Origin: Mycolicibacterium poriferae
GTDB taxonomy: Bacteria; Actinomycetota; Actinomycetes; Mycobacteriales; Mycobacteriaceae
Reading direction: 5' to 3'
Length of the DNA stretch: 64,000 nt
NCBI RefSeq assembly: GCF_010728325.1
Contig: NZ_AP022570.1
Coordinates: forward strand, 2,976,001-3,040,000
Each line of letters opens with the position of its first letter. Positions within the stretch are counted from its first letter, which is position 1. Shown in pieces: positions 1-64,000 of the stretch. The position numbers were made by a program, and so were the translations under genes. The notes under the pieces are model-generated. The model was given only the letters and a program-made list of their open reading frames with translations, did not search any database and had not been told where the DNA came from.

Positions 1-300
1 TGCCTGGTCTCCTCGCAGGTCATCTCCTACATCAAGGCCCGCGCGGAGGCGACCGCGCTGTCGGGCGACGGCGGCCTGATCGAGCGTCCCGAGCGGCTGG
101 TGATCGTGCTGCTCGGCTGCCTGCTGGCCGACCTGCCGTTCTTCCCCCTGCCCTGGATGCTGCCCGCCGCCATGTGGGTGCTCGCCGTGGCCAGCGTGGT
201 CACGGTGGGCCAGCGGCTGCACAGCGTGCGGACGTCGCCGACCGCGATGGACCGCGCCTGCGGTGAGCGCGCCGACAAACCGGAGCCCACCGACCAATGA
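1..300 (+). CDS. pgsA: Phosphatidylinositol phosphate synthase, C-terminal part (partial)
   Basis: The window opens inside a reading frame that ends at TGA 298-300. The visible 99 residues begin with a polar stretch (SYIKARAEATAL) followed by two hydrophobic segments (around LVIVLLGCLLADL and MWVLAVASVVTV). This is how the end of a CDP-alcohol phosphatidyltransferase looks. In mycobacteria PgsA joins CDP-diacylglycerol and inositol phosphate in the membrane, the first committed step to phosphatidylinositol, PIMs and lipoarabinomannan. The catalytic CDP-alcohol motif lies outside the window. Identity rests mainly on the next two genes (PIM acyltransferase, pimA), which follow pgsA in mycobacteria. 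The stop overlaps the next start (ATGA), so the genes are co-transcribed. Confidence 0.8.
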   Translation, partial: CLVSSQVISYIKARAEATALSGDGGLIERPERLVIVLLGCLLADLPFFPLPWMLPAAMWVLAVASVVTVGQRLHSVRTSPTAMDRACGERADKPEPTDQ

Positions 301-1304
301 CGCAGCATGTGACGGCTGCCGGCGACGGCCACGGTGGCCTGCTCGCCGTCCCGTCCCTGGTGCGGTCCCAGCTCAGCGACTGGGGATACGCGGCCGGCTG
401 GCGATTGGTGCGAGCCGCTCCGGAATTCGTGGCGCGCGGTGTGTTCGGGGCCGGTGCCGGTTATGCGGCGCGCAACGGCGGACCCGAGCAGCTGCGCAGG
501 AATCTCGCCCGGGTCCTCGGGGTGGCGCCCGACGAGGTACCTGACGAGGTGATGCGGGCGTCGCTGGCGTCCTACGCCCGCTACTGGCGCGAGGCATTCC
601 GGTTGCCGTCGATGGACCATGCCGAGATCGGCCGGCGGCTCACCGTGGCCGGCATCGACATGCTGTGGGCAGCGCTCGAGGCTGGCCGGGGTGCGGTGCT
701 GGCGCTGCCGCACAGCGGCAACTGGGACATGGCCGGGGTGTGGCTGGTGCAGCACCACGGATCGTTCGCGACGGTCGCCGAGCGGCTCAAACCCGAATCG
801 TTGTACAACCGGTTCCTGGCCTACCGGGAGCGCCTCGGCTTCGAGGTGGTGCCGCTGTCGGGTGGTCCGCGACCGCCGTTCGAGGTGCTGCGGGACCGGC
901 TGCTGGACAACGGTGTGGTCTGTTTGATGGCCGACCGCGACATGACCCGCACCGGGGTCCAGGTCGACTTCTTCGGGGAGCCGAGCCGACTGCCCGGCGG
1001 CCCCGCCCGGCTGGCCCTGGCCACCGGCGCCGCCCTGTTCCCGGTGCACTGCTGGTTCGACGGCGACGGGTGGGGGATGGAGGTCTACCCGGAACTGGAC
1101 ACCTCCTCCGGCGACGTCACGGTCATCACCCAGGCCATGGCCGACCGGTTCGCCGCCAACATCGCCGCGCACCCCGCCGACTGGCACATGATGCAGCCTC
1201 AGTGGCTCGCGGACCTGTCCGCGGAACGCCGCGCCCGGCTGGCGGACGAGCTCGACCGCCGGGGCCCCGCGCGAGGCGCCGGGGACGATCTCGGGACCGG
1301 GTGA
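297..1304 (+). CDS. Phosphatidylinositol mannoside acyltransferase (PatA-like)
   Basis: A 335-residue protein of the lysophospholipid/lipid A acyltransferase family. Around residue 140 it has the HX4D catalytic motif (PHSGNWDMAG). Family members in mycobacteria transfer a palmitoyl group to the mannose of PIM1/PIM2 on the inner face of the plasma membrane. The ATG at 297 overlaps the pgsA stop by four bases. The pimA start follows 10 bp after its stop, which places it in the classic pgsA-acyltransferase-pimA operon. Length fits the family. I am confident of the function from motif plus context. Confidence 0.92.
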   Translation: MTQHVTAAGDGHGGLLAVPSLVRSQLSDWGYAAGWRLVRAAPEFVARGVFGAGAGYAARNGGPEQLRRNLARVLGVAPDEVPDEVMRASLASYARYWREAFRLPSMDHAEIGRRLTVAGIDMLWAALEAGRGAVLALPHSGNWDMAGVWLVQHHGSFATVAERLKPESLYNRFLAYRERLGFEVVPLSGGPRPPFEVLRDRLLDNGVVCLMADRDMTRTGVQVDFFGEPSRLPGGPARLALATGAALFPVHCWFDGDGWGMEVYPELDTSSGDVTVITQAMADRFAANIAAHPADWHMMQPQWLADLSAERRARLADELDRRGPARGAGDDLGTG

Positions 1305-1314
1305 GGGCACGCTG

Positions 1315-2466
1315 ATGCGGATCGGCATGGTCTGTCCCTACTCGTTCGACGTACCGGGCGGGGTGCAGTCGCACGTGCTGCAGTTGGCCGACGTGATGAC
1401 CGGGCTCGGCCACGAGGTCAGCGTGCTCGCACCGGCGTCCGCCGAGGGCGTGTTGCCCGACTACGTGGTCTCCGGTGGGCGTGCGGTGCCGATTCCCTAC
1501 AACGGGTCGGTGGCTCGGCTGCGCTTCGGCCCGGCCACCCACCGCCGGGTGAAGAGATGGTTGATACAGGGTGATTTCGACGTGCTGCATCTGCACGAGC
1601 CGAACGCCCCGAGCCTGTCGATGCTGGCGCTGAACATCGCCGAAGGCCCGATCGTGGCCACCTTTCACACGTCGACGACGAAGTCGCTGACGCTGTCGGT
1701 GTTCGAGCCGATCCTGCGGCCCATGCACGAGAAGATCGTCGGCCGCATCGCGGTGTCCGACCTGGCGCGGCGCTGGCAGATGGAGGCGCTGGGCAGTGAC
1801 GCCGTCGAGATTCCCAACGGTGTCGACGTCGAGTCGTTCGCCTCGGCTCCGCCGCTGCCCGGCTATCCGCGTCGCGGCAGGACGGTGTTGTTCCTCGGGC
1901 GCTTCGACGAGCCGCGCAAGGGCATGAGCGTGCTCCTGGGGGCCCTGCCGGCGCTGGTGGACCGCTTCGCCGACGTGGAGGTCCTGGTGGTGGGCCGCGG
2001 TGACCAGCGCGAGCTGCGCGAGCAGGCCGGTCCGCTGGCCTCGCACCTGCGGTTCCTGGGGCAGGTCGAGGATTCGGAGAAGGCATCGGCGATGCGCAGC
2101 GCCGATGTCTACTGCGCTCCCAACACCGGCGGGGAGAGCTTCGGCATCGTGCTGGTCGAAGCGATGGCCGCCGGCACCGCGGTGGTGGCCAGCGACCTCG
2201 ACGCCTTCCGGCGGGTCCTCGAGGACGGCAGGTGCGGCCGGCTGGTTGCCGTCGACGACTCGGCGGCCCTGGCTGACGGACTGATCGAGGTGCTCGCCGA
2301 CGACGGTGTGCGGTCGGGTTACACCGCGCATGCGACCGCGGCGGTGGCGCGGTTCGACTGGTCGGTGGTGGCTGCGCAGATCATGCGGGTGTACGAGACG
2401 GTCGCCGGCTCGGGCGTCAAAGTGCGGGTGGCCGGACGTCACGAGACCAGCGGGAGGCCGCTGTGA
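1315..2466 (+). CDS. pimA: Phosphatidyl-myo-inositol mannosyltransferase PimA
   Basis: A 383-residue GT-B glycosyltransferase (GT4 family). The N-terminal domain carries the GGVQSHV loop that contacts the inositol acceptor. The C-terminal domain has the ESFGIVLVEAMAAG signature (EX7E) for GDP-mannose binding. PimA adds the first mannose to phosphatidylinositol, an essential step for PIM, lipomannan and lipoarabinomannan. The ATG at 1315 opens directly with the conserved MRIGMVCPYSFDVPGG start. Its stop overlaps the next gene's GTG, so the operon continues. Confidence 0.96.
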   Translation: MRIGMVCPYSFDVPGGVQSHVLQLADVMTGLGHEVSVLAPASAEGVLPDYVVSGGRAVPIPYNGSVARLRFGPATHRRVKRWLIQGDFDVLHLHEPNAPSLSMLALNIAEGPIVATFHTSTTKSLTLSVFEPILRPMHEKIVGRIAVSDLARRWQMEALGSDAVEIPNGVDVESFASAPPLPGYPRRGRTVLFLGRFDEPRKGMSVLLGALPALVDRFADVEVLVVGRGDQRELREQAGPLASHLRFLGQVEDSEKASAMRSADVYCAPNTGGESFGIVLVEAMAAGTAVVASDLDAFRRVLEDGRCGRLVAVDDSAALADGLIEVLADDGVRSGYTAHATAAVARFDWSVVAAQIMRVYETVAGSGVKVRVAGRHETSGRPL

Positions 2467-3500
2467 TCCCGGTGCTCACCGCGCTGATCGTCGCGGCGGT
2501 GGTGGTGTTCGTCGCCCTGGTCGCGGGATGGGCGTATCAGACCGCCAACCGGCTGGACCGGCTGCACGTGCGCTACGACCTGTCCTGGCAGGCTCTCGAC
2601 GGCGCGCTGGCGCGCCGCGCGGTGGTGGCGCGCGCGGTCGCCGTCGACGCCTACGGCGAGGGACCCGACGGACGTCGCCTGGCCGCGCTCGCCGATGCCG
2701 CCGAACGTGCACCGCGGCAGGCCCGGGAGGCTGCGGAGAACGAACTGTCCGCGGCGCTGGCACGGGTCGACCCCGCCTCGCTGCCGCTGGCCCTGGTCGC
2801 CGAGCTGGCCGACGCGGAGGCCCGGGTGCTGCTGGCCCGGCGTTTCCACAACGACGCGGTCCGGGACACCCTCGCACTCCGGGAACGCCCGCTGGTGCGC
2901 GCGCTACGGTTGGGCGGAACCGCAGCGCTGCCAACCTATTTCGAGATATCGGAGGGTGGCGAGGTGTCCACCCGGGAGGTCGCGCCGGTGACCCGGCGCA
3001 CGTCGGCGCGGGTGATTTTGCTCGACACCGACGGCGCGGTGCTGTTGCTGTGCGGTTCGGACCCGGCCAGCGGGGTGGAGCCGGCGCCGCGCTGGTGGTT
3101 CACGATCGGCGGGGCAGTGCAGGTCGGCGAGACGCTGGCGCAGGCCGCCGCCCGCGAGGTCGAGGAGGAGACCGGTCTGCGGGTGTCGCCCGCCGACCTG
3201 GTCGGACCGATCTGGCGCCGCGATGCGGTCATCGAGTTCAACGGGTCGGTGATCCGAAGCGAAGAGATGTACTTCGTGTACCGCACCGGCCGGTTCGAGC
3301 CCTCCGAGTCCGGCCGGTCCGGGCTGGAACGGACCTACATCCACGCCCACCGGTGGTGCGATGCGACAATGATCGCTGGTCTGGTCGCCATCGGTGAGAC
3401 GGTGTACCCGCGCCAGCTCGGCGAGGTGCTCGAGGAGGCGAACGTCCTGGCAGACACGCCGGGCGCGCTGTCGGACAGGTCACTGCAGCCGATCAGGTGA
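2463..3500 (+). CDS. Membrane-anchored Nudix hydrolase
   Basis: A 345-residue protein. An N-terminal hydrophobic helix (about residues 3-22) is followed by a helical, Ala/Arg-rich segment and a C-terminal Nudix domain from about residue 178. The Nudix box is complete: GGAVQVGETL followed by REVEEETGL. The N-terminal half is not seen in ordinary Nudix enzymes but is usual for the mycobacterial protein that follows pimA (Rv2609c type). Its substrate is unknown, presumably a nucleotide-linked metabolite at the membrane. The GTG at 2463 overlaps the pimA stop (GTGA). It probably ends the pgsA-pimA operon, since 89 bp separate it from pdxS. Confidence 0.85.
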   Translation: MIPVLTALIVAAVVVFVALVAGWAYQTANRLDRLHVRYDLSWQALDGALARRAVVARAVAVDAYGEGPDGRRLAALADAAERAPRQAREAAENELSAALARVDPASLPLALVAELADAEARVLLARRFHNDAVRDTLALRERPLVRALRLGGTAALPTYFEISEGGEVSTREVAPVTRRTSARVILLDTDGAVLLLCGSDPASGVEPAPRWWFTIGGAVQVGETLAQAAAREVEEETGLRVSPADLVGPIWRRDAVIEFNGSVIRSEEMYFVYRTGRFEPSESGRSGLERTYIHAHRWCDATMIAGLVAIGETVYPRQLGEVLEEANVLADTPGALSDRSLQPIR

Positions 3501-3589
3501 GGACAGTGTCGTTCCTCACGTGTTTGCGCGGATCGAATGCATTTGCCGCCGCATCTAGACTGGATCGGTAGCGATTTAAGGAGATAGGT

Positions 3590-4531
3590 GTGGAATCCCA
3601 ACTGTCGGGTGAAGGGCCGGGGACGTTCCCCTCGCAGGCCGAGGGCCCGTCCACTCGGGGAACCGCGCGGGTGAAGCGCGGGATGGCCGAGATGCTCAAG
3701 GGTGGGGTGATCATGGACGTGGTCACCCCTGAGCAGGCGCGGATCGCCGAGGGGGCCGGAGCGGTCGCCGTCATGGCTCTCGAGCGGGTGCCTGCCGACA
3801 TCCGGGCCCAGGGCGGGGTGTCGCGGATGAGCGACCCCGACATGATCGAGGGCATCATCGACGCGGTCACCATCCCGGTGATGGCCAAGGCGCGGATCGG
3901 GCACTTCGTGGAGGCCCAGATCCTGCAGAGCCTCGGGGTGGACTACGTCGACGAGTCCGAGGTGCTGACCCCCGCCGACTACGCCCACCACATCGACAAG
4001 TGGAAGTTCACCGTGCCGTTCGTGTGCGGTGCCACCAACCTCGGCGAGGCGCTGCGGCGCATCACCGAGGGTGCCGCGATGATCCGCTCCAAGGGCGAGG
4101 CCGGGACCGGCGATGTCTCGAACGCCACCACCCACATGCGCAAGATCGGTGGCGAGATCCGCCGGCTGACGTCGCTGTCGGAAGACGAGTTGTACGTGGC
4201 CGCCAAGGAGCTGCAGGCGCCGTTCGAGCTGGTCGCCGAGGTGGCGCGGGCCGGCAAACTCCCGGTGACGCTGTTCACCGCCGGCGGCATCGCCACCCCC
4301 GCTGACGCGGCGATGATGATGCAGCTCGGCGCCGAAGGGGTGTTCGTCGGCTCCGGCATCTTCAAGGCCGGCAACCCGGCCGAACGGGCCGCCGCCATCG
4401 TCAAGGCGACCACCTTCTACGACGACCCCGACGTGCTGGCCAAGGTGTCGCGCGGACTGGGGGAGGCCATGGTCGGTATCAACGTCGACGACATCCCGCA
4501 GCCGCACCGCCTGGCCGAACGCGGCTGGTAG
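3590..4531 (+). CDS. pdxS: Pyridoxal 5'-phosphate synthase subunit PdxS
   Basis: A 313-residue (beta/alpha)8 barrel enzyme. With ammonia from PdxT it condenses ribose 5-phosphate and glyceraldehyde 3-phosphate to pyridoxal phosphate. The catalytic lysine region [16 protein letters not shown] and the second lysine segment VMAKARIGH are intact, as is the GEAGTGD phosphate loop. The GTG at 3590 is supported by an AAGGAGAT ribosome site at about 3578-3585. A TAGACT hexamer at 3556-3561 is a possible -10. The PPE and pdxH genes that I recall between the Nudix gene and pdxS in M. tuberculosis are absent. The partner pdxT follows after tesB. Confidence 0.97.
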
Positions 4532-4540
4532 CGCCGGCAG

Positions 4541-5389
4541 ATGGCGATCGAGGAGATCCTCGACCTCGAGCAACTCGAAGTCAACATTTACCGCGGCGGG
4601 GTCTTCAGCCCCGAATCCGGCTTTCTGCAGCGCACCTTCGGCGGTCATGTGGCGGGCCAGTCGCTGGTGTCGGCGGTGCGCACCGTGGACCCGAAGTTCC
4701 AGGTGCACTCGCTGCACGGCTACTTCCTGCGTCCCGGGGACGCCCGGGCGCCGTCGGTGTACCTGGTGGAGCGTCTGCGCGACGGGGGATCGTTCGCCAC
4801 CCGCCGGGTCAACGCGATCCAGCACGGGGAGACCATCTTCTCGATGTCGGCGTCGTTTCAGACCGACCAGAGCGGCATCGAGCATCAGGACGCGATGCCG
4901 CCCGCCCCGCCGCCCGACGACATCCCCGACTTCAAGGCCGCCAGCCGGGTCTTCGACGACGCCAGCTTCCGGCAGTTCGACGAGTGGGACGTCCGGATCG
5001 TGCCGCGCGACCAGCTCGAGCTGCGCGACGGCATGGCCTCCCAGCAGCAGGTGTGGTTTCGCCACCGCGACCCGCTGCCCGACGACCATGTGCTGCACAT
5101 CTGCGCACTGGCCTACATGAGCGATCTCACGCTGCTGGGCTCGGCCCAGGTCAACCACGTCGAGGAGCGCAAGCATCTGATGGTCGCCTCGCTCGATCAT
5201 GCGATGTGGTTCATGCGGGCTTTCCGCGCCGACGAGTGGCTGCTGTATGACCAGTCGTCGCCGTCGGCGTGCGGCGGGCGGTCGCTGACCCAGGGCAAGA
5301 TCTTCAACCGGTACGGCGACATGGTCGCCGCCGTCATGCAGGAGGGGCTGACCCGGTACGCCCGCGACTTCACCCCGGGCCGGCGGTGA
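4541..5389 (+). CDS. tesB: Acyl-CoA thioesterase II (TesB family)
   Basis: A 282-residue double hot-dog protein that hydrolyses acyl-CoA to fatty acid and CoA. The N-terminal half has the [12 protein letters not shown] and [12 protein letters not shown] motifs. The C-terminal half contains [17 protein letters not shown] and [13 protein letters not shown], typical of the second hot-dog domain. It sits 9 bp after pdxS and its stop overlaps the pdxT start, so it is transcribed with the vitamin B6 genes. The same order pdxS-tesB-pdxT occurs in M. tuberculosis. A physiological link to PLP synthesis is not evident. Confidence 0.92.
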
Positions 5390-5979
5390 GCGCGCGCATC
5401 GGTGTGCTCGCGTTGCAGGGCGACACCCGCGAGCATCTCGCCGCGCTGGGCGCCGCGGGGGCCGAACCGCTGACCGTGCGGCGTCGCGCCGAGCTCGATT
5501 CCGTTGATGCGCTGGTCATTCCGGGGGGTGAGTCGACGACGATGAGCCATCTGCTGCGTGAGTTCGACCTGCTCGAGCCGCTGCGCGCGCGGCTGGCCGA
5601 CGGAATGCCCGCCTACGGTTCGTGCGCCGGGATGATCCTGCTGGCTTCGGAGATCCTCGACGCGGGTGCGGCGGGCCGGGAGGCGACGCCGCTGAAGGCG
5701 ATCGATATGACGGTGCGCCGCAACGCGTTCGGCCGTCAGGTGGACTCGTTCGAAGAGGACCTGGAGTTCGGCGGCCTCGACTCCGGTGTGCACGCCGTGT
5801 TCATCCGCGCACCGTGGGCCGAGCGGGTCGGCCCCGGCGTGGAGGTGTTGGCCAGCGCGGCCGGACACGCGGTGGCGGTCCGTCAGGGCCGCACGCTGGC
5901 GACCGCGTTCCACCCCGAGATGACCGGCGACCGCCGGGTGCACGCCCTGTTCGTCGAGATGGTCGAGGGGCGCGCCTAG
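5386..5979 (+). CDS. pdxT: Pyridoxal 5'-phosphate synthase glutaminase subunit PdxT
   Basis: A 197-residue class I glutaminase that supplies ammonia to PdxS. The start is taken at GTG 5386, which overlaps the tesB stop (GTGA) and opens with [13 protein letters not shown], the normal N-terminus. An upstream in-frame extension reads through tesB and is not real. The oxyanion motif GGESTT, the nucleophile region [11 protein letters not shown] and the His/Glu pair in FHPEMTGD are all present. It closes the pdxS operon and faces the converging acyl-CoA dehydrogenase gene 7 bp away. The conserved backbone is interrupted after this gene. Confidence 0.95.
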
Positions 5980-5986
5980 GCCGGCG

Positions 5987-7198
5987 TCACCGGATGGGCA
6001 GGCCGGTGATGGCCCGGCCCATCACCAACCGCTGGATCTCGCTGGTGCCTTCGAAGATCGTGAAGATCTTGGCGTCGCGGTGCATCCGCTCCACGGGGTA
6101 TTCGCGGGTGTAACCGTTGCCGCCGAGGATCTGGATCGCCTCGTCGGTGACGTACACCGCGGTCTCGCTGGCCACCAGCTTGGCCATCGACCCCTCGGCG
6201 GAGGTGAATTCCTTGCCGTTGCGGGCCATCCAGCCGGCGCGGTAGACCAGCAGCCGGGCGGCGTCGATGCGCGCCTTCATGTCGGCCAGCTTGAAGGCGA
6301 CCGCCTGGAACTCGCCGATCTTGCGGCCGAACTGCTCACGCTCACAGGCGTAGTCGCGCGCATACTCGTAGGCCGCACGAGCCACGCCGACGGCCATCGC
6401 CCCGACCGTCGGGCGGGTGCGTTCGAAGGTCGCCATCGCGGCCTGGCCGGCGGCTCTCTTGCCTTCGCGGACCTTGGCGATGCGCGCGTCGAACTTCTCC
6501 TTGCCGCCGACGATGAGCCGGCCGGGAATCCGCACGTCCTCGAGCACCACCTCGGCGGTGTGCGAGGCGCGGATACCGTGCTTGAGGAACTTCTGTCCCT
6601 GGCTCAGCCCCGGCGTGTCCGGCGGGATGATGAACGACGCCTGTCCGCGCGTGCCCAACTCGGGATACACCGACGCGACCACGACGTGGACGTTGGCGAT
6701 CCCGCCATTGGTGGCCCAGGTCTTGGTGCCGTTGAGCACCCACTCGTCGGTCGCCTCGTCGTAGCGGGCGCGGGTGAGGATCGAACCGACATCGGAGCCG
6801 GCGTTGGGTTCCGAGGAACAGAAGGCCGCGACCTTGGGATCGTCGACGGTGCCGAACATCTGCGGCACCCACTCGCCGACCTGTTCGGGGGTGCCTGTGG
6901 CGGCGACGGAGGCGGCTGCCAGGCCGGTGCCCAGGATCGCCAGCGCGATACCGGCGTCACCCCAGAACATCTCCTCGAACGCGACGATCATGCCGAGTCC
7001 GCTGGGCTCGGTGGTCTGCTCGGCGAAGAACTCCATGGAGTAGAGGCCGACCTTGGCGGCCTCCTGGATGATCGGCCACGGCGTCTGCTCACGCTCGTCC
7101 CACTCCGCGGCGGCCGGACGAATGACGTCGGCGGCGAACTCGTGGACCCACTTCTGCACGTCGACCAGGTCGGAGGACAACTCCAGGGAGAACGTCAT
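5987..7198 (-). CDS. Acyl-CoA dehydrogenase (FadE family)
   Basis: A 403-residue FAD-dependent acyl-CoA dehydrogenase. It has the SSEPNAGSD substrate/FAD loop, the REQFGRKIGEFQA segment and the C-terminal YTREYPVERMHRDAKIFTIFEGTSEIQR block with the usual active-site glutamate. I prefer ATG 7198 (MTFSLELSSDL) because the common family N-terminus begins there and AAGG lies upstream. GTG 7249, which would overlap the TetR stop, is the alternative and adds 17 residues. It lies downstream of a TetR gene in the same direction. An inverted repeat at 7208-7223 sits directly before the preferred start. The physiological acyl-CoA is unknown. Confidence 0.9.
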   Translation of the reverse strand: MTFSLELSSDLVDVQKWVHEFAADVIRPAAAEWDEREQTPWPIIQEAAKVGLYSMEFFAEQTTEPSGLGMIVAFEEMFWGDAGIALAILGTGLAAASVAATGTPEQVGEWVPQMFGTVDDPKVAAFCSSEPNAGSDVGSILTRARYDEATDEWVLNGTKTWATNGGIANVHVVVASVYPELGTRGQASFIIPPDTPGLSQGQKFLKHGIRASHTAEVVLEDVRIPGRLIVGGKEKFDARIAKVREGKRAAGQAAMATFERTRPTVGAMAVGVARAAYEYARDYACEREQFGRKIGEFQAVAFKLADMKARIDAARLLVYRAGWMARNGKEFTSAEGSMAKLVASETAVYVTDEAIQILGGNGYTREYPVERMHRDAKIFTIFEGTSEIQRLVMGRAITGLPIR

Positions 7199-7207
7199 GG
7201 CTGGGAC

Positions 7208-7223
7208 CTTACTTCGGAGTAAG
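7208..7223. promoter_or_regulatory. Inverted repeat before the acyl-CoA dehydrogenase start
   Basis: CTTACT and AGTAAG are perfect 6-bp arms around a 4-bp spacer, 10 bp upstream of ATG 7198 and inside the 3' end of the TetR-dehydrogenase unit. Size and position suit a TetR-family operator, although its sequence is unlike the larger palindrome at 7857-7879. Confidence 0.35.
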
Positions 7224-7245
7224 TTCAGCGGCCAGTCGGTGTGGC

Positions 7246-7806
7246 TCACCTAACACGTTGGCCGCGCAGGCCCAGTGTGCGCCGCCCGGCGCTGATCAGG
7301 TGCTCCAGCATCTGCTCGTCGGTGCCTGCATAGTCCAGTCCGACAGCAGACGAGATGCCGGACATCACGATGGCGGCCCCGACCTGACCCGCCATCCCGG
7401 GTTGAGCTCCGGCGAGCAGCTCCATCTGCCGGGCCACCACCGCGGCCCAGGCCTGCCGGGATCTGAGCACCTGGCCGACGGCAGCGTCACCCGTGAGCAC
7501 CGGGATCAGCGTCCGGTTGGCCACCGCCAGAGCGGCGAACCCGCGGAGCATGGCGTCGGCTTGGGCGCGGGCGCCGCGCTGGGCGCTCGCCTCGTCGACC
7601 AGCTCCTGCAGTTTCGTGATGAGCGGCTCCAACACAGCTTCCAGGAGTTCGTCGCGGGTGCGGAAGTGGTAGTAGATCGCTGACTTCGTGATTCCGAGTT
7701 CGTCGGAGATCATCTGCAGCGATGTGCCCGCCACGCTGTGGCTCCGGAACAGGTCGGTGGCGACGTCGATGAGCCGCTCGCGCGTGGTGCTTGCCGGATC
7801 GCTCAC
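7246..7806 (-). CDS. TetR family transcriptional regulator
   Basis: A 186-residue regulator. The N-terminal helix-turn-helix includes VAGTSLQMISDELGITKSAIYYHF, the usual TetR recognition helix, followed by a variable ligand domain. It is transcribed toward the acyl-CoA dehydrogenase and divergently from the P450-ferredoxin-SDR operon at 7963. A 9+5+9 bp palindrome at 7857-7879 lies in the divergent promoter region. It probably represses itself, the dehydrogenase and the P450 operon, with an acyl-CoA or pathway intermediate as inducer. The control role is inferred from layout; the family is clear. Confidence 0.9.
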   Translation of the reverse strand: MSDPASTTRERLIDVATDLFRSHSVAGTSLQMISDELGITKSAIYYHFRTRDELLEAVLEPLITKLQELVDEASAQRGARAQADAMLRGFAALAVANRTLIPVLTGDAAVGQVLRSRQAWAAVVARQMELLAGAQPGMAGQVGAAIVMSGISSAVGLDYAGTDEQMLEHLISAGRRTLGLRGQRVR

Positions 7807-7856
7807 ACCTCAGCTCGCAATGTAGCACTGCTAACAAACTGACGGCTTTTGACCAT

Positions 7857-7879
7857 TCGTACAGTCTACAACTGTACGA
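7857..7879. promoter_or_regulatory. 23-bp palindrome, probable TetR operator
   Basis: The arms TCGTACAGT and ACTGTACGA are perfect reverse complements around a 5-bp centre (CTACA). The site lies 50 bp upstream of the TetR start and 83 bp upstream of the P450 start, between the two divergent genes. It is the only strong dyad in this gap and is a good candidate for autoregulation and control of the P450 operon. It does not match the KstR or KstR2 consensus as I recall them. Confidence 0.65.
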
Positions 7880-7962
7880 TCGGTAAGTAACCGACTTTAC
7901 GTTTGGTCGTTTTTCGGAGGCCGCGCCCTGCGTCTCCGGAGAGGTCTTCCGAGGAGCACGTC

Positions 7963-9249
7963 GTGATCAACTGCCCGTCGTCCATCGCCGACGTCGACTT
8001 CTTCCGCGATGCGGCGCTGGTCGCCGATCCGTACCCGATGCTGGCCCGCATGCGCGCGGAGAGTCCCGTGCTTCGGGAACCGACCCAGGGCGTGCTGGTG
8101 GTCACCGGGTACGACGAGGTCTTGGCCGTGGTCGGGGACCATGAGTCGTTCTCCTCCTGCAATACGGTCACCGGCCCGTTCCCGGGCTTCCCGGTTTCGC
8201 TGGAGGGTCGGGGTGGGCCAGCGGTGAGCGAACTGATCGACAGGCATCGAACCGAACTGCCCTTCAGTGACCAGCTGCCGTCGTTCGACCCGCCGACTCA
8301 CACCGCCCACAGGTCGTTGCTGGCCCGGCTCATCACGCCCAAGCGTCTGAAGGAGAACGAAGAGTTCGTCTGGCGGCTCGCCGACCAGGTGCTGGCGCCC
8401 TATGTGGCCGGCGGCGGCGGTGAGTTCATCGCCGATGTGGGCAATCCCGTTGCGCTGCTCGTCATTGCGGACCTGCTGGGGGTGCCCGAAGAGGACCGCG
8501 CCGAACTCACCGCGGTTCTCACCGGGGAGGTATCGCTGGGTAGCACGGCCGGTGCCCAGATGGACCACGCCCCGTTGACATACCTCTACGATCGGTTCTC
8601 CGACTACATCGCCGACCGGCGCGCAGCGCCCCGTGCTGACGTCATGAGCGAGATGGCGGCAGCCCGCTTCCCGGACGGGTCGATCCCGCAGGTCATCGAC
8701 GTCGTCCGCGTGGCGGCGAATCTGTTCTCGGCCGGGCAGGAGACCACCGTCCGATTGCTGTCCTCGGCGATGAAGCTTCTGGCCGAGGATGCCGACCTGC
8801 AGGATCGTCTGCGGCGTGAGCCCGAGTTGATCTCCAACTTCATCGAGGAGGCGCTGCGTTTCGAGAGCCCGATCCGCGGCGACTTCCGGTTGGCCCGCGC
8901 CGACACGACGATAGGCGGGGTCGACATCCCGGCCGGCGCCACCGTCATGGTCCATTACGGGGCCGCGAACCGGGACCCCCGTCAATTCGAGAATCCCGAC
9001 ACCTTCGACGTCAACCGGCCGAATTCGCGCCGGCACATCGCCTTCGGCAGGGGCATCCACAGCTGCCTGGGCGCTCCGCTGGCACGGACCGAGGCGCGAA
9101 TCCTCCTTCAGCGCCTGCTGGCGAGGAGCCGGGAGATCAGTATCGACGAGGCCCACCACGGTGAGGTCGATGGCCGTCGCTTCGACTACGTGCCCACATA
9201 CATCCTGCGTGGACTGACCGAGCTGCATCTCACGGTGGTCGGCGCATGA
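7963..9249 (+). CDS. Cytochrome P450
   Basis: A 428-residue soluble bacterial P450. The I-helix motif is [13 protein letters not shown], the K-helix is EEALR and the haem loop is [15 protein letters not shown] with the proximal cysteine. GTG 7963 is chosen because GAGGAG (7951-7956) sits 6 bp before it and translation starts close to [15 protein letters not shown]; the upstream in-frame extension has no support. The gene overlaps a ferredoxin gene by four bases and precedes an SDR gene, so hydroxylation followed by alcohol oxidation is likely. It is a close paralogue of the P450 at 52709 (shared GPFP, RLKENE and [13 protein letters not shown] blocks). The substrate is unknown. Confidence 0.93.
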
Positions 9250-9449
9250 AGGTCTACATCGACGATGACTCGTGCCGGGGGCACGGCGTGTGCGCCGCGG
9301 TGTGCCCGGACATCTTCACCCTGACCCAGCACGGCTATGCCGAAGCCGTCGAGACCGAGGTGCCGCGAGCACTGCACGATCGCGTCGCCGAAGCCGTCCA
9401 TGCCTGCCCCGAACAGGCTGTACACACGAAAGAGAGCACATGTCTGTAG
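9246..9449 (+). CDS. Ferredoxin (P450-associated, probably 3Fe-4S)
   Basis: A 67-residue ferredoxin with the single-cluster pattern of P450 partners: CRGHGVCAAVCPDIF near the N-terminus and a second CP (HACPEQAV) near the C-terminus. It should pass electrons one at a time to the P450 encoded immediately upstream, whose stop it overlaps (ATGA). No ferredoxin reductase gene is nearby, so a shared chromosomal reductase must serve it. An extra cysteine near the C-terminus (ESTCL) probably does not ligate the cluster. The following SDR gene starts inside its last codons. Confidence 0.92.
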   Translation: MKVYIDDDSCRGHGVCAAVCPDIFTLTQHGYAEAVETEVPRALHDRVAEAVHACPEQAVHTKESTCL

Positions 9450-10294
9450 ATTTCGCGAACCCGCAGCGGACCGCATTCGACCTCACCGGAAAAGTGGTGG
9501 TCATCGTCGGTGGCGGACAGATGCCGGGCGACAAGATCGGCAACGGACGCGCCACGGCCCTCGTGGCCGCACGGCACGGCGCAGAGGTGATAGCCGTCGA
9601 TCTGAACATGGCCGCAGCACAGGAAACCGTCGACATGGTGCTGGCGGAGGGTGGGACGGCCTACGCCGTGCACGCCGACGTGGCGGAGAGGGAGGATTGC
9701 GAGCACATCTTCGATGTCGTCATGCAGCGCAGCGGCCGAGTCGACGGCATGGTCTACAGCGTGGCGATCAACCCGCCGTTCGACCGCGAACGCAACGAGA
9801 TGTCCCTGGAGAACTTCAACAAGGGGATCGACGTCAACATGCTGGGTTGCTTCTACTGCAATTCGTTCGCCGCGCAGTGCATGGAGAAGAACGAGGGTTC
9901 CAGCACCGGCAGCATCGTCAACTTCTCCTCGATTGCGAGCCTGAAGAACGAAGTCGGCCTGAACATCGGGATCATGCCCTACGCCCTCGGCAAGTGCGGG
10001 CTGAACTACATCACCGAACTGACTGCGGCGCAGTATGCCGAGGTCGGAGTCCGCGCAAATACGTTGATGTTGGGACCGATCGATTCCACCCTCGGAAACC
10101 ACGACTCACAGGATTTGTTCGGGATGGCCGCCGATGAGGTCGATGCGGCCTACAACGAAGTCCTCAGGCTGAAGATGGGGCGTGCCAGCAGCTGGGAGAC
10201 CGCTTACGCGGCGCTCTATCTGCTCGCCGATGAGTCACGATTCATGACCGGTCAGCAGATCCGGTTCGACGGCGGTGCCACTCTGGTGCGTTGA
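9440..10294 (+). CDS. Short-chain dehydrogenase/reductase
   Basis: A 284-residue Rossmann-fold oxidoreductase. The start is ATG 9440 (MSVDFANPQRTAF), overlapping the ferredoxin gene by 10 bp; the longer in-frame extension runs through the ferredoxin gene and is spurious. The nucleotide loop is unusual: GGGQMPGDKIGNGRA in place of the compact TGxxxGxG. The catalytic YxxxK is present (PYALGKCG), as is a serine in NFSSIAS. It probably oxidises the alcohol made by the P450. It lacks the insertion typical of the mycofactocin-coupled SDRs at 50.7-62.4 kb. Its stop is 4 bp from the converging hydrolase gene. Confidence 0.88.
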   Translation: MSVDFANPQRTAFDLTGKVVVIVGGGQMPGDKIGNGRATALVAARHGAEVIAVDLNMAAAQETVDMVLAEGGTAYAVHADVAEREDCEHIFDVVMQRSGRVDGMVYSVAINPPFDRERNEMSLENFNKGIDVNMLGCFYCNSFAAQCMEKNEGSSTGSIVNFSSIASLKNEVGLNIGIMPYALGKCGLNYITELTAAQYAEVGVRANTLMLGPIDSTLGNHDSQDLFGMAADEVDAAYNEVLRLKMGRASSWETAYAALYLLADESRFMTGQQIRFDGGATLVR

Positions 10295-10298
10295 GCCG

Positions 10299-12014
10299 TC
10301 ACCCCGAGGTGATCGGCAGGAGCAACCGCGAGGAGGAGCGCACGGTGTTCCGGCTGCTGGTGCCAACGCTGGCATGCCGAAAATTCATGATCGCCGGTGT
10401 CCGTGGATTCTGGTCGTCACTGGTCAGTACCAGCCGCAGGCTGTGTCCCGCACCGAAACGACGGGCGTTGGGCACGAGAGGAATCCGGTACTCGACATCC
10501 TCGCCGACGGGTACCGCGACGGGGATCCGGCAGGACAGGACGGGACACCCGGGTGAGCTTGCCGGCACGTCGACCGCACGCAGGCTGGCGCGCAGCCAAC
10601 CGGCGGTGACATCGGTGGTGTCTCCGTCGGGAGCGACGTCCTGCAGTGTGGCCATCCACGCGGTGTCGGCAGCCGTCGCCGAAGCAACGAGGCGCAGTTC
10701 GATCTCGCCGACGACATCCAGGTCGCTGTCGAGGGGCGCCGAAGTCCAGGTCAAGTCGGACGGCGGATCGATCGCACTCGGTTTCACCCGCCCGGTGCCG
10801 GCCGCCACAGTCATGTACTCGCGTGAGCCGCTCTCGCCTTCCTGGACGGCAAGAGTTCCGTCGGCACGCAGCGCGAGTTCGCAGTGGTTGGCCGGTGGCG
10901 GCCAGGATGCGCTGGAGTGCCAGCCGCTGGACCCGGGGAGGGCATAGCGCACCCGGTCGCCGTCGAGGATTCCGGTGTCACGGCCCTTGAGCCAGTGGTC
11001 GTACCAGGCCAGCGCCTCGGTGTGCAGGCTCTCCCACGGCCAGGTGAGGCCGAACTTGTCGAGCAGGCCCATCTGGACGTTCGGGTTGTGCGCCAACCCC
11101 TTCCACGTGATGAAGGTCGAGGGCAGGTGCAATGGCACGTTCTCCCAGTCGCAGCCGAGGTAGACAGGGATGTCGATGTTCGACAGCATCGGGGTCAGAT
11201 CGCGTTCGTCCCACCAGTCGTCGCGGACCTGGTGGTTGACGAAGACGTCGAGCCAGAGCTGATCCCATGGGCGAGGGTCGTGGGGAAGCTTGAGCAACTC
11301 GTGCATCATCGTCACGGCGGCTTCGCCGTTCATGGTGCCGAACCTGCGATGCAGCGGACCGATGTGGAGTGCTCGTCGAGCGAGTTGCATCGGCAGGCTG
11401 CGCCAGAATTGATCGCTGCGAGCCGCGGTCAGGCCCATCATCGACAGGAACGGGGTGACGAAGGCCGAGCTGGCCAACCCGTGGTGTGACGCCGCCTCGA
11501 ACAGGTCGGCGGTGACCGCGACCGGAAAGATCGCGCGCAGATGGGGAGGCCGTTCGACGGCCGCCTCCAGTTGCGTCATGGCGAAGTAGCTGATGCCGAT
11601 CATGCCGACGTTGCCGTCACACCACGGCTGTGTCGCAGCCCACTCCACCAGGTCATGCATGTCGCGGCGCTCGGCGGCGTCGAAGAAGCCGAATTCGCCT
11701 CCGGAGCCACCCGTTCCACGCACGTTGGCGATGACATGCACGTAGCCACGGGACACCCAGAAATCGGTGTTGCCCGCCTCGATGAAGCCCATCGGTGCGC
11801 CGAGGTTTTGGATCTGGCGGGGATAGGGGGATGCCGCGACCAGAACGGGGAAGCGCCCTTCGGCATCGGGGCGGTGCACGTCGGCCATGAGCGAGACCCC
11901 GTCGCGCACGGGCACCGCGACATTGTGTTCGTGGCGCAGGGCATGCTGCGGCTCACTCAGATTGCGAAAGTCCCGGCCGGTGGTCTGGGGACCGTTCAGT
12001 TCCACGAGTTTCAC
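10299..12014 (-). CDS. CocE/NonD family hydrolase
   Basis: A 571-residue alpha/beta hydrolase of the X-Pro dipeptidyl-peptidase (S15)/cocaine esterase family. It has an N-terminal hydrolase domain with the oxyanion/nucleophile region GMIGISYFAMTQ, a helical cap, and a C-terminal jelly-roll domain (from about residue 380). Such enzymes cleave esters or amides of bulky acyl groups. The start is GTG 12014, which lies inside a large dyad (12010-12047) shared with the divergent TetR gene; no ribosome site precedes it, so a leaderless transcript is likely. Context suggests ester cleavage feeding the neighbouring P450/dehydrogenase set, but this is inference. Confidence 0.85.
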   Translation of the reverse strand: MKLVELNGPQTTGRDFRNLSEPQHALRHEHNVAVPVRDGVSLMADVHRPDAEGRFPVLVAASPYPRQIQNLGAPMGFIEAGNTDFWVSRGYVHVIANVRGTGGSGGEFGFFDAAERRDMHDLVEWAATQPWCDGNVGMIGISYFAMTQLEAAVERPPHLRAIFPVAVTADLFEAASHHGLASSAFVTPFLSMMGLTAARSDQFWRSLPMQLARRALHIGPLHRRFGTMNGEAAVTMMHELLKLPHDPRPWDQLWLDVFVNHQVRDDWWDERDLTPMLSNIDIPVYLGCDWENVPLHLPSTFITWKGLAHNPNVQMGLLDKFGLTWPWESLHTEALAWYDHWLKGRDTGILDGDRVRYALPGSSGWHSSASWPPPANHCELALRADGTLAVQEGESGSREYMTVAAGTGRVKPSAIDPPSDLTWTSAPLDSDLDVVGEIELRLVASATAADTAWMATLQDVAPDGDTTDVTAGWLRASLRAVDVPASSPGCPVLSCRIPVAVPVGEDVEYRIPLVPNARRFGAGHSLRLVLTSDDQNPRTPAIMNFRHASVGTSSRNTVRSSSRLLLPITSG

Positions 12015-12047
12015 GCTACGTTGAAAATAGTCTCAACGCAACGTGAA
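12010..12047. promoter_or_regulatory. Nested dyad spanning the hydrolase start, probable TetR operator
   Basis: Two pairs of perfect 6-bp arms share one centre: TTCACG (12010-12015) with CGTGAA (12042-12047), and CGTTGA (12019-12024) with TCAACG (12033-12038). The site covers the GTG start of the hydrolase and the -35 zone of the divergent TetR gene. Binding there would block both genes. Confidence 0.65.
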
Positions 12048-12055
12048 TCTTCTGC

Positions 12056-12061
12056 TATGGT
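12056..12061 (+). promoter_or_regulatory. -10 element for a leaderless TetR gene
   Basis: TATGGT fits the mycobacterial TANNNT -10 pattern and ends 6 bp before ATG 12068. Transcription would therefore start at or next to the start codon. No proper ribosome-binding site precedes this ATG. Confidence 0.45.
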
Positions 12062-12067
12062 CCGGAG

Positions 12068-12664
12068 ATGCCGAAGCGGCCGACGCCGGGTCCCCGGGAC
12101 GAGCGAGGGGTGATGTCGGCACGCATCTTGGCCGCGGCACGCGAGGGATTCGCCCACGAAGGCTGGGCCGGGACAACGATCAGGGCCGTGGCGCGGGCCG
12201 CCGACGTGGATCCGGCCCTCATCTACCACTACTACGGTTCCAAAGAGGGCCTGCTCGATGCGGCGACCGAGCCGCCGGCGCGTTGGCTCGAGGCGGTGGC
12301 GCACACATGGCGTACGCCAGCCTGCGAGCTCGGCGAGGCGTTGCTGCGCCTCATGCTCGGCGCGTGGGCCGACGACGAGATCGGCCCGGTGTTGCGGGCC
12401 GTGCTGCTGACCGCTGCCCATGACCAGACGACACGGGAGAGGTTGCGCCGAATCGTCGAGGGCAGCTTGATGGGGGCCGCGCAGATCGGTGCCGACGACG
12501 AGGACCGGCGCATTCGCAGTGGGTTGATCGCCTCGCAGATCCTGGGCCTGGCGATGACGCGTTACGTCTGGCGGGTCGAGCCAGTTGCCTCGATGTCAGA
12601 CGACGAACTCGTCGCCGCCATTGCGCCGAACCTGCAGCGCTACATCGACGCAGATCTGCGTTAG
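12068..12664 (+). CDS. TetR family transcriptional regulator
   Basis: A 198-residue regulator with a TetR DNA-binding domain ([31 protein letters not shown], about residues 35-65) and a C-terminal domain resembling TetR_C_17-type sensors. It is divergent from the CocE/NonD hydrolase, and a 38-bp nested dyad lies between the starts, so local autoregulation is likely. The gene is probably leaderless (TATGGT at 12056-12061, ATG at 12068). It ends the accessory block inserted between pdxT and yebC. Confidence 0.9.
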
Positions 12665-12786
12665 ATCGCGACTCTGCGGACTGCACCGGGCCGTGGCCGC
12701 CCCTAGGCGCCCCGAGTCCGGTTTCGCTCACCCGCCTACCCGTAGACTTGTCAGTCGACGTTTCACCGGAAAGAGGATGTACCTGC

Positions 12787-13542
12787 ATGAGCGGCCATTC
12801 CAAGTGGGCCACCACCAAGCACAAGAAGGCCGTCATCGACGCCCGCCGCGGCAAGATGTTCGCGAAGCTGATCAAGAACATCGAGGTCGCCGCCCGCGTC
12901 GGCGGCGGTGACCCGGCGGGTAACCCCACGCTCTACGACGCCATCCAGAAGGCCAAGAAGAGCTCGGTGCCCAACGACAACATCGAACGTGCCCGTAAGC
13001 GCGGCAGCGGCGAGGAGGCCGGCGGCGCGGACTGGCAGAACATCACCTATGAGGGCTACGGGCCCAGCGGGGTGGCCGTGCTCGTCGAATGTCTGACCGA
13101 CAACAAGAACCGGGCGGCCGGTGAGGTCCGGGTGGCGATGACCCGCAACGGCGGCAACATGGCCGACCCCGGCTCGGTGTCCTATCTGTTCTCCCGCAAA
13201 GGCATCATCACGCTGGAGAAGAACGGCCTGTCCGAAGACGACGTGCTGGCCGCGGTCCTGGAGGCCGGCGCCGAGGAGATCAACGATCTCGGCGAGAGCT
13301 TCGAGATCATCTCCGAGCCAACCGATCTGGTCGCTGTGCGCACGGCGCTGCAGGAGGCGGGCATCGACTACGAATCGGCTGACGCGAGTTTCCAGCCCTC
13401 GGTGACGGTCCCGGTCGACATCGACGCCGCCCGCAAGGTGCTCAAACTGGTCGACGCGCTCGAGGACAGCGACGACGTCCAGGACGTCTACACCAATATC
13501 GACATCCCCGACGACGTCGCCGCGGCGCTCGAGGAGGACTGA
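12787..13542 (+). CDS. yebC: YebC/PmpR family regulatory or translation factor
   Basis: A 251-residue protein of the YebC/TACO1 family. The start is ATG 12787 ([15 protein letters not shown]), the invariant family N-terminus; GAGG lies about 10 bp upstream. The [20 protein letters not shown] and [20 protein letters not shown] blocks are canonical. Family members have been described both as DNA-binding regulators and as factors that help ribosomes through proline stretches; sequence alone does not decide here. It precedes ruvCAB, as in many actinobacteria. TAGACT at 12743-12748 is a possible -10. Confidence 0.95.
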
Positions 13543-13570
13543 GCCCGCCTCGGCTCACCGCGTGTCCCTA

Positions 13571-13586
13571 CCCCGCATCGTCGGGG
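13571..13586. terminator. Short hairpin between yebC and ruvC
   Basis: CCCCG and CGGGG pair around a 6-bp loop, 28 bp after the yebC stop. There is no T-run, as is usual in mycobacteria. It may partly separate yebC from the SOS-controlled ruvC transcript. Confidence 0.3.
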
Positions 13587-13601
13587 ACGACGGCTAGGCT
13601 C

Positions 13602-13617
13602 TCGAACAAATGTTCTC
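13602..13617. promoter_or_regulatory. SOS (LexA) box upstream of ruvC
   Basis: TCGAACAAATGTTCTC matches 10 of the 12 fixed positions of the mycobacterial LexA consensus TCGAAC-N4-GTTCGA; only the last two differ. It directly follows a TAGGCT -10-like hexamer (13595-13600) and ends 15 bp before ruvC. Damage-inducible control of ruvCAB is the expected role. Confidence 0.75.
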
Positions 13618-13632
13618 CGTGAGGATGCTGTC

Positions 13633-14190
13633 GTGCGAGTGATGGGTGTCGACCCCGGGTTGACGCGATGCGGCTTGTCCATGATTCAGAGTGGGCAGGG
13701 CCGCCAGGTGGTCGCCCTCGACGTCGACGTCGTGCGCACGCCGGCCGAACAGCCTCTGCACAAGCGTCTGCTGACGATCTCCGACACCGTCGAGCACTGG
13801 ATGGACACCCATCTGCCCGATGTGGTTGCCATCGAGCGGGTGTTCTCCAACCAGAACGCCAACACCGCGATGGGCACCGCCCAGGCGGGTGGGGTCATCG
13901 CCCTGGCCGCGGCGCGTCGCGACATCGACGTCCACTTCCACACCCCAAGTGAGGTCAAGGCCGCCGTCACCGGAAACGGGCGTGCGGGCAAATCGCAGGT
14001 CACCGAGATGGTCACCCGAATTCTGGCGCTGCAGCAGAAACCGACGCCGGCCGACGCGGCGGACGCGCTCGCGCTGGCGATCTGCCACTGCTGGCGCGCG
14101 CCGATGATCGCCCGGATGGCGGCCGCCGAGGCGATGGCCGCCGAGCAGCGCCGCAAGTACCAGGCCCGGCTCAAGGCGGTCCGCACATGA
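13633..14190 (+). CDS. ruvC: Crossover junction endodeoxyribonuclease RuvC
   Basis: A 185-residue Holliday junction resolvase. The acidic catalytic residues are visible in MGVDPG (near the N-terminus), VVAIERVFS and [11 protein letters not shown]. It cuts four-way junctions symmetrically, working with RuvAB. GTG 13633 is chosen with GAGG at 13621-13624. An SOS box at 13602-13617 lies just upstream. Its stop overlaps the ruvA start (ATGA), so ruvC, ruvA and ruvB form one operon. Confidence 0.97.
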
Positions 14191-14774
14191 TCGCCGCGGT
14201 GCGCGGGGAGGTGCTCGACATCGCACTCGATCACGTCGTGATCGAGGCCGCCGGTGTGGGCTACAAGGTGATGGCCACGCCGGCGACGTTGGCGACGCTG
14301 CGCCGCGGATCCGAAGCCCGGCTGATCACCGCGATGATCGTGCGCGAAGACTCGATGACGCTGTACGGGTTCGCCGACTCCGACGCCCGCGACCTGTTCC
14401 TGACCCTGCTCGGGGTGTCGGGGATCGGGCCGAGCATCGCACTCGGCGCGCTGGCGATGTACGACGGGGCGAGCCTGCGCCAGGCCATCGGTGACGGTGA
14501 CGTCACCGCGCTGACCCGAATTCCGAAGGTGGGCAAGAAGACCGCCGAACTGCTCGTGCTGACGTTGCGGGACAAGGTCGGCGTTGCGGTGTCGTCCAGC
14601 GTCGCCTCCGCGGGCGGTTTCACCGTGCGCGGGCCGGTGGTCGAAGCGCTCATCGGGTTGGGTTTCGCTCAGAAGCAGGCCGAGGAAGCCACCGACAAGG
14701 TGCTCGCCGACGAGCCGGAGGCCAACCAGTCGGTCGCGTTGCGCGCGGCGCTGTCCATGCTGGGCAAGAAGTGA
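14187..14774 (+). CDS. ruvA: Holliday junction branch migration protein RuvA
   Basis: A 195-residue protein of normal RuvA length. It has the N-terminal OB-fold ([12 protein letters not shown]), paired helix-hairpin-helix motifs ([16 protein letters not shown] and [15 protein letters not shown]) and a small C-terminal domain ([16 protein letters not shown]) that contacts RuvB. RuvA tetramers hold the four-way junction while RuvB rings pump DNA. It overlaps ruvC and precedes ruvB by one base. Confidence 0.97.
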
Positions 14775-14775
14775 C

Positions 14776-15849
14776 ATGGGTCGTTTCTCGTCCGGTACCG
14801 AAGAGCCCGAAGACTCCGACGAGCGGGAGGTCACTCCCGCTCTGACGGTGGGCGAAGGGGACATCGACGCCAGCTTGCGGCCCCGCTCACTGGGCGAGTT
14901 CATCGGTCAGCCACGGGTGCGCGAGCAGCTGCAGCTGGTGCTCGAGGGCGCCAAGAACCGTGGCGGCACCCCCGACCACATCCTGCTGTCCGGTCCGCCC
15001 GGGCTGGGCAAGACCTCGCTGGCGATGATCATCGCCGCCGAACTGGGCTCGTCGCTGCGTGTCACGTCGGGCCCGGCACTCGAACGAGCCGGGGATCTGG
15101 CCGCGATGCTGTCGAATCTCGTCGAACACGACGTGCTGTTCATCGACGAGATCCATCGCATCGCCCGGCCCGCCGAGGAGATGCTGTACCTGGCGATGGA
15201 GGACTTCCGCGTCGACGTGGTGGTCGGCAAGGGACCGGGTGCCACCTCGATCCCGCTGGAGGTGGCACCGTTCACGCTGGTCGGCGCCACCACCAGGTCC
15301 GGGGCTCTCACCGGTCCACTGCGGGACCGCTTCGGTTTCACCGCGCACATGGACTTCTACGAGCCCACCGAACTGGAGCGGGTGCTGGCCCGGTCGGCGG
15401 GCATCCTCGGGATCGAGCTGGGCGCCGAAGCCGCCGCCGAGATCGCCCGCCGCTCCCGGGGCACCCCGCGCATCGCGAACCGGCTCCTGCGCCGCGTGCG
15501 CGACTACGCCGAGGTGCGTGCCGACGGAGTCATCACCCGCGACATCGCCAAATATGCGCTCGAGGTCTACGACGTCGACGAGCTCGGCCTCGACCGCCTC
15601 GACCGGGCGGTGCTGACCGCGCTCACCCGCAGCTTCGGCGGCGGACCGGTGGGGGTGTCCACGCTCGCGGTGGCCGTGGGGGAGGAAGCCACCACCGTCG
15701 AGGAGGTGTGCGAACCGTTCCTGGTGCGGGCGGGCATGATCGCGCGGACCCCCCGGGGACGGGTGGCCACGGCGCTGGCCTGGACGCATCTGGGAATGAC
15801 GCCGCCGAGCGGAGCCGTGGGGCTGGGGCAGGGCGGGCTGTTCGACTAG
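14776..15849 (+). CDS. ruvB: Holliday junction branch migration ATPase RuvB
   Basis: A 357-residue AAA+ motor. Walker A is [11 protein letters not shown], Walker B is LFIDEIHR, sensor 1 is the VGATTRSG region, and a C-terminal winged helix follows ([18 protein letters not shown]). The start is ATG 14776 ([12 protein letters not shown]), one base after the ruvA stop; the upstream in-frame extension overlaps ruvA and is not real. RuvB hexamers drive branch migration. It is the last gene of the SOS-controlled operon. Confidence 0.97.
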
Positions 15850-15982
15850 CTGTCCCCACCACCGCGGCGAGGCACGGACCGATGGTGACGATCTGAGCGG
15901 GATGTGCAGCTCGTACCGGTTGCGGCGGGGTTATGGCCGCCCCGGCACGGGTATCCGCTGCGCATATCCGAGGAGGAGAATC

Positions 15983-16678
15983 ATGGTCGACACACCCACC
16001 CGCAGTCGCGGCGGCGCGCTGCACATTCCCCGCAGTCGCGGTGCCGCCAGCGGGCTTCTGGTCATCGTTCTGGGTCTGTGGGGCGCACTGGTGCCCTTCA
16101 TCGGGCCCTACTTCAATTTCGCCTTCAGCCCCGACCAGGCGTGGACCTGGACGGCGGGTCGCGGCTGGCTGGAGGTGCTGCCCGGCGCGGTCGCCGTGGT
16201 CGGCGGATTCCTGATGCTGACGTCACGCAACCGCGCCACCGCCATGCTCGGTACGTGGATGGCGATCGTCGCCGGGGCGTGGTTCGTGGTCGGGCGTGCG
16301 CTGGCCGGCCCGCTGGGACTCGGTGAGGTCGGTGTGCCGGTGGCCTCCACCGAGGCCCAGCGAGTGTGGCTGGAGCTGACCTACTTCTACGGACTCGGCG
16401 CGGTCATCGTGTTCCTGGGTGCGCTGGCGTTGGGACGGCTGTCGGTGCGCAGCACGCGCGACATCGCCTACGCGGAGACCCGTGCTCACGCCGTGGCCGA
16501 CCGTGACGCCGTGGCCGACCGTGACGCCGTGGCCGACCGTGACGCCGTGGCCGACCGCGACGCCGAGGTCACCACGCACCACGGCGGGGCTGCCGCTCAC
16601 AAGCCATCGGCGCGGGAGCGGCTGTCGTCGTTGTTCGGACGCCGGGGCCGGCGTGACGACCACAAGCTAGCGGTCTAG
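15983..16678 (+). CDS. Membrane protein with a C-terminal VADRDA repeat
   Basis: A 231-residue protein with about four hydrophobic segments (roughly residues 18-40, 58-75, 85-105 and 130-152) and a polar, charged C-terminus. The start is ATG 15983, preceded by a strong AGGAGGAG site (15971-15978). The cytoplasmic-looking tail has four perfect copies of a six-residue unit (AVADRD), encoded by an 18-bp DNA repeat at 16490-16561, followed by a His/Lys/Arg-rich end. I do not recognise a characterised family. It resembles small actinobacterial membrane proteins found near ruvB. It converges on car; the two stops overlap by 12 bp. Confidence 0.8.
16490..16561 (+). repeat. 18-bp tandem repeat, four units, in frame
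   Basis: Four consecutive copies of GCCGTGGCCGACCGTGAC; only the last differs (one C for T). The unit is a multiple of three and encodes AVADRD, so copy-number changes would keep the frame. Near identity points to recent expansion or slippage. Confidence 0.95.
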
Positions 16679-19600
16679 CAGGCCGAGCAGCCGCAGATCG
16701 CTGACGTACTTGGCGATGATGTCGCGCGAGACGTGCGGGATGTCTTTGTCGGGGCCGATCTTGGCTTCCTGCACGGCCGCCCGGAACCGGTCGGTGGGCG
16801 CCACCGACCCGCGCAGGGGCGTCTCGGGATGCTGGTAGTTGTGCAACAACGGCAGCAATGACCCCTGGCGCTGGCGTTCCGGCAGTGCGCGCATCGCCGT
16901 CTCGAACCGAGTCAGCCACATTTGGTACCCGCCGATGCGGCGCACCGGCGCGCCGGAGTCGATGAGCCAGTCGACGAACTCGTCGAGTCCGATGCCGTCG
17001 TCGTAGGGGTTCATCACGTGGTAGGTCTCGAAGGCCGAGCCGGTGAGCGGGCCGAGGGTCGAGATCGCCTCGGCGATGAATTCCACTGGCAGACCGTCGT
17101 AGTGGGCGCGTTGTCGGCGACCCTCGGCGTCGAGTTCGTAGAACGAGTCGGGTGCGATACCGGTGGCGACCAGACTGAGCATCAGCCGGGTGAACATGTC
17201 GGGCAGATTCAGCTGGCCGGCGTAGCTGGTGTCGGCGAGGATCATGTCGCAGCGGAACACCGAGACCGGCAGTCCGAACTGCTCGTTGGCCTCCCGCAGC
17301 AGCACCTCTCCGGCCCATTTGCTGTTCGAGTAACCGTTGGCGTATCCGGTGGCGAGGTCGTCGTCGACAGCGCGGGTCGCGCTGATCTGCCGGATGTCGC
17401 CGTCCTCGGTGAACCGGCCGGGCTCGATCCCGACGGCAACGCCGATGGTCGAGGTGTAGACGAACGGCTTGAGCTTGCTGGTGAGGGCGAGCTTGATCAG
17501 CTCCGCCGTGCCGACGACGTTGGGGCCGAACAGCTCCCGGTACGGCAGCACATGGTTGACCAGTGCCGCCGGGTCGACGATGAGGTCCACGGTGTCGGCC
17601 AGGCGCTGCCACGTCGACGCATCCAGCCCGAGGTCGGGCTCGCCCTTGTCGCCGGCGAGCACCTCGAGGTGGCCGTCGGCCATCTCGAGGTAGTGCGCCA
17701 GCAGGTCGGGATCCCCGCTGTCGAAGGTCCGGTCGAGCCGGTCGCGGGCTGCGGTGTCGTCCCGGCCGCGAACCAGACAGATCACGGTGCCGCCCACCAG
17801 CTGCATCCGTTGCAGCCAGTCCAACGCCAGGTAGCGGCCGAGGAATCCGGTGGCACCGGTGAGCAGCACCGTCCGGATCTGCGCGCTCGGGCCGGGCAGC
17901 GCCGTAGCGGCGGCCAGGGTCGGAGCATCGAGGAACCGGTCCAGCGTGAGGTCGCGGGCGTGCGCCTGTGGTGCGCCCGCGCCGTGCACCGATGCGAAGG
18001 TGGGTCGGGTACCACCTGGCTCCCGCACGGCATCGATGTAGGCGGCGAGCGCGGCGAGGTCATTGGCCGGGCTGACGATCACCGACACCGGAACCTCGAC
18101 GTCGAAGACGTCGGCCAGCAGATTGGCGAACGTCAGGGCCGACAGCGAGTCACCCCCGAGCTCGGTGAAGTGGGCGTCGGGGGCGATGTCGGTCGACGTC
18201 GCGCCCAACAGCGCTGCCGCGGCGCGAACAACCGTGTCCTGCACCGGGCCCTGGCCGCCATCGCGCCGCAACGACTGCAACTCGTCGGACTGCTCGGCCG
18301 CCAGCTCGGCGTACAGCGTCTCGAGCTGGTCGCCGTACCGCTCTTTCAACTTGGGCCGGGCCAGCTTGCGGATACCGGTGAGCATCCCGTTCTCGGTGGT
18401 CCACGGCGTCGTCTCGATCAGGAAGTCGCGAGGTATCTCGAACGACTGCAGGCCGCCGGTCCGCGCCACCTCGTGAAGCGATTCTGCGACAGCTGATTTC
18501 GGATCCGAAGCAGCCAATGCTTCTTCGGTCGGCACGACCACGGCAAGTAGATACGGGCGGGCACTGTTGCCGTAGAGATAGATCTGGCGGATCAACGGGC
18601 TGTCGGTGAAGCCGGCCTCCAGTGCCGACACCGCGACGAACTCGCCCTGGGAGAGCTTCACGACGTTGTTGCGCCGGTCGAGATAGACCAGGTGGTCGGG
18701 TCCGACCTCGGCGACGATGTCGCCGGTGCGGTAGTAGCCGTCGGCGTCGAACATTGCCGCGGTCACCTCCGGCCGTCGGTAGTACCCGGGAATCAGCGTT
18801 TCGGACTTGACCAGCAACTCCCCGCGGGGATACGGGCGGTCGGTGTGGAAGTAGCCGAGCTCGGGCACGTCGAGCAGTGTGTAGTCCGACACCGGTGGCC
18901 GCTGGACCTGTCCGTCGACGAACACCGCGCCCGCTTCGGTGGACCCGTAGCCGTCGACGAGGTGGATGCCGAGCAGCTCCTCGGCGAACGCGGTCATCTC
19001 GGGTGACAGGGGAGCGGACCCGGTCATCGCGGTCACGTAACGACCGCCGAGCACCTCGGTGCGCATCTGCGCGAACACGGCGGCGGCGTCGTGGTCGGCT
19101 CGCTTGCCCAGGATCGTGTCGAACTCGTTTCTGATCGTGTCCCAGATCCGTGGCACGAACGACAACTGGGTGGGACGGACCAGCGCGAGGTCCTCGAGGA
19201 AGGTCGAAAGATCGCTGCGCGCAGAGAAATACGCGGTCCCACCCGCACCCAGGGTGCCGTAGAGCAGGCCGCGCCCCATCATGTGGCTCATCGGCAGGAA
19301 GTTCAGGGTGATCGAGGGCGCGGAACTGTGATCGCCCCAGTTCGCGCGGAAGGACTGTCGCCAGGCGCCCGCCGCCAACCGCTCGGGATACATCGCTCCC
19401 TTCGGTGCGCCCGTACTTCCCGAGGTGTAGATGAGCAGGGCGAGCGGGTTGTCGTCGGTCGCGATGGTGGGGGTGCGGGGCGGCAGGTCGGCGCCGCGTT
19501 GCACGAGATCACCGATCGTCGTGAGCTCCACGGTGTTGGCGCTGTTCTGGCGGAGGGTGTTTCGCGCAGCGGCTACCTCTTCGCGGTGGTCGTCGAGCTC

Positions 19601-20173
19601 GAGGCGCGCGTCGAAGACGATGATCCGCGAGACGGTGGGAGTGGTGAGGGCCAGTTCGACGGCGTCGCCGAGATGGTCGACGGCAGAGGCGATGAGCACG
19701 GGTTCGGTTTCGGCGACGATGGGTGCCAGCGCCGAGAGTGCTGAGCTGGTCTGCAGCGGGACCGAAACCGCACCGATCGTCGCCAGCGTCATGTCGATGG
19801 TCGTGTAGTCCACGCTGGTGAAGCCCAGTAGCGCGACCCGGTCGCCCGCAGCGACGTCGTCGAGCGCCGCAGCCAGCGCGCCGATGCGCCGGGACAGTTC
19901 TCCGTAGGTGACGGTGTCGAAATGGGGCAGCAGCCGCGGGGTGATCCGGCCGCTCTGCGGGTCAGTGGTGAATTCGATGGCGCGTTGACCCAGTGCGGGC
20001 CGCTCGGCGTAGCCGTCGAGGACGGTCGCGATGATGTCGGGCAGTCGCATGTCGGGTCGATCGAGGGCCGACGAGACCGCCTCGTCGGGCATCGCGGCGG
20101 CGAATTGCGGATCGGTGGAGCGCAATTCGGTGATGCGGTCAACGATCTGCGGGTCAGGGTCGTGGTGTGTCAT
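16667..20173 (-). CDS. car: Carboxylic acid reductase (CAR)
   Basis: A 1168-residue three-domain enzyme that reduces carboxylic acids to aldehydes with ATP and NADPH. The adenylation domain has [18 protein letters not shown] near residue 250. The carrier domain has [12 protein letters not shown] with the phosphopantetheine serine near residue 675. The reductase domain has the NADPH loop [14 protein letters not shown] near residue 770 and a YxxxK-type site (YSNSKWAGE). It needs a phosphopantetheinyl transferase, not in this window. The start is ATG 20173, with GAGG 7 bp upstream; TTG 20176 is possible. It corresponds in position to fadD9 of M. tuberculosis. Natural substrates are uncertain (fatty or aromatic acids). 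Confidence 0.95.
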
Positions 20174-20236
20174 CAAGCATCCTCGAAGCGAATCTGGGAC
20201 ATCGGGGGCGCGTCGTTGCGTCTGCCAAAAACTACG

Positions 20237-20249
20237 TTAGTAAAACTAA
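20237..20249. promoter_or_regulatory. Short palindrome upstream of car
   Basis: TTAGT and ACTAA flank AAA in an AT-rich patch 64 bp before the car start. It may be an operator or part of the car promoter. No regulator gene adjoins it, so the binding protein is unknown. Confidence 0.35.
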
Positions 20250-20381
20250 ATGTATTCCAGTCAGGGGCCGGCAGGGGCTGTCAATGTGCTGTGCATGGGT
20301 CGCCGACAAGGTCTCTGCGCATCACCGCGCCGGATGTCCGGCCCGTCTTGCCGGGTACTCTTGTATAGAACAGCTAATTAA

Positions 20382-20397
20382 TGTGATCTGACTCACG
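20382..20397. promoter_or_regulatory. CRP-like site upstream of the 20412 gene
   Basis: TGTGA-TCTGAC-TCACG matches the mycobacterial CRP consensus TGTGA-N6-TCACA at 9 of 10 fixed positions. It ends just before the AAGGAGAG ribosome site of the 20412 gene and lies in the gap shared with the divergent car gene. So close to the start it would more likely repress than activate that gene. Confidence 0.4.
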
Positions 20398-20411
20398 GAA
20401 GGAGAGTGGCG

Positions 20412-20792
20412 ATGAGCGGGCAGCCGCGGTCCCGGCGATTGGCGCAGCTGGTCGAGGCACGCTCGAACGGCGCCGGATGCGACGACGCAGCCGCCGTCGT
20501 CCTCGGGCCGCAACGATGCGCGCTCTACGCCGCTCTCGGCGTCCCGCAGCGCGACTGGTGGCCATTGGCGCGCTGGGCCGACAGGGCCGCCACCGGTGAG
20601 GTCCGCGCCGCCCTACATGCCTACGCCGACGTCCTGGTGGCCGACCGCTGCCGGTTGCCGGGCGACGACGTGGTCTCCGACCTCATCGCGTACGACGCCG
20701 ACGGTGACGCGCTCACCGCCGACGAGATCCGTGACATCGTCACCGCACTTCTCGCCGCCGACGAGTCGGCGGTGTTCGATCAGCCGGTGTAG
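20412..20792 (+). CDS. Small P450-like protein without a haem domain
   Basis: A 126-residue protein read from ATG 20412, supported by AAGGAGAG 7 bp upstream; GTG 20406 is an alternative. The C-terminal half (GDDVVSDLIAYDADGDALTADEIRDIVTALLAADE in pieces) resembles the helix H-I region of bacterial P450s. The K-helix ExxR and the cysteine loop are missing, so it cannot be a working P450. It has its own good start and no frameshift, so it may be a real small protein and not debris. It converges on the aldehyde dehydrogenase gene with a 13-bp stop overlap. Function unknown. Confidence 0.6.
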   Translation: MSGQPRSRRLAQLVEARSNGAGCDDAAAVVLGPQRCALYAALGVPQRDWWPLARWADRAATGEVRAALHAYADVLVADRCRLPGDDVVSDLIAYDADGDALTADEIRDIVTALLAADESAVFDQPV

Positions 20793-22213
20793 GCCATCAC
20801 ATGCTTGATGCGGGTGTAGTCCTCGAGTCCGTACATGGACAGGTCCTTGCCGTGTCCGGACGATTTGAAGCCGCCGTGCGGCATCTCGGCGACCAGCGGG
20901 ATGTGCGTGTTGATCCACACGCAACCGAAGTCCAGCGCATTGGACACCCGGATGGCCCGTGACACGTCCTTCGTCCACACCGACGAGGCCAGGCCGAATT
21001 CGACGCCGTTCGACCAGGCGATCGCCTCGTCTTCGTCGCCGAACGACTGAACCGTGATGACCGGGCCGAAGATCTCCTGCTGGATCATCCGGTCGTCCTG
21101 GCGCAGGCCCCCGACGACGGTCGGCTCGACGTAGAAGCCCTTGTCGCCCTGGCGGTTACCACCGACGGCCACCGTTGCATGGGCCGGGACGTCCTCGAAG
21201 AAGGACAGCACGCGCTCCATCTGGTTGACGTTGTTGACCGGGGGAACCCAGGCGTCCTCGTCGTCGGCGGGCCGGCCGAACGTCGTCGTCGCACCCTTGG
21301 CCTGCTCGGCCAGGGCTGCGGTCAGGTCAGCGGCGATCGACGCCGAGGCCAACACCCGCGTCGCGGCCGTGCAGTCCTGGCCGGCGTTGAAATAGGCTGC
21401 GGTGGCGATGCCCTCTGCGGCCGCGGCGATGTCGGCGTCGTCGAAGACGACGACCGGTGCCTTGCCGCCCAATTCCAGGTGCGTGCGTTTCAGGTTGCCC
21501 CCGGCGCTGACCGCGACGGCCTTGCCCGCGGCCACCGAACCGGTGATCGCCACCATCTCCGGTGTCGGGTGCGCCACCAGATTGGACCCGGTGACGCGAT
21601 CGCCGGTCACGACGTTGAGCACCCCGGCCGGCACATGCTTGGCCATGAGTTCGGCCAGCATCACCGTCGTCACCGGGGTGGTGTCACTGGGTTTGATCAC
21701 CACCGTGTTACCGGCCGCGAGCGCCGGGCAGATCTTCCAGATGGCCATCATCATCGGGTAGTTCCACGGCGCGACCTGACCGATCACGCCGACGGGTTCG
21801 CGGCGGATCCAGGACGTGTGGTCGGCCATGTACTCGCCGGCCGACTTCCCCTCGAGCACCCGCGCCGCCCCGGCGAAGAACCGGATCTGATCGACCATCG
21901 CGGGGATTTCCTCGGCCATGGTGACGTGGTTGGGCTTGCCGCAGTTGCGGCCTTCAGCGGCGACCAGGTCCTCGGCGGCCTTCTCCACGTCCTCGGCGAA
22001 GTCCAGCAGGGCCTTCTGCCGCTGGCCGGGGGTGGTCTTCTTCCAGTCCTTGAACGCCTTGGCGGCCGCGGCGTAGGCGGTGTCGATGTCCTGCTCGTTG
22101 GACACCGGTGCGGTGCCGTACTGCTCGCCGGTGCTCGGGTCGATCAGCGGCATGGTGGCACCGCTCGACGAGTCGACCCGCTGGCCGTCGATGAAGTTCT
22201 GAACCGTGGTCAT
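20780..22213 (-). CDS. NAD(P)-dependent aldehyde dehydrogenase (aminobutyraldehyde dehydrogenase-like)
   Basis: A 477-residue ALDH. The catalytic cysteine is in NAGQDCTAATRV and the general-base glutamate in HLELGGKAP. The N-terminal order (FIDGQRV, APWNYPMMMAIWKICPALAAGNTVVIKPS) and the end GGFKSSGHGKDLSMYGLEDYT are like gamma-aminobutyraldehyde/betaine aldehyde dehydrogenases. The start is ATG 22213; a much longer in-frame extension runs through gabT and is a shadow. It lies 35 bp downstream of gabT in the same direction, so together they fit a putrescine/GABA route: aldehyde to GABA, then transamination. Confidence 0.88.
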   Translation of the reverse strand: MTTVQNFIDGQRVDSSSGATMPLIDPSTGEQYGTAPVSNEQDIDTAYAAAAKAFKDWKKTTPGQRQKALLDFAEDVEKAAEDLVAAEGRNCGKPNHVTMAEEIPAMVDQIRFFAGAARVLEGKSAGEYMADHTSWIRREPVGVIGQVAPWNYPMMMAIWKICPALAAGNTVVIKPSDTTPVTTVMLAELMAKHVPAGVLNVVTGDRVTGSNLVAHPTPEMVAITGSVAAGKAVAVSAGGNLKRTHLELGGKAPVVVFDDADIAAAAEGIATAAYFNAGQDCTAATRVLASASIAADLTAALAEQAKGATTTFGRPADDEDAWVPPVNNVNQMERVLSFFEDVPAHATVAVGGNRQGDKGFYVEPTVVGGLRQDDRMIQQEIFGPVITVQSFGDEDEAIAWSNGVEFGLASSVWTKDVSRAIRVSNALDFGCVWINTHIPLVAEMPHGGFKSSGHGKDLSMYGLEDYTRIKHVMAYTG

Positions 22214-22248
22214 GGATTTCTCCCTAATCGTTGGGCGGTCGCGGCGTT

Positions 22249-23589
22249 CTACAGGTCGCGCAGAATCAGTTCGAGGACGTCGAGCGCCTCGCGCAGGAGT
22301 TCGTCGCTGATGCTCAGCGGCGGCAGGAACCTCAGCACGTTGCCGAACGTGCCGCACGACAGCACGATCACCCCGGCCTGGTGGGCGGCAGCGCACAGCG
22401 CGCGGGTCAGCTCCGCGTCCGGCTCGGTGGTGCCTGCCTTGACCAGTTCGACCGCGATCATCGCCCCGCGGCCGCGCACGTCTCCGATGCGGTCGTCCTC
22501 GGCCTGCAGACGGAACAGCGTGTCCTTCATCAACGACTCGATCTGGGCCGCGCGTGCGACCAGGCCGTCGGCCTCGATGGTCTCGATGGTGGCCAATGCG
22601 GCCGCGCAGGCCACCGGATTGCCGCCGTAGGTGCCGCCCAGTCCGCTGACGTGCGGGGCGTCCATGATCTCGGCGCGTCCGGTCACCGCCGACAGCGGCA
22701 TCCCGTCCGCGATGCCCTTCGCGGTCACGATCAGATCCGGGACGATTCCTTCGTGCTCGCAGGCGAACATCGCCCCGGTGCGCGCGAAGCCGGTCTGCAC
22801 CTCGTCGGCGATGAACACGACGTCGTTGGCGCGGCACCAGGCCAACAGTGTGGGCAGGAAGCCCTCGGCGGGGACGATGAACCCGCCCTCGCCCTGGATC
22901 GGCTCGATGACGACCGCGGCCAGGTTCGCCGCGCCGACCTGCTTGTCGATCACGGTGATCGCCCGGCGCGCGGCCAACTCGCCGTCGGTGGCCAGTTCCT
23001 TGCCGAACTCGGCGTCGCGGAACGGGTAGGACAGCGGAGCCCGGTAGACCTCGGGTGCGAACGGGCCGAAACCGTGCTTGTAGGGCATCGACTTGGCGGT
23101 CAGCGCCATCGTGAGGTTGGTACGCCCGTGGTAGGCGTGGTCGAACGCCACCACCGCCTGTTTGCCGGTGTAACTGCGGGCGATCTTGACGGCGTTCTCG
23201 ACGGCTTCGGAGCCGGAGTTGAACAGCGCGGAGCGTTTCTCTTCGCTTCCCGGTGTGAGCCGGTTGAGGGATTCGGCGACCGCGACGTACCCCGCGTAGG
23301 GCGTGACCATGAAACAGGTGTGGGTGAAGTTCGCGGCCTGGTCGCTGACGGCCGCGACGACCCGAGGGGAGGCGTTGCCGATCGTGGTGACCGCGATTCC
23401 GGAGCCGAGGTCGATGAGCCGGTTGCCGTCGACGTCCTCGACGATGCCGCCGAATGCCCGCGCCGCGTACACAGGCATGGTGGTGCCGACGCCGCGGGAG
23501 ACCGCTGCGTTCTTGCGGGCGATCAGCTCCGAGGACCGGGGACCCGGGATGGCGGTGGCGAGATGCCGACTCTGCTCCACGGTGCTCAC
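22249..23589 (-). CDS. gabT: 4-aminobutyrate transaminase
   Basis: A 446-residue class III PLP aminotransferase that converts GABA and 2-oxoglutarate to succinate semialdehyde and glutamate. The PLP lysine is in VTAKGIADGMPLSAVTG; GSEAVENAVKIAR and FIADEVQTGFARTG complete the signature. GTG 23589 has GGGAGG 6 bp upstream. The order car-gabT-yajC matches the mycobacterial backbone, with the 20412 gene and the aldehyde dehydrogenase placed between car and gabT. It is divergent from yajC-secDF. Confidence 0.94.
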   Translation of the reverse strand: MSTVEQSRHLATAIPGPRSSELIARKNAAVSRGVGTTMPVYAARAFGGIVEDVDGNRLIDLGSGIAVTTIGNASPRVVAAVSDQAANFTHTCFMVTPYAGYVAVAESLNRLTPGSEEKRSALFNSGSEAVENAVKIARSYTGKQAVVAFDHAYHGRTNLTMALTAKSMPYKHGFGPFAPEVYRAPLSYPFRDAEFGKELATDGELAARRAITVIDKQVGAANLAAVVIEPIQGEGGFIVPAEGFLPTLLAWCRANDVVFIADEVQTGFARTGAMFACEHEGIVPDLIVTAKGIADGMPLSAVTGRAEIMDAPHVSGLGGTYGGNPVACAAALATIETIEADGLVARAAQIESLMKDTLFRLQAEDDRIGDVRGRGAMIAVELVKAGTTEPDAELTRALCAAAHQAGVIVLSCGTFGNVLRFLPPLSISDELLREALDVLELILRDL

Positions 23590-23929
23590 TGGTGACCTCC
23601 CTGATGTTCCGCTGCAGAAAGTGCAAAGACCTCGACGACCGCCGCTGGGTAGAGCCTAGCCGCTGGATGCACTGATCCGTCGCGAACCCTGCCAGCTTAT
23701 GACGAGATCAGATGTGTTGCGCGCTGAGTGCGACTGATTCCGTCGCCTTCGGTGGTCGTCGGTGCGCACGCTGCCGGAACAGGCCCGTGACACTGGCCGG
23801 GCGCGGGCGCCCCCGCGTGGCGAGCGGCCCCGTCCGCAGTACCCGGGGGCGAAATGCGTGGTCGCCCGCAATGGCACACTGGTCAACGAATTCGCACCCG
23901 AATGCCTCGATACGAAAGACTGTCTCCTC
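23590..23929. other. 340-bp gap between gabT and yajC
   Basis: This gap separates divergent genes. Apart from the gabT ribosome site (23596-23601, minus strand) I see no convincing promoter pair, operator or RNA gene. Open frames here extend yajC or gabT upstream and lack family similarity. It must contain the promoters of both units. Confidence 0.6.
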
Positions 23930-24295
23930 ATGGATCTGCTCGTCTTCCTGCCCCTGCTCATCATCATGGGCGCGTTCATGTTCTTCGCGTCGCGGCGTCA
24001 GAAGAAGGCGATGCAAGCCACCATCGACCTGCACAACTCGCTGCAGGTCGGCGACCGCATCCACACCACATCGGGCCTGCAGGGCACGATCACCGGCATC
24101 GGTGAGGACTATGTGGACCTCGAGATCGCCCCGGGTGTGGTCACCACCTGGATGAAGCTGGCTGTGCGCGACCGCATCACCGACGACGACACCGACGCCG
24201 AGGACGAGTACGACGATCTCGAGGACTCCGGTGACGACCTGGGCGCCCGGTCCTCGGCCACCGAGATCTCGGATCGGCCCAACACCAAAGAGTGA
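23930..24295 (+). CDS. yajC: Preprotein translocase accessory subunit YajC
   Basis: A 121-residue inner-membrane protein with one N-terminal transmembrane helix (LLVFLPLLIIMGAFMFF) followed by RRQKKAMQ and the conserved cytoplasmic domain GDRIHTTSGLQGTITGI. It associates with SecDF and the Sec translocon. The start is ATG 23930, because the family begins right at this helix; the longer upstream reading frame adds a non-conserved Arg/Pro-rich stretch. The tail is acidic (Asp/Glu run). It is followed 71 bp later by secD. Confidence 0.92.
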   Translation: MDLLVFLPLLIIMGAFMFFASRRQKKAMQATIDLHNSLQVGDRIHTTSGLQGTITGIGEDYVDLEIAPGVVTTWMKLAVRDRITDDDTDAEDEYDDLEDSGDDLGARSSATEISDRPNTKE

Positions 24296-24366
24296 CGACG
24301 AGGGTCACAGAACAAGCACGTACCCTTTGCGGTGCTGACGAACTGATCTCGAGGAGACCCTGAAAC

Positions 24367-26196
24367 GTGGCATCGTCTTCGACGCCGGTGCACCCTGCGC
24401 GCTACCTGGTCCTGTTCCTGGTATTGCTCATCGGTGCCTACCTGCTGGTGTTCCTGACCGGGGACAAAGAGCCCGATCCCAAGCTCGGCATCGACCTGCA
24501 GGGCGGGACCCGGGTGACGCTGACCGCGCGCACGCCGGACGGCAGCGCGCCCACCCGCGAATCGCTCAACCAGGCCCAGCAGATCATCAGCGCGCGCGTC
24601 GACGGTCTCGGCGTGTCGGGTTCCGAGGTCATCATCGACGGGCAGAACCTGGTGATCACCGTGCCGGGCAACGACGGCAGCGAAGCCCGCAGCCTCGGGC
24701 AGACGGCGCGTCTGTACATCCGGCCCGTCATCCACGCGATTCCCGCCGAGGGGGCCATGCCGCCGGGTCAAGAGGAGGGTCCAGCGGGACTGCCGCAGGG
24801 CTCATTGCCGGGCCTGCCGCAGGGTCTGCCCGGCATGCCGCCCGGCGCGGCGCCCGGACAACCCGCCCCGCCCGCCGGGGCGCCCGGACAGCCCCCGCCC
24901 GCCGGGGCGCCGGGTGCGGTGCCCGGACAGCCGGCACCGCCGGCCGGTGAGCCGGCGCCGCAGCCCCGCCCGTTCCCCGCCCAGCCCGCCCCGACCCCGA
25001 CACCGGGTCCCTCCCCGAGTCCGGCACCGCCGGGTCCCGCGCGGCAGTCGCCGGGCGACGCCGCCGAACCCGGTCAGCAGGACGCCCCGCTGGCCACCCG
25101 GATCCAGGACGAGAAGCGGCTGCGCCAGAGCAGCGAGCAGGCGATCCAGATCCTGGCGATGCAGTTCCAGGCCACCCGCTGCGGTGACGAGGACGTGCTG
25201 GCCGGCAACGACGACCCCAACCTGCCCCTGGTCACCTGCTCGACCGACGGCAACGAGGTCTACCTACTCGACAGCTCGATCATCAACGGCGAGCAGATCG
25301 CCAACGCCAGCTCCGGATTGGACCCCCAGCGCGGCGAATACGTCGTCGACGTCGAGTTCAAGAGCGACGCCGCCAAGACGTGGGCGGACTTCACCGCGGC
25401 CAACGTGGGCACCCAGACGGCGTTCGTGCTGGACTCGCAGGTGGTCAGCGCCCCGCAGATCCAGGAGCCCATCCCCGGTGGGCAGACCCAGATCACCGGC
25501 CAGTTCACCCAGGACACGGCGCGCGAGCTCGCCAACGTCCTCAAATACGGCTCGCTTCCACTGTCGTTCGAGTCGTCGGAAGCAGAGACGGTGTCGGCGA
25601 CGCTGGGCCTGTCGTCGCTGCGGGCCGGCCTGATCGCCGGCGCCGTCGGGTTGGCGGCGGTGCTGCTGTACTCGCTGCTGTACTACCGCGTGCTGGGCCT
25701 GCTGGTGGCGTTGTCGTTGGTGGCCTCGGGCGCCATGGTCTTCGCCATCCTGGTCCTGCTGGGCCGCTACATCGGCTACACGTTGGATCTGGCCGGGATC
25801 GCCGGCCTGATCATCGGCATCGGTATGACCGCGGACTCGTTCGTGGTGTTCTTCGAACGAATAAAAGACGAGATCCGGGAAGGACGCTCGTTCCGGTCGG
25901 CGGTGCCGCGAGGCTGGACCAGGGCCCGCAAGACGATCCTGTCCGGCAACGCGGTGACGTTCCTGGCCGCCGCGGTGCTGTACTTCCTGGCCATCGGCCA
26001 GGTGAAGGGCTTCGCCTTCACCCTGGGGTTGACCACGATTCTCGACGTGGTCGTCGTATTCCTGGTGACCTGGCCGCTGGCCTTCCTCGCCTCGAAGTCC
26101 ACGACGATGGCCAAGCCCGCGCTCAACGGGCTCGGAGCCGTCCAGCAGATCGCACGCGAACGCCGAGCGGCCGCGCACGCGGCGGGACGGGGCTGA
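24367..26196 (+). CDS. secD: Protein translocase subunit SecD
   Basis: A 609-residue RND-type subunit that uses the proton gradient to pull secreted proteins through SecYEG. After one N-terminal helix comes the [13 protein letters not shown] motif (D1). A long Pro/Gly/Ala-rich segment (about residues 130-240) is followed by the P1/P4 periplasmic region and five C-terminal helices including the [24 protein letters not shown] block. The proline-rich insert, with repeated [13 protein letters not shown] units, is a mycobacterial trait. The start is GTG 24367. secF follows 3 bp later. Confidence 0.96.
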
Positions 26197-26199
26197 GGC

Positions 26200-27501
26200 A
26201 TGGCCAGACGTCAGCGAACAAACGACCCTGTCGACACCCGGGCCACCGGAGTCGAGGCGCCCGACCTGGAATCGGGCACCGCAGCGCCGCGTCGCAACTT
26301 CTTCGTGCGGCTCTACACGGGCACCGGCGCGTTCGAGGTCATCGGCAAGCGCAAGCTCTGGTACGGCATCAGCGGCGGCATCGTGCTCATCGCGCTGGCC
26401 GCGATCCTGCTGCGCGGCTTCACCTTCGGCATCGACTTCGTCGGCGGCACGAAGGTGTCGTTCCCGCGGGGTGAGGGACAGGCCACCACGCAGCAGGTCG
26501 AGACCGTGTTCACCGACACGGTGGGTGCACCCCCGGAGTCGGTGGTGATCGTCGGCAGCGGCGACTCGGCGACGTTCCAGATCCGCTCGGAGACGCTGAG
26601 CAACGACGAGGTCATCGCGCTGCGCAGCGCGCTGTTCGACGCGTTCCAGCCCGTCGGCGCCGACGGCACCCCCAGCCCGCAGGCGGTCAGCGATTCGGCC
26701 GTGTCGGAGACGTGGGGCGGTCAGATCACCCAGAAGGCCCTGATCGCGCTGGTGGTGTTCCTGGTGCTGGCGGCCATCTACATCACGGTGCGTTACGAGC
26801 GCTACATGGCGATCGCCGCGTTGACGACGCTGCTGTTCGACCTCGTCGTCACGGCCGGGGTCTACGCCCTGGTGGGCTTCGAGGTCACCCCGGCAACCGT
26901 CATCGGCCTGCTCACCATTCTGGGCTTCTCGCTCTACGACACCGTGATCGTGTTCGACAAAGTCGAAGAGAACACCGAGGGGTTCGAACACACGACCCGG
27001 CGTACGTTCGCCGAGCAGGCCAACCTCGCCGTCAACCAGACCTTCATGCGCTCGATCAACACCAGCGTGATCTCGGTCCTGCCGATCATCGCGCTGATGG
27101 TCATCGCGGTGTGGCTGCTGGGCGTGGGCACCCTGATGGACCTGGCGCTGGTGCAGCTCGTCGGTGTCATCGTGGGCACCTACTCGTCGATCTTCTTCGC
27201 CACGCCGCTGCTGGTGAGCCTGCGTGAGCGCACGGAGCTGGTCAGCAAGCACACCCGGCGGGTACTCAACCGCCGCGCGACTGCCGCGGCGAAGGCGGCC
27301 GGCGGATCGGGAAGTGACGCCGACGACGCAGCCGACCTCGGGGCCGACGAGGACGACGACGCCGTCCAGCCGGCGTCGGTGTCGGCCTCGACGGCACCGA
27401 GCATCCCGCCGGACAAGCCCGCCCCCGGCGCGCGCCCGGTGCGTCCCACCACGAGCAGGACCGGGCGGCCTTCGGGTAAGCGAAGCCCCCGGAACCGGTA
27501 G
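26200..27501 (+). CDS. secF: Protein translocase subunit SecF
   Basis: A 433-residue partner of SecD with six transmembrane helices. The N-terminal FGIDFVGGTKVSF motif, the ALIALVVFLVLAAIYI helix and TILGFSLYDTVIVFDKVEEN are conserved. The C-terminus is a long disordered tail (about 85 residues, acidic and then Pro/Arg-rich), which is common in mycobacteria. It starts 3 bp after secD and is 5 bp before the next lipoprotein gene, so it is part of a yajC-secD-secF transcript. Confidence 0.96.
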   Translation: MARRQRTNDPVDTRATGVEAPDLESGTAAPRRNFFVRLYTGTGAFEVIGKRKLWYGISGGIVLIALAAILLRGFTFGIDFVGGTKVSFPRGEGQATTQQVETVFTDTVGAPPESVVIVGSGDSATFQIRSETLSNDEVIALRSALFDAFQPVGADGTPSPQAVSDSAVSETWGGQITQKALIALVVFLVLAAIYITVRYERYMAIAALTTLLFDLVVTAGVYALVGFEVTPATVIGLLTILGFSLYDTVIVFDKVEENTEGFEHTTRRTFAEQANLAVNQTFMRSINTSVISVLPIIALMVIAVWLLGVGTLMDLALVQLVGVIVGTYSSIFFATPLLVSLRERTELVSKHTRRVLNRRATAAAKAAGGSGSDADDAADLGADEDDDAVQPASVSASTAPSIPPDKPAPGARPVRPTTSRTGRPSGKRSPRNR

Positions 27502-27506
27502 CCGGG

Positions 27507-29165
27507 ATGGCCCGACGTAGGGCGCGACGCGTCACCGTGGCGGCCGTCGTGCTGTGTCTGCTCGCCGGCCCGGCCCTGGCGTCGTGCGCGGACCAGGCCG
27601 CCGACTCCGTCGACTACGCCGTCGACGGTGCGCTGGTCAGCTACAACACCAACACCGTCGCCGGAGCCGCCTCCGGTGGCCCCCAGGCGTTCGCCCGGGC
27701 GCTGACCGGGTTCACCTATCACGGCCCGGAAGGGCAGATCGTCGGCGACCACGACTTCGGGACCACCAATCTGGTCGCCCGCAACCCGCTGGTGCTCGAC
27801 TACGAGATCAAACCGGAAGCGGTGTACTCCGACGGGAAGCCGGTGACGTGTGACGACATGGTGCTCGCGTGGGCGGCGCAGTCCGGGCGGTTCCCGGCCT
27901 TCGACGCGGCCAGCCGCGCCGGTTACACCGACATCGCCACCGTCGAGTGTGTGCCGGGGCAGAAGAAGGCCCGGGTGTCGTTCGCCCAGGACCGGCCGTT
28001 CACCGACTACGGGCAGCTGTTCACCGCGACCTCGCTGATGCCCGCCCATGTGCTGGCCGACGAGCTCGGTCTCGGCGACGGCGGGGTGACGCGGGCACTG
28101 CTGGACAACGACGGTCCGGTCGTCGAGCGCATCGCTGCGGCCTGGAACACCGTCTGGGATCTGACGCCGGATCTGGACCTGGCCCGGTTCCCGTCGTCGG
28201 GTCCCTACAAGTTGGACTCGGTGTCCGCCGACGGCTCGGTGGTGCTGGTCGCCAACGACAAGTGGTGGGGGACCATGCCGATCACCGGGCGCGTTGTCGT
28301 CCATCCGCGCAGCTCGGACATGCAGGACCGGGTGGACGAGGGCGCTTATGACGTCGTGGACATCGCGTCGGGTTCCCTGGGCACGCTGAACCTGCCCGAT
28401 GACTATCAGCGATCCGAGTCGGCCTCGGCGGGCGTCGAGCAGCTCCTGTTCGCCCCGCAGGGGCCGCTGGCCGCCGTGCCGGCGCGTCGCGCGGTGGCCC
28501 TGTGCACGCCGCGCGACGTCATCGCCCGTAACGCCGAGGTGCCGGTGGTGAACTCGCGGCTCAACACGGCTACCGAGGACGCCTACGGCGCGGCCGAGAC
28601 GACGCCCGAGGCCGGCGAGTTCGCTGTCGCCAATCCCGACGCCGCGCGGGCCGCGCTGGGCGGGCAACCGTTGACGGTGCGGATGGGTTACCAGACACCC
28701 AACGCCCGCCTGGCCGCGCTGGTCGGTGCGATCGCGCGTTCCTGCGCTCCCGCCGGCATCACCGTCGAAGACGTCGCCGGCGCGGACACCGGGCCACTGG
28801 CGCTGCGCAACAACGAAATCGACGTCCTGGTGGCCGGCACCGGGGGCGCGGCGGGCAGCGGGTCCTCGGGATCCTCGGCCGTGGACGCCTACACGCTGCA
28901 CAGCGCCAACGGCAACAATCTGCCGCGGTACACCAACGAACGCATCGACGGCATCATCTCGACCATCGCGGTGATCAACGACCCGAAGGAGATCGCGAGG
29001 TTGCTCGCCGAGGCGGCACCGATCCTCTGGGGGGACATGCCGACCCTGCCGCTGTACCGTCAGCAGCGGACCCTGGTCACCTCGACGAACATGTTCGCGG
29101 TGAGCGCGAATCCGACACGATGGGGAGCCGGGTGGAACATGGACCGCTGGAAGTTGAGTCAGTGA
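27507..29165 (+). CDS. Peptide-type ABC substrate-binding lipoprotein
   Basis: A 552-residue extracytoplasmic solute-binding protein of the DppA/OppA class. An Arg-rich start and hydrophobic helix lead to a lipobox ending LALASC, so the mature protein begins at Cys27 and is anchored on the outer face of the membrane. Internal features such as [21 protein letters not shown] and [10 protein letters not shown] are typical of this class. No permease or ATPase lies nearby, so it is an orphan binding protein. In mycobacteria it always sits between secF and apt. Its ligand is unknown. The stop overlaps the apt GTG. Confidence 0.88.
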
Positions 29166-29746
29166 GCGGCTCGGAGGTCTCCCCGGTGCCTGAGGTCTCT
29201 GACGTTTCCGACGCCCCTGACGTCTCCCGGGTCTCTGAGGTCATCGCGTCCCTGCTGCGTGAGGTGCCCGATTTTCCCGAGCCGGGCATCCAGTTCAAGG
29301 ACCTGACACCGGTGCTGGCCGACGCGCGCGGCCTGGCCGAGGTGAGCAAGGCCATCGCCGACCTCGCACGTGGCGCGGACCTGGTCGCCGGGGTGGATGC
29401 GCGCGGCTTCCTGCTCGGCGGCGCGGTCGCCCTCGAACTCGGCGTGGGTGTGCTCGCGGTGCGCAAGGGGGGCAAGCTCCCGCCGCCGGTGCTCAGCGAG
29501 ACCTACACGCTCGAGTACGGCACCGCCACGCTGGAGGTGCCCGCCGAGGGCGTCGACCTCGCCGGGCGTTCGGTGGTCGTCATCGACGACGTGCTGGCCA
29601 CCGGGGGAACGCTGGCCGCGACGCACGCGTTGCTCACCTCAGCGGGTGCACAGGTGACCCGGGCGGTGGTGATGCTCGAGCTGGCCGCCCTCGGTGGCCG
29701 GACGGTGCTGGACCCGCTGCCGGTCACCAGCTTGTACACGGTCTGA
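29162..29746 (+). CDS. apt: Adenine phosphoribosyltransferase
   Basis: A 194-residue purine salvage enzyme making AMP from adenine and PRPP. The PRPP-binding motif [14 protein letters not shown] and the [14 protein letters not shown] loop are intact. The start is GTG 29162, overlapping the upstream stop. The first 25 or so residues are a low-complexity Val-Ser-Asp/Glu/Pro stretch encoded by imperfect 9-bp repeats (about 29195-29243); the enzyme proper begins near [15 protein letters not shown] start further downstream is possible, but none has a better ribosome site. relA follows 39 bp later. Confidence 0.92.
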
Positions 29747-29785
29747 ACGGATATCCTGCCTACAGAGCACCCCGGGAGGTGAACA

Positions 29786-32155
29786 ATGGCCGGCGAGGTC
29801 AACACGGATCACCGCGCGAGCCAGACCGTGCAGTCACCACCCCTCGGCGGTACGGCGGGACCCGAAACTCAGCCCATGGAGGTGCCCAAGCCCTCCACCA
29901 GCGCCTCCCGGCGGGTACGGGCCCGGCTGGCCCGGCGGATGACGTCCCAGCGCAGCGCCGTCAACCCGGTGCTCGAGCCGCTGGTCGCGGTACACCGGCA
30001 GATCTATCCGAAGGCAGACCTGACGCTGCTGCAGAAGGCCTACGACGTCGCCGAACAGCGCCACGCCGACCAGATGCGCAAGTCCGGTGATCCCTACATC
30101 ACCCATCCGCTGGCGGTGGCCAACATCCTGGCCGAGCTCGGCATGGACACCACGACGCTGGTGGCGGCACTGCTGCACGACACCGTCGAGGACACCGGCT
30201 ACACGTTGGAGGCGCTGACCGAGGAGTTCGGCACCGAGGTCGGCCACCTCGTCGACGGGGTCACCAAGCTGGACAAGGTCGCCCTCGGCACCGCCGCCGA
30301 AGGCGAGACGATCCGCAAGATGATCATCGCGATGGCGCGTGATCCCCGCGTGCTGGTGATCAAGGTGGCCGACCGCCTGCACAACATGCGGACCATGCGC
30401 TTCCTGCCGCCGGAGAAGCAGGCCCGCAAAGCCCGCGAAACACTGGAAGTCATTGCCCCGCTGGCGCACCGGCTGGGTATGGCCACCGTCAAGTGGGAGC
30501 TCGAGGATCTGTCGTTCGCAATCCTGCATCCGAAGAAGTACGAGGAGATCGTGCGGCTGGTCGCCGACCGGGCCCCGTCGCGCGACACCTACCTGGCCAA
30601 GGTGCGCGCCGAGATCAACGCGACCCTGTCGGCGTCGAAGATCAACGCCGTCGTGGAAGGCAGGCCCAAGCACTACTGGTCGATCTATCAGAAGATGATC
30701 GTCAAGGGACGCGACTTCGACGACATCCACGACCTGGTCGGCGTGCGCATCCTGTGCGACGAGGTGCGCGACTGTTACGCCGCGGTCGGGGTGGTGCATT
30801 CGTTGTGGCAGCCCATCGCCGGGCGTTTCAAGGACTACATCGCCCAGCCCCGCTTCGGGGTGTACCAGTCGTTGCACACCACGGTGGTGGGCCCGGAGGG
30901 CAAGCCGCTGGAGGTGCAGATCCGCACCTTCGACATGCACAAGACCGCCGAATACGGCATCGCCGCGCACTGGCGGTACAAGGAGGCGAAGGGACGCAAC
31001 GCAGCCCCGCCCAGCCACGCAGCGGCCGAGATCGACGACATGGCCTGGATGCGTCAGCTGCTGGACTGGCAGCGGGAGGCCGCCGACCCCGGCGAGTTCC
31101 TCGAGTCGCTGCGCTACGACCTCGCGGTGCAGGAGATCTTCGTGTTCACCCCCAAAGGTGACGTGATCACGCTGCCGACCGGATCGACACCGATCGACTT
31201 CGCCTACGCGGTGCACACCGAGGTCGGACACCGCTGCATCGGTGCGCGGGTCAACGGCCGACTCGTCGCGCTGGAACGCAAGCTGGAAAACGGCGAAGTG
31301 GTCGAGATCTTCACCTCGAAGGCGCCCAACGCCGGACCGTCGCGCGACTGGCAGACCTTCGTGGTCTCGCCGCGCGCCAAGGCCAAGATCCGACAGTGGT
31401 TCGCCAAGGAACGGCGAGAAGAGGCGCTGGAGACGGGCAAGGACGCGATCGCGCGAGAGGTGCGCCGCGGCGGACTTCCGTTGCAGCGCTTGATGACTGC
31501 CGAGTCCATCGGCGCGCTCGCCCGCGAATTGCGCTACACCGACGTCTCGGCGCTCTACACGGCGGTCGGCGAGGGGCACGTCTCGGCCCGGCACGTGGTG
31601 CAGCGGCTGGTCGCCCAGATCGGTGGTGACGACGACGCGGCCGACGAACTGGCGGAGCGGTCCACGCCGGCAACCATGCCGGTGCGCCAGCGCAGCAGCG
31701 ACGACGTCGGCGTCGCCGTCCCCGGCGCCCCGGGTGTGCTGACCAAGTTGGCCAAGTGCTGCACCCCGGTGCCCGGCGACAACATCATGGGCTTCGTCAC
31801 TCGCGGCGGCGGCGTCAGCGTGCACCGCACGGACTGCACGAATGCCGCCTCGCTGCAGGATCAGTCCGAACGGATCATCGACGTGCAGTGGGCGCCGTCG
31901 CCGTCGTCGGTGTTCCTGGTCGCGATCCAGGTGGAGGCGCTGGATCGGCACCGGCTGCTCTCCGATGTCACCCGGGTGCTGGCCGATGAGAAGGTCAACA
32001 TCCTGTCGGCTTCGGTGACGACGTCCAACGACCGGGTCGCGATCAGTCGCTTCACGTTCGAGATGGGCGACCCCAAGCACCTCGGCCACGTGTTGAACGT
32101 GGTGCGCAATGTGGAGGGCGTGTACGACGTCTACCGGGTGACGTCGGCGGCGTGA
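29786..32155 (+). CDS. relA: Bifunctional (p)ppGpp synthetase/hydrolase RelA/SpoT (Rel)
   Basis: A 789-residue long RSH protein controlling the stringent response. In order: an N-terminal HD hydrolase domain ([12 protein letters not shown] near residue 130), the synthetase domain (region [20 protein letters not shown], near 295-315), a TGS domain ([13 protein letters not shown], near 450), a zinc-finger/CC region ([25 protein letters not shown]) and a C-terminal ACT domain. Both catalytic halves look intact. The start is ATG 29786 with GGAGGTGA at 29775-29782. Its stop lies in the first copy of a 26-bp tandem repeat. Confidence 0.97.
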
Positions 32156-32239
32156 GCCGCGGTGGGGCAGAAGCGGCGTGAGCCGCGGTGGGGCAGAAGC
32201 GGCGTGAGCCGCGGTGGGGCAGAAGCGGCGTGAGCCGCG
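32152..32239 (+). repeat. 26-bp tandem repeat covering the relA stop codon
   Basis: Three full copies (32152-32177, 32178-32203, 32204-32229) of a 26-bp unit beginning GTGAGCCGCGG, plus 10 bp of a fourth, all identical by eye. The first copy contains the relA TGA. Each unit can form a small hairpin (GCCGC with GCGGC, 12-base loop). The array lies between converging genes and could act as a repeated transcription stop. There are no spacers, so it is not CRISPR. Confidence 0.95.
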
Positions 32240-32764
32240 TCATCGCGCCGGCATCAGCACTGTGCTCAGTATCCGCTTCGTCCGGTCCTTGCCCGGCCGG
32301 TGTGCGGACAGGGGTACGAGGAGTTCGGCGAGCTTGCGGCGCAACGTCGCCAGCTCGTCGTCCGACAGCCACAGTGCCATCTGCGTGAACGACACCCCAT
32401 CGTCTACCGGGTCGGCGTCGGCGTCGTCGAGGTAGCGGTCGAAGTCTGCGAGCAGTGCGGCCGCGTAGGCGGTGAAGGCACGCCGGTGATCGTCGAGACT
32501 GAGCGTGCGGGCCTCCGCCGGGCCGACAGCTGCGCTGGGCAGATGCAGGGCGTACATGCGCTCGACGGTGCCGCGCACCGGCCGCTCGCCGGTGACGACG
32601 AGAACGCCGGCATCGGCCAGCATCGCGACGTGTCGGTACAGCGATGCGCTGGGCACGTCCGTCAGATGCATCTTGAGCTGCTTGGTGGTCAGCTCGCTGC
32701 CGTCGAGCAGGGCCTGGATGATGCGGATGCGGATCGGGTGCAGGAGGAGATCGATCGACGGCAT
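32240..32764 (-). CDS. Winged-helix transcriptional regulator (ArsR-like)
   Basis: A 174-residue protein. The N-terminal winged helix (LHPIRIRIIQALLDGSELTTKQLKMHL followed by SLYRHVAMLADAGVLVVTGERPVRG) is ArsR-like; the helical C-terminal half contains ALWLSDDELATLRRKLAELL, seen in regulators with a dimer/ligand domain. The start is ATG 32764; a TTG extension to 32812 would run through the promoter. It is divergent from the small gene at 32824, and a perfect 6-4-6 inverted repeat (32790-32805) lies between. Probably it represses both. Inducer unknown; no metal-binding cysteines are seen. Confidence 0.8.
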   Translation of the reverse strand: MPSIDLLLHPIRIRIIQALLDGSELTTKQLKMHLTDVPSASLYRHVAMLADAGVLVVTGERPVRGTVERMYALHLPSAAVGPAEARTLSLDDHRRAFTAYAAALLADFDRYLDDADADPVDDGVSFTQMALWLSDDELATLRRKLAELLVPLSAHRPGKDRTKRILSTVLMPAR

Positions 32765-32789
32765 GCCGCCATTATCGCCGATGCTATTA

Positions 32790-32805
32790 TTCTCAAAAGT
32801 GAGAA
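32790..32805. promoter_or_regulatory. Inverted repeat between divergent regulator and PH-like gene
   Basis: TTCTCA and TGAGAA are perfect arms around AAAG, in an AT-rich patch 26 bp from the regulator start and 19 bp from ATG 32824. It is a good candidate operator for the winged-helix protein at 32240-32764. Confidence 0.55.
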
Positions 32806-32823
32806 CGATCAAGGAGGTGGACG

Positions 32824-33162
32824 ATGGCGAGGATTGCGCGGGTCGGCGACGACGTGGCGGTGCAGCTGGGCGTGTGGGAGAAAATCGCCGGGCTGCACGG
32901 CGACTTCCGATTCCCCATCTCGGCGGTTGCAGCGGTCGAGGTGGACCACGACCCGCTGTCGAGTGTGCGCGGCATGCGCGCGCCCGGCCTGCATGTGCCC
33001 GGCCGAGTGAAGATCGGCACGTGGCGACGCTCCGGGCGCAAGACCTTCGCGGTGGCCCGTCGTTCCACGCCTGCGGTGCGGCTGGACCTCACCGGGCAGC
33101 CATACGACCGCATGGTCATCAGTGTCGCCGACGCAGCGACGGCCGCGAACAGCCTTCGTTGA
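32824..33162 (+). CDS. Small PH-like domain protein, function unknown
   Basis: A 112-residue soluble protein with no signal peptide. The pattern FRFPISAVAAVEV, then KIGTWRRSGRKTFAVARR and AVRLDLTGQPYDRMVISV suggests a small beta-barrel of the bacterial PH-like type; this is a fold guess, not a firm match. ATG 32824 has AAGGAGG 6 bp upstream (32811-32817). It is paired with a divergent winged-helix regulator, so its expression is probably inducible. No function can be given. Confidence 0.75.
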   Translation: MARIARVGDDVAVQLGVWEKIAGLHGDFRFPISAVAAVEVDHDPLSSVRGMRAPGLHVPGRVKIGTWRRSGRKTFAVARRSTPAVRLDLTGQPYDRMVISVADAATAANSLR

Positions 33163-33217
33163 GAGCCGGCGGGGACGGGCGAGAAACCGATGACTCCGGT
33201 GCCGGCCACGAATCGAG

Positions 33218-34003
33218 CTAACCGCGCTCCAGCACCGCGCGCAGGAACTCCCGGGTGCGCTCGTGGTCGGGATCGCTGAACAACTTGTCCGGGGCGGCGT
33301 CCTCGAGGACCCTGCCCCCGTCGAACATCATCACGCGGTCGGACACGTCACGGGCGAAGTTCATTTCGTGCGTCACGCACAGGAAGGTGATCTCGGTGGT
33401 GGTGGCGATGTCCTTGAGCAGGGCCAACACGCCGGTGACGAGTTCGGGGTCCAACGCCGAGGTGACCTCGTCGAGCAACAGCACATCGGGCTGCATCGCC
33501 AGCGCACGCGCGATGGCCACCCGCTGCTGCTGACCACCGGACAACTGCGCCGGATGCGCGTCGGCCTTGTCCGCGATACCGACCATGTCGAGCAGTGTGT
33601 CCGCACGCTCCTCGGCTTCGGCGCGGGAAAGGCCCAGGGAGTGAATCGGTCCCTCCGTGATGTTCTGCCGCACCCGCATGTTCGGAAACAGGTTGAACTG
33701 CTGGAACACCATCCCGATGCGCTTGCGTATCCGGCGCTGGTACTTCTCGTCGGCGGGCACCTCCCGTCCGCGCCGGGTCATGTGGCTCAGGCAGTCGCCG
33801 CCGACGTAGATGCGACCCTCGCTGACCTGCTCGAGTGTCATCAACAGCCGCAGGATCGTCGTCTTGCCCGAGCCGCTGGGGCCGATCAGGGTGACGAATT
33901 CGCCCGGCTGAACAGCGAAGTCGAGCCCGTCGAGCACGACATTGTCGCCGAACCGTTTGACGACATGCTCGAATCGGATCATGTCAGTGGCTGTATCGGA
34001 CAC
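33218..34003 (-). CDS. Polar amino acid/ectoine ABC transporter ATPase (EhuA-like)
   Basis: A 261-residue ABC ATPase of the polar amino acid uptake class. Walker A is GPSGSGKTTI, the signature LSGGQQQRVAIARAL and Walker B VLLLDEVTSALDPE. It powers import by the two permeases encoded upstream. Its start overlaps the end of the second permease gene by 20 bp. It is the last gene of the leftward ehuB-C-D-A operon. The ehu naming follows the binding protein; general amino acid uptake cannot be excluded. Confidence 0.88.
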   Translation of the reverse strand: MSDTATDMIRFEHVVKRFGDNVVLDGLDFAVQPGEFVTLIGPSGSGKTTILRLLMTLEQVSEGRIYVGGDCLSHMTRRGREVPADEKYQRRIRKRIGMVFQQFNLFPNMRVRQNITEGPIHSLGLSRAEAEERADTLLDMVGIADKADAHPAQLSGGQQQRVAIARALAMQPDVLLLDEVTSALDPELVTGVLALLKDIATTTEITFLCVTHEMNFARDVSDRVMMFDGGRVLEDAAPDKLFSDPDHERTREFLRAVLERG

Positions 34004-34643
34004 GTCGCTCCATCCCTCGCACGAGTAGGGAAGCCGAGTAACTCAGCACCAGGAACAACACCCCGGCGATCGTGATCGGCTCCACGTAACGGAAAGCGCG
34101 CGAACCCAATTGGTTGGCCACTCCGACGATGTCGAGGACACCGATCATCAGCAGCAACGGCGTTTCCTTGAGCATCGAGATCGTGTAGTTGCCCAGCGCG
34201 GGCAACACGCGCGGGACGGCCTGCGGCAGAATCACCGCCGTCCAGGTGCGCAACCGCGGCAGGTTCAGCGCGACGGCGGCCTCCCACTGGCCCACCGGCA
34301 CCGCCTCGATGCCGGCCCGGTACACCTCAGCGCAGTAGGTCGCGTAGTGCACGCCGAGCGCGATGACCCCGGTGGTCAACGGATCGAAGCGCACCCCGAA
34401 ATCGGGTAGCACGAAAAAGAAGAAGAAGATCTGTACCAACAGTGGTGTGCTGCGGACCAGTTCGATGAACGCCCAGGTGGTCGAGCTGACGATGCGTATC
34501 GGTGAACGACGCAACAACGTCAGCAACAGACCCAGCGTGTAGGCCAGCGCCGAGCCCAGCACGGTCGCCAGCAGCGTGATCCGCAATCCGTCGACGACGA
34601 TGTCGGGAAGGACTTCCCAGGCGTACTGCCAGTCCCAGATCAC
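33984..34643 (-). CDS. Amino acid/ectoine ABC transporter permease (EhuD-like)
   Basis: A 219-residue permease of the HisMQ type with about five transmembrane helices and the EAA loop (QWEAAVALNLPRLRTWTAVILPQAV). The start is GTG 34643, which overlaps the stop of the preceding permease gene; a longer in-frame extension reads through that gene and is spurious. It pairs with EhuC to form the membrane channel. A run of phenylalanines (FFFFF) in one helix is a local curiosity. Confidence 0.85.
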   Translation of the reverse strand: MIWDWQYAWEVLPDIVVDGLRITLLATVLGSALAYTLGLLLTLLRRSPIRIVSSTTWAFIELVRSTPLLVQIFFFFFVLPDFGVRFDPLTTGVIALGVHYATYCAEVYRAGIEAVPVGQWEAAVALNLPRLRTWTAVILPQAVPRVLPALGNYTISMLKETPLLLMIGVLDIVGVANQLGSRAFRYVEPITIAGVLFLVLSYSASLLVRGMERRVRYSH

Positions 34644-35362
34644 CGTTGCTCCACCCGGTCGCGACGGAACAACGCACGCACGCTGCGGCGCGGTGCCGCC
34701 GGGCGACCGACCAGGGCGGCCGCCCACCGCTCCAACAGCCGCATCCCGGCGGTGATCACCACCGCCAGCGCGAGGTAGAACAACAACACGATCGTCCAGA
34801 TGGTCGCGGCCTGGGAGATGAACCGGTCGATCAGGACTTCCCTTGCCTGATAGGTCATCTCGTGGACCGTGATGATGGTCAGCAGTGAACTGCCCTTGAG
34901 CAGCTGGATGAACAGGTTGTTGAAGGGCGGCACCATCTCCACCAGTGCCTGCGGCAGGATCACCCGCAGCATCCGCTGCCGCGGCGTCAGCGACAGCGCA
35001 ACGGCGCCCTCGTACTGGGCGCGAGGCACCGCCTGCACCGCCCCGCGCACGATCTCGGCACCGTAGGCGCCGAAATTCAGACCCAGCACGGCGATACCGG
35101 CCGCGAGCGGCACGATCTGGTATCCCACCAGAACCGGCAGCACGAAGTAGATCCACATCAGCTGCACGACTTCGGAGGTGCCGCGCCAGATCTCGACATA
35201 GATGCGGGCCAGGGCCCGCACCGCACGCCACCGCGACAACATCGCCAACCCGAACGCGAAGGACAACACGGTCGCGATGACGATGCCGCCGACGGTGGCC
35301 TCCACGGTCAGCAGCAGACCCGCGGAGATGGTCTCGACGAACAGTCCGACGTTGTCGAACAC
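34640..35362 (-). CDS. Amino acid/ectoine ABC transporter permease (EhuC-like)
   Basis: A 240-residue HisMQ-type permease. Hydrophobic helices surround the EAA loop (QYEGAVALSLTPRQRMLRVILPQALVEM). It starts 4 bp after the binding-protein gene and overlaps the next permease gene by four bases, so translation is coupled. Together with EhuD and EhuA it should import small polar solutes. The N-terminus lies close to the TLLLTVEATVGG segment, normal for the family. Confidence 0.86.
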   Translation of the reverse strand: MFDNVGLFVETISAGLLLTVEATVGGIVIATVLSFAFGLAMLSRWRAVRALARIYVEIWRGTSEVVQLMWIYFVLPVLVGYQIVPLAAGIAVLGLNFGAYGAEIVRGAVQAVPRAQYEGAVALSLTPRQRMLRVILPQALVEMVPPFNNLFIQLLKGSSLLTIITVHEMTYQAREVLIDRFISQAATIWTIVLLFYLALAVVITAGMRLLERWAAALVGRPAAPRRSVRALFRRDRVEQR

Positions 35363-35366
35363 CGGC

Positions 35367-36260
35367 TCAGCCGGCGGCGCAGAGCTGCTCGGTGCTCACA
35401 TCCTCGGGCGGCACGTTGTCCTCGGTGAAGCCGAACGGCTCGACGATGCTCAGCCACTCGCCTGAGCCGTGCAATTCGTTGAGGTGGGTGTTGAATTCGT
35501 CGACCAGCTCGTCGTCGCCCTTGCGGAACACGAAGCCGCCGGCCTGGATCTGTTCCTCACCGTCGATCACCGGGACGAAACCCTCGGTGACCTCGAGGGG
35601 CACCCCCGGGTTGTCGGCGACCATGCGCCGCAGCGAGATGTCGGTCAGCGCTCCGGCGTAGGCGCGGCCGTCGAGGAGCGCCTGCAGCATCTCCGGCTGG
35701 CCCTGATACGGCTGGATGAGGTTGTCCGGGATGCCCATCGACTGCGCCACCGACTCCTCGACGGTTCCCGACAGAACCGCCAGCGGCACGCCCTTGGCCA
35801 GGACGTCCTCGAAGTTCGTGACCTGTTGGGGGTTGCCGGCGGGTACCAGCAGGGCAGTGGGGGTCACGTAGTCCACCGCGGAGAACTGGGCGTTCTCGCA
35901 GCGCTGTGGCAGGATCGCCATGCCAGCGGCCACCATGTCGTACTGACCGGCGTTCAACGCCGGGATGAGCTGGCTGAACTCGACCTGGGTGGCGTCGACG
36001 TTGTCGATACCCATCGCGGAGAACACCGCTTTGGCGACTTCGGGTGCCTCGCCGGTGACCTCACCGCCCTCGGTGTAGCCGTACGGCACCTCGCCGGCGA
36101 TGCCGACCTTCACGGTGCCGGCGTCCTGGATGCGTTGCAGGGTGCCGCCCTGCTCGTTGTCGGGGACCTTCGAGCAACTCGTCACGAGCGCCGCGCCCAG
36201 CACGGTCGCCGCGGTCGCCGCCCCCAGCCTGATGAAACTCCGTCGTATCGAATCGGCCAT
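35367..36260 (-). CDS. ABC transporter substrate-binding lipoprotein (EhuB-like)
   Basis: A 297-residue family 3 solute-binding protein. The N-terminus has a twin-arginine signature (RRSFIRLG) and a lipobox ending LVTSC (Cys29), so it is probably exported by Tat and lipidated. The mature part contains KVGIAGEVPYGYTEGGEVTGEAPEVA and MVAAGMAILPQRC, the pattern seen in ectoine/hydroxyectoine-binding EhuB proteins. The start is ATG 36260; 30 more in-frame codons upstream overlap the promoter. It heads the ehuB-C-D-A operon. Ectoine as ligand is likely but not proven; other amino acids are possible. Confidence 0.8.
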   Translation of the reverse strand: MADSIRRSFIRLGAATAATVLGAALVTSCSKVPDNEQGGTLQRIQDAGTVKVGIAGEVPYGYTEGGEVTGEAPEVAKAVFSAMGIDNVDATQVEFSQLIPALNAGQYDMVAAGMAILPQRCENAQFSAVDYVTPTALLVPAGNPQQVTNFEDVLAKGVPLAVLSGTVEESVAQSMGIPDNLIQPYQGQPEMLQALLDGRAYAGALTDISLRRMVADNPGVPLEVTEGFVPVIDGEEQIQAGGFVFRKGDDELVDEFNTHLNELHGSGEWLSIVEPFGFTEDNVPPEDVSTEQLCAAG

Positions 36261-36320
36261 GACCCATCCCTCGTCGTTTTCGTATCCACACGTGCGTTTC
36301 GGGTGAACTTCAGCCAAACG

Positions 36321-36350
36321 AACGTATGCGTAAACGGGCGGGCAGGTCAA
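36321..36350 (-). promoter_or_regulatory. Probable promoter of the ehu operon
   Basis: Read on the minus strand: TTGACC (36345-36350) as -35, an 18-bp spacer, and TACGTT (36321-36326) as a TANNNT -10. It lies about 60 bp upstream of the ehuB start, in the gap after ppiB. Confidence 0.5.
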
Positions 36351-36398
36351 AGGGTCTCGACGCCCCCGAACCCCCTCGTGGGCGATTCGCGACCTGGG

Positions 36399-37304
<906 letters not shown>

Positions 37305-37421
37305 CCCGGGTCCCTCCTTGCAGTCGATCCGGTCGGCACCGAGTGTGCCAGTTCACGGCGAGTGGAGGCGCCGCGACCCTCGTGAACAGCGGTGCGACCT
37401 GGGCGTGGGAAGCTGGGAGGC

Positions 37422-38111
37422 GTGTTTATCACCGGATTCCCGGCCGGCATGTTGGCGTGCAACTGCTACGTGCTGGCCCCGCGGCAGGGCGCCGACGCCA
37501 TCGTCGTCGACCCCGGCCAGCGCGCGATGGGTCCGCTGCGCCGCATACTCGACGAGAACCGCCTCACCCCGGCGGCCGTGCTGCTCACCCACGGCCACAT
37601 CGACCACATGTGGTCGGCCCAGAAGGTCGCAGACACCTACGGCTGCGCCACCTACATCCACCCGGCGGACCGGTTCATGCTGTCCGACCCGATCAAGGGC
37701 TTCGGAGCGGGCTTTTTCGCCGGCGTCGGCCGGGTCGCGGTGGCGGCGATGTTCCGCGAGCCGCGCCAGGTGATCGAGCTGGACCGGGACGGCGACAAGA
37801 TCGAACTAGGCGGCATCACCGTCGCGGTCGATCACACGCCCGGCCACACGCAGGGCTCGGTGGTGTTCCGGGTCGACGGCGGCGTGGCGAACGGGCCCGA
37901 GTCCGTGGCATTCACCGGTGACACCTTGTTCAAGCAGTCGGTGGGTCGCACCGACCTGCCCGGCGGCAGCGGCCGCGATCTGCTGGAATCGATCGTCACG
38001 AAACTGCTCGTGCTCGACGACGAGACCCTGGTGCTGCCGGGGCACGGCGAGAGGACCACGATCGGTCTCGAACGCCGCACCAACCCCTTTCTCGAAGGTT
38101 TGACCCCGTGA
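37422..38111 (+). CDS. Metallo-beta-lactamase-fold hydrolase (glyoxalase II-like)
   Basis: A 229-residue MBL-fold enzyme. The metal motif HGHIDH lies in [14 protein letters not shown]; further metal ligands are in [18 protein letters not shown] and [13 protein letters not shown]. The family is annotated as glyoxalase II, though mycobacteria use mycothiol in place of glutathione, so a mycothiol-thioester hydrolase is plausible. The start is GTG 37422 ([16 protein letters not shown]), where similarity to the mycobacterial homologue begins; GGGAGG is only one base away, so the message may be leaderless. It overlaps hisS by four bases. Confidence 0.88.
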
Positions 38112-39397
38112 CCGACACTTCTGCCAGTTCCTCACCCCTGCATGCCTTCCGGGCGCCGAAGGGGGTGCCGGACTACGTACCGCCGGAATCGGCGGAGTTC
38201 GTCGCGGTGCGTGCGGCGTTGCTGGAGGCGGCGCGCCGCGCCGGCTACGGGCACATCGAGCTGCCGATCTTCGAGGACACCGCGTTGTTCGCGCGCGGCG
38301 TGGGCGAGTCCACCGACGTGGTGTCCAAGGAGATGTACACCTTCGCCGACCGCGGCGACCGGTCCGTGACCCTGCGCCCAGAAGGCACCGCGGGGGTGAT
38401 GCGGGCCGTCATCGAGCACGGGCTGGACCGGGGCGCGCTGCCGGTCAAGCTCGCCTACTCGGGCCCGTTCTTCCGCTACGAACGTCCCCAGGCCGGCCGG
38501 TACCGGCAGCTGCAGCAGGTCGGGGTCGAGGCGATCGGCGTGGACGACCCGGCCCTGGACGCGGAGGTGATCGCCGTCGCCGACGCCGGATTCCGGTCCC
38601 TGGGACTGGACGGGTTCCGCCTGGAGATCACCTCGTTGGGCGATGACAGCTGCCGTCCGCAGTACCGGGAATTGTTGCAGGAGTTCCTGTTCGGATTGGA
38701 CCTCGATGACGAGACCAGGCGGCGCGCACAGGTGAATCCGCTGCGGGTGCTCGACGACAAGCGACCCGAGGTGCGGGAGATGACCGCCGCCGCACCGGTG
38801 ATGCTCGATCACCTCTCCGAGGCGGCCAAGAGCCACTTCGAGACGGTGCTGGCGCATCTGGATGCGCTCGGCGTGCCGTACACGATCAATCCGCGCATGG
38901 TGCGTGGCCTGGATTACTACACCAAGACCACGTTCGAGTTCGTCCACGACGGACTGGGAGCCCAGTCCGGCATCGGAGGCGGCGGTCGTTACGACGGGTT
39001 GATGCGTCAGCTGGGTGGGCAGGACCTGTCGGGGATCGGATTCGGTCTCGGCGTGGATCGCACGCTGCTCGCGTTGCGCGCGGAGGGCAAGAGCGCCGCC
39101 GACGCGGCACGGGTCGACGTGTATGCGGTGCCGCTCGGCGGTGACGCCAAGGTCGCCCTTGCGGTGTTGGCCGCGCGGCTGCGCGCGGCCGGCGTGCGCG
39201 TCGACGTCGCCTACGGTGACCGCAGTCTCAAGGCCGGCATGAAGGGCGCCGACCGCTCCGGCGCCTCGATCGCGCTGGTGGCCGGTGACCGGGATCTGCA
39301 GGCCGGCACGGTGGGCGTCAAGAGCCTGGCGACCGGCGAGCAGGTCGACGTGGCCGTCGCCGACGTCGTCAACGACGTGCTGTCCCGATTGGGCTGA
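38108..39397 (+). CDS. hisS: Histidyl-tRNA synthetase
   Basis: A 429-residue class II aminoacyl-tRNA synthetase. It has motif 2 ([21 protein letters not shown], in part), the histidine-specific block [17 protein letters not shown], motif 3 ([13 protein letters not shown]) and a C-terminal anticodon-binding domain. GTG 38108 overlaps the upstream stop (GTGA), as in the M. tuberculosis pair. A long GC hairpin follows the gene (39418-39474). Confidence 0.96.
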
Positions 39398-39417
39398 CTG
39401 GGCCGGCGGGGTTCCGC

Positions 39418-39474
39418 GAGCGCGCGCGTCCGCACGGCGACACTCCGCGTCGGGCCGTGCCGGACCGCGCGCTC
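39418..39474. terminator. Long GC-rich hairpin between converging genes
   Basis: The arm starting GAGCGCGCGCGTCCGCACGG (39418) pairs, with two small bulges, with the arm ending CCGGACCGCGCGCTC (39474). It fills the gap between the hisS stop and the stop of the converging membrane protein gene. It has no T-run but is well placed to end both transcripts. Confidence 0.6.
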
Positions 39475-39475
39475 G

Positions 39476-40030
39476 TCAGCGGGGAGCGCCATGGACCACA
39501 CGTGTGAGCACCGCGTCGAGGTCGCCGACTCCGCCGCCGAACGGGTTGCCGCGCTTGAGGACTCGAGTGCCGTCGGGCGTGACCGCGACCAGCTTGGCTG
39601 AACTGGACGTCGCCTGCATCCTGCGCTCGAATCTGACCTGGTCCAGCGGCGCGACGACAGCGCCGGTGCCGTCGCGGTACACCCGGGCGGACCGGTCGAA
39701 GATGGCGACCGGGGTGAAAGAGGTCAGCGGACCGCTGCGTCGGCGACGTACGGTCTTGGCCGAGATGTACATCGCTGTCGCCGCGGCGCCCGCCACCGCG
39801 AGCAGCGCAACGCCGAGCCAGGCCGGCCCGCCGGACACGCCGCCAATGGCGCCCGGCAACAGCGACACCAGCCCGAAGCCGCCGAACACCAGGGTCACCA
39901 CCACGAGCACGAAAACGACGATCTCCGTCGGGCCACTGCCGCGGTCGACCAGGATGACCTCAGGCCCCCGTTCGGCGACCACCAGTCCGCCGTGCTCGGC
40001 GAGAATGATCGGCTCCTCGGGAGTGCCCAC
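39476..40030 (-). CDS. Membrane protein of unknown function
   Basis: A 184-residue protein. A polar N-terminus of about 34 residues (IILAEHGGLVVAERGPEVILVDRG) precedes two hydrophobic helices (about 35-60 and 68-92) and a C-terminal cytoplasmic domain with a basic stretch (KTVRRRRSG) and beta-rich sequence (VAIFDRSARVYRDGTGAVVAP). I do not recognise a characterised family; the C-terminal part could be a PH-like fold. The start is GTG 40030. It ends 1 bp after the hisS-side hairpin. Confidence 0.65.
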   Translation of the reverse strand: MGTPEEPIILAEHGGLVVAERGPEVILVDRGSGPTEIVVFVLVVVTLVFGGFGLVSLLPGAIGGVSGGPAWLGVALLAVAGAAATAMYISAKTVRRRRSGPLTSFTPVAIFDRSARVYRDGTGAVVAPLDQVRFERRMQATSSSAKLVAVTPDGTRVLKRGNPFGGGVGDLDAVLTRVVHGAPR

Positions 40031-40082
40031 GGCTCAACGATGGACGAGATTTGCCGTGCAGGTGCCTGTTTGTACGAATCCC

Positions 40083-40127
40083 GCGGCACGGCGCACTGCG
40101 GCACGGAGCACTGCGGCGCGACGCGCA
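40083..40127 (+). repeat. 15-bp tandem repeat, degenerate
   Basis: Two near-identical units (GCGGCACGGCGCACT and GCGGCACGGAGCACT) and a decayed third lie in the 110-bp gap between two genes read leftward. No coding role is seen. Confidence 0.7.
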
Positions 40128-40140
40128 CAGGGAAAGCGCG

Positions 40141-41145
40141 TCATGACCGGTGTTTCGCCAGGAACGCCGCCACGTCAGCCGCCAGCTGCTCGGGCTGTTC
40201 GCCGTTGATCGCGTGGGACGCGCCGTCGTAGACCTTCACCGTGGCCATCGGCAATGCGGTCCGGACGGTCCGGGCGCCTGCGCGCGCATCGTGCATCGGC
40301 GACTGAGCGGCGAGGATCACCAGCGTGGGAAGGTCCAGGGTTTTCAACTGCTCGGGGCTGATCCTCCCCGGCGCCGGGGTGCGCTTTCGGTAAGCGTGCA
40401 TACCGGCCTCGATCATCGCCGCCTCGGGCACGTCCTGCACGGGGGCACCGCCGGCGGTCCAGCTCGCGAAGTTGTCACGCCAGGCCTTCGGAAAAGCGGG
40501 CACACTCGCCGGAATCGACCGCAGGATCGCCGTCGGTGACAGACCGGTGAGCACCTGCACGGGCTCCACCAAGGTCAGCGTTTTGACATGGCTGCTGCCG
40601 CGCAGCGCGGCATTGGTCGCGGTCCACCCGCCCAACGACAGCCCGAGCAGATTGACCTCGGGATCAGGCAGTTGGTCGAGGACCTCGTGCAGCCACGCGG
40701 CCTGGTCGTAGGCATCGGTGATCGGACGGGTTTGGATGCTGCGCCCCGGCTCGCCCAGCAGGTCCACTGTGTACACCGAACGGTGTGCGAGCAGCGAGGG
40801 CATGTTGTCCGCCCAGATCGGGGTGCTCGACTGGGTGCCCGGCAGCAGGAACAGCGGTGCGCCGGCCCGCCGACCGGCGAATCGGTACACCCTGACAACA
40901 CCGAAAGACGTGCGAATGTCCAACACCTGCTGTGGAGTCGGCATCTGGGCCATGGCGCGGTCATACGCGGCGAAGTAGCGGTCCATCGCCTCCGCGGAGC
41001 GAAAGTGCCCGACGGCCGCATTGGGCGCGAGCACCCATCCCGCGCCGAAGGCTCCGATGACGCTGAGCACCGCCGTCAGCCAACCGCGGTGGCGCCGCCG
41101 CCTGCGCGCTGCGCTGTCGGGGAGACGTCGCGCCATAGCCTCCAC
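40141..41145 (-). CDS. Membrane-anchored or exported alpha/beta hydrolase
   Basis: A 334-residue protein. After an Arg-rich start comes one hydrophobic segment (WLTAVLSVIGAFGAGWVL, about residues 24-41), a signal anchor or signal peptide. The alpha/beta hydrolase core has the nucleophile elbow LLGLSLGGWTA and a C-terminal histidine in YDGASHAINGEQP. Substrate unknown; an esterase or lipase-like enzyme acting outside the membrane is likely. The start is uncertain: GTG 41145 or ATG 41136, the latter with GGAGG only 2 bp away. It lies downstream of the urt operon in the same direction, 30 bp from urtE. Confidence 0.8.
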   Translation of the reverse strand: MEAMARRLPDSAARRRRRHRGWLTAVLSVIGAFGAGWVLAPNAAVGHFRSAEAMDRYFAAYDRAMAQMPTPQQVLDIRTSFGVVRVYRFAGRRAGAPLFLLPGTQSSTPIWADNMPSLLAHRSVYTVDLLGEPGRSIQTRPITDAYDQAAWLHEVLDQLPDPEVNLLGLSLGGWTATNAALRGSSHVKTLTLVEPVQVLTGLSPTAILRSIPASVPAFPKAWRDNFASWTAGGAPVQDVPEAAMIEAGMHAYRKRTPAPGRISPEQLKTLDLPTLVILAAQSPMHDARAGARTVRTALPMATVKVYDGASHAINGEQPEQLAADVAAFLAKHRS

Positions 41146-41175
41146 CGTGACATGTCTGCCCGGTGTCGGAAAGCC

Positions 41176-41867
<692 letters not shown>

Positions 41868-41868
<1 letters not shown>

Positions 41869-42719
41869 CAGGACTTCTCCTCGATCAGTTCGGCAGCGCC
41901 GGTCTCCTCGGCCTCCGCCGAACCGGCAGCGGCGGTCCCGAGGTAGACCTCCTGAACCTTGGGGTTGGCCTGCACCTCGGCCACCGACCCCTCGGCGACC
42001 ACCTGCCCTCGGGCGAGCACCGTCACCGACGTCGCGAACTCGCGCATGAAGTCCATGTCGTGTTCGACGACCACGACAGTGCGTTCGGCGCCGATGCGGC
42101 GCAACAGGTTTCCGGTCTCCTCACGCTCTTCGTGACTCATGCCTGCGACCGGTTCGTCGAGCAGCAGCACATCGGCGTTCTGCACCAGCAGCATGCCGAT
42201 CTCCAGCCACTGCTTCTGGCCGTGGGCCAGGATGCCCGCAGGCTGATCGGCGAGCTTGGTCAATCCGGTGGTGTGCAGCGCCTGCTCGATGGCGGGGAGC
42301 ACGCCGTGGCGGCGCCGCAGCATCGTCCACACCGACCGGCCGGCTCCGGCGGCGATGTCGAGGTTCTGCAGCACCGACAGCTCCTCGAACACGCTGGCGG
42401 TCTGGAAGGTTCGGCCGATACCGCGTCGGGCGATCTGATGGACCTTCTTGCCCAACAGTTCCACACCGGACTTGTTGACCGACCCGCTCGCCGGCACCAG
42501 CCCGGTGATCGCGTCGATGACGGTGGTCTTGCCCGCACCGTTGGGTCCGATCAGGAAGCGCAGGTCGCCCTGGAACAGCGTGAGGTCGACGTCGCTGACC
42601 GCCTTGAAACCGTCGAAATCGACGGTCAGTCCGCGGACCTCCAGATACTGGGTGCCCATGCCGACGTTGCCGCCTTCGACCGGTTCCTTGCCCGCCGAGC
42701 TCGCGTGAACCTCGGTCAT
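41868..42719 (-). CDS. urtD: Urea ABC transporter ATPase UrtD
   Basis: A 283-residue LivG-type ATPase. Walker A is GPNGAGKTTVIDAITG; the signature is replaced by the weaker LAHGQKQWLEIGMLL, which is usual in UrtD; Walker B is VLLLDEPVAGMSHEE. The start is ATG 42719, overlapping the urtC stop (ATGA). A much longer in-frame extension through urtC is spurious. The last 25 residues are Ala/Glu-rich and probably disordered. Confidence 0.92.
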
Positions 42720-43867
42720 GAGCGGGCACCCACCTTCTCCGCGTCGGGGTCGTTGTCGGGTTCGGGCGTCGGCTCGGCTCCGGATCTCTTGCGGCGGCGC
42801 GCCCACAGCATGCCCAGCCCGGCCAGACCGGCCGGGAAGAACCCGACCACGACGATGAACAGCGCGCCCTGGGCGTAGATCCAGCCCGACGGGTACTGCT
42901 CGGAGAACAGGGTCTGCGCCCACGCCACGCCGATCGCCCCCAGCACCGGGCCCAGCAGGGTGGTGCGGCCGCCGATCGCCACGCCGATCAGGAAGGCGAT
43001 GGACGGCAGGATGCCGACCTGCGAGGGGGTGATGAAGCCGACGATCGGGGCGAACAACGCCCCGGCGATGCTGGCGAACAGCGCCGCCACGGTGTAGGCG
43101 ACGACCTTGGTGTTGGCGGGGTCGTAGCCCAGGAAACGGACCCGTTCCTCCCCGTCGCGCACCGCCACCAGCAGTTCGCCGTAGCGGCTCTGCATCAGTT
43201 GGCGTACCAGTGCGACGACGGCCAGCAGCGTGGCCGCGGCGATGAAGTAGAGCATCTGCTGGTTGACCGGGTCGGCCAGCCGGAAGCCGAAAAACGTCCG
43301 GAAACCGTTGAGCCCGTTGGATCCGCCCAGCAGCTCGGCCTGGCCGATCAGCAGGATCGCCATCGCGGCTGCCAACGCCTGAGACAGGATCGCGAAGTAG
43401 GCTCCCTTGACCTTGCGTTTGAACACACCCAGGCCCAGCAGCGCTGCGATGCCGGCCGGGATCACCACGATGGCTACCAGCGTGACGAACGGCGACGCGA
43501 ACGGCACCCACAACGCGGGAAGCTCACGCACACCGGCGATCTGCATGAAGTCGGGGACGTCGTTGCCGGCGATCTCGGCGTCGGCGATCTTGAGGTGCAT
43601 GCCCATCATGTAGCCGCCGAGACCGAAGAACACCCCCTGTCCCAGGACCAGCATGCCCCCGCGGCCCCAGGCCAGCCCGATGCCGACGGCCACGATCGCA
43701 TAGCAGAGGAACTGCGCCAACAGGCTGAGCCGGAAGCTCGACAGCAGGGCCGGGGCGATCGCGAACAGCGCCACCGCGGCGACACCAAAACCGGCCCAGG
43801 TCTGCCAGCGTCCCACGAGACGTCCCGGAAGACTTTCCGGAAGACTACGCACACCGGCTCCTCGCAC
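42716..43867 (-). CDS. urtC: Urea ABC transporter permease UrtC
   Basis: A 383-residue LivM-type permease with eight or more hydrophobic helices. Blocks such as GRGGMLVLGQGVFFGLGGYMMGMHLKI (in part), SRYGELLVAVRDGEERVRFLGYDPANTKV and FPAGLAGL are typical of UrtC. It forms the channel with UrtB. The start is GTG 43867, 48 bp downstream of the urtB stop; ATG 43620-type internal starts would remove helices. The end overlaps urtD. Confidence 0.92.
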   Translation of the reverse strand: MRGAGVRSLPESLPGRLVGRWQTWAGFGVAAVALFAIAPALLSSFRLSLLAQFLCYAIVAVGIGLAWGRGGMLVLGQGVFFGLGGYMMGMHLKIADAEIAGNDVPDFMQIAGVRELPALWVPFASPFVTLVAIVVIPAGIAALLGLGVFKRKVKGAYFAILSQALAAAMAILLIGQAELLGGSNGLNGFRTFFGFRLADPVNQQMLYFIAAATLLAVVALVRQLMQSRYGELLVAVRDGEERVRFLGYDPANTKVVAYTVAALFASIAGALFAPIVGFITPSQVGILPSIAFLIGVAIGGRTTLLGPVLGAIGVAWAQTLFSEQYPSGWIYAQGALFIVVVGFFPAGLAGLGMLWARRRKRSGAEPTPEPDNDPDAEKVGARS

Positions 43868-43915
43868 TAGCGCTGGTCGGTGCTCGTCTGCTCCTCGCGC
43901 GAGCGCTCGTCGGCA

Positions 43916-44800
43916 TCACACCAGACTCCTTGTCCGAACTGTGAACAGGCCCTGCGGACGGACCTGCAGGAAGACCACGATCACCACGAAGACGATCACC
44001 TTGGCCAGCGACGCGGTGGTGTTGTACTCGATGAACGAGTTCAAGAAGCCCAGCGCGAACGCCGCGATGACGGTGCCCTTGATCTGGCCCAGGCCCCCGA
44101 CCACCACCACGAGGAAGGCGTCGATGAGATAACTCTGCCCGATCGTCGGACTCGTCGAACCGATCAACGTCAACGCCACTCCGGCGACGCCGGCCAGCCC
44201 GGAGCCGATGAAGAACGTCGTGATGTCGGTTCTGCGCGACGAGATGCCGCTGGTCTCAGCAAGATCGCGGTTCTGCACCACCGCCCGGATCCGCCGGCCC
44301 ATCGGGCTGGCCTTGAGCGCGATCGCGAGCGCGGTGACGCAGGCGATCGCCAACACCAGGATGAACAGCCGGGTCTTCGGAACGACGGCGCCGAAGATCT
44401 CGACTCCACCCGACAGCCACGGGGGAGCGAAGACGTTCTTGGCGGGAGCGCCGAAGAGGTCACGAGCCAACTGCTGCAACACCAGTCCGACGCCGAAGGT
44501 GACCAGCAGGGTGTCCAGCGGTCGGTGATACATGCGGTTGATCAGCGTGACCTCCAGCAGCGCGCCCATCGCACCGCCGACGACGAACCCCACCACCAGC
44601 GAGATCAGCAGGGACACACCGGCGCTGGAGACCACCTGCTGTACGACGTAGGCGGTGTAGCAGCCGGCCATGATGAATTCGCCGTGGGCCATGTTGATGA
44701 CGCCCATCTGGCCGAACGTCAGGGACAAGCCCAGGGCGGCGAGCAACAGGATCGAGCCGAGGCTCAATCCTGTTGCCAGTTGCCCGATCAGGACATCCAT
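43916..44800 (-). CDS. urtB: Urea ABC transporter permease UrtB
   Basis: A 294-residue LivH-type permease. The N-terminus MDVLIGQLATGLSLGSILLLAALGLSLTFGQMGVINMAHGEFIM (in pieces) and RRIRAVVQNRDLAETSGIS match UrtB. The long extracytoplasmic N-terminal domain that some urtB genes carry is absent, which is normal in actinobacteria. ATG 44800 lies 7 bp after urtA. Confidence 0.93.
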   Translation of the reverse strand: MDVLIGQLATGLSLGSILLLAALGLSLTFGQMGVINMAHGEFIMAGCYTAYVVQQVVSSAGVSLLISLVVGFVVGGAMGALLEVTLINRMYHRPLDTLLVTFGVGLVLQQLARDLFGAPAKNVFAPPWLSGGVEIFGAVVPKTRLFILVLAIACVTALAIALKASPMGRRIRAVVQNRDLAETSGISSRRTDITTFFIGSGLAGVAGVALTLIGSTSPTIGQSYLIDAFLVVVVGGLGQIKGTVIAAFALGFLNSFIEYNTTASLAKVIVFVVIVVFLQVRPQGLFTVRTRSLV

Positions 44801-44807
44801 GTGCGCG

Positions 44808-46073
44808 TCAGCCCGACAGACCCTCGGCCCACGGATAGCCTTCGAGGAACGGATCCGGCTCGATCGGGCCGGGCGACTCCCAGATCGTGTAGATCAGGCC
44901 GTCGTTGCGGATCTCACCGATGCGGGCGGTCTTGGTGATGTGGTTGTTGTCGCCGTCGATCTGCACCAGGCCTTCGGGAGCATCGAACTCGACGCCGCCG
45001 GCTGCCTCCTGAACATCGGGCACCGCAAACGATTCCGCTTTCTCGACGGTATTCTTCCACAGATACACCGACACATAGGCGGCTTCCATGGGGTCGGAGG
45101 TCGGCTTGTCGGCGCCGAACTTCTCCTTGTAGGCCGCGACGAAGGCGTTGTTCACCGGGCTGTCGATGGTCTGGTAGTAGTCCCAGGCGGTCAGCTGGCC
45201 TTCGATGTTCTGCACGCCGATGCCGCCGACCTCTTCCTCGGCGATGGACACCGACACCACCGGCATCTCCTGCGGTGTCAGGCCCACGTTCTTGTACTCG
45301 CGGAAGAACGCGACGTTCGAGTCACCGTTGAGGGTGTTGAAGACCGCATCGGCACCCGAGGCGCGCACCTTGTTGACGATCGTGGAGAAGTCCGTCGACC
45401 CCAGCGGCGTGTAGTCCTCGCCGAGGATCTCCATGCCGTTGGCCGCGGCGTACGCCTTGATGATGCGGTTGGCGGTCTGTGGGAAGACGTAGTCGCTGCC
45501 CACCAGGTACAGCGACGTGACGCCCTGCTCCTTGAGGTAGTCCAGCGCGGGCACGATCTGCTGGTTGGTGGTGGCCCCGGTGTAGAAGATGTTGGGGGAG
45601 GCTTCCAGGCCCTCGTACTGCACCGGGTAGTACAGCAGCGCGTTGTTGTCCTCGAAGACCGGCAGCATGGCCTTGCGGCTCGACGAGGTCCATCCGCCGA
45701 ACACCGCCGCCACACAGTCACTGCTGATGAGCTTCTGGGCCTTCTCGGCGAACACCGCAGGCTCGGACGCACCGTCCTCGGCGACCAGCTGGATCTGCTT
45801 GCCCATCACGCCGCCGTCGGCGTTGATCTGCTCGACGGCCAGATCGATGGCGTTGCGCACGGTCACCTCGGAGATCGCCATGGTGCCCGACAACGAGTTC
45901 AGCGCGCCGACCTTGATCGTGTCACCAGAGGTGTCGACACAGGACTCGGCGTTTGCTGCACCCTCATCTCCGGCGCGGCTGCCGCAGCCGGCCAGTATCA
46001 GGCTGGTGGCGGCGAGGACGCTGCCGGCGGCCAGGGCCGACCGGGTGAAGGAGTACCGTCGAGAGTGTTGCAT
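44808..46073 (-). CDS. urtA: Urea ABC transporter substrate-binding lipoprotein UrtA
   Basis: A 421-residue branched-chain-amino-acid/urea type binding protein. The signal has RRYSF near the start and a lipobox ending LILAGC (Cys30), so it is a lipoprotein. The mature part contains [35 protein letters not shown] and the [20 protein letters not shown] block that marks urea/amide binders. It heads the urtABCDE operon. No urease genes are in the window; urea taken up would be used elsewhere. Nitrogen-dependent control by GlnR is known for mycobacterial urt genes; the site was not identified with confidence here. Confidence 0.94.
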
Positions 46074-46226
46074 GAACAGCCTTTCTGCGCATCGGCAGCG
46101 CTCATCCGCAGATGAGGCGTTGTGAGAGGGATCTACAGAACGCTTCCGGGGGACACCGCGGCGGCCGTGGCGCGCGGTGTCGTCTCGGGACGTTAGAGCG
46201 CCTGTGTTTCTGCGAAGTGTCTGTGT

Positions 46227-46249
46227 GTGACATTTACATTAACGTGAAC
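46227..46249. promoter_or_regulatory. AC dinucleotides at 6-bp spacing upstream of urtA
   Basis: In the AT-rich patch about 155-175 bp before urtA, the blocks GTGAC, TTTAC, TTAAC and TGAAC follow one another so that AC recurs every 6 bp (46230, 46236, 46242, 46248). GlnR half-sites also centre on AC, but their usual spacing is 11 bp, so the match is imperfect. Confidence 0.3.
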
Positions 46250-46318
46250 ACGACACCAACAATCGTTTGCCGTTGACGTCGGCGGCCGTCGAAAACGACT
46301 CGGCCGGTAACGATCCGG

Positions 46319-46324
46319 TACGGT
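46319..46324 (+). promoter_or_regulatory. -10 element for a leaderless secreted-protein gene
   Basis: TACGGT fits TANNNT and lies 8 bp before GTG 46333, placing the transcript start at or near this codon. Confidence 0.35.
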
Positions 46325-46332
46325 CCGGCGAT

Positions 46333-46770
46333 GTGACCAACATGCGAACAGCTACAGCGAAGGTAGGAGCAGTCGTGGGGGCGTCCCTGGTCGCCGCGGC
46401 GGCGACGGTGGCCCTCGGCCCGGTGTCGGCCCATGCCCAGGAGGCGCATCAGGTCCGCTACACGCTGGCCTCAGCAGGCGCCTACGAGTTCGACATCTTC
46501 TACCTGACGAGCCAGCCGCCCAGTATGGAGGCCTTCAACGCCGACGCATACACGTTCGCCAAGCGCGAGAAGGTGACTGTCGCGCCAGACGCCCCGTGGG
46601 TCTTCGAAACCACGATGGCCGACCCGCAGTGGGCGATCATGCAGGTCAGTTCCACCACCCGCGGCGGACAGGCCGCGCCCAACGCGCACTGCGACATCGC
46701 CGTCGACGGTCAGGTCGTCGTGCAGCACGACGACCCCTACAACGTGCGGTGCCAGCTCGGTCAGTGGTGA
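46333..46770 (+). CDS. Exported protein with an MmpS-like C-terminal domain
   Basis: A 145-residue protein if read from GTG 46333 (VTNMRTATAKVG), which fits a leaderless start; ATG 46342 is the alternative. A signal peptide covers about residues 10-35 (VVGASLVAAAATVALGPVSAHA). The mature part is beta-rich (QVRYTLASAGAYEFDIFYL; PWVFETTMADPQWAIMQVSST) and ends with two cysteines (HCDIAVDG, VRCQLGQW) that could form a disulphide, as in MmpS-type domains. The resemblance is to fold pattern only. No mmpL gene is nearby. It converges on helD with a 10-bp overlap. Confidence 0.75.
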   Translation: MTNMRTATAKVGAVVGASLVAAAATVALGPVSAHAQEAHQVRYTLASAGAYEFDIFYLTSQPPSMEAFNADAYTFAKREKVTVAPDAPWVFETTMADPQWAIMQVSSTTRGGQAAPNAHCDIAVDGQVVVQHDDPYNVRCQLGQW

Positions 46771-48965
46771 CCCACGCGCTCTGATCGCGTGGTCAGCCCG
46801 GCCAGCGCCGAGGGCAGCGGCGTGCTGTGCACGATGCCCAGCCGCTGGGTGGCCCGGGTCAGCGCGACATAGAGGTCGGCCGCACCGTGCGGTCCGTCGG
46901 AGAGTATCTGTGCCGGCTCCACGACGAGCACGGCGTCGAACTCCAAGCCCTTGGCGGCTGCGGGCGTCATGACGCCGGGCAGTCCCGGCGGCCCGATCAC
47001 CACACTGGTGCCGGGCCGCTCGGCCTCTGCATCGGTGAAATCTTGGATCGCATTGAGTAGTTCGTGCTCCTCGAGCTGTGCCGACCACGGTGGCATCCCG
47101 GTCGAGCGCACCGATTCCGGTGGAGTGATCTCGGGGGCGGCGTCGGCGAGCACTGCGGCGGCGACGGCCATGATCTCGGCCGGGGTGCGGTAGTTGACCG
47201 ACAGGCCGCGGTACACCCAGCGCCCGGGGACGTACGGCTGTAGTGCGGCCTCCCAGGATCCCACGCCGGCGGCCGCGCGGCGCTGGGCGAGGTCACCGAC
47301 GATGGTGAACGAGCGGCTCGGGCAGCGCCGCATCAGGACGCGCCAGTCCATCGCGGAGAGTTCCTGTGCCTCGTCGACGACGACGTGCCCGTAGGTCCAG
47401 TTGCGGTCGGCCGCGGCGCGGTCGGCGAGGTCGCGGGTGTCGCGCTCGAGGAAGCGTTCGGCGAGGTCCTCGGCGCCGATGACGTCGCCGGCCAGTAGTT
47501 GGTCCTCGTCGTCCATCAGGTCTTCGCGGCCGATCATCAGGTCGAGCACCCCGGCCGCGTAGGCCGCCTCCTCGCGACGTTCCCGTTCGGCGGCCTCCTC
47601 TCCGGAGCGGTCGTGACCCAGCAGGTCGACGAGTTCGTCGAGCAGCGGCACATCGGACACCGTCCACGCCGCGCCGTCTGCACGCCACAGCGCCACGTCG
47701 GCGCCTGCGGCCCGCAGCCGGTCGTGCGAGGAGTAGAGCTCGGAGAGAAGGGTTTCCGGCGTCAGCACCGGCCACAGTTCGTTCAACGCCGCGGCGAAGC
47801 CGGCATGGTCTTCCAATTCGTCGACCAGGTCGGCGCGCAGGTGCTCCCAGGCGGCGCGGTCGTCGCGGGTCAACCAGCCCCGGCCGATCCTGGCAATCGC
47901 GCGTTCGGTCAACACCCATGTGACGACATCGACGAACACCGCCCTGGCCTCGTTGTGCGGCGCTCCGCCGGCCCGCGCTTCCTGGATCGCCCACTCGGCG
48001 GTCTCGGCGTCGATTCGCACCGCGACGTCGGAGAGATTGATCGGCAGCGGATCGTCGGGCACCCGCTGGCGGTCGGCGACCGCCGCTGCCAGGACGTCGA
48101 GCATCCTCAGCGACCCCTTGACCGCGGCGGCCGCGGGGCTGTCCTCGGCGGTGACCGTCAGGTGGGGCACGAGATCACCGGTGGTGGTGAACACGACATT
48201 GGTCTCACCCAGCGAGGGCAGCACCCGCCCGATGTGGTCGAGGAAGTCGGCGTTCGGCCCGACGACGAGGACACCGTGGCTCTCCAGGCGGGCGCGCTTC
48301 GTGTAGAGCAGATAGGCGACACGGTGCAGGGCGACGACGGTCTTGCCGGTGCCGGGGCCGCCTTCGATGACCAAGACACCCGAGTGGTCACAGCGGATGA
48401 TCTCGTCCTGCTCTGCCTGGATGGTGGCGACGATGTCACGCATGCCCTCACCGCGCGGCGCGTTCACCGCTGCCAGCAGGGCTGCGTCACCGGATCCGTC
48501 GCCGCCGTCGCCCGGGGCGCCGAAAAACTCGTCGGTGAAGTCGATGACCCGCCGACCCAGGTTGTGGAACTGGCGACGTCGGCGCACATTCTCGGGGTGC
48601 GCCCCGGTCGCCACGTAGAACGGCCGCGCCGCCGGCGCGCGCCAGTCGATCAACATCGGCTCGTGGTCGTCGTCCGCGTCGAAAAGGCCGATACGACCGA
48701 TGTAGGTGCGCTCGCCGGACACGCTGTCCAAGCGGCCGAAGCACAGTCCGTGGTCGGCCACATTCCACCGGTGCACCTGTTTGGCCAGCGCCCGTACCTC
48801 GACGTCGCGGTCCACCAGCGACCCACCGTTGCCGCGCAGCGCTGCGGCGTAGCGGCTCTGCAGCCGGGCGCGTTCGGAATCGAGACGTTCGTAGAGCTGC
48901 GCCACGTAGGAACGTTCGGCGCGCAGTTCGTCAGTGTGGTCGGCAGTGTGGTCGGCAGTCGACAT
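46761..48965 (-). CDS. helD: HelD-type RNA polymerase-associated helicase-like protein
   Basis: A 734-residue UvrD/Rep-like superfamily 1 protein. Walker A is IEGGPGTGKTVVALHRVAYLL; the C-terminal motor has VVDEAQELSAMDW and VVIGPPGLPGVMTPAAAKGLEFDAV. The N-terminal 150 residues form a charged coiled-coil arm (ERSYVAQLYERLDSERARLQ). Length and layout match the mycobacterial HelD that pulls RNA polymerase off DNA or out of stalled complexes, using ATP. The start is ATG 48965; a frame extension to 49274 overlaps the next gene. The first residues repeat TADH, encoded by a 12-bp duplication. Confidence 0.85.
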   Translation of the reverse strand: MSTADHTADHTDELRAERSYVAQLYERLDSERARLQSRYAAALRGNGGSLVDRDVEVRALAKQVHRWNVADHGLCFGRLDSVSGERTYIGRIGLFDADDDHEPMLIDWRAPAARPFYVATGAHPENVRRRRQFHNLGRRVIDFTDEFFGAPGDGGDGSGDAALLAAVNAPRGEGMRDIVATIQAEQDEIIRCDHSGVLVIEGGPGTGKTVVALHRVAYLLYTKRARLESHGVLVVGPNADFLDHIGRVLPSLGETNVVFTTTGDLVPHLTVTAEDSPAAAAVKGSLRMLDVLAAAVADRQRVPDDPLPINLSDVAVRIDAETAEWAIQEARAGGAPHNEARAVFVDVVTWVLTERAIARIGRGWLTRDDRAAWEHLRADLVDELEDHAGFAAALNELWPVLTPETLLSELYSSHDRLRAAGADVALWRADGAAWTVSDVPLLDELVDLLGHDRSGEEAAERERREEAAYAAGVLDLMIGREDLMDDEDQLLAGDVIGAEDLAERFLERDTRDLADRAAADRNWTYGHVVVDEAQELSAMDWRVLMRRCPSRSFTIVGDLAQRRAAAGVGSWEAALQPYVPGRWVYRGLSVNYRTPAEIMAVAAAVLADAAPEITPPESVRSTGMPPWSAQLEEHELLNAIQDFTDAEAERPGTSVVIGPPGLPGVMTPAAAKGLEFDAVLVVEPAQILSDGPHGAADLYVALTRATQRLGIVHSTPLPSALAGLTTRSERVGHH

Positions 48966-49008
48966 GGGCCCCTTAGATGTATCCGGGTCGCGGATTCTTG
49001 ACAGGTGG

Positions 49009-49024
49009 TCGAACGTATGTTCGC
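49009..49024. promoter_or_regulatory. SOS (LexA) box upstream of the radical SAM gene
   Basis: TCGAACGTATGTTCGC differs from the mycobacterial LexA consensus TCGAAC-N4-GTTCGA at one fixed position only. It ends 7 bp before ATG 49032 and overlaps a TATGTT -10-like hexamer (49016-49021). A TTGACA lies upstream (48998-49003). The M. tuberculosis homologue Rv2578c is, from memory, a LexA-regulated gene. Confidence 0.85.
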
Positions 49025-49031
49025 ATGAAGT

Positions 49032-50048
49032 ATGCGGTGGGCGGGTCAGAGTATCGACGTCGACGACGGCGCACTCCCGGGGCTCCAGCGTATCGGCCTG
49101 ATACGTAGTGTGCGGACACCGCAGTTCGAGGGCATCACCTTCCACGAGGTGGTGTGCAAGTCCGCACTGAACAAGATTCCCAAGTCGTCGACCGGTCTGC
49201 CCTTCAACTACACCGTGAACGCCTACCGCGGTTGCTCGCACGCCTGCCGCTACTGCTTCGCGAGGCCCACCCACGAGTACCTCGAATTCGACTGCGGCAG
49301 CGACTTCGACAGCCAGGTGGTGGTCAAGACCAACGTGGCGGAGGTGTTGCGGCGCGAGCTACGCAGGCCGTCGTGGGCGCGGGAGACGGTCGCGCTCGGG
49401 ACGAACACCGACCCGTACCAGCGCGCCGAGGGCCGGTACGCGCTGATGCCGGGCATCATTGCCGCCCTGCGTGACAGTGGCACACCGTTTTCCGTCCTCA
49501 CCAAGGGCACGCTGCTGCGCCGGGATCTGCCGCTGCTCGTCGACGCCGCCGAGCGGGTGCGGGTGGGGGTGGCCGTTTCGCTGGCCGTGGGGGATCCGGC
49601 CCTGCACGCCGAGGTGGAGCCCGGCACCCCGACGCCGCAGGCACGGCTCGCGCTGATCGCGGCCATCCGGGAAGCGGGCCTGGACTGTCACGTCATGGTG
49701 GCGCCGGTGCTGCCGTATCTGACCGACTCCGAAGAACACCTCGACGGGCTGTTGGGGGCGGTCGCCGCCGCGGGTGCGACCAGCGTCACGGTGTTCGGTC
49801 TGCACCTGCGCGGGAGCACCCGGGGCTGGTTCATGGACTGGCTGGGCCGGACCCGCCCGGACCTGGTGGCGAATTACCGCGCCCTCTACCGCCGCGGAGC
49901 GTATCTGCCGGCGGAGTACCGAACCATGCTGCAGCGCAGGGCGGCACCCCTGGTGGCCCGCCACGGCCTGACCGGTGACGGTCGCGCGTTCCGCGAGGCG
50001 CCGGCGGAGCCGAGGCCTGCGCCGGCGTATCAGGAGGCGTTGTTCTGA
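49032..50048 (+). CDS. Radical SAM protein (Rv2578c type, SplB-like), intact copy
   Basis: A 338-residue radical SAM enzyme. The 4Fe-4S/SAM motif is CSHACRYC (CX3CX2C) in GCSHACRYCFARPTHEYLE-like sequence; TNTDPYQRAEGRY and VLTKGTLLRRDLPLL are typical of the SplB-related subgroup. Spore photoproduct lyase repairs DNA, but the substrate of this mycobacterial relative is not known. An SOS box just upstream supports a DNA-damage role. The segment from 49248 to at least 50009 is repeated at 63239-64000. It may be leaderless or nearly so. It is divergent from helD. Confidence 0.93.
   Translation: MRWAGQSIDVDDGALPGLQRIGLIRSVRTPQFEGITFHEVVCKSALNKIPKSSTGLPFNYTVNAYRGCSHACRYCFARPTHEYLEFDCGSDFDSQVVVKTNVAEVLRRELRRPSWARETVALGTNTDPYQRAEGRYALMPGIIAALRDSGTPFSVLTKGTLLRRDLPLLVDAAERVRVGVAVSLAVGDPALHAEVEPGTPTPQARLALIAAIREAGLDCHVMVAPVLPYLTDSEEHLDGLLGAVAAAGATSVTVFGLHLRGSTRGWFMDWLGRTRPDLVANYRALYRRGAYLPAEYRTMLQRRAAPLVARHGLTGDGRAFREAPAEPRPAPAYQEALF
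49248..50009 (+). repeat. Direct repeat, left copy (762 bp visible)
   Basis: This part of the radical SAM gene aligns without gaps to 63239-64000, offset 13,991 bp. By eye there are about 13 mismatches (about 98 % identity), two of which change an amino acid position (Ala to Ser, Asn to Gln). The repeat continues past the window on the right, so its full length is unknown. Confidence 0.95.
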
Positions 50049-50055
50049 ACCTGGG

Positions 50056-50265
50056 TCAGCTCTTGTTGCGCTTGACCTCGTTGAAGGGGACGCCGCGGTC
50101 CGCGGCGAACTCCCGGGGGAACCCCAGGATGCGTTCACCGATCACGTTGCGCGCCATCTCCGATGTGCCGCCGCCCAGCGATCCGGTCTGGCGTGACAGA
50201 TACCGCACCCCGACGTCGAGCATGACGGCGACGGCCGCCGCGATCGGTCCTTTCGGGGGCGCCAC
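50056..50265 (-). pseudogene. Acyl-CoA dehydrogenase, 3' remnant
   Basis: About 70 codons that end with the C-terminal block of an acyl-CoA dehydrogenase: SLGGGTSEMARNVIGERILGFPRE followed by FAADRGVPFNEVKR, in parts. The frame stays open to about 50334, but similarity to the family fades above about 50265; the FAD and substrate domains are missing. It starts right after the radical SAM stop, so in the ancestral order a fadE gene probably converged on the radical SAM gene and was cut when the island arrived. Confidence 0.75.
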
Positions 50266-50291
50266 GACGACCGCAATGCCGCGTTCGCTGA

Positions 50292-50733
50292 CCCGCCGTT
50301 CTCCAGCGGGCTTCGGCGAACGGAGGCGGCGTCGCTACTGACGATCGAGTTGCCTCGTCTGCAGGGGCAGCCGCAGCACTACATGACGCGCGATTCGCGG
50401 CAGCGGTCGCAAAACGATACAAGTCACGAACCGTCTACGTCTCGCATGCGGCCCGGCGGTACGAGACGCTGAGCCAAATCAAGGTGTTCACTGGACGATC
50501 GGGCCAACTGCGCGAGGTCATGCGTTGGCGCGATCGAGACGGTGCCGTTGGCCAGGCCGCGCTCAACGATCTGAGTCCCCATGAGCGCCGGTGGCTGTTC
50601 ATCGAGGGTCCGGCCGGCTCGGAACCCCAGTGTCTGTGGCTGAGTGCCGACGGCACTCCGTTTGCTCCGCATTCGTGGGAGGCGGTGTGTGGTGCGGGAT
50701 CCCAGCGCTGCCTGGATGTCCTGGGCATCGGGC
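50292..50733 (+). pseudogene. Probable tyrosine recombinase/integrase remnant
   Basis: The frame is open from 50292 without a good start (first GTG at 50484) and runs into antisense of the next SDR gene after about 50733. The segment ERRWLFIEGP, ECQ-like QCLWLSADGTPFAPHSWEAV and SQRCLDVLG resembles the middle of actinobacterial phage/transposon integrases, between the two halves of the catalytic domain. The C-terminal R-H-R-Y residues are absent. The assignment rests on pattern memory, not on a search. Confidence 0.45.
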
Positions 50734-51572
50734 TACTTGAGCATGCTGCCGGCGTCGACGGGCAGCGGTACGCCGGTGATGTAGCGGGCTTCGTCGGAGG
50801 CTAGGAACAGCACCGCGTTGCTGATGTCGACGGGTTCGACCCAGCCGATGGGCAGGGTATGCATGAACTGTGCGGCCACCGCGAGGTCGTCGGGGCCCGG
50901 GGTTTCCAGATCCGGGCGGAACAGTTTAATGGTGCCCTCGTTCATGAACATCGGGGTGTTGACATTGGTGGGACAGACCGCGTTGACGCGGATGAAGTGC
51001 TGGCCCAGTTCGACGGCAAAGGTGCGCATCAGACCGATGACGCCGTGCTTAGCGGCAATGTAGTGCCCGGTGTTGGGGTAGGGCTTGAGGCCACCGACCG
51101 AACTCGTGAGGATGATCGATCCGCCGTTGCCACCGGAAATCAGTTGCGGTACAGCGGCCTTCACGGTCTTCCAGACACCGGAGAGGTTGACGCCGATCAT
51201 GTCGTCCCAGTCCTCTTCGCTGGTCTTGTCCAGCGTTTCGCCGCCGTTGCCGATGCCGGCGTTGGCCACCACGATGTCCAGGCGCCCGAGTTGTTCGACG
51301 CCGTCGTCGAGTGCCACCTTCAGCGCGTCGTAGTCGCGGACGTCGACCTGGGTGGTGACGATACGGCGACCGAGGTTCTTGACCAGGTCGACGGTTTGGG
51401 CCAGGTCATCGGGGGTCGACGGGGCGATCTGGCTGTCGGCACTGATCGGTCCGCAGATGTCGACGGCAATGATGTCAGCGCCCTCCTCAGCCAGGCGCAC
51501 CGCGTGACTGCGACCCTGACCGCGTGCCGCGCCGGTGACGAATGCAACCTTGCCCTCTACCCGTGCGCCCAT
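50733..51572 (-). CDS. SDR family oxidoreductase, mycofactocin-coupled type
   Basis: A 279-residue SDR. It has the GRVEGKVAF-like start with TGAARGQGRSHAVRLAEEGADII, a longer insert after VDICG (ADSQIAPSTPDDLAQTVDLV) and catalytic HYIAAKHG (YxxxK). This insert marks the SDR subgroup that keeps its NAD bound and passes electrons to mycofactocin; carveol dehydrogenases belong here. It probably oxidises a secondary or primary alcohol. ATG 51572 has GGAGG 7 bp upstream. A site shared with the TetR promoter (51637-51653) lies 65 bp before it. Confidence 0.9.
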   Translation of the reverse strand: MGARVEGKVAFVTGAARGQGRSHAVRLAEEGADIIAVDICGPISADSQIAPSTPDDLAQTVDLVKNLGRRIVTTQVDVRDYDALKVALDDGVEQLGRLDIVVANAGIGNGGETLDKTSEEDWDDMIGVNLSGVWKTVKAAVPQLISGGNGGSIILTSSVGGLKPYPNTGHYIAAKHGVIGLMRTFAVELGQHFIRVNAVCPTNVNTPMFMNEGTIKLFRPDLETPGPDDLAVAAQFMHTLPIGWVEPVDISNAVLFLASDEARYITGVPLPVDAGSMLK

Positions 51573-51636
51573 CTAGCCACCTCCGTTTCTCAGGTCGGCC
51601 GGGCCCTTCCCGTGCCAACGTTCGACGTCCTAATAA

Positions 51637-51653
51637 TTGGTCGATCGATCAGG
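51637..51653. promoter_or_regulatory. TetR-type operator copy 1, before the SDR gene
   Basis: TTGGTCGATCGATCAGG matches the site at 52397-52413 (TTGATCAATCGATCAGT) at 14 of 17 positions and is nearly palindromic. It lies between the TetR stop and the SDR start. Confidence 0.65.
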
Positions 51654-51714
51654 AAGTATTGCGGTCCGTTGCTCGGCTGTCAATGAATGTCGGTTACGTC
51701 AGCCCAGGGGCGAA

Positions 51715-52323
51715 CTAGTCGACGGAATGCGCCGCCTCCGGCGACGGGGCGCCCAGTGTTCGGAGTTGGTGCTCGACGAATTCGCGTAACTCGTCGTGGC
51801 CGAGGGTGACGCCCACGGCTTCCTCGTTGCACAGGCTGCGGGCGGTCTGCGCGATGAGCATCGAGACCGCTACCGGCGGAGCGGCCTGCAGATCGATGCC
51901 CCTGGCGCGCAACGCGACGGTGACCGCTGCGGTCTCGATATCCCGCACCCGTTCGGCTATGGACTTGAGTTCGGCTCGGATCGCCTTGCGGTGATTGGCC
52001 AGCGCCATGAACTCCGTGTTCAGCGCTGTCATTCGAAGATCGCTATTCAACGTCCACAGCGCCGTCAACGGGTCGTCAGCGGCGAGTGCATCACGGATGC
52101 GATTAAGGGAGACCTCGGTGCCGGCACGGAGCACCTCGAGAAACAAGTCGTCCATCGACGGAAAGTAGTAGTAGACGAGGGCCTGTTTGACACCGGCTTC
52201 GGCGGCAACCCGACGCGAGGTCGCCGCGGCGTAGCCCTCGTCGCGCATGATCGTCGCGGTTGCCGCGATCAGGCGTAAACGCGCACCGTTGTCCGCGGAC
52301 CGGGCCTTTCGGGGTGCCGCCAT
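51715..52323 (-). CDS. TetR family transcriptional regulator
   Basis: A 202-residue regulator with a TetR helix-turn-helix (AAATSRRVAAEAGVKQALVYYYFPSMDDLF) and a separate sensor domain. It is divergent from the ferredoxin-P450-aldehyde dehydrogenase operon and upstream of the SDR gene in the same direction. Two matching palindromic sites, one before each unit, strongly suggest that it controls both and itself. ATG 52323 is used. The inducer is probably the P450 substrate or an oxidised product. Confidence 0.9.
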   Translation of the reverse strand: MAAPRKARSADNGARLRLIAATATIMRDEGYAAATSRRVAAEAGVKQALVYYYFPSMDDLFLEVLRAGTEVSLNRIRDALAADDPLTALWTLNSDLRMTALNTEFMALANHRKAIRAELKSIAERVRDIETAAVTVALRARGIDLQAAPPVAVSMLIAQTARSLCNEEAVGVTLGHDELREFVEHQLRTLGAPSPEAAHSVD

Positions 52324-52396
52324 TCAGTGCGCTCCTGCCGCGTGCTTGCTTGACCGTCTGTGCGGCGTCGTGATAAACATGCAGCATTCTAGCAAT

Positions 52397-52413
52397 TTGA
52401 TCAATCGATCAGT
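52397..52413. promoter_or_regulatory. TetR-type operator copy 2, in the TetR/ferredoxin divergent promoter
   Basis: TTGATCAATCGATCAGT contains the perfect dyad TGATC-AATC-GATCA (52398-52411). It lies 74 bp from the TetR start and 38 bp from the ferredoxin start. Confidence 0.7.
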
Positions 52414-52450
52414 AGGCGCAGAAATCAGACGACAGAAACGGCGGTTTCCG

Positions 52451-52657
52451 ATGTCGAGCACCAATGGGCGGGTGGTCGTCGATCCGCAGCTTTGCGAAGG
52501 GCACGCGCTGTGCCTTGAGTCGGCTCCCGAACTCTTCGACCTGTCCGATGACGATGTGGCGACTTGCATTGCGCAACCGACCGCGGAGCAATGGCCTCTC
52601 GTCCACGCGGCGATCGACGCCTGTCCGCGGGGTGCGATCAGCATCGTCGAAGACTGA
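52451..52657 (+). CDS. Ferredoxin (P450-associated)
   Basis: A 68-residue single-cluster ferredoxin. Ligands are visible in CEGHALC near residue 15 and in DACPRG near residue 58; the third-position cysteine of the first motif is replaced, which fits the 3Fe-4S or variant ferredoxins that serve mycobacterial P450s. The start is ATG 52451. It lies 51 bp before the P450 gene and heads the operon, the reverse of the order in the 7.9-10.3 kb cluster. No reductase is encoded nearby. Confidence 0.9.
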   Translation: MSSTNGRVVVDPQLCEGHALCLESAPELFDLSDDDVATCIAQPTAEQWPLVHAAIDACPRGAISIVED

Positions 52658-52708
52658 ACCGCGGCCCTGCCCCAGCTCCGTTTCCCTCACGAAAGGCCAC
52701 CTTCGTCC

Positions 52709-53989
52709 ATGACCGATCTGGCATCCGCTGACTTCTTCTCCGACCCGGCACTCGCGCAGGACCCCTACGCATACTTCGACGCCCTGCGCGAGCAGAACCC
52801 CGTCTTCCGTGAGCCGCACCAGGGGGTCGTCGCCGTCACCGGTTATCAGGAAGTGATGGCCGCGTTCAAGGACCACGCGACGTTCTCGGCCGTCAACGCG
52901 ATCGGCGGGCCGTTCCCGCCGCTGCCGTTCACTCCCGAGGGCGATGACATCAGCGAGCAAATCGAGGCCCACCGCCACCTGTTCCCGATCCATGAGCACA
53001 TGGTCGTCATGGATCCCCCGGCGCACGAGAAGGCCCGCTCGCTGTTGAGCAAGCTGCTCACCCCACGGCGCCTCAAGGAGAACGAGGACTTCATGTGGAA
53101 GCTGGTCGATCAGCAGATCGACCAGTTCATCGACAACGGTCGCTGTGAGTTCCTGTCGGAGTACGCCAAACCGTTTGCGACGTCGGCGATCATCGACCTG
53201 CTCGGAGTTCCGGAGGAGGACCGCCCTGAGTTCCTCGCGGCCCTGGGCGCCGAGCGTCCGGATGGTAACCGGGTCGGCGCTCTCGACGGTGAAGCCGTCG
53301 GGCTGGACCCCTTGCAATACCTCGACGATAGGTTCCTCGGCTATCTGGCCGCCCGGCGCGCCGATCCGCACGACGACGTGCTGTCGGGGATGGCGGCCGC
53401 GCTCTACCCGGATGGGTCGACGCCGGAACTGATCGAACTCGTCAAGCCCGCGACGTTCCTGTTCGCCGCCGGGCAGGAGACCGTCACCAAACTGCTGTCG
53501 GCCGCCGTACAGGTGCTCGGCGACAACCCCGAATATCAGGATCGGTTGCGCGAAAACCCGGATGGCGTACCGACGTTCATCGAAGAAGCGCTGCGGATGC
53601 ACTCACCGACGAAGGTCGATTTCCGCCTCGTCCGCAAGACCACCGAATTGGGCGGCGTGCATCTGCCTGCCGGCACCGTAGTGATGCTGTGCCTGGGTGC
53701 GGCCAATCGAGACCCGCGCAAGTTCGATGATCCCCATGAGTTCCGCCCTGACCGCAAGAACGTCCGTGAGCACATCGCGTTCGGCCGCGGCATCCACACC
53801 TGCGCCGGCGCCCCGCTGGCCCGCGTCGAGGGTCAGATCACCGTGCGACGGCTACTCGATCGAATGAGCGAGATCCGCATCGACGAGGACTTCCACGGAC
53901 CGGCCGGTGCGCGCAACTACGCCTATGAACCGACGTTCCTGCTGCGCGGTCTGACCCAGTTGCACATCGAATTCGACCGAGCGCTCTAG
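52709..53989 (+). CDS. Cytochrome P450
   Basis: A 426-residue soluble P450. The I-helix is [14 protein letters not shown], the K-helix EEALR and the haem loop [15 protein letters not shown] with its cysteine. Similarity to the P450 at 7963 runs through the whole length ([15 protein letters not shown] against [25 protein letters not shown] against [10 protein letters not shown]), so they belong to one family. It should hydroxylate a hydrophobic substrate with electrons from the upstream ferredoxin. The product could be passed to an SDR and an aldehyde dehydrogenase encoded around it. ATG 52709 is used. Confidence 0.93.
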
Positions 53990-54029
53990 ATCTCCTCGGG
54001 CCTTCGCAACACCGAAAGGTTGTCATAGC

Positions 54030-55481
54030 ATGGCGTTTCAGGCTGTCCTCGACGAACTCCGTCAGCGGCCGGGTGCCGGCGAGATGATCCCGATCACCGA
54101 CCCGGTCAGCGAGGAACAGGTCGGCGAGTTCACCGACGGGGGTGTCGCCGCGGTCGATGAAGCCGTCGCTCGAGCTCGGGTCAGCTTCGAATCCGGTGTC
54201 TGGCATCAGAAGCCGGGATCGGAAAGGGCGAAGGTGCTCGGTCGCGTCGCCGACTTGATCGACCAGCACGCCGACGAACTGGCCGACATCGACTCGCGTA
54301 ACACGGGCATGCCGCTGATGCAGGCCCGCGCGATCATGGGGACCAGCGCCGAGATCTTCCGCTACTACGCGGGGTGGTGCACCAAACTCAACGGGATCGC
54401 CCACGATGTGCAGCAGACCGGCGGTATCACCGGCGTCGACTCGAACATGCACGGCTATACCCTCAAACAGCCGTACGGCGTGGTCGGCCTGATCTTCCCG
54501 TGGAACGGACCGGTGTTCAACGCCTGCACGAAGCTGGCGCCTGCGCTGGCAGCCGGCTGCAGTAGCGTCGTGAAGCCCGCGGAGGAAACCCCGCTCTCGG
54601 CGCTGGTGATCGACAAACTGCTCAGGCAGGCGGGAGTGCCCGAAGGCGTGGTGAACCTCGTGACCGGTTACGGGCACACCGCCGGCGCCGCGATCAGTGA
54701 GCACCCCGGGATCGAGAAGGTGGCGTTCACCGGATCCACGGAGGTGGGCAAGCGGGTCGTCCAGGCGGCAAGCGGGAACCTCAAGCGGGTCACGCTCGAA
54801 CTCGGCGGTAAGTCGCCGGTGTTGATCTATGACGATGCCGATATTGACACCGCCGTCCTGATGGCGGCAATGGGAATCTTCATTCATTCTGGCCAGGGCT
54901 GTATCTGTGGATCGCGAATCTTCGCCCACCGCAATGTGTATGAGCGCGTTCTGGAAGGTGTTGCCAATCTGGCCAACACGGTCACACTTGGCGGTCCGAC
55001 CGAGGAGGCGCTGATCGGTCCGCTGATCAGCCAGAAGCAGCTGACCCGTGTGCTGGGATTCATCGACGAGGGTAAGCGCGACGGCGTCGAGGTGGTGGCC
55101 GGGGGGCACCGCCTCGATCGTAAGGGCTATTTCGTTCATCCGACCGTGCTGACCGATGTGGACCCCGCGATGCGCCTTTATCAGCAGGAGATCTTCGGAC
55201 CGGTCGTCCCAATCCTGCCGTTCGACGACGACGACCAAGTCGTGGCGCTGGCTAATGATTCCGACTACGGCCTGGCTGCCACGGTGTGGACCAAGGATGT
55301 CGGCCGGGCCCACCGGCTGGCCAAGCGCCTGGAATCCGGGACCGTGACCGTCAATTGCCAGATGGTCTTCGACCACTCGATGCCTTTCGGCGGCTGGAAA
55401 CAGTCCGGCTGGGGCTACGAGTGGGGCCGTGACGGCGTCGAATCTTTCATGAAGACAAAGAGCGTCTACGTGCAGCTCTGA
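54030..55481 (+). CDS. NAD(P)-dependent aldehyde dehydrogenase
   Basis: A 483-residue ALDH. The catalytic cysteine is in [12 protein letters not shown] and the glutamate in LELGGKSP; the cofactor loop [11 protein letters not shown] is intact. The start is ATG 54030 with GAAAGG upstream. It follows the P450 gene by 40 bp in the same operon and should convert an aldehyde made after P450 and SDR steps into a carboxylic acid. It converges on the esterase gene, 45 bp apart. It is only distantly similar to the aldehyde dehydrogenase at 58524. Confidence 0.92.
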
Positions 55482-55526
55482 GATCGTTCAAACACCGAGA
55501 CCAATTCACAAATGGGTTCGATGCCG

Positions 55527-56474
55527 TCAGCCCTTCGTGCTGATCCTCAGGCGGTCCCGCAGCATCGTGCACTGGCTGGTCAGGAATCGCCGGGAGATCG
55601 CAGACTCTGGGGCCACGGCGTCGAAGCCGTGAAACGCTCCCGGAACGACTTCCAGCCGGCACTCGACATCGGCTTCCCGCAGACGCTCTGCGTAACTGTA
55701 GGATTCGTCGCACAGCACGTCCAGGGTCCCCACACCGATCCAGGCGGGAGCGATACCTCGCAGGTCACCCCTGCGGGCGGGCACCGCGATGTGTGGATCG
55801 GCACCGACGAGATAGGCCGACCACCCGAGCGCGTTGCTCGCGTTGTTCCATAGCCGGCGCAGTCCGCGGTCCGCGTCTCGGCGCATTGCGGTCCGGTCGT
55901 CCAACATCGGGTAGAGCAGAATCTGTGCAGCGATGTCGACTTCGCCGCGGTCGCGGGCCATCAGCGCGAGCGCTGCGGCCAAGCCTCCGCCGGCGCTTGC
56001 GCCCGCCACAGCCACCCGCTTTGCATCTACCTCCGGGTGCGCGGCCAGCCAGGTCAAGGTCTCGTAGCAGTCGATGAGTGCGGCAGGATAGGGATGGGCG
56101 GGTGCCAAGCGGTAATCGACTGCAGCGACCAGTATTCCTAGCTCCTCGGCAAGACGTCGGCACAGACCGTCGTCCATCGCCGCACTACCCAATACATAAC
56201 CGCCGCCATGGATCCACAACAGCGCAGCACCACCGGGCGTGCTCGCCACGGACGGTTGGTGCACGCGGACGGCCAGACCTGAAGGCAACGTAATCGCGTC
56301 GGTATTCGGATGAGGTCTCACGATTCGCGGAAGCCGGGCGAAGGCCCAGACGGTCACCGGCGTGACCAGAGTGTTCGGCAGGAACCGACTAACGCGCCGT
56401 AGCTCTGGGTGGAACGCCGATGCCGAAACTCGTTGACGTAGTGGGCGAAACACGGCGGCCGGGGTGGTTGTCAC
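55527..56474 (-). CDS. HSL-family esterase (alpha/beta hydrolase)
   Basis: A 315-residue hydrolase of the hormone-sensitive lipase group. It has the oxyanion motif HGGGYVLGS, the nucleophile in AGASAGGGLAA (GxSxG) and the His region GAFHGFDAV; the Asp is likely in GTLDVLCDES. It should cleave short to medium acyl esters or lactone-like bonds in the cytoplasm. GTG 56474 overlaps the upstream stop (GTGA). It is the last gene of a leftward set with the XRE/cupin regulator, B3/4 protein and PaiB-like protein. Confidence 0.9.
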   Translation of the reverse strand: MTTTPAAVFRPLRQRVSASAFHPELRRVSRFLPNTLVTPVTVWAFARLPRIVRPHPNTDAITLPSGLAVRVHQPSVASTPGGAALLWIHGGGYVLGSAAMDDGLCRRLAEELGILVAAVDYRLAPAHPYPAALIDCYETLTWLAAHPEVDAKRVAVAGASAGGGLAAALALMARDRGEVDIAAQILLYPMLDDRTAMRRDADRGLRRLWNNASNALGWSAYLVGADPHIAVPARRGDLRGIAPAWIGVGTLDVLCDESYSYAERLREADVECRLEVVPGAFHGFDAVAPESAISRRFLTSQCTMLRDRLRISTKG

Positions 56475-57136
56475 GTGCGATTCCGGAACTCGTTCCAGTC
56501 TCCGATCGCACGCAGGCGCCGGCGCTGCTGCGATGCCGCACCTGCGTCGAGTCCGTGGCCACGCTCCTCGAGATTCCCGATCACCCGTTCTCGGTGGTCG
56601 ACCGGGTTGGAGTCGTCGTACTTGAACTTGGCATCGACGTGCAGCACCGATAACCGGACACCGCGGATACCGCGCAGCATCCGTCCGTACGGACCCTCGT
56701 CGACCGCGACGGTGGCGTGGCCCCCCTCGGGCTGAAAGTCGCCCAATTGTGCTGTCAGGATCTCCACCTTACCTTCGGGATCATCGACAATTGTTGGGCG
56801 GCAGACGAATTGCACGGAGGAGTAGTAGCTGGTGGGGACGCCGTCCTCGTCGGGGCCACCCGCCTTGGCTCGCCAGTAGGTCGGGATGTAGGCGTAGTCC
56901 CCAATGACTGCCAGCCGGACCTCGTCGGCCGCCTCCAGGTGCTGCCAGACCGGGTTGGGCCGGGCCAGATGGACCAGCAACTCAGCACCGGCGACGGTGA
57001 AATGGGTCGGCACCAACACCGGCGCCTGGGCCGGGCCGATGTTGTTGACAGCCAGCACCCCGAACCGGTCGGTGTGAGCCAGCCAGTCCTGCCATTCTCC
57101 TGCGTCCAGTGCGCTATCCCATGGATGAATCAACAC
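56471..57136 (-). CDS. FMN-binding PaiB-like protein
   Basis: A 221-residue protein of the PaiB / FMN-binding split-barrel type: VLIHPWDSA at the start, FGVLAVNN, VPTHFTV and LLVHLARPNPVWQHLE. In Bacillus PaiB was described as a negative regulator, but the fold suggests flavin-linked chemistry. The start is GTG 57136 (VLIHPWDS), with GGAG 8 bp upstream; a longer frame extension overlaps the neighbour gene. It lies 2 bp after the B3/4 gene. Its role with the esterase is unknown. Confidence 0.82.
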   Translation of the reverse strand: MLIHPWDSALDAGEWQDWLAHTDRFGVLAVNNIGPAQAPVLVPTHFTVAGAELLVHLARPNPVWQHLEAADEVRLAVIGDYAYIPTYWRAKAGGPDEDGVPTSYYSSVQFVCRPTIVDDPEGKVEILTAQLGDFQPEGGHATVAVDEGPYGRMLRGIRGVRLSVLHVDAKFKYDDSNPVDHRERVIGNLEERGHGLDAGAASQQRRRLRAIGDWNEFRNRT

Positions 57137-57138
57137 GT

Positions 57139-57879
57139 TCAGTCTCCGGATTTCGTCTCTGGATGGTTCTGCAGTAATCGTTGTGCGGTGTGGACGTCGG
57201 GTCCCAGACGGCGCAGATGAGAGGTCAGATCCTCGGCGGCGGCGCACAGTTGATCGTCGGTCAACGGGTCCAGGGCGTCCATGATGAACAACGCCGAGGT
57301 GGTCTCCTCGCTCAGCTGGGTGCGGCGCGCCTGGCGCCAGTTCCAACGCCTGCACGTCACGCCGGTGTCGTCGCACCACACGACCTCCCCGACGTCGGGA
57401 TGCTCGGTGACGGTGACGCCGTCGGCCGTGGTGTCGAAACTCTCCTCGCCAGTGGCGCGGATCAGCTGTGGCGCACCGCAATACCGCGAGAGATCCTCGC
57501 CACCCACGGGGAGCTGGTGCATCACCGACACCGCGTTGTAGAGATCGGTGATCCGGTTCACGCGAGGCAGGCCACCCTCAACGCGGCGAGTCAGGGCTTC
57601 CACACTGTTGCGGGTACGTTGCGGCTTGGCCCCGAACGCCCGGTATGCCTCGCGCCAGGCCGCGATATGCGGCAGCTGATCCACCGGGCGCTCGCGCAAT
57701 GCCTGGCGCGCAATCGCTTCGGCCTGCTGCAGAAGGGCTTCGCTGGCGTCGTCGCCGGGTCCGGGCTCGAGGCCGTCGACCGCCACCAGCAGAGCGCGGT
57801 AGTCGGGCCGCAACGCGAACACCCCATCATGGACGCGGGCGCTGTCTAGAAACTCTTCGAGTGCGAACTTCTCAACCAC
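57139..57879 (-). CDS. B3/4 domain protein (PheRS beta-like)
   Basis: A 246-residue stand-alone B3/B4 domain, as in phenylalanyl-tRNA synthetase beta subunits: REAYRAFGAKPQRTRNSVEALTRR and NRITDLYNAVSVMHQLPVGGEDLS are the key parts. The GTG at 57879 has GGAGG 6 bp upstream and is preferred to longer forms. Such free domains may edit mischarged tRNA or bind amino acids; the function here is unknown. The gene overlaps the XRE/cupin regulator gene by 8 bp, so the two are translated together. Confidence 0.82.
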   Translation of the reverse strand: MVEKFALEEFLDSARVHDGVFALRPDYRALLVAVDGLEPGPGDDASEALLQQAEAIARQALRERPVDQLPHIAAWREAYRAFGAKPQRTRNSVEALTRRVEGGLPRVNRITDLYNAVSVMHQLPVGGEDLSRYCGAPQLIRATGEESFDTTADGVTVTEHPDVGEVVWCDDTGVTCRRWNWRQARRTQLSEETTSALFIMDALDPLTDDQLCAAAEDLTSHLRRLGPDVHTAQRLLQNHPETKSGD

Positions 57880-58480
57880 TACGCGCCTCCGATGCGGAGC
57901 CCACTCCGGGTTCGAAGACCGCCAGCGAGAACCGGGCACCTGTCTGGTGGGGATTGGCGTAGGCGTGGCAAACGTCGCCGGGAAACGCCAGAGCATCCCC
58001 GGTTTCGAGGAGTATCACCTGGTCGTCGACGTCGACGGTGATCGCACCCTCGAGAACGTGTACCAACTCTTTGGTTCCGGCGACGTGAGGCTCGCTCGCG
58101 TGGCGATCCCCGGGCCCCAACGACCAGTCCCACAACTCCAGGACATCCGGGGGAGTCGTTCCTGCCATCAACACGCCGCGCCCGCCCTTGACGCCGGTCC
58201 AAAGTTGCGCGCCCGCGCCGCTGCGGGTGACCTTGACCGACTTGGGTTCCGGCGGTTCGACCAACGCGGGCAGCCCCACCCCGAGCGCGTCACTGAGCCG
58301 GAGCAACGTTCCGACACTGGGATTGACCGCGCCCTGCTCGACGTTGACCACCATGCGACGGCTCACCGACGCAACGTCGGCAAGCTGGTCCAGCGTCCAC
58401 CGACGCCGCCCACGCTCCTGCTTGACGCGTGCGCCGATCGCTGTCGCCAGCTTGGCGGCCTCCTGGTCCATATAGAGCAT
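57872..58480 (-). CDS. XRE-cupin transcriptional regulator
   Basis: A 202-residue regulator. The N-terminal XRE helix-turn-helix (WTLDQLADVASVSRRMVVNVEQGAVNPSVGTLLRLSDAL, about residues 28-66) is joined to a C-terminal cupin domain (KELVHVLEGAITVDVDDQVILLETGDALAFPG). This fusion type senses small metabolites and often controls amino acid or amine use. The start is ATG 58480, or ATG 58471. A perfect 19-bp palindrome lies 4 bp upstream of the start (58484-58502), so it probably represses its own operon (B3/4, PaiB, esterase). Confidence 0.9.
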   Translation of the reverse strand: MLYMDQEAAKLATAIGARVKQERGRRRWTLDQLADVASVSRRMVVNVEQGAVNPSVGTLLRLSDALGVGLPALVEPPEPKSVKVTRSGAGAQLWTGVKGGRGVLMAGTTPPDVLELWDWSLGPGDRHASEPHVAGTKELVHVLEGAITVDVDDQVILLETGDALAFPGDVCHAYANPHQTGARFSLAVFEPGVGSASEARSG

Positions 58481-58483
58481 GAT

Positions 58484-58502
58484 AATGCACTATGAGTGCA
58501 TT
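58484..58502. promoter_or_regulatory. 19-bp palindrome before the XRE-cupin gene
   Basis: AATGCACT and AGTGCATT are perfect arms around ATG. The site is between the XRE-cupin start and the stop of the aldehyde dehydrogenase gene at 58524, so it must cover the XRE-cupin promoter. Confidence 0.75.
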
Positions 58503-58523
58503 GATCTAGCTCGCCTTCGAGGC

Positions 58524-59984
58524 TCAGCCCAACCCGATACGGATGTTCTTGACCTGCTGGAATTCCTGCAGACCCTCCAGCCCGCCGGTGCGGCCGGCAC
58601 CGCTGTGCTTGTAGCCGCCGTACGGACCCTGCGGGGAGATTCGGCTGCCCTGGTTGATCCATACTGATCCGGACTCGAGCTGCCTGGCTACCGTGTGTGC
58701 CCGGTTCAGGTCTCGCGTGTGCACAAAGGCGTTGAGGCCGTAGCGAGTATCGTTGGCGATCCGCACGGCCTCGGCCTCGTCACTGAATCGGATCAAGGAG
58801 ACCACCGGACCGAAGGTCTCGGTCTGCGTGAGCGTCGAACCGTTGTCGACATTGCCGAGCACCGTCGGTTCGATGTAGTAGCCCCGTGCCAGTGCACCGA
58901 CGGTGATCCGTTGTCCGCCGGTGAGCAACTCACCGGCCCTATCTCCGACGGCCTGGTCAACCACCGAGAGAATTCGGGTGAGCGCCGCCTCGGAGATGAC
59001 CGGCCCGAAGGCGGTGGCCGGCTCCAGCGGATCGCCGATGCGCGCGGCGTCGATGACGCCGAGGAACCGCTCGACGAACGCGTCGTAGACGGTGTCCTGC
59101 ACAAGGATTCGGCTGGCGCACGCACAGCTTTGCCCCGATTGCATGAGCGGTCCCTGATGGGCCGAACGTACTGCAGCGGCGTCGAGGTCGGCATCGGCGA
59201 AGATGAGGTTGGCCGACTTTCCACCGAGTTCGGTCACTACCGGGGTCAGATTGTCGGCCGCAGCCTTGAGCACCGCGCGGGCAGTCTGGTCCCCGCCGGT
59301 GAAATGAATCTTGCCGATTCCGGGGTGGCGCACCAGCGCGTCCCCACCGTCTGCCGCGGCCGGCAGCACGTTCACCAACCCCGGTGGTAGCCCCGCTTCG
59401 ATGCAGAGCTCACCCAAACGCAATGCCGCCAACGGCGCCACCTCGGACGGCTTGAACACCACGGCGTTTCCCGCCGCGAGCGCCGGCGCAAGGCAGGATG
59501 CGGCCACCACCAGAGAACCGTTCCAGGGGGCGATGACGCCCACCACCCCGTACGGTTCGCGTTCGATGAAGTTCAGATCGGGGCTGCCGCTGACCGGCGT
59601 GCTCAACCCGTGCAATTTATCGACGTATCCGGCGAAGTGTCGGAGGAACTGCTCGACCATGATGGCGTTACCGGCATACGAAATCGGCACCCCATAGTCA
59701 TGAGTGTTGAGTTCGGCGAGCTCGCCGAGGTGTTCGTGCACCACGTCGGCGAGGTCGATGAGCGCGTCGCGTCGCTGGTCGACTGTCAACGCTGCCCACT
59801 GGCGTTGCGCCTCCTTGCCGGCCGAGACCGCAAGATCCATCTCTTTCGCCCCGGCCAACGCCACGGTGGCGTTGCACTCACCGGTGCCCGGGTAGATGTG
59901 TGAGTGCCGGTCGACCGATGTCGACGTGATCCGGTCCGACCCGACGAGCAACCCGATGACTCGATCGAACGGCATGGCGGTCAC
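58524..59984 (-). CDS. NAD(P)-dependent aldehyde dehydrogenase
   Basis: A 486-residue ALDH with cysteine in MQSGQSCACASRIL and glutamate in VTELGGKSA. GTG 59984 is chosen because AAGG lies 6 bp upstream and it overlaps the stop of the upstream gene (GTGA); ATG 59975 is the alternative. It is the last gene of a leftward operon with two mycofactocin-type SDRs and the tandem CMD protein, and should oxidise the aldehyde made by one of the SDRs. The end GGYKHSGAGRTGGLEGL is typical of this family. Confidence 0.9.
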   Translation of the reverse strand: MTAMPFDRVIGLLVGSDRITSTSVDRHSHIYPGTGECNATVALAGAKEMDLAVSAGKEAQRQWAALTVDQRRDALIDLADVVHEHLGELAELNTHDYGVPISYAGNAIMVEQFLRHFAGYVDKLHGLSTPVSGSPDLNFIEREPYGVVGVIAPWNGSLVVAASCLAPALAAGNAVVFKPSEVAPLAALRLGELCIEAGLPPGLVNVLPAAADGGDALVRHPGIGKIHFTGGDQTARAVLKAAADNLTPVVTELGGKSANLIFADADLDAAAVRSAHQGPLMQSGQSCACASRILVQDTVYDAFVERFLGVIDAARIGDPLEPATAFGPVISEAALTRILSVVDQAVGDRAGELLTGGQRITVGALARGYYIEPTVLGNVDNGSTLTQTETFGPVVSLIRFSDEAEAVRIANDTRYGLNAFVHTRDLNRAHTVARQLESGSVWINQGSRISPQGPYGGYKHSGAGRTGGLEGLQEFQQVKNIRIGLG

Positions 59985-60793
59985 GAATTGCCTTGTGACT
60001 CGTCGGCCCATTCCTGGGTCACCCGTTGCTTCTGCTCACCGATGACCTGATTCAGGTTCGACCCCTTGGGCCAGCCGTAGTGCGCAGCGAAATGCAAAGC
60101 CAGCTCGTCCATCTCATCGAAGGAGAGATCTCTGCTCTTCAGTGCGGCATAAACATGACTCAGGATCGGATATGGGGCGTCCTGGAAGGCGACACACGCG
60201 ACGGTGATCAACCGCCGCTCTTTCATCCCCAGCCCGGGCCGCAGCCACATCTCCCCGAACACGAAGTTCAGGATCCCGGCGCCCTGGAAGGGATTGTCCC
60301 GAGTCGGGGCGAACGGCAGGCAGTTGACGTCCTTGAACGACTGCTCGCCCACCGCGAGGCGTTCCTCGGGGTCGCTGGGGGTGCTCAGTGGTAGCAACGG
60401 TTCCGGCGGGGGTACCGGCAAGCCCCGGTCCTGGTGAATGCGTTCCCACTGCTCGTCGACGACCTGGTTGAACCGCGACGCTTTCGGCCACCCGCCGTAC
60501 ACTGCGAAATGTAGTACCGTCTCCTGCATTTCGACGACGCTGACGTCGCCGCTGTTGAGTGCGGCATATACGTGATCACGCAGGGGGCCCTCGGCATCGG
60601 CGGCAGCCGCACACGGCAGAGTGATGAACCGGCGTTCCCGGCGCGTCAGGCCGGGCCGCTGCCACACCTCGGCGAAGACGAAGTCCAGCAGATGCGTGGT
60701 CGCCGGCGTCGAGTCCTGAGGTGCGGGGATCGTCATGATGTCGGCGTACGCGCGTCGGCCGCGCTCGAGGCGGTCCGGGGCAACAGTCGTCAC
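59981..60793 (-). CDS. Tandem carboxymuconolactone decarboxylase-like protein
   Basis: A 270-residue protein made of two similar halves. Each half has a block like LDFVFAEVWQRPGLTRRERRFITL / LNFVFGEMWLRPGLGMKERRLITV and a later one like LHFAVYGGWPKASRFNQV / LHFAAHYGWPKGSNLNQV. These are CMD-family (AhpD-like) domains, but no CxxC pair is present, so a peroxidase role is unlikely; ring-cleavage or lactone chemistry is more plausible. GTG 60793 lies 23 bp after the SDR stop. The function in the island is unknown. Confidence 0.85.
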   Translation of the reverse strand: MTTVAPDRLERGRRAYADIMTIPAPQDSTPATTHLLDFVFAEVWQRPGLTRRERRFITLPCAAAADAEGPLRDHVYAALNSGDVSVVEMQETVLHFAVYGGWPKASRFNQVVDEQWERIHQDRGLPVPPPEPLLPLSTPSDPEERLAVGEQSFKDVNCLPFAPTRDNPFQGAGILNFVFGEMWLRPGLGMKERRLITVACVAFQDAPYPILSHVYAALKSRDLSFDEMDELALHFAAHYGWPKGSNLNQVIGEQKQRVTQEWADESQGNS

Positions 60794-60816
60794 GTCAAGA
60801 CTCTTTTCACTCGTGG

Positions 60817-61620
60817 TCAGCGGATGGTGACGCCGGCGTCGACCTTGAATTCCAGGCCGGTGACATAGCGGGCCTCGTCGGACACCAGGAACAACACCGC
60901 GTTGCTGATATCGACCGCCTCGGCCATCACGATCGGCAACGCATTCTGGAAGATCGGCCCGAGGTCGGCCCGCTGCTCATGCAGCAGGGTGTGCAGGGTC
61001 GCCGGTTGCATACCGGTCGGCACCCCAGTGGGATGCACGGTGTTGACCCGGATACTCTGTGCGGCGAGCTCATTGGCCAGCGCCTTGCTCATGCCGACCA
61101 CGCCGTGCTTGGACGCGGTGTACGGGGTGTGCAGCGGTGAGCCCTTGATACCGGCGGCCGAACTGACGTTGATCAGGGCGCCACCGCGCTCGACGAGATG
61201 GGGGATGGCGGCCCGACAGGTGTTCCACGTGCCGATCAGGTTCACGTCGACGACGGCGCGCCATTGCTCGGCGGAGGTGGTGTCCCAGGTGCCGCCGGTC
61301 AGCACGCCCGCATTGGCTACCGAGGCGTCCAGGCCACCCAGCTGGGTCACCGCGTCGTCGACTGCCGCCGTCAACGCTTGTTCGTCTCGGACGTCCACCA
61401 CCTGGGTCACCGCTCGCCGCCCGTGCTTTTCCACCAGTCGTGCGGTTTCTTCGAGGTCTTCGGTGGTGGCGAGCGGATATTCGATTGCGGGCAGCGATTC
61501 ACAGATGTCGACCAGGATGAGGTCGGCACCCTCCTCGGCCAGTCGCACGGCGTGGCTGCGACCCATGCCGCGGGCGGCCCCGGTGATCAGGACCCGCTTG
61601 CCCTCGACGCGCCCGCTCAT
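60817..61620 (-). CDS. SDR family oxidoreductase, mycofactocin-coupled type
   Basis: A 267-residue SDR with SGRVEGKRVLITGAARGMGRSHAVRLAEEGADLI, the extended segment after VDICES and catalytic PYTASKHG (YxxxK). The start is ATG 61620, overlapping the upstream SDR stop (ATGA); a four-codon extension is not supported. It is a sister of the SDRs at 61617 and 50733. The mycofactocin link is inferred from the subgroup pattern; no mft genes are in the window. Confidence 0.9.
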   Translation of the reverse strand: MSGRVEGKRVLITGAARGMGRSHAVRLAEEGADLILVDICESLPAIEYPLATTEDLEETARLVEKHGRRAVTQVVDVRDEQALTAAVDDAVTQLGGLDASVANAGVLTGGTWDTTSAEQWRAVVDVNLIGTWNTCRAAIPHLVERGGALINVSSAAGIKGSPLHTPYTASKHGVVGMSKALANELAAQSIRVNTVHPTGVPTGMQPATLHTLLHEQRADLGPIFQNALPIVMAEAVDISNAVLFLVSDEARYVTGLEFKVDAGVTIR

Positions 61621-62447
61621 AGCTTGTTGCAAAAGCCGGCGTCGACCGGGAAGGTGACCCCGGTGACGTACTTGGCGGCGTCGGACACCAGGTAGGCGAT
61701 GGCGTTGCTGATGTCCTCGGGTTCTAGCATTGTCACCGGCATGGGGTTCTGCAGGTGTGGTCCACCCTCGGGGTAGGCCTCCAGGAATGCCGTCATCTCG
61801 GGATTGACCGCCATCATGGTGTTCACCCCGGTCGGGTGCACGGTGTTCACCCGGATGCTGTACGGCGCAAGCGCATTGGCCAGCGTCCGCATCATTCCGA
61901 CGATGCCGGTCTTGGATGCCGAGTAGCCGAGTCCACCGCCGCGCATGCCACCGAACCCCTTGAGGCCGGCGGTGGAGCTGGTGAACACGATCGCGCCGCC
62001 GCGCTCGCCGGCGATTAGGTGCGGGATCGCGGCCTTAGCGGTGTGGAACGCGCCGTTCAAGTTGACGTCGACGACGGCGGACCACATCTCAAGGTCTTCT
62101 TCGATGCTGATCTCGCGGAATGCGGTCGGTGCGATACCGGCGTTGGCGAGGACGATGTCCAGGCGCCCGAACTGCTCCACACCGTCGTCTAGCGCTGCCT
62201 TCAGCGCATGAAAGTCGCGGACGTCGGCCACCGACGCCAGCATCTTCCCACCCACGGTCTCCACCAGGGCGACCGTCTCCTGGAGCTCTGCGCGCGAGGC
62301 CATCGGATAGCAATTGGCCGCGATGTCCGCGCAGATGTCGATGCCGATGATGTTCGCGCCCTCGCTGGCCAGACGGACCGCATGACTGCGGCCCTGACCA
62401 CGGGCCACCCCTGTAATGAAGGCGACCTTGTCGTCCAGAGAACCCAT
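61617..62447 (-). CDS. SDR family oxidoreductase, mycofactocin-coupled type
   Basis: A 276-residue SDR with DDKVAFITGVARGQGRSHAVRLASEGANII, the extended loop after IDICADIAANCYPM and catalytic GYSASKTG. It heads the leftward operon SDR-SDR-CMD-ALDH. ATG 62447 has GAGGAG just upstream. Two tandem TetR-type palindromes (62489-62528) lie between it and the divergent TetR gene, so the operon is very likely controlled from there. Two SDRs in one operon could act on two alcohols or on both stereoisomers. Confidence 0.9.
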   Translation of the reverse strand: MGSLDDKVAFITGVARGQGRSHAVRLASEGANIIGIDICADIAANCYPMASRAELQETVALVETVGGKMLASVADVRDFHALKAALDDGVEQFGRLDIVLANAGIAPTAFREISIEEDLEMWSAVVDVNLNGAFHTAKAAIPHLIAGERGGAIVFTSSTAGLKGFGGMRGGGLGYSASKTGIVGMMRTLANALAPYSIRVNTVHPTGVNTMMAVNPEMTAFLEAYPEGGPHLQNPMPVTMLEPEDISNAIAYLVSDAAKYVTGVTFPVDAGFCNKL

Positions 62448-62488
62448 TGCTCCTCGCTTCGTTGCGCCCGGCCGCCACAGAGCGACCT

Positions 62489-62505
62489 GAGTAACCGTGT
62501 TACAC
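62489..62505. promoter_or_regulatory. TetR-type operator A (one mismatch)
   Basis: GAGTAAC-CGT-GTTACAC: the same dyad as at 62512-62528 with one mismatch in the right arm. The centres of the two sites are 23 bp apart, about two helical turns. Confidence 0.7.
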
Positions 62506-62511
62506 CGGCTA

Positions 62512-62528
62512 GAGTAACCATGTTACTC
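62512..62528. promoter_or_regulatory. TetR-type operator B (perfect)
   Basis: GAGTAAC-CAT-GTTACTC is a perfect 7-3-7 palindrome, 18 bp before the TetR start and 64 bp before the SDR start. Confidence 0.75.
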
Positions 62529-62546
62529 ACGGGAAGGCAAGGGGCG

Positions 62547-63170
62547 ATGACCGAAACTTCCGCGGCACGGCACAACGGTGACCGCCTGCTCGATGTCGTT
62601 GTCGAGATCCTCGAATCCGAGGGCTACGACGCCGTCCAACTACGCGAAGTAGCCCGACGGGCACAGTCGTCGCTGGCCACCATCTACAAGCGCTACCCGA
62701 CGCGCGACGATCTGATCCTCGCTGCCCTTGAGTACTGGTCGCAGCGACACCGCTACGCCGGCATCACGGTCGGGGGAGGTTCGGAGGCGTCGCTGTATGA
62801 CGGTTTGATGCAGATTTTTCGCACGATCTTCGAACCCTGGGAGTCGCACCCGGAGATGCTCGCAGCCTACTTTCGGGTGCGGTCATCGCCCAACGGGCAG
62901 AGGCTGTTTCGCTTCGGGCTAGACCTCGTCGCCCCGGCTGGACTGGAGGTGCTGGCGGGCGTCGACGACGAATTCATCGCCAATCTCGACGCAATCTTCT
63001 CCAGTGTGATCTACGGACTACTCGGACGCTTCTCCGCCGGCGAGATCGCCGCCACCGACATCCTGCCCGTCCTGGAACGCACGGTGTACTGGCTGACCTT
63101 GGGCTACGAATCGGCACCGCCCCGGAGACCAAGTGCGTCGATCAAGCGCCGTTCGAACTCAGGGGGCTGA
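62547..63170 (+). CDS. TetR family transcriptional regulator
   Basis: A 207-residue regulator. The DNA-binding domain (YDAVQLREVARRAQSSLATIYKRYPTRDDLI) is of the type seen in KstR/FadR-like mycobacterial TetR proteins; the C-terminal domain is a larger ligand pocket. The start is ATG 62547; earlier in-frame codons would run through the operators. It is divergent from the SDR-SDR-CMD-ALDH operon with two tandem palindromes between, so it probably represses that operon and itself. It is the last complete gene of the island. Confidence 0.9.
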   Translation: MTETSAARHNGDRLLDVVVEILESEGYDAVQLREVARRAQSSLATIYKRYPTRDDLILAALEYWSQRHRYAGITVGGGSEASLYDGLMQIFRTIFEPWESHPEMLAAYFRVRSSPNGQRLFRFGLDLVAPAGLEVLAGVDDEFIANLDAIFSSVIYGLLGRFSAGEIAATDILPVLERTVYWLTLGYESAPPRRPSASIKRRSNSGG

Positions 63171-63238
63171 CCTCCTCGTCGCCGCCTTCTGACTACGGTT
63201 CGGTAAACAGGCGCAACACGGCTGGACTTGACAGGGAA

Positions 63239-64000
63239 CGCTACTGCTTCGCGAGGCCCACCCACGAGTACCTCGAGTTCGACTGCGGCAGCGACTTCGA
63301 CAGCCAGGTGGTGGTCAAGACCAACGTGGCGGAGGTGTTGCGGCGCGAGCTGCGCAGGCCGTCGTGGTCGCGGGAGACGGTCGCGCTCGGGACGAACACC
63401 GACCCGTACCAGCGCGCCGAGGGCCGGTACGCGCTGATGCCGGGCATCATTGCCGCCCTGCGTGACAGTGGCACACCGTTTTCCGTCCTCACCAAGGGCA
63501 CGCTGCTGCGCCGGGATCTGCCGCTGCTCGTCGACGCCGCCGAGCGGGTGCGGGTGGGCGTGGCCGTGTCGCTGGCCGTGGGGGATCCGGCCCTGCACGC
63601 CGAGGTGGAGCCCGGCACCCCGACGCCGCAGGCACGGCTCGCGCTGATCGCGGCGATCCGGGAAGCGGGCCTGGACTGTCACGTCATGGTGGCGCCGGTG
63701 CTGCCGTATCTGACCGACTCCGAAGAACACCTCGACGGACTGTTGGGGGCGGTCGCCGCCGCGGGTGCGACCAGCGTCACGGTGTTCGGTCTGCACCTGC
63801 GCGGGAGCACCCGTGGCTGGTTCATGGACTGGCTGGGCCGGACCCGCCCGGACCTGGTGGCGCAGTACCGCGCGCTGTACCGCCGCGGAGCGTATCTGCC
63901 GGCGGAGTACCGAACCATGCTGCAGCGTAGGGCGGCACCCCTGGTGGCCCGCCACGGCCTGACCGGTGACGGTCGCGCGTTCCGCGAGGCGCCGGCGGAG
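63239..64000 (+). pseudogene. Radical SAM gene, 5'-truncated second copy (runs off the window)
   Basis: From 63239 the sequence is nearly identical to codon 73 onward of the gene at 49032. The first 216 bp are missing, including the SOS box, the start and two of the three Fe-S cysteines, so it cannot make an active radical SAM enzyme unless translation starts elsewhere. No good start with a ribosome site precedes it in frame. The reading frame stays open to the window end, and most differences from the intact copy are silent. Confidence 0.9.

What the first reader, a model, noticed from the sequence alone, without database searches (positions are those of the whole stretch)
49248..64000. A 13-kb catabolic island enclosed by a gapless duplication of an SOS-controlled radical SAM gene
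Seen: 762 bp of the radical SAM gene recur 13,991 bp downstream without gaps (about 98 % identity by eye). Between them lie only accessory genes: P450, ferredoxin, three mycofactocin-type SDRs, two aldehyde dehydrogenases, an esterase, a tandem CMD protein and three regulators. Inference: foreign DNA entered by a single crossover or similar event at this gene, leaving one intact and one truncated copy. The direct repeats could still allow the island to be lost.
Basis: partly seen in the sequence, partly recalled or inferred. Interest (0 to 1): 0.85.

Follow-up and report, generated by a model that had tools for sequence, protein, structure and literature searches.

The report
Catabolic island inserted into radical-SAM gene
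A 13-kb block of degradation genes sits between two copies of part of a DNA-damage-controlled mycobacterial gene, a close relative without the block shows where it went in, and a second species carries part of the same block joined to the same base of the same gene.

Summary
The repeat is 975 bp (49248-50222 / 63239-64213), gapless, 15 mismatches, and holds rSAM from codon 73 to its end plus 167 nt of the convergent fadE. A sister species (G344, 94-95% identical) has the empty site: 13,016 bp inserted, 975 bp duplicated.

Two findings change the reading. (1) M. parafortuitum (G027) carries the right part of the island (91.6% DNA identity; neighbouring chromosomal genes 76-86%), joined to the SAME base of rSAM, but to an allele close to that of another species, G356; here the truncated copy is the host's own allele. 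The island's right end occurs in 2 of 396 genus genomes, this one included. (2) The left end matches part of a tyrosine recombinase, broken, though below Pfam and NCBIfam detection.

Best reading: a recombinase-borne catabolic element inserted site-specifically at rSAM codon 72/73; a later event with an uninterrupted copy of the locus gave back an intact rSAM and left the repeat. The insertion is shown; recombinase mechanism and restoration are inferred.

The parts
46761..48950 (-). HelD/HelR-type RNA polymerase recycling ATPase, divergent neighbour of rSAM, not duplicated (ORF runs to 49274; start estimated)
   Evidence: NCBIfam NF041465 1312 bits, NF041258 1303 bits, both over cut-off, profile begins at residue 110-114 of the ORF
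49009..49024 (+). LexA-type SOS box, 7 bp before rSAM; not in copy 2
   Evidence: 1 mismatch; at the same place in 24 of 25 relatives
49032..50048 (+). intact Rv2578c-family radical SAM gene (rSAM)
   Evidence: NF038135 512 bits, cut-off 430; CSHACRYC at 68-75
49248..50222 (+). repeat copy 1: rSAM codon 73 to end plus 167 nt of the 3' end of fadE
   Evidence: 975 bp, 98.46% to 63239-64213, no gaps
50056..50222 (-). fragment of the 3' end of fadE at the left junction
   Evidence: counterpart of 64047-64213, where the acyl-CoA dehydrogenase ORF L004:1047-2942 ends
50223..50723 (+). broken tyrosine-recombinase remnant in two frames, truncated at both ends, at the island's left end
   Evidence: tblastn with intact homologues of G157 and G203; no Pfam or NCBIfam hit of the pieces
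50733..51572 (-). mycofactocin-coupled SDR A
   Evidence: TIGR03971 394 bits, cut-off 300
51715..52323 (-). TetR regulator A
   Evidence: PF00440
52451..52657 (+). ferredoxin
   Evidence: PF13459 44.4 bits, cut-off 22.4
52709..53989 (+). cytochrome P450, CYP150A6 type
   Evidence: PF00067; best PDB match 6dcd CYP150A6, 613 bits
54030..55481 (+). aldehyde dehydrogenase 1
   Evidence: PF00171 545 bits
55527..56474 (-). alpha/beta-hydrolase esterase
   Evidence: PF07859 208 bits
56471..57250 (-). FMN_bind_2 protein (start uncertain)
   Evidence: PF04299 75.6 bits in ORF 56471-57481
57139..57996 (-). B3/4-domain protein (start uncertain)
   Evidence: PF03483 78.1 bits
57872..58480 (-). XRE-cupin regulator
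   Evidence: PF07883, PF13560
58524..60011 (-). aldehyde dehydrogenase 2
   Evidence: PF00171 484 bits
59981..60793 (-). tandem CMD protein
   Evidence: PF02627, two stretches
60817..61632 (-). mycofactocin-coupled SDR B
   Evidence: TIGR03971 348 bits
61617..62447 (-). mycofactocin-coupled SDR C
   Evidence: TIGR03971 357 bits
62508..63170 (+). TetR regulator B (start estimated)
   Evidence: PF17925, PF00440 in ORF 62208-63170
63171..63238 (+). 68-bp right end of the island, up to junction J with rSAM codon 73
   Evidence: 92.6% to M. parafortuitum; found in 2 of 396 genus genomes, this one included
63239..64000 (+). repeat copy 2 (to 64213 beyond the window): rSAM from codon 73, no start region, no SOS box

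Best explanation
A catabolic element carrying a tyrosine recombinase inserted site-specifically into the SOS-controlled Rv2578c-type radical SAM gene between codons 72 and 73, its right end (TetR B plus 68 bp) joining codon 73 (junction J). It did so at least twice: in the lineage of this genome, and in a species near G356, from which an island-rSAM' segment later reached M. parafortuitum. In this genome a second event with an uninterrupted copy of the same locus (sister chromosome or a conspecific) put a complete rSAM and the last 167 nt of fadE to the left of the element by one homologous and one illegitimate join. That restored rSAM, cut fadE and the recombinase gene at 50222/50223, and left the 975-bp repeat. 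Shown: insertion, empty site, host origin of both copies, one junction base with two alleles, a broken recombinase-like remnant. Inferred: that this recombinase made J, the order of events, and the restoration step.
For: Empty site in G344, overlap exactly 975 bp. Junction J at the same base in G027, with the following letters host-type in each: G027's truncated copy is 92% to G356's intact gene, 77% to G027's own, tree support 0.984 with G356; homology to G356 starts exactly at J and runs 895 bp to an insertion-sequence-like end. The 68-bp island end occurs in 2 of 396 genomes. Left end matches intact 512-516-aa recombinase ORFs: codons 213-257 at 73% and 266-408 at 41% (G203), 211-312 at 47% and 265-398 at 46% (G157); the G157 protein matches PF02899 over its cut-off. 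fadE and recombinase both stop at 50222/50223, so the left junction looks illegitimate. Copy 2's five derived changes are all GC to AT, one non-synonymous, as for an unconstrained copy.
Against: No intact recombinase in the island. The remnant's pieces hit no Pfam or NCBIfam model; the G157 homologue's PF00589 score is below cut-off (23.7 against 27.1). G027 shows no match to the G157 recombinase, and its contig ends before the left part, so the recombinase may be a passenger. No genome was found with rSAM interrupted at codon 72/73 and no second copy. The second occurrence of J rests on one 6.6-kb contig of a draft assembly. The restoration step has no direct evidence. The five-of-five GC to AT pattern is a small sample.
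Confidence: 0.5

Rival explanations
1. Campbell-type single crossover: a circle from a conspecific or near relative, already carrying a 975-bp rSAM-fadE piece, recombined with the chromosome and left one intact and one truncated copy.
For: Explains the topology and the clean direct repeat; 1.5% divergence fits a conspecific donor.
Against: Needs the piece to have been captured beforehand; a crossover inside the repeat leaves donor letters next to J, but G027 has X-type and this genome host-type letters from the first differing position; does not explain the same J with two alleles.
Confidence: 0.2
2. J arose once; the island then spread with rSAM' attached, and in one of the two lineages rSAM' was overwritten up to the very edge of homology by gene conversion from a resident rSAM.
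For: One shared junction and one shared 68-bp island end; conversion tracts can stop at the edge of homology (general knowledge).
Against: The alleles differ by about 25%, poor substrates for conversion, and all 975 bp here are near-identical to copy 1.
Confidence: 0.15
3. A double-strand break by the homing endonuclease of an rSAM intein, whose site lies 6 nt from J, with capture of the island by end joining.
For: In G072 the gene is split between Y74 and C75 by an intein-like stretch (L088); NCBIfam has a model for intein-bearing Rv2578c proteins.
Against: Pfam intein hits of the G072 protein are below cut-off; no homing-endonuclease family among the Pfam hits of the island proteins scanned; does not explain a fixed island end; nearness noticed afterwards; inteins in this genus not surveyed (one search did not complete).
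Confidence: 0.05

Closest known systems
Streptomyces phage Samy attB in the Rv2578c-family radical SAM gene (PMC12924846: abstract, passages, sections 16-17 read)
   Same: Mobile DNA inserted site-specifically inside the same gene family.
   Different: Serine integrase; its 12-bp repeat fits best at about codons 27-31 of two actinomycete homologues (1 and 2 mismatches, my inference), not at 72/73; the paper says the gene is inactivated in Samy's native host, whereas here an intact copy exists.
Tn554-type and SE elements with several tyrosine recombinases (PMC10214605: passages read)
   Same: Tandem large recombinase ORFs in the homologue's locus (L178), target specificity and no target duplication in those elements as the paper describes.
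   Different: Here only a remnant; element ends, 6-bp footprint and movement not shown; the L178 ORFs were not compared with TnpA/B/C or IntA/B.
Homology-facilitated illegitimate recombination (PMC3240628: abstract and outline read)
   Same: One homologous plus one illegitimate join, as proposed for the left side.
   Different: Inferred here from end-state only; the paper reports a low frequency in E. coli.
CYP150A6/mycofactocin-SDR/CMD clusters of other mycobacteria (L087 M. xanthum, L093, L094, L096, L231)
   Same: Same gene types in similar order, 54-93% protein identity.
   Different: No rSAM match within the 16-20 kb read around each; no match to XRE, B3/4 or FMN_bind genes there.

Membership tests
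Site-specifically integrated genomic island | island-free relative with intact target locus | tested here: met
   G344
Site-specifically integrated genomic island | same insertion base in independent hosts | tested here: met
   this genome and G027, different rSAM alleles; one contig only for G027
Site-specifically integrated genomic island | intact integrase in the element | tested here: not met
   only a broken remnant
Site-specifically integrated genomic island | short att repeats at both ends | tested here: not met
   975-bp repeat of host sequence instead
Site-specifically integrated genomic island | excision and circular form | not testable with these tools
   needs reads or PCR
Tn554/SE-type element | several tandem tyrosine recombinases and 6-bp footprint | tested here: inconclusive
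   homologue's locus has three tandem ORFs, two with integrase hits, one of them below cut-off; none intact here; footprint not identified
Intein homing | homing endonuclease gene in the element | tested here: not met
   no such Pfam family among hits of the island proteins scanned
Rv2578c-family radical SAM | NF038135 above cut-off and CX3CX2C | tested here: met
   copy 1 only; copy 2 lacks C68 and C72
Mycofactocin-coupled SDR | TIGR03971 above cut-off in a genome with the mycofactocin maturase | tested here: met
   three of three SDRs; TIGR03962 658.8 bits, cut-off 265, at C1:1649663

The most novel reading that the evidence does not exclude
The stretch that encodes the iron-sulphur motif of the SOS-controlled Rv2578c gene is a natural landing site for unrelated mobile elements: a tyrosine-recombinase catabolic element at codon 72/73 in two mycobacterial lineages and an intein at codon 74/75 in another family. 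Cells that carry the element regain a working rSAM by recombination with an uninterrupted copy, which fixes the cargo between long host repeats from which it can be lost again.
Probability: 0.3. Interest if true: 0.65.

Novelty: new member of a known kind. Interest (0 to 1): 0.45.

Why it matters
A catabolic cluster that enters a damage-controlled gene at a fixed base, and whose target gene is nonetheless intact, would show one way in which degradation genes spread between environmental mycobacteria, and would define a new attachment site in a gene already known as a phage attachment gene in Streptomyces (PMC12924846). It also makes a test easy: conspecific strains and relatives should show single-copy, interrupted and repeat-flanked states of one locus.

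Tried and rejected
Assembly artefact: thought unlikely; the copies differ at 15 places, the genome is in two contigs, and the right junction recurs in another assembly. No reads were seen.

Same two-copy arrangement in most relatives: rejected; the island's right end is in 2 of 396 genus genomes, this one included. Two further searches across the junction (100 and 98 genomes) matched it only in G027, but they went over genomes already sampled and are no independent support. The match lists were cut, so weak second rSAM copies may have been missed. Odd rSAM hits were read: G131, residues 2-148 at 65% near a contig end; G101, a gene split over two contigs; neither joined to the island. G136 has rSAM interrupted near codon 253, another place.

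Samy attB as the same site: rejected by position (inference). Plasmid source: for 56400-63238 (the part searched) 0 of 239 matching PLSDB records cover 80% in one place. rSAM on plasmids and phages gave nothing on the junction. A hit of the 170-residue left-end piece in G027:C12 covers the part antisense to SDR A and did not recur with the intact G157 recombinase; dropped. CYP150A6: no paper. Mycofactocin/CMD/CYP150: one paper with two of three terms, listing only. The cluster's substrate was not determined.
Full report
Observation. The repeat is real: 49248-50222 against 63239-64213, 975 bp, no gaps, 15 mismatches, sharp edges, and the genome search gives these two places only. It holds rSAM from codon 73 to the end and 167 nt of the 3' end of the convergent fadE. 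Copy 1 belongs to an intact Rv2578c-family gene with the motif C68-x3-C72-x2-C75; copy 2 lacks the first two cysteines and leads into an acyl-CoA dehydrogenase ORF. A LexA-type box with one mismatch lies 7 bp before the intact gene, and one with at most one mismatch at the same place in 24 of 25 relatives, against 9 of 2000 random 160-bp stretches. Copy 2 has none, since the repeat begins downstream of the box. Expression was not tested.

Empty site. In G344 the stretches matching window 33179-50222 (93.9%) and 63239-79000 (95.2%) run on without a break and overlap by exactly 975 bp. So 13,016 bp (50223-63238) were inserted and 975 bp duplicated. Of 25 relatives whose locus was read, 14 have aligned rSAM and fadE ends within 119 bp of each other, 9 are 0.6-7.1 kb apart (in L185 rSAM itself is interrupted), and 2 show no fadE in the stretch: DNA has entered this gap in several lineages. 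In M. parafortuitum the 6.9 kb there read by eye as MarR, MFS, TetR and hydantoinase-type proteins (no family search).

Island content. P450 of CYP150A6 type, ferredoxin, three mycofactocin-coupled SDRs, two aldehyde dehydrogenases, esterase, tandem CMD protein, two TetR and an XRE-cupin regulator, FMN_bind_2 and B3/4-domain proteins. The genome has the mycofactocin maturase over its cut-off. Parts of the cluster, 54-93% identical in protein, lie elsewhere in M. xanthum, G302, G371, G428 and G356, without an rSAM match in the 16-20 kb read. The XRE, B3/4 and FMN_bind genes have no match there, and M. parafortuitum has XRE and the end of B3/4 before its contig ends. XRE and B3/4 genes are neighbours on two Clavibacter plasmids too.

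Second host. M. parafortuitum CCUG 20999 (G027; L135 is L047 reversed) has a 6,640-bp contig running from XRE to TetR B, 91.6% identical to this island over 5,374 bp, whereas six chromosomal genes near rSAM are 76.5-85.9% identical between the two. After TetR B the same 68-bp end (92.6%) joins rSAM at the same base. That truncated rSAM is 92% identical to the intact gene of G356 and 77% to M. parafortuitum's own. A 49-sequence tree puts it with G356 (0.984), and the two copies of the present genome together (0.963), next to G344. The letters after the junction are host-type in each case from the first differing position. The homology to G356 starts exactly at the junction and runs 895 bp, past the stop, to a stretch repeated in part at six other places of that genome.

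Left end. From 50223 the island matches a tyrosine recombinase in two frames: codons 213-257 (73%) and 266-408 (41%) of the G203 homologue, 211-312 (47%) and 265-398 (46%) of the G157 one. The pieces hit no Pfam or NCBIfam model. The intact G157 protein matches PF02899 over its cut-off and PF00589 below it. With one piece, 53 of 396 genus genomes have a match, this one included. M. parafortuitum has none to the G157 protein. At 50222/50223 neither fadE nor the recombinase continues, so this junction looks illegitimate.

Age. Against G344, copy 1 has 9 derived changes, copy 2 has 5, one position is unresolved. All five of copy 2 are GC to AT and one is non-synonymous; copy 1 has seven silent codon changes and one double change, Q to N at codon 281. 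This fits a recent duplication with copy 2 unconstrained; the numbers are small.

Mechanism. Two host alleles at one junction base, with one fixed island end, are best explained by site-specific insertion at codon 72/73. The broken recombinase at the other end is a suspect but may be a passenger. Insertion alone would interrupt rSAM; the intact gene plus a stub of fadE on the left needs a second event, one homologous and one illegitimate join with an uninterrupted locus. That step is inferred. A plain single crossover explains the topology here but not the second species.

Known context. The Rv2578c-family gene is the attachment gene of Streptomyces phage Samy (PMC12924846: abstract, passages, sections 16-17; one passage of PMC11302927). 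Its 12-bp repeat best fits codons about 27-31 in two actinomycete homologues, with 1 and 2 mismatches: another site in the same gene. In G072 an intein-like stretch splits the gene between Y74 and C75, 6 nt from J; its Pfam intein hits are below cut-off. No paper on a tyrosine-recombinase element at this gene showed in the searches (10 of 16, 2 of 2 and 8 of 15 papers listed).

Limits. One genome per species, no conspecific strains, one small contig for the second host, cut match lists, no reads.

Noticed in passing
rSAM-fadE gap in relatives (L046, L048, L052, L181, L182, L184, L185, L187, L188): In 9 of 25 relatives read, 0.6-7.1 kb lie between rSAM and fadE: the gap looks like a recurrent place for accessory DNA.
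   Followed up: partly
L088:1570-3495 (G072): Intein-like insertion of about 290 aa in the Rv2578c-family gene between Y74 and C75, 6 nt from the island junction.
   Followed up: partly
L178:9793-15193 (G157): Three overlapping or adjoining large ORFs (512, 580, 734 aa) on an 864-kb contig; the first matches an integrase model over cut-off, the third one below it, the second none.
   Followed up: partly
56471-58480: FMN_bind_2, B3/4 and XRE-cupin genes sit inside the catabolic cluster and have no match in the other clusters read; XRE and B3/4 are neighbours on Clavibacter plasmids.
   Followed up: partly
G000:C2 (216,341 bp), 198411-199889: The genome's second contig carries an open recombinase ORF 41% identical to that of G157; a 20-kb stretch of the contig is in part 98-99% identical to plasmids of M. 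vanbaalenii and M. gilvum.
   Followed up: no
L185 (G136) 6000-9584: rSAM is interrupted near codon 253 by about 2.6 kb.
   Followed up: no
46761-48950: HelD/HelR-type RNA polymerase recycling factor shares the promoter region with the SOS-boxed rSAM gene.
   Followed up: no
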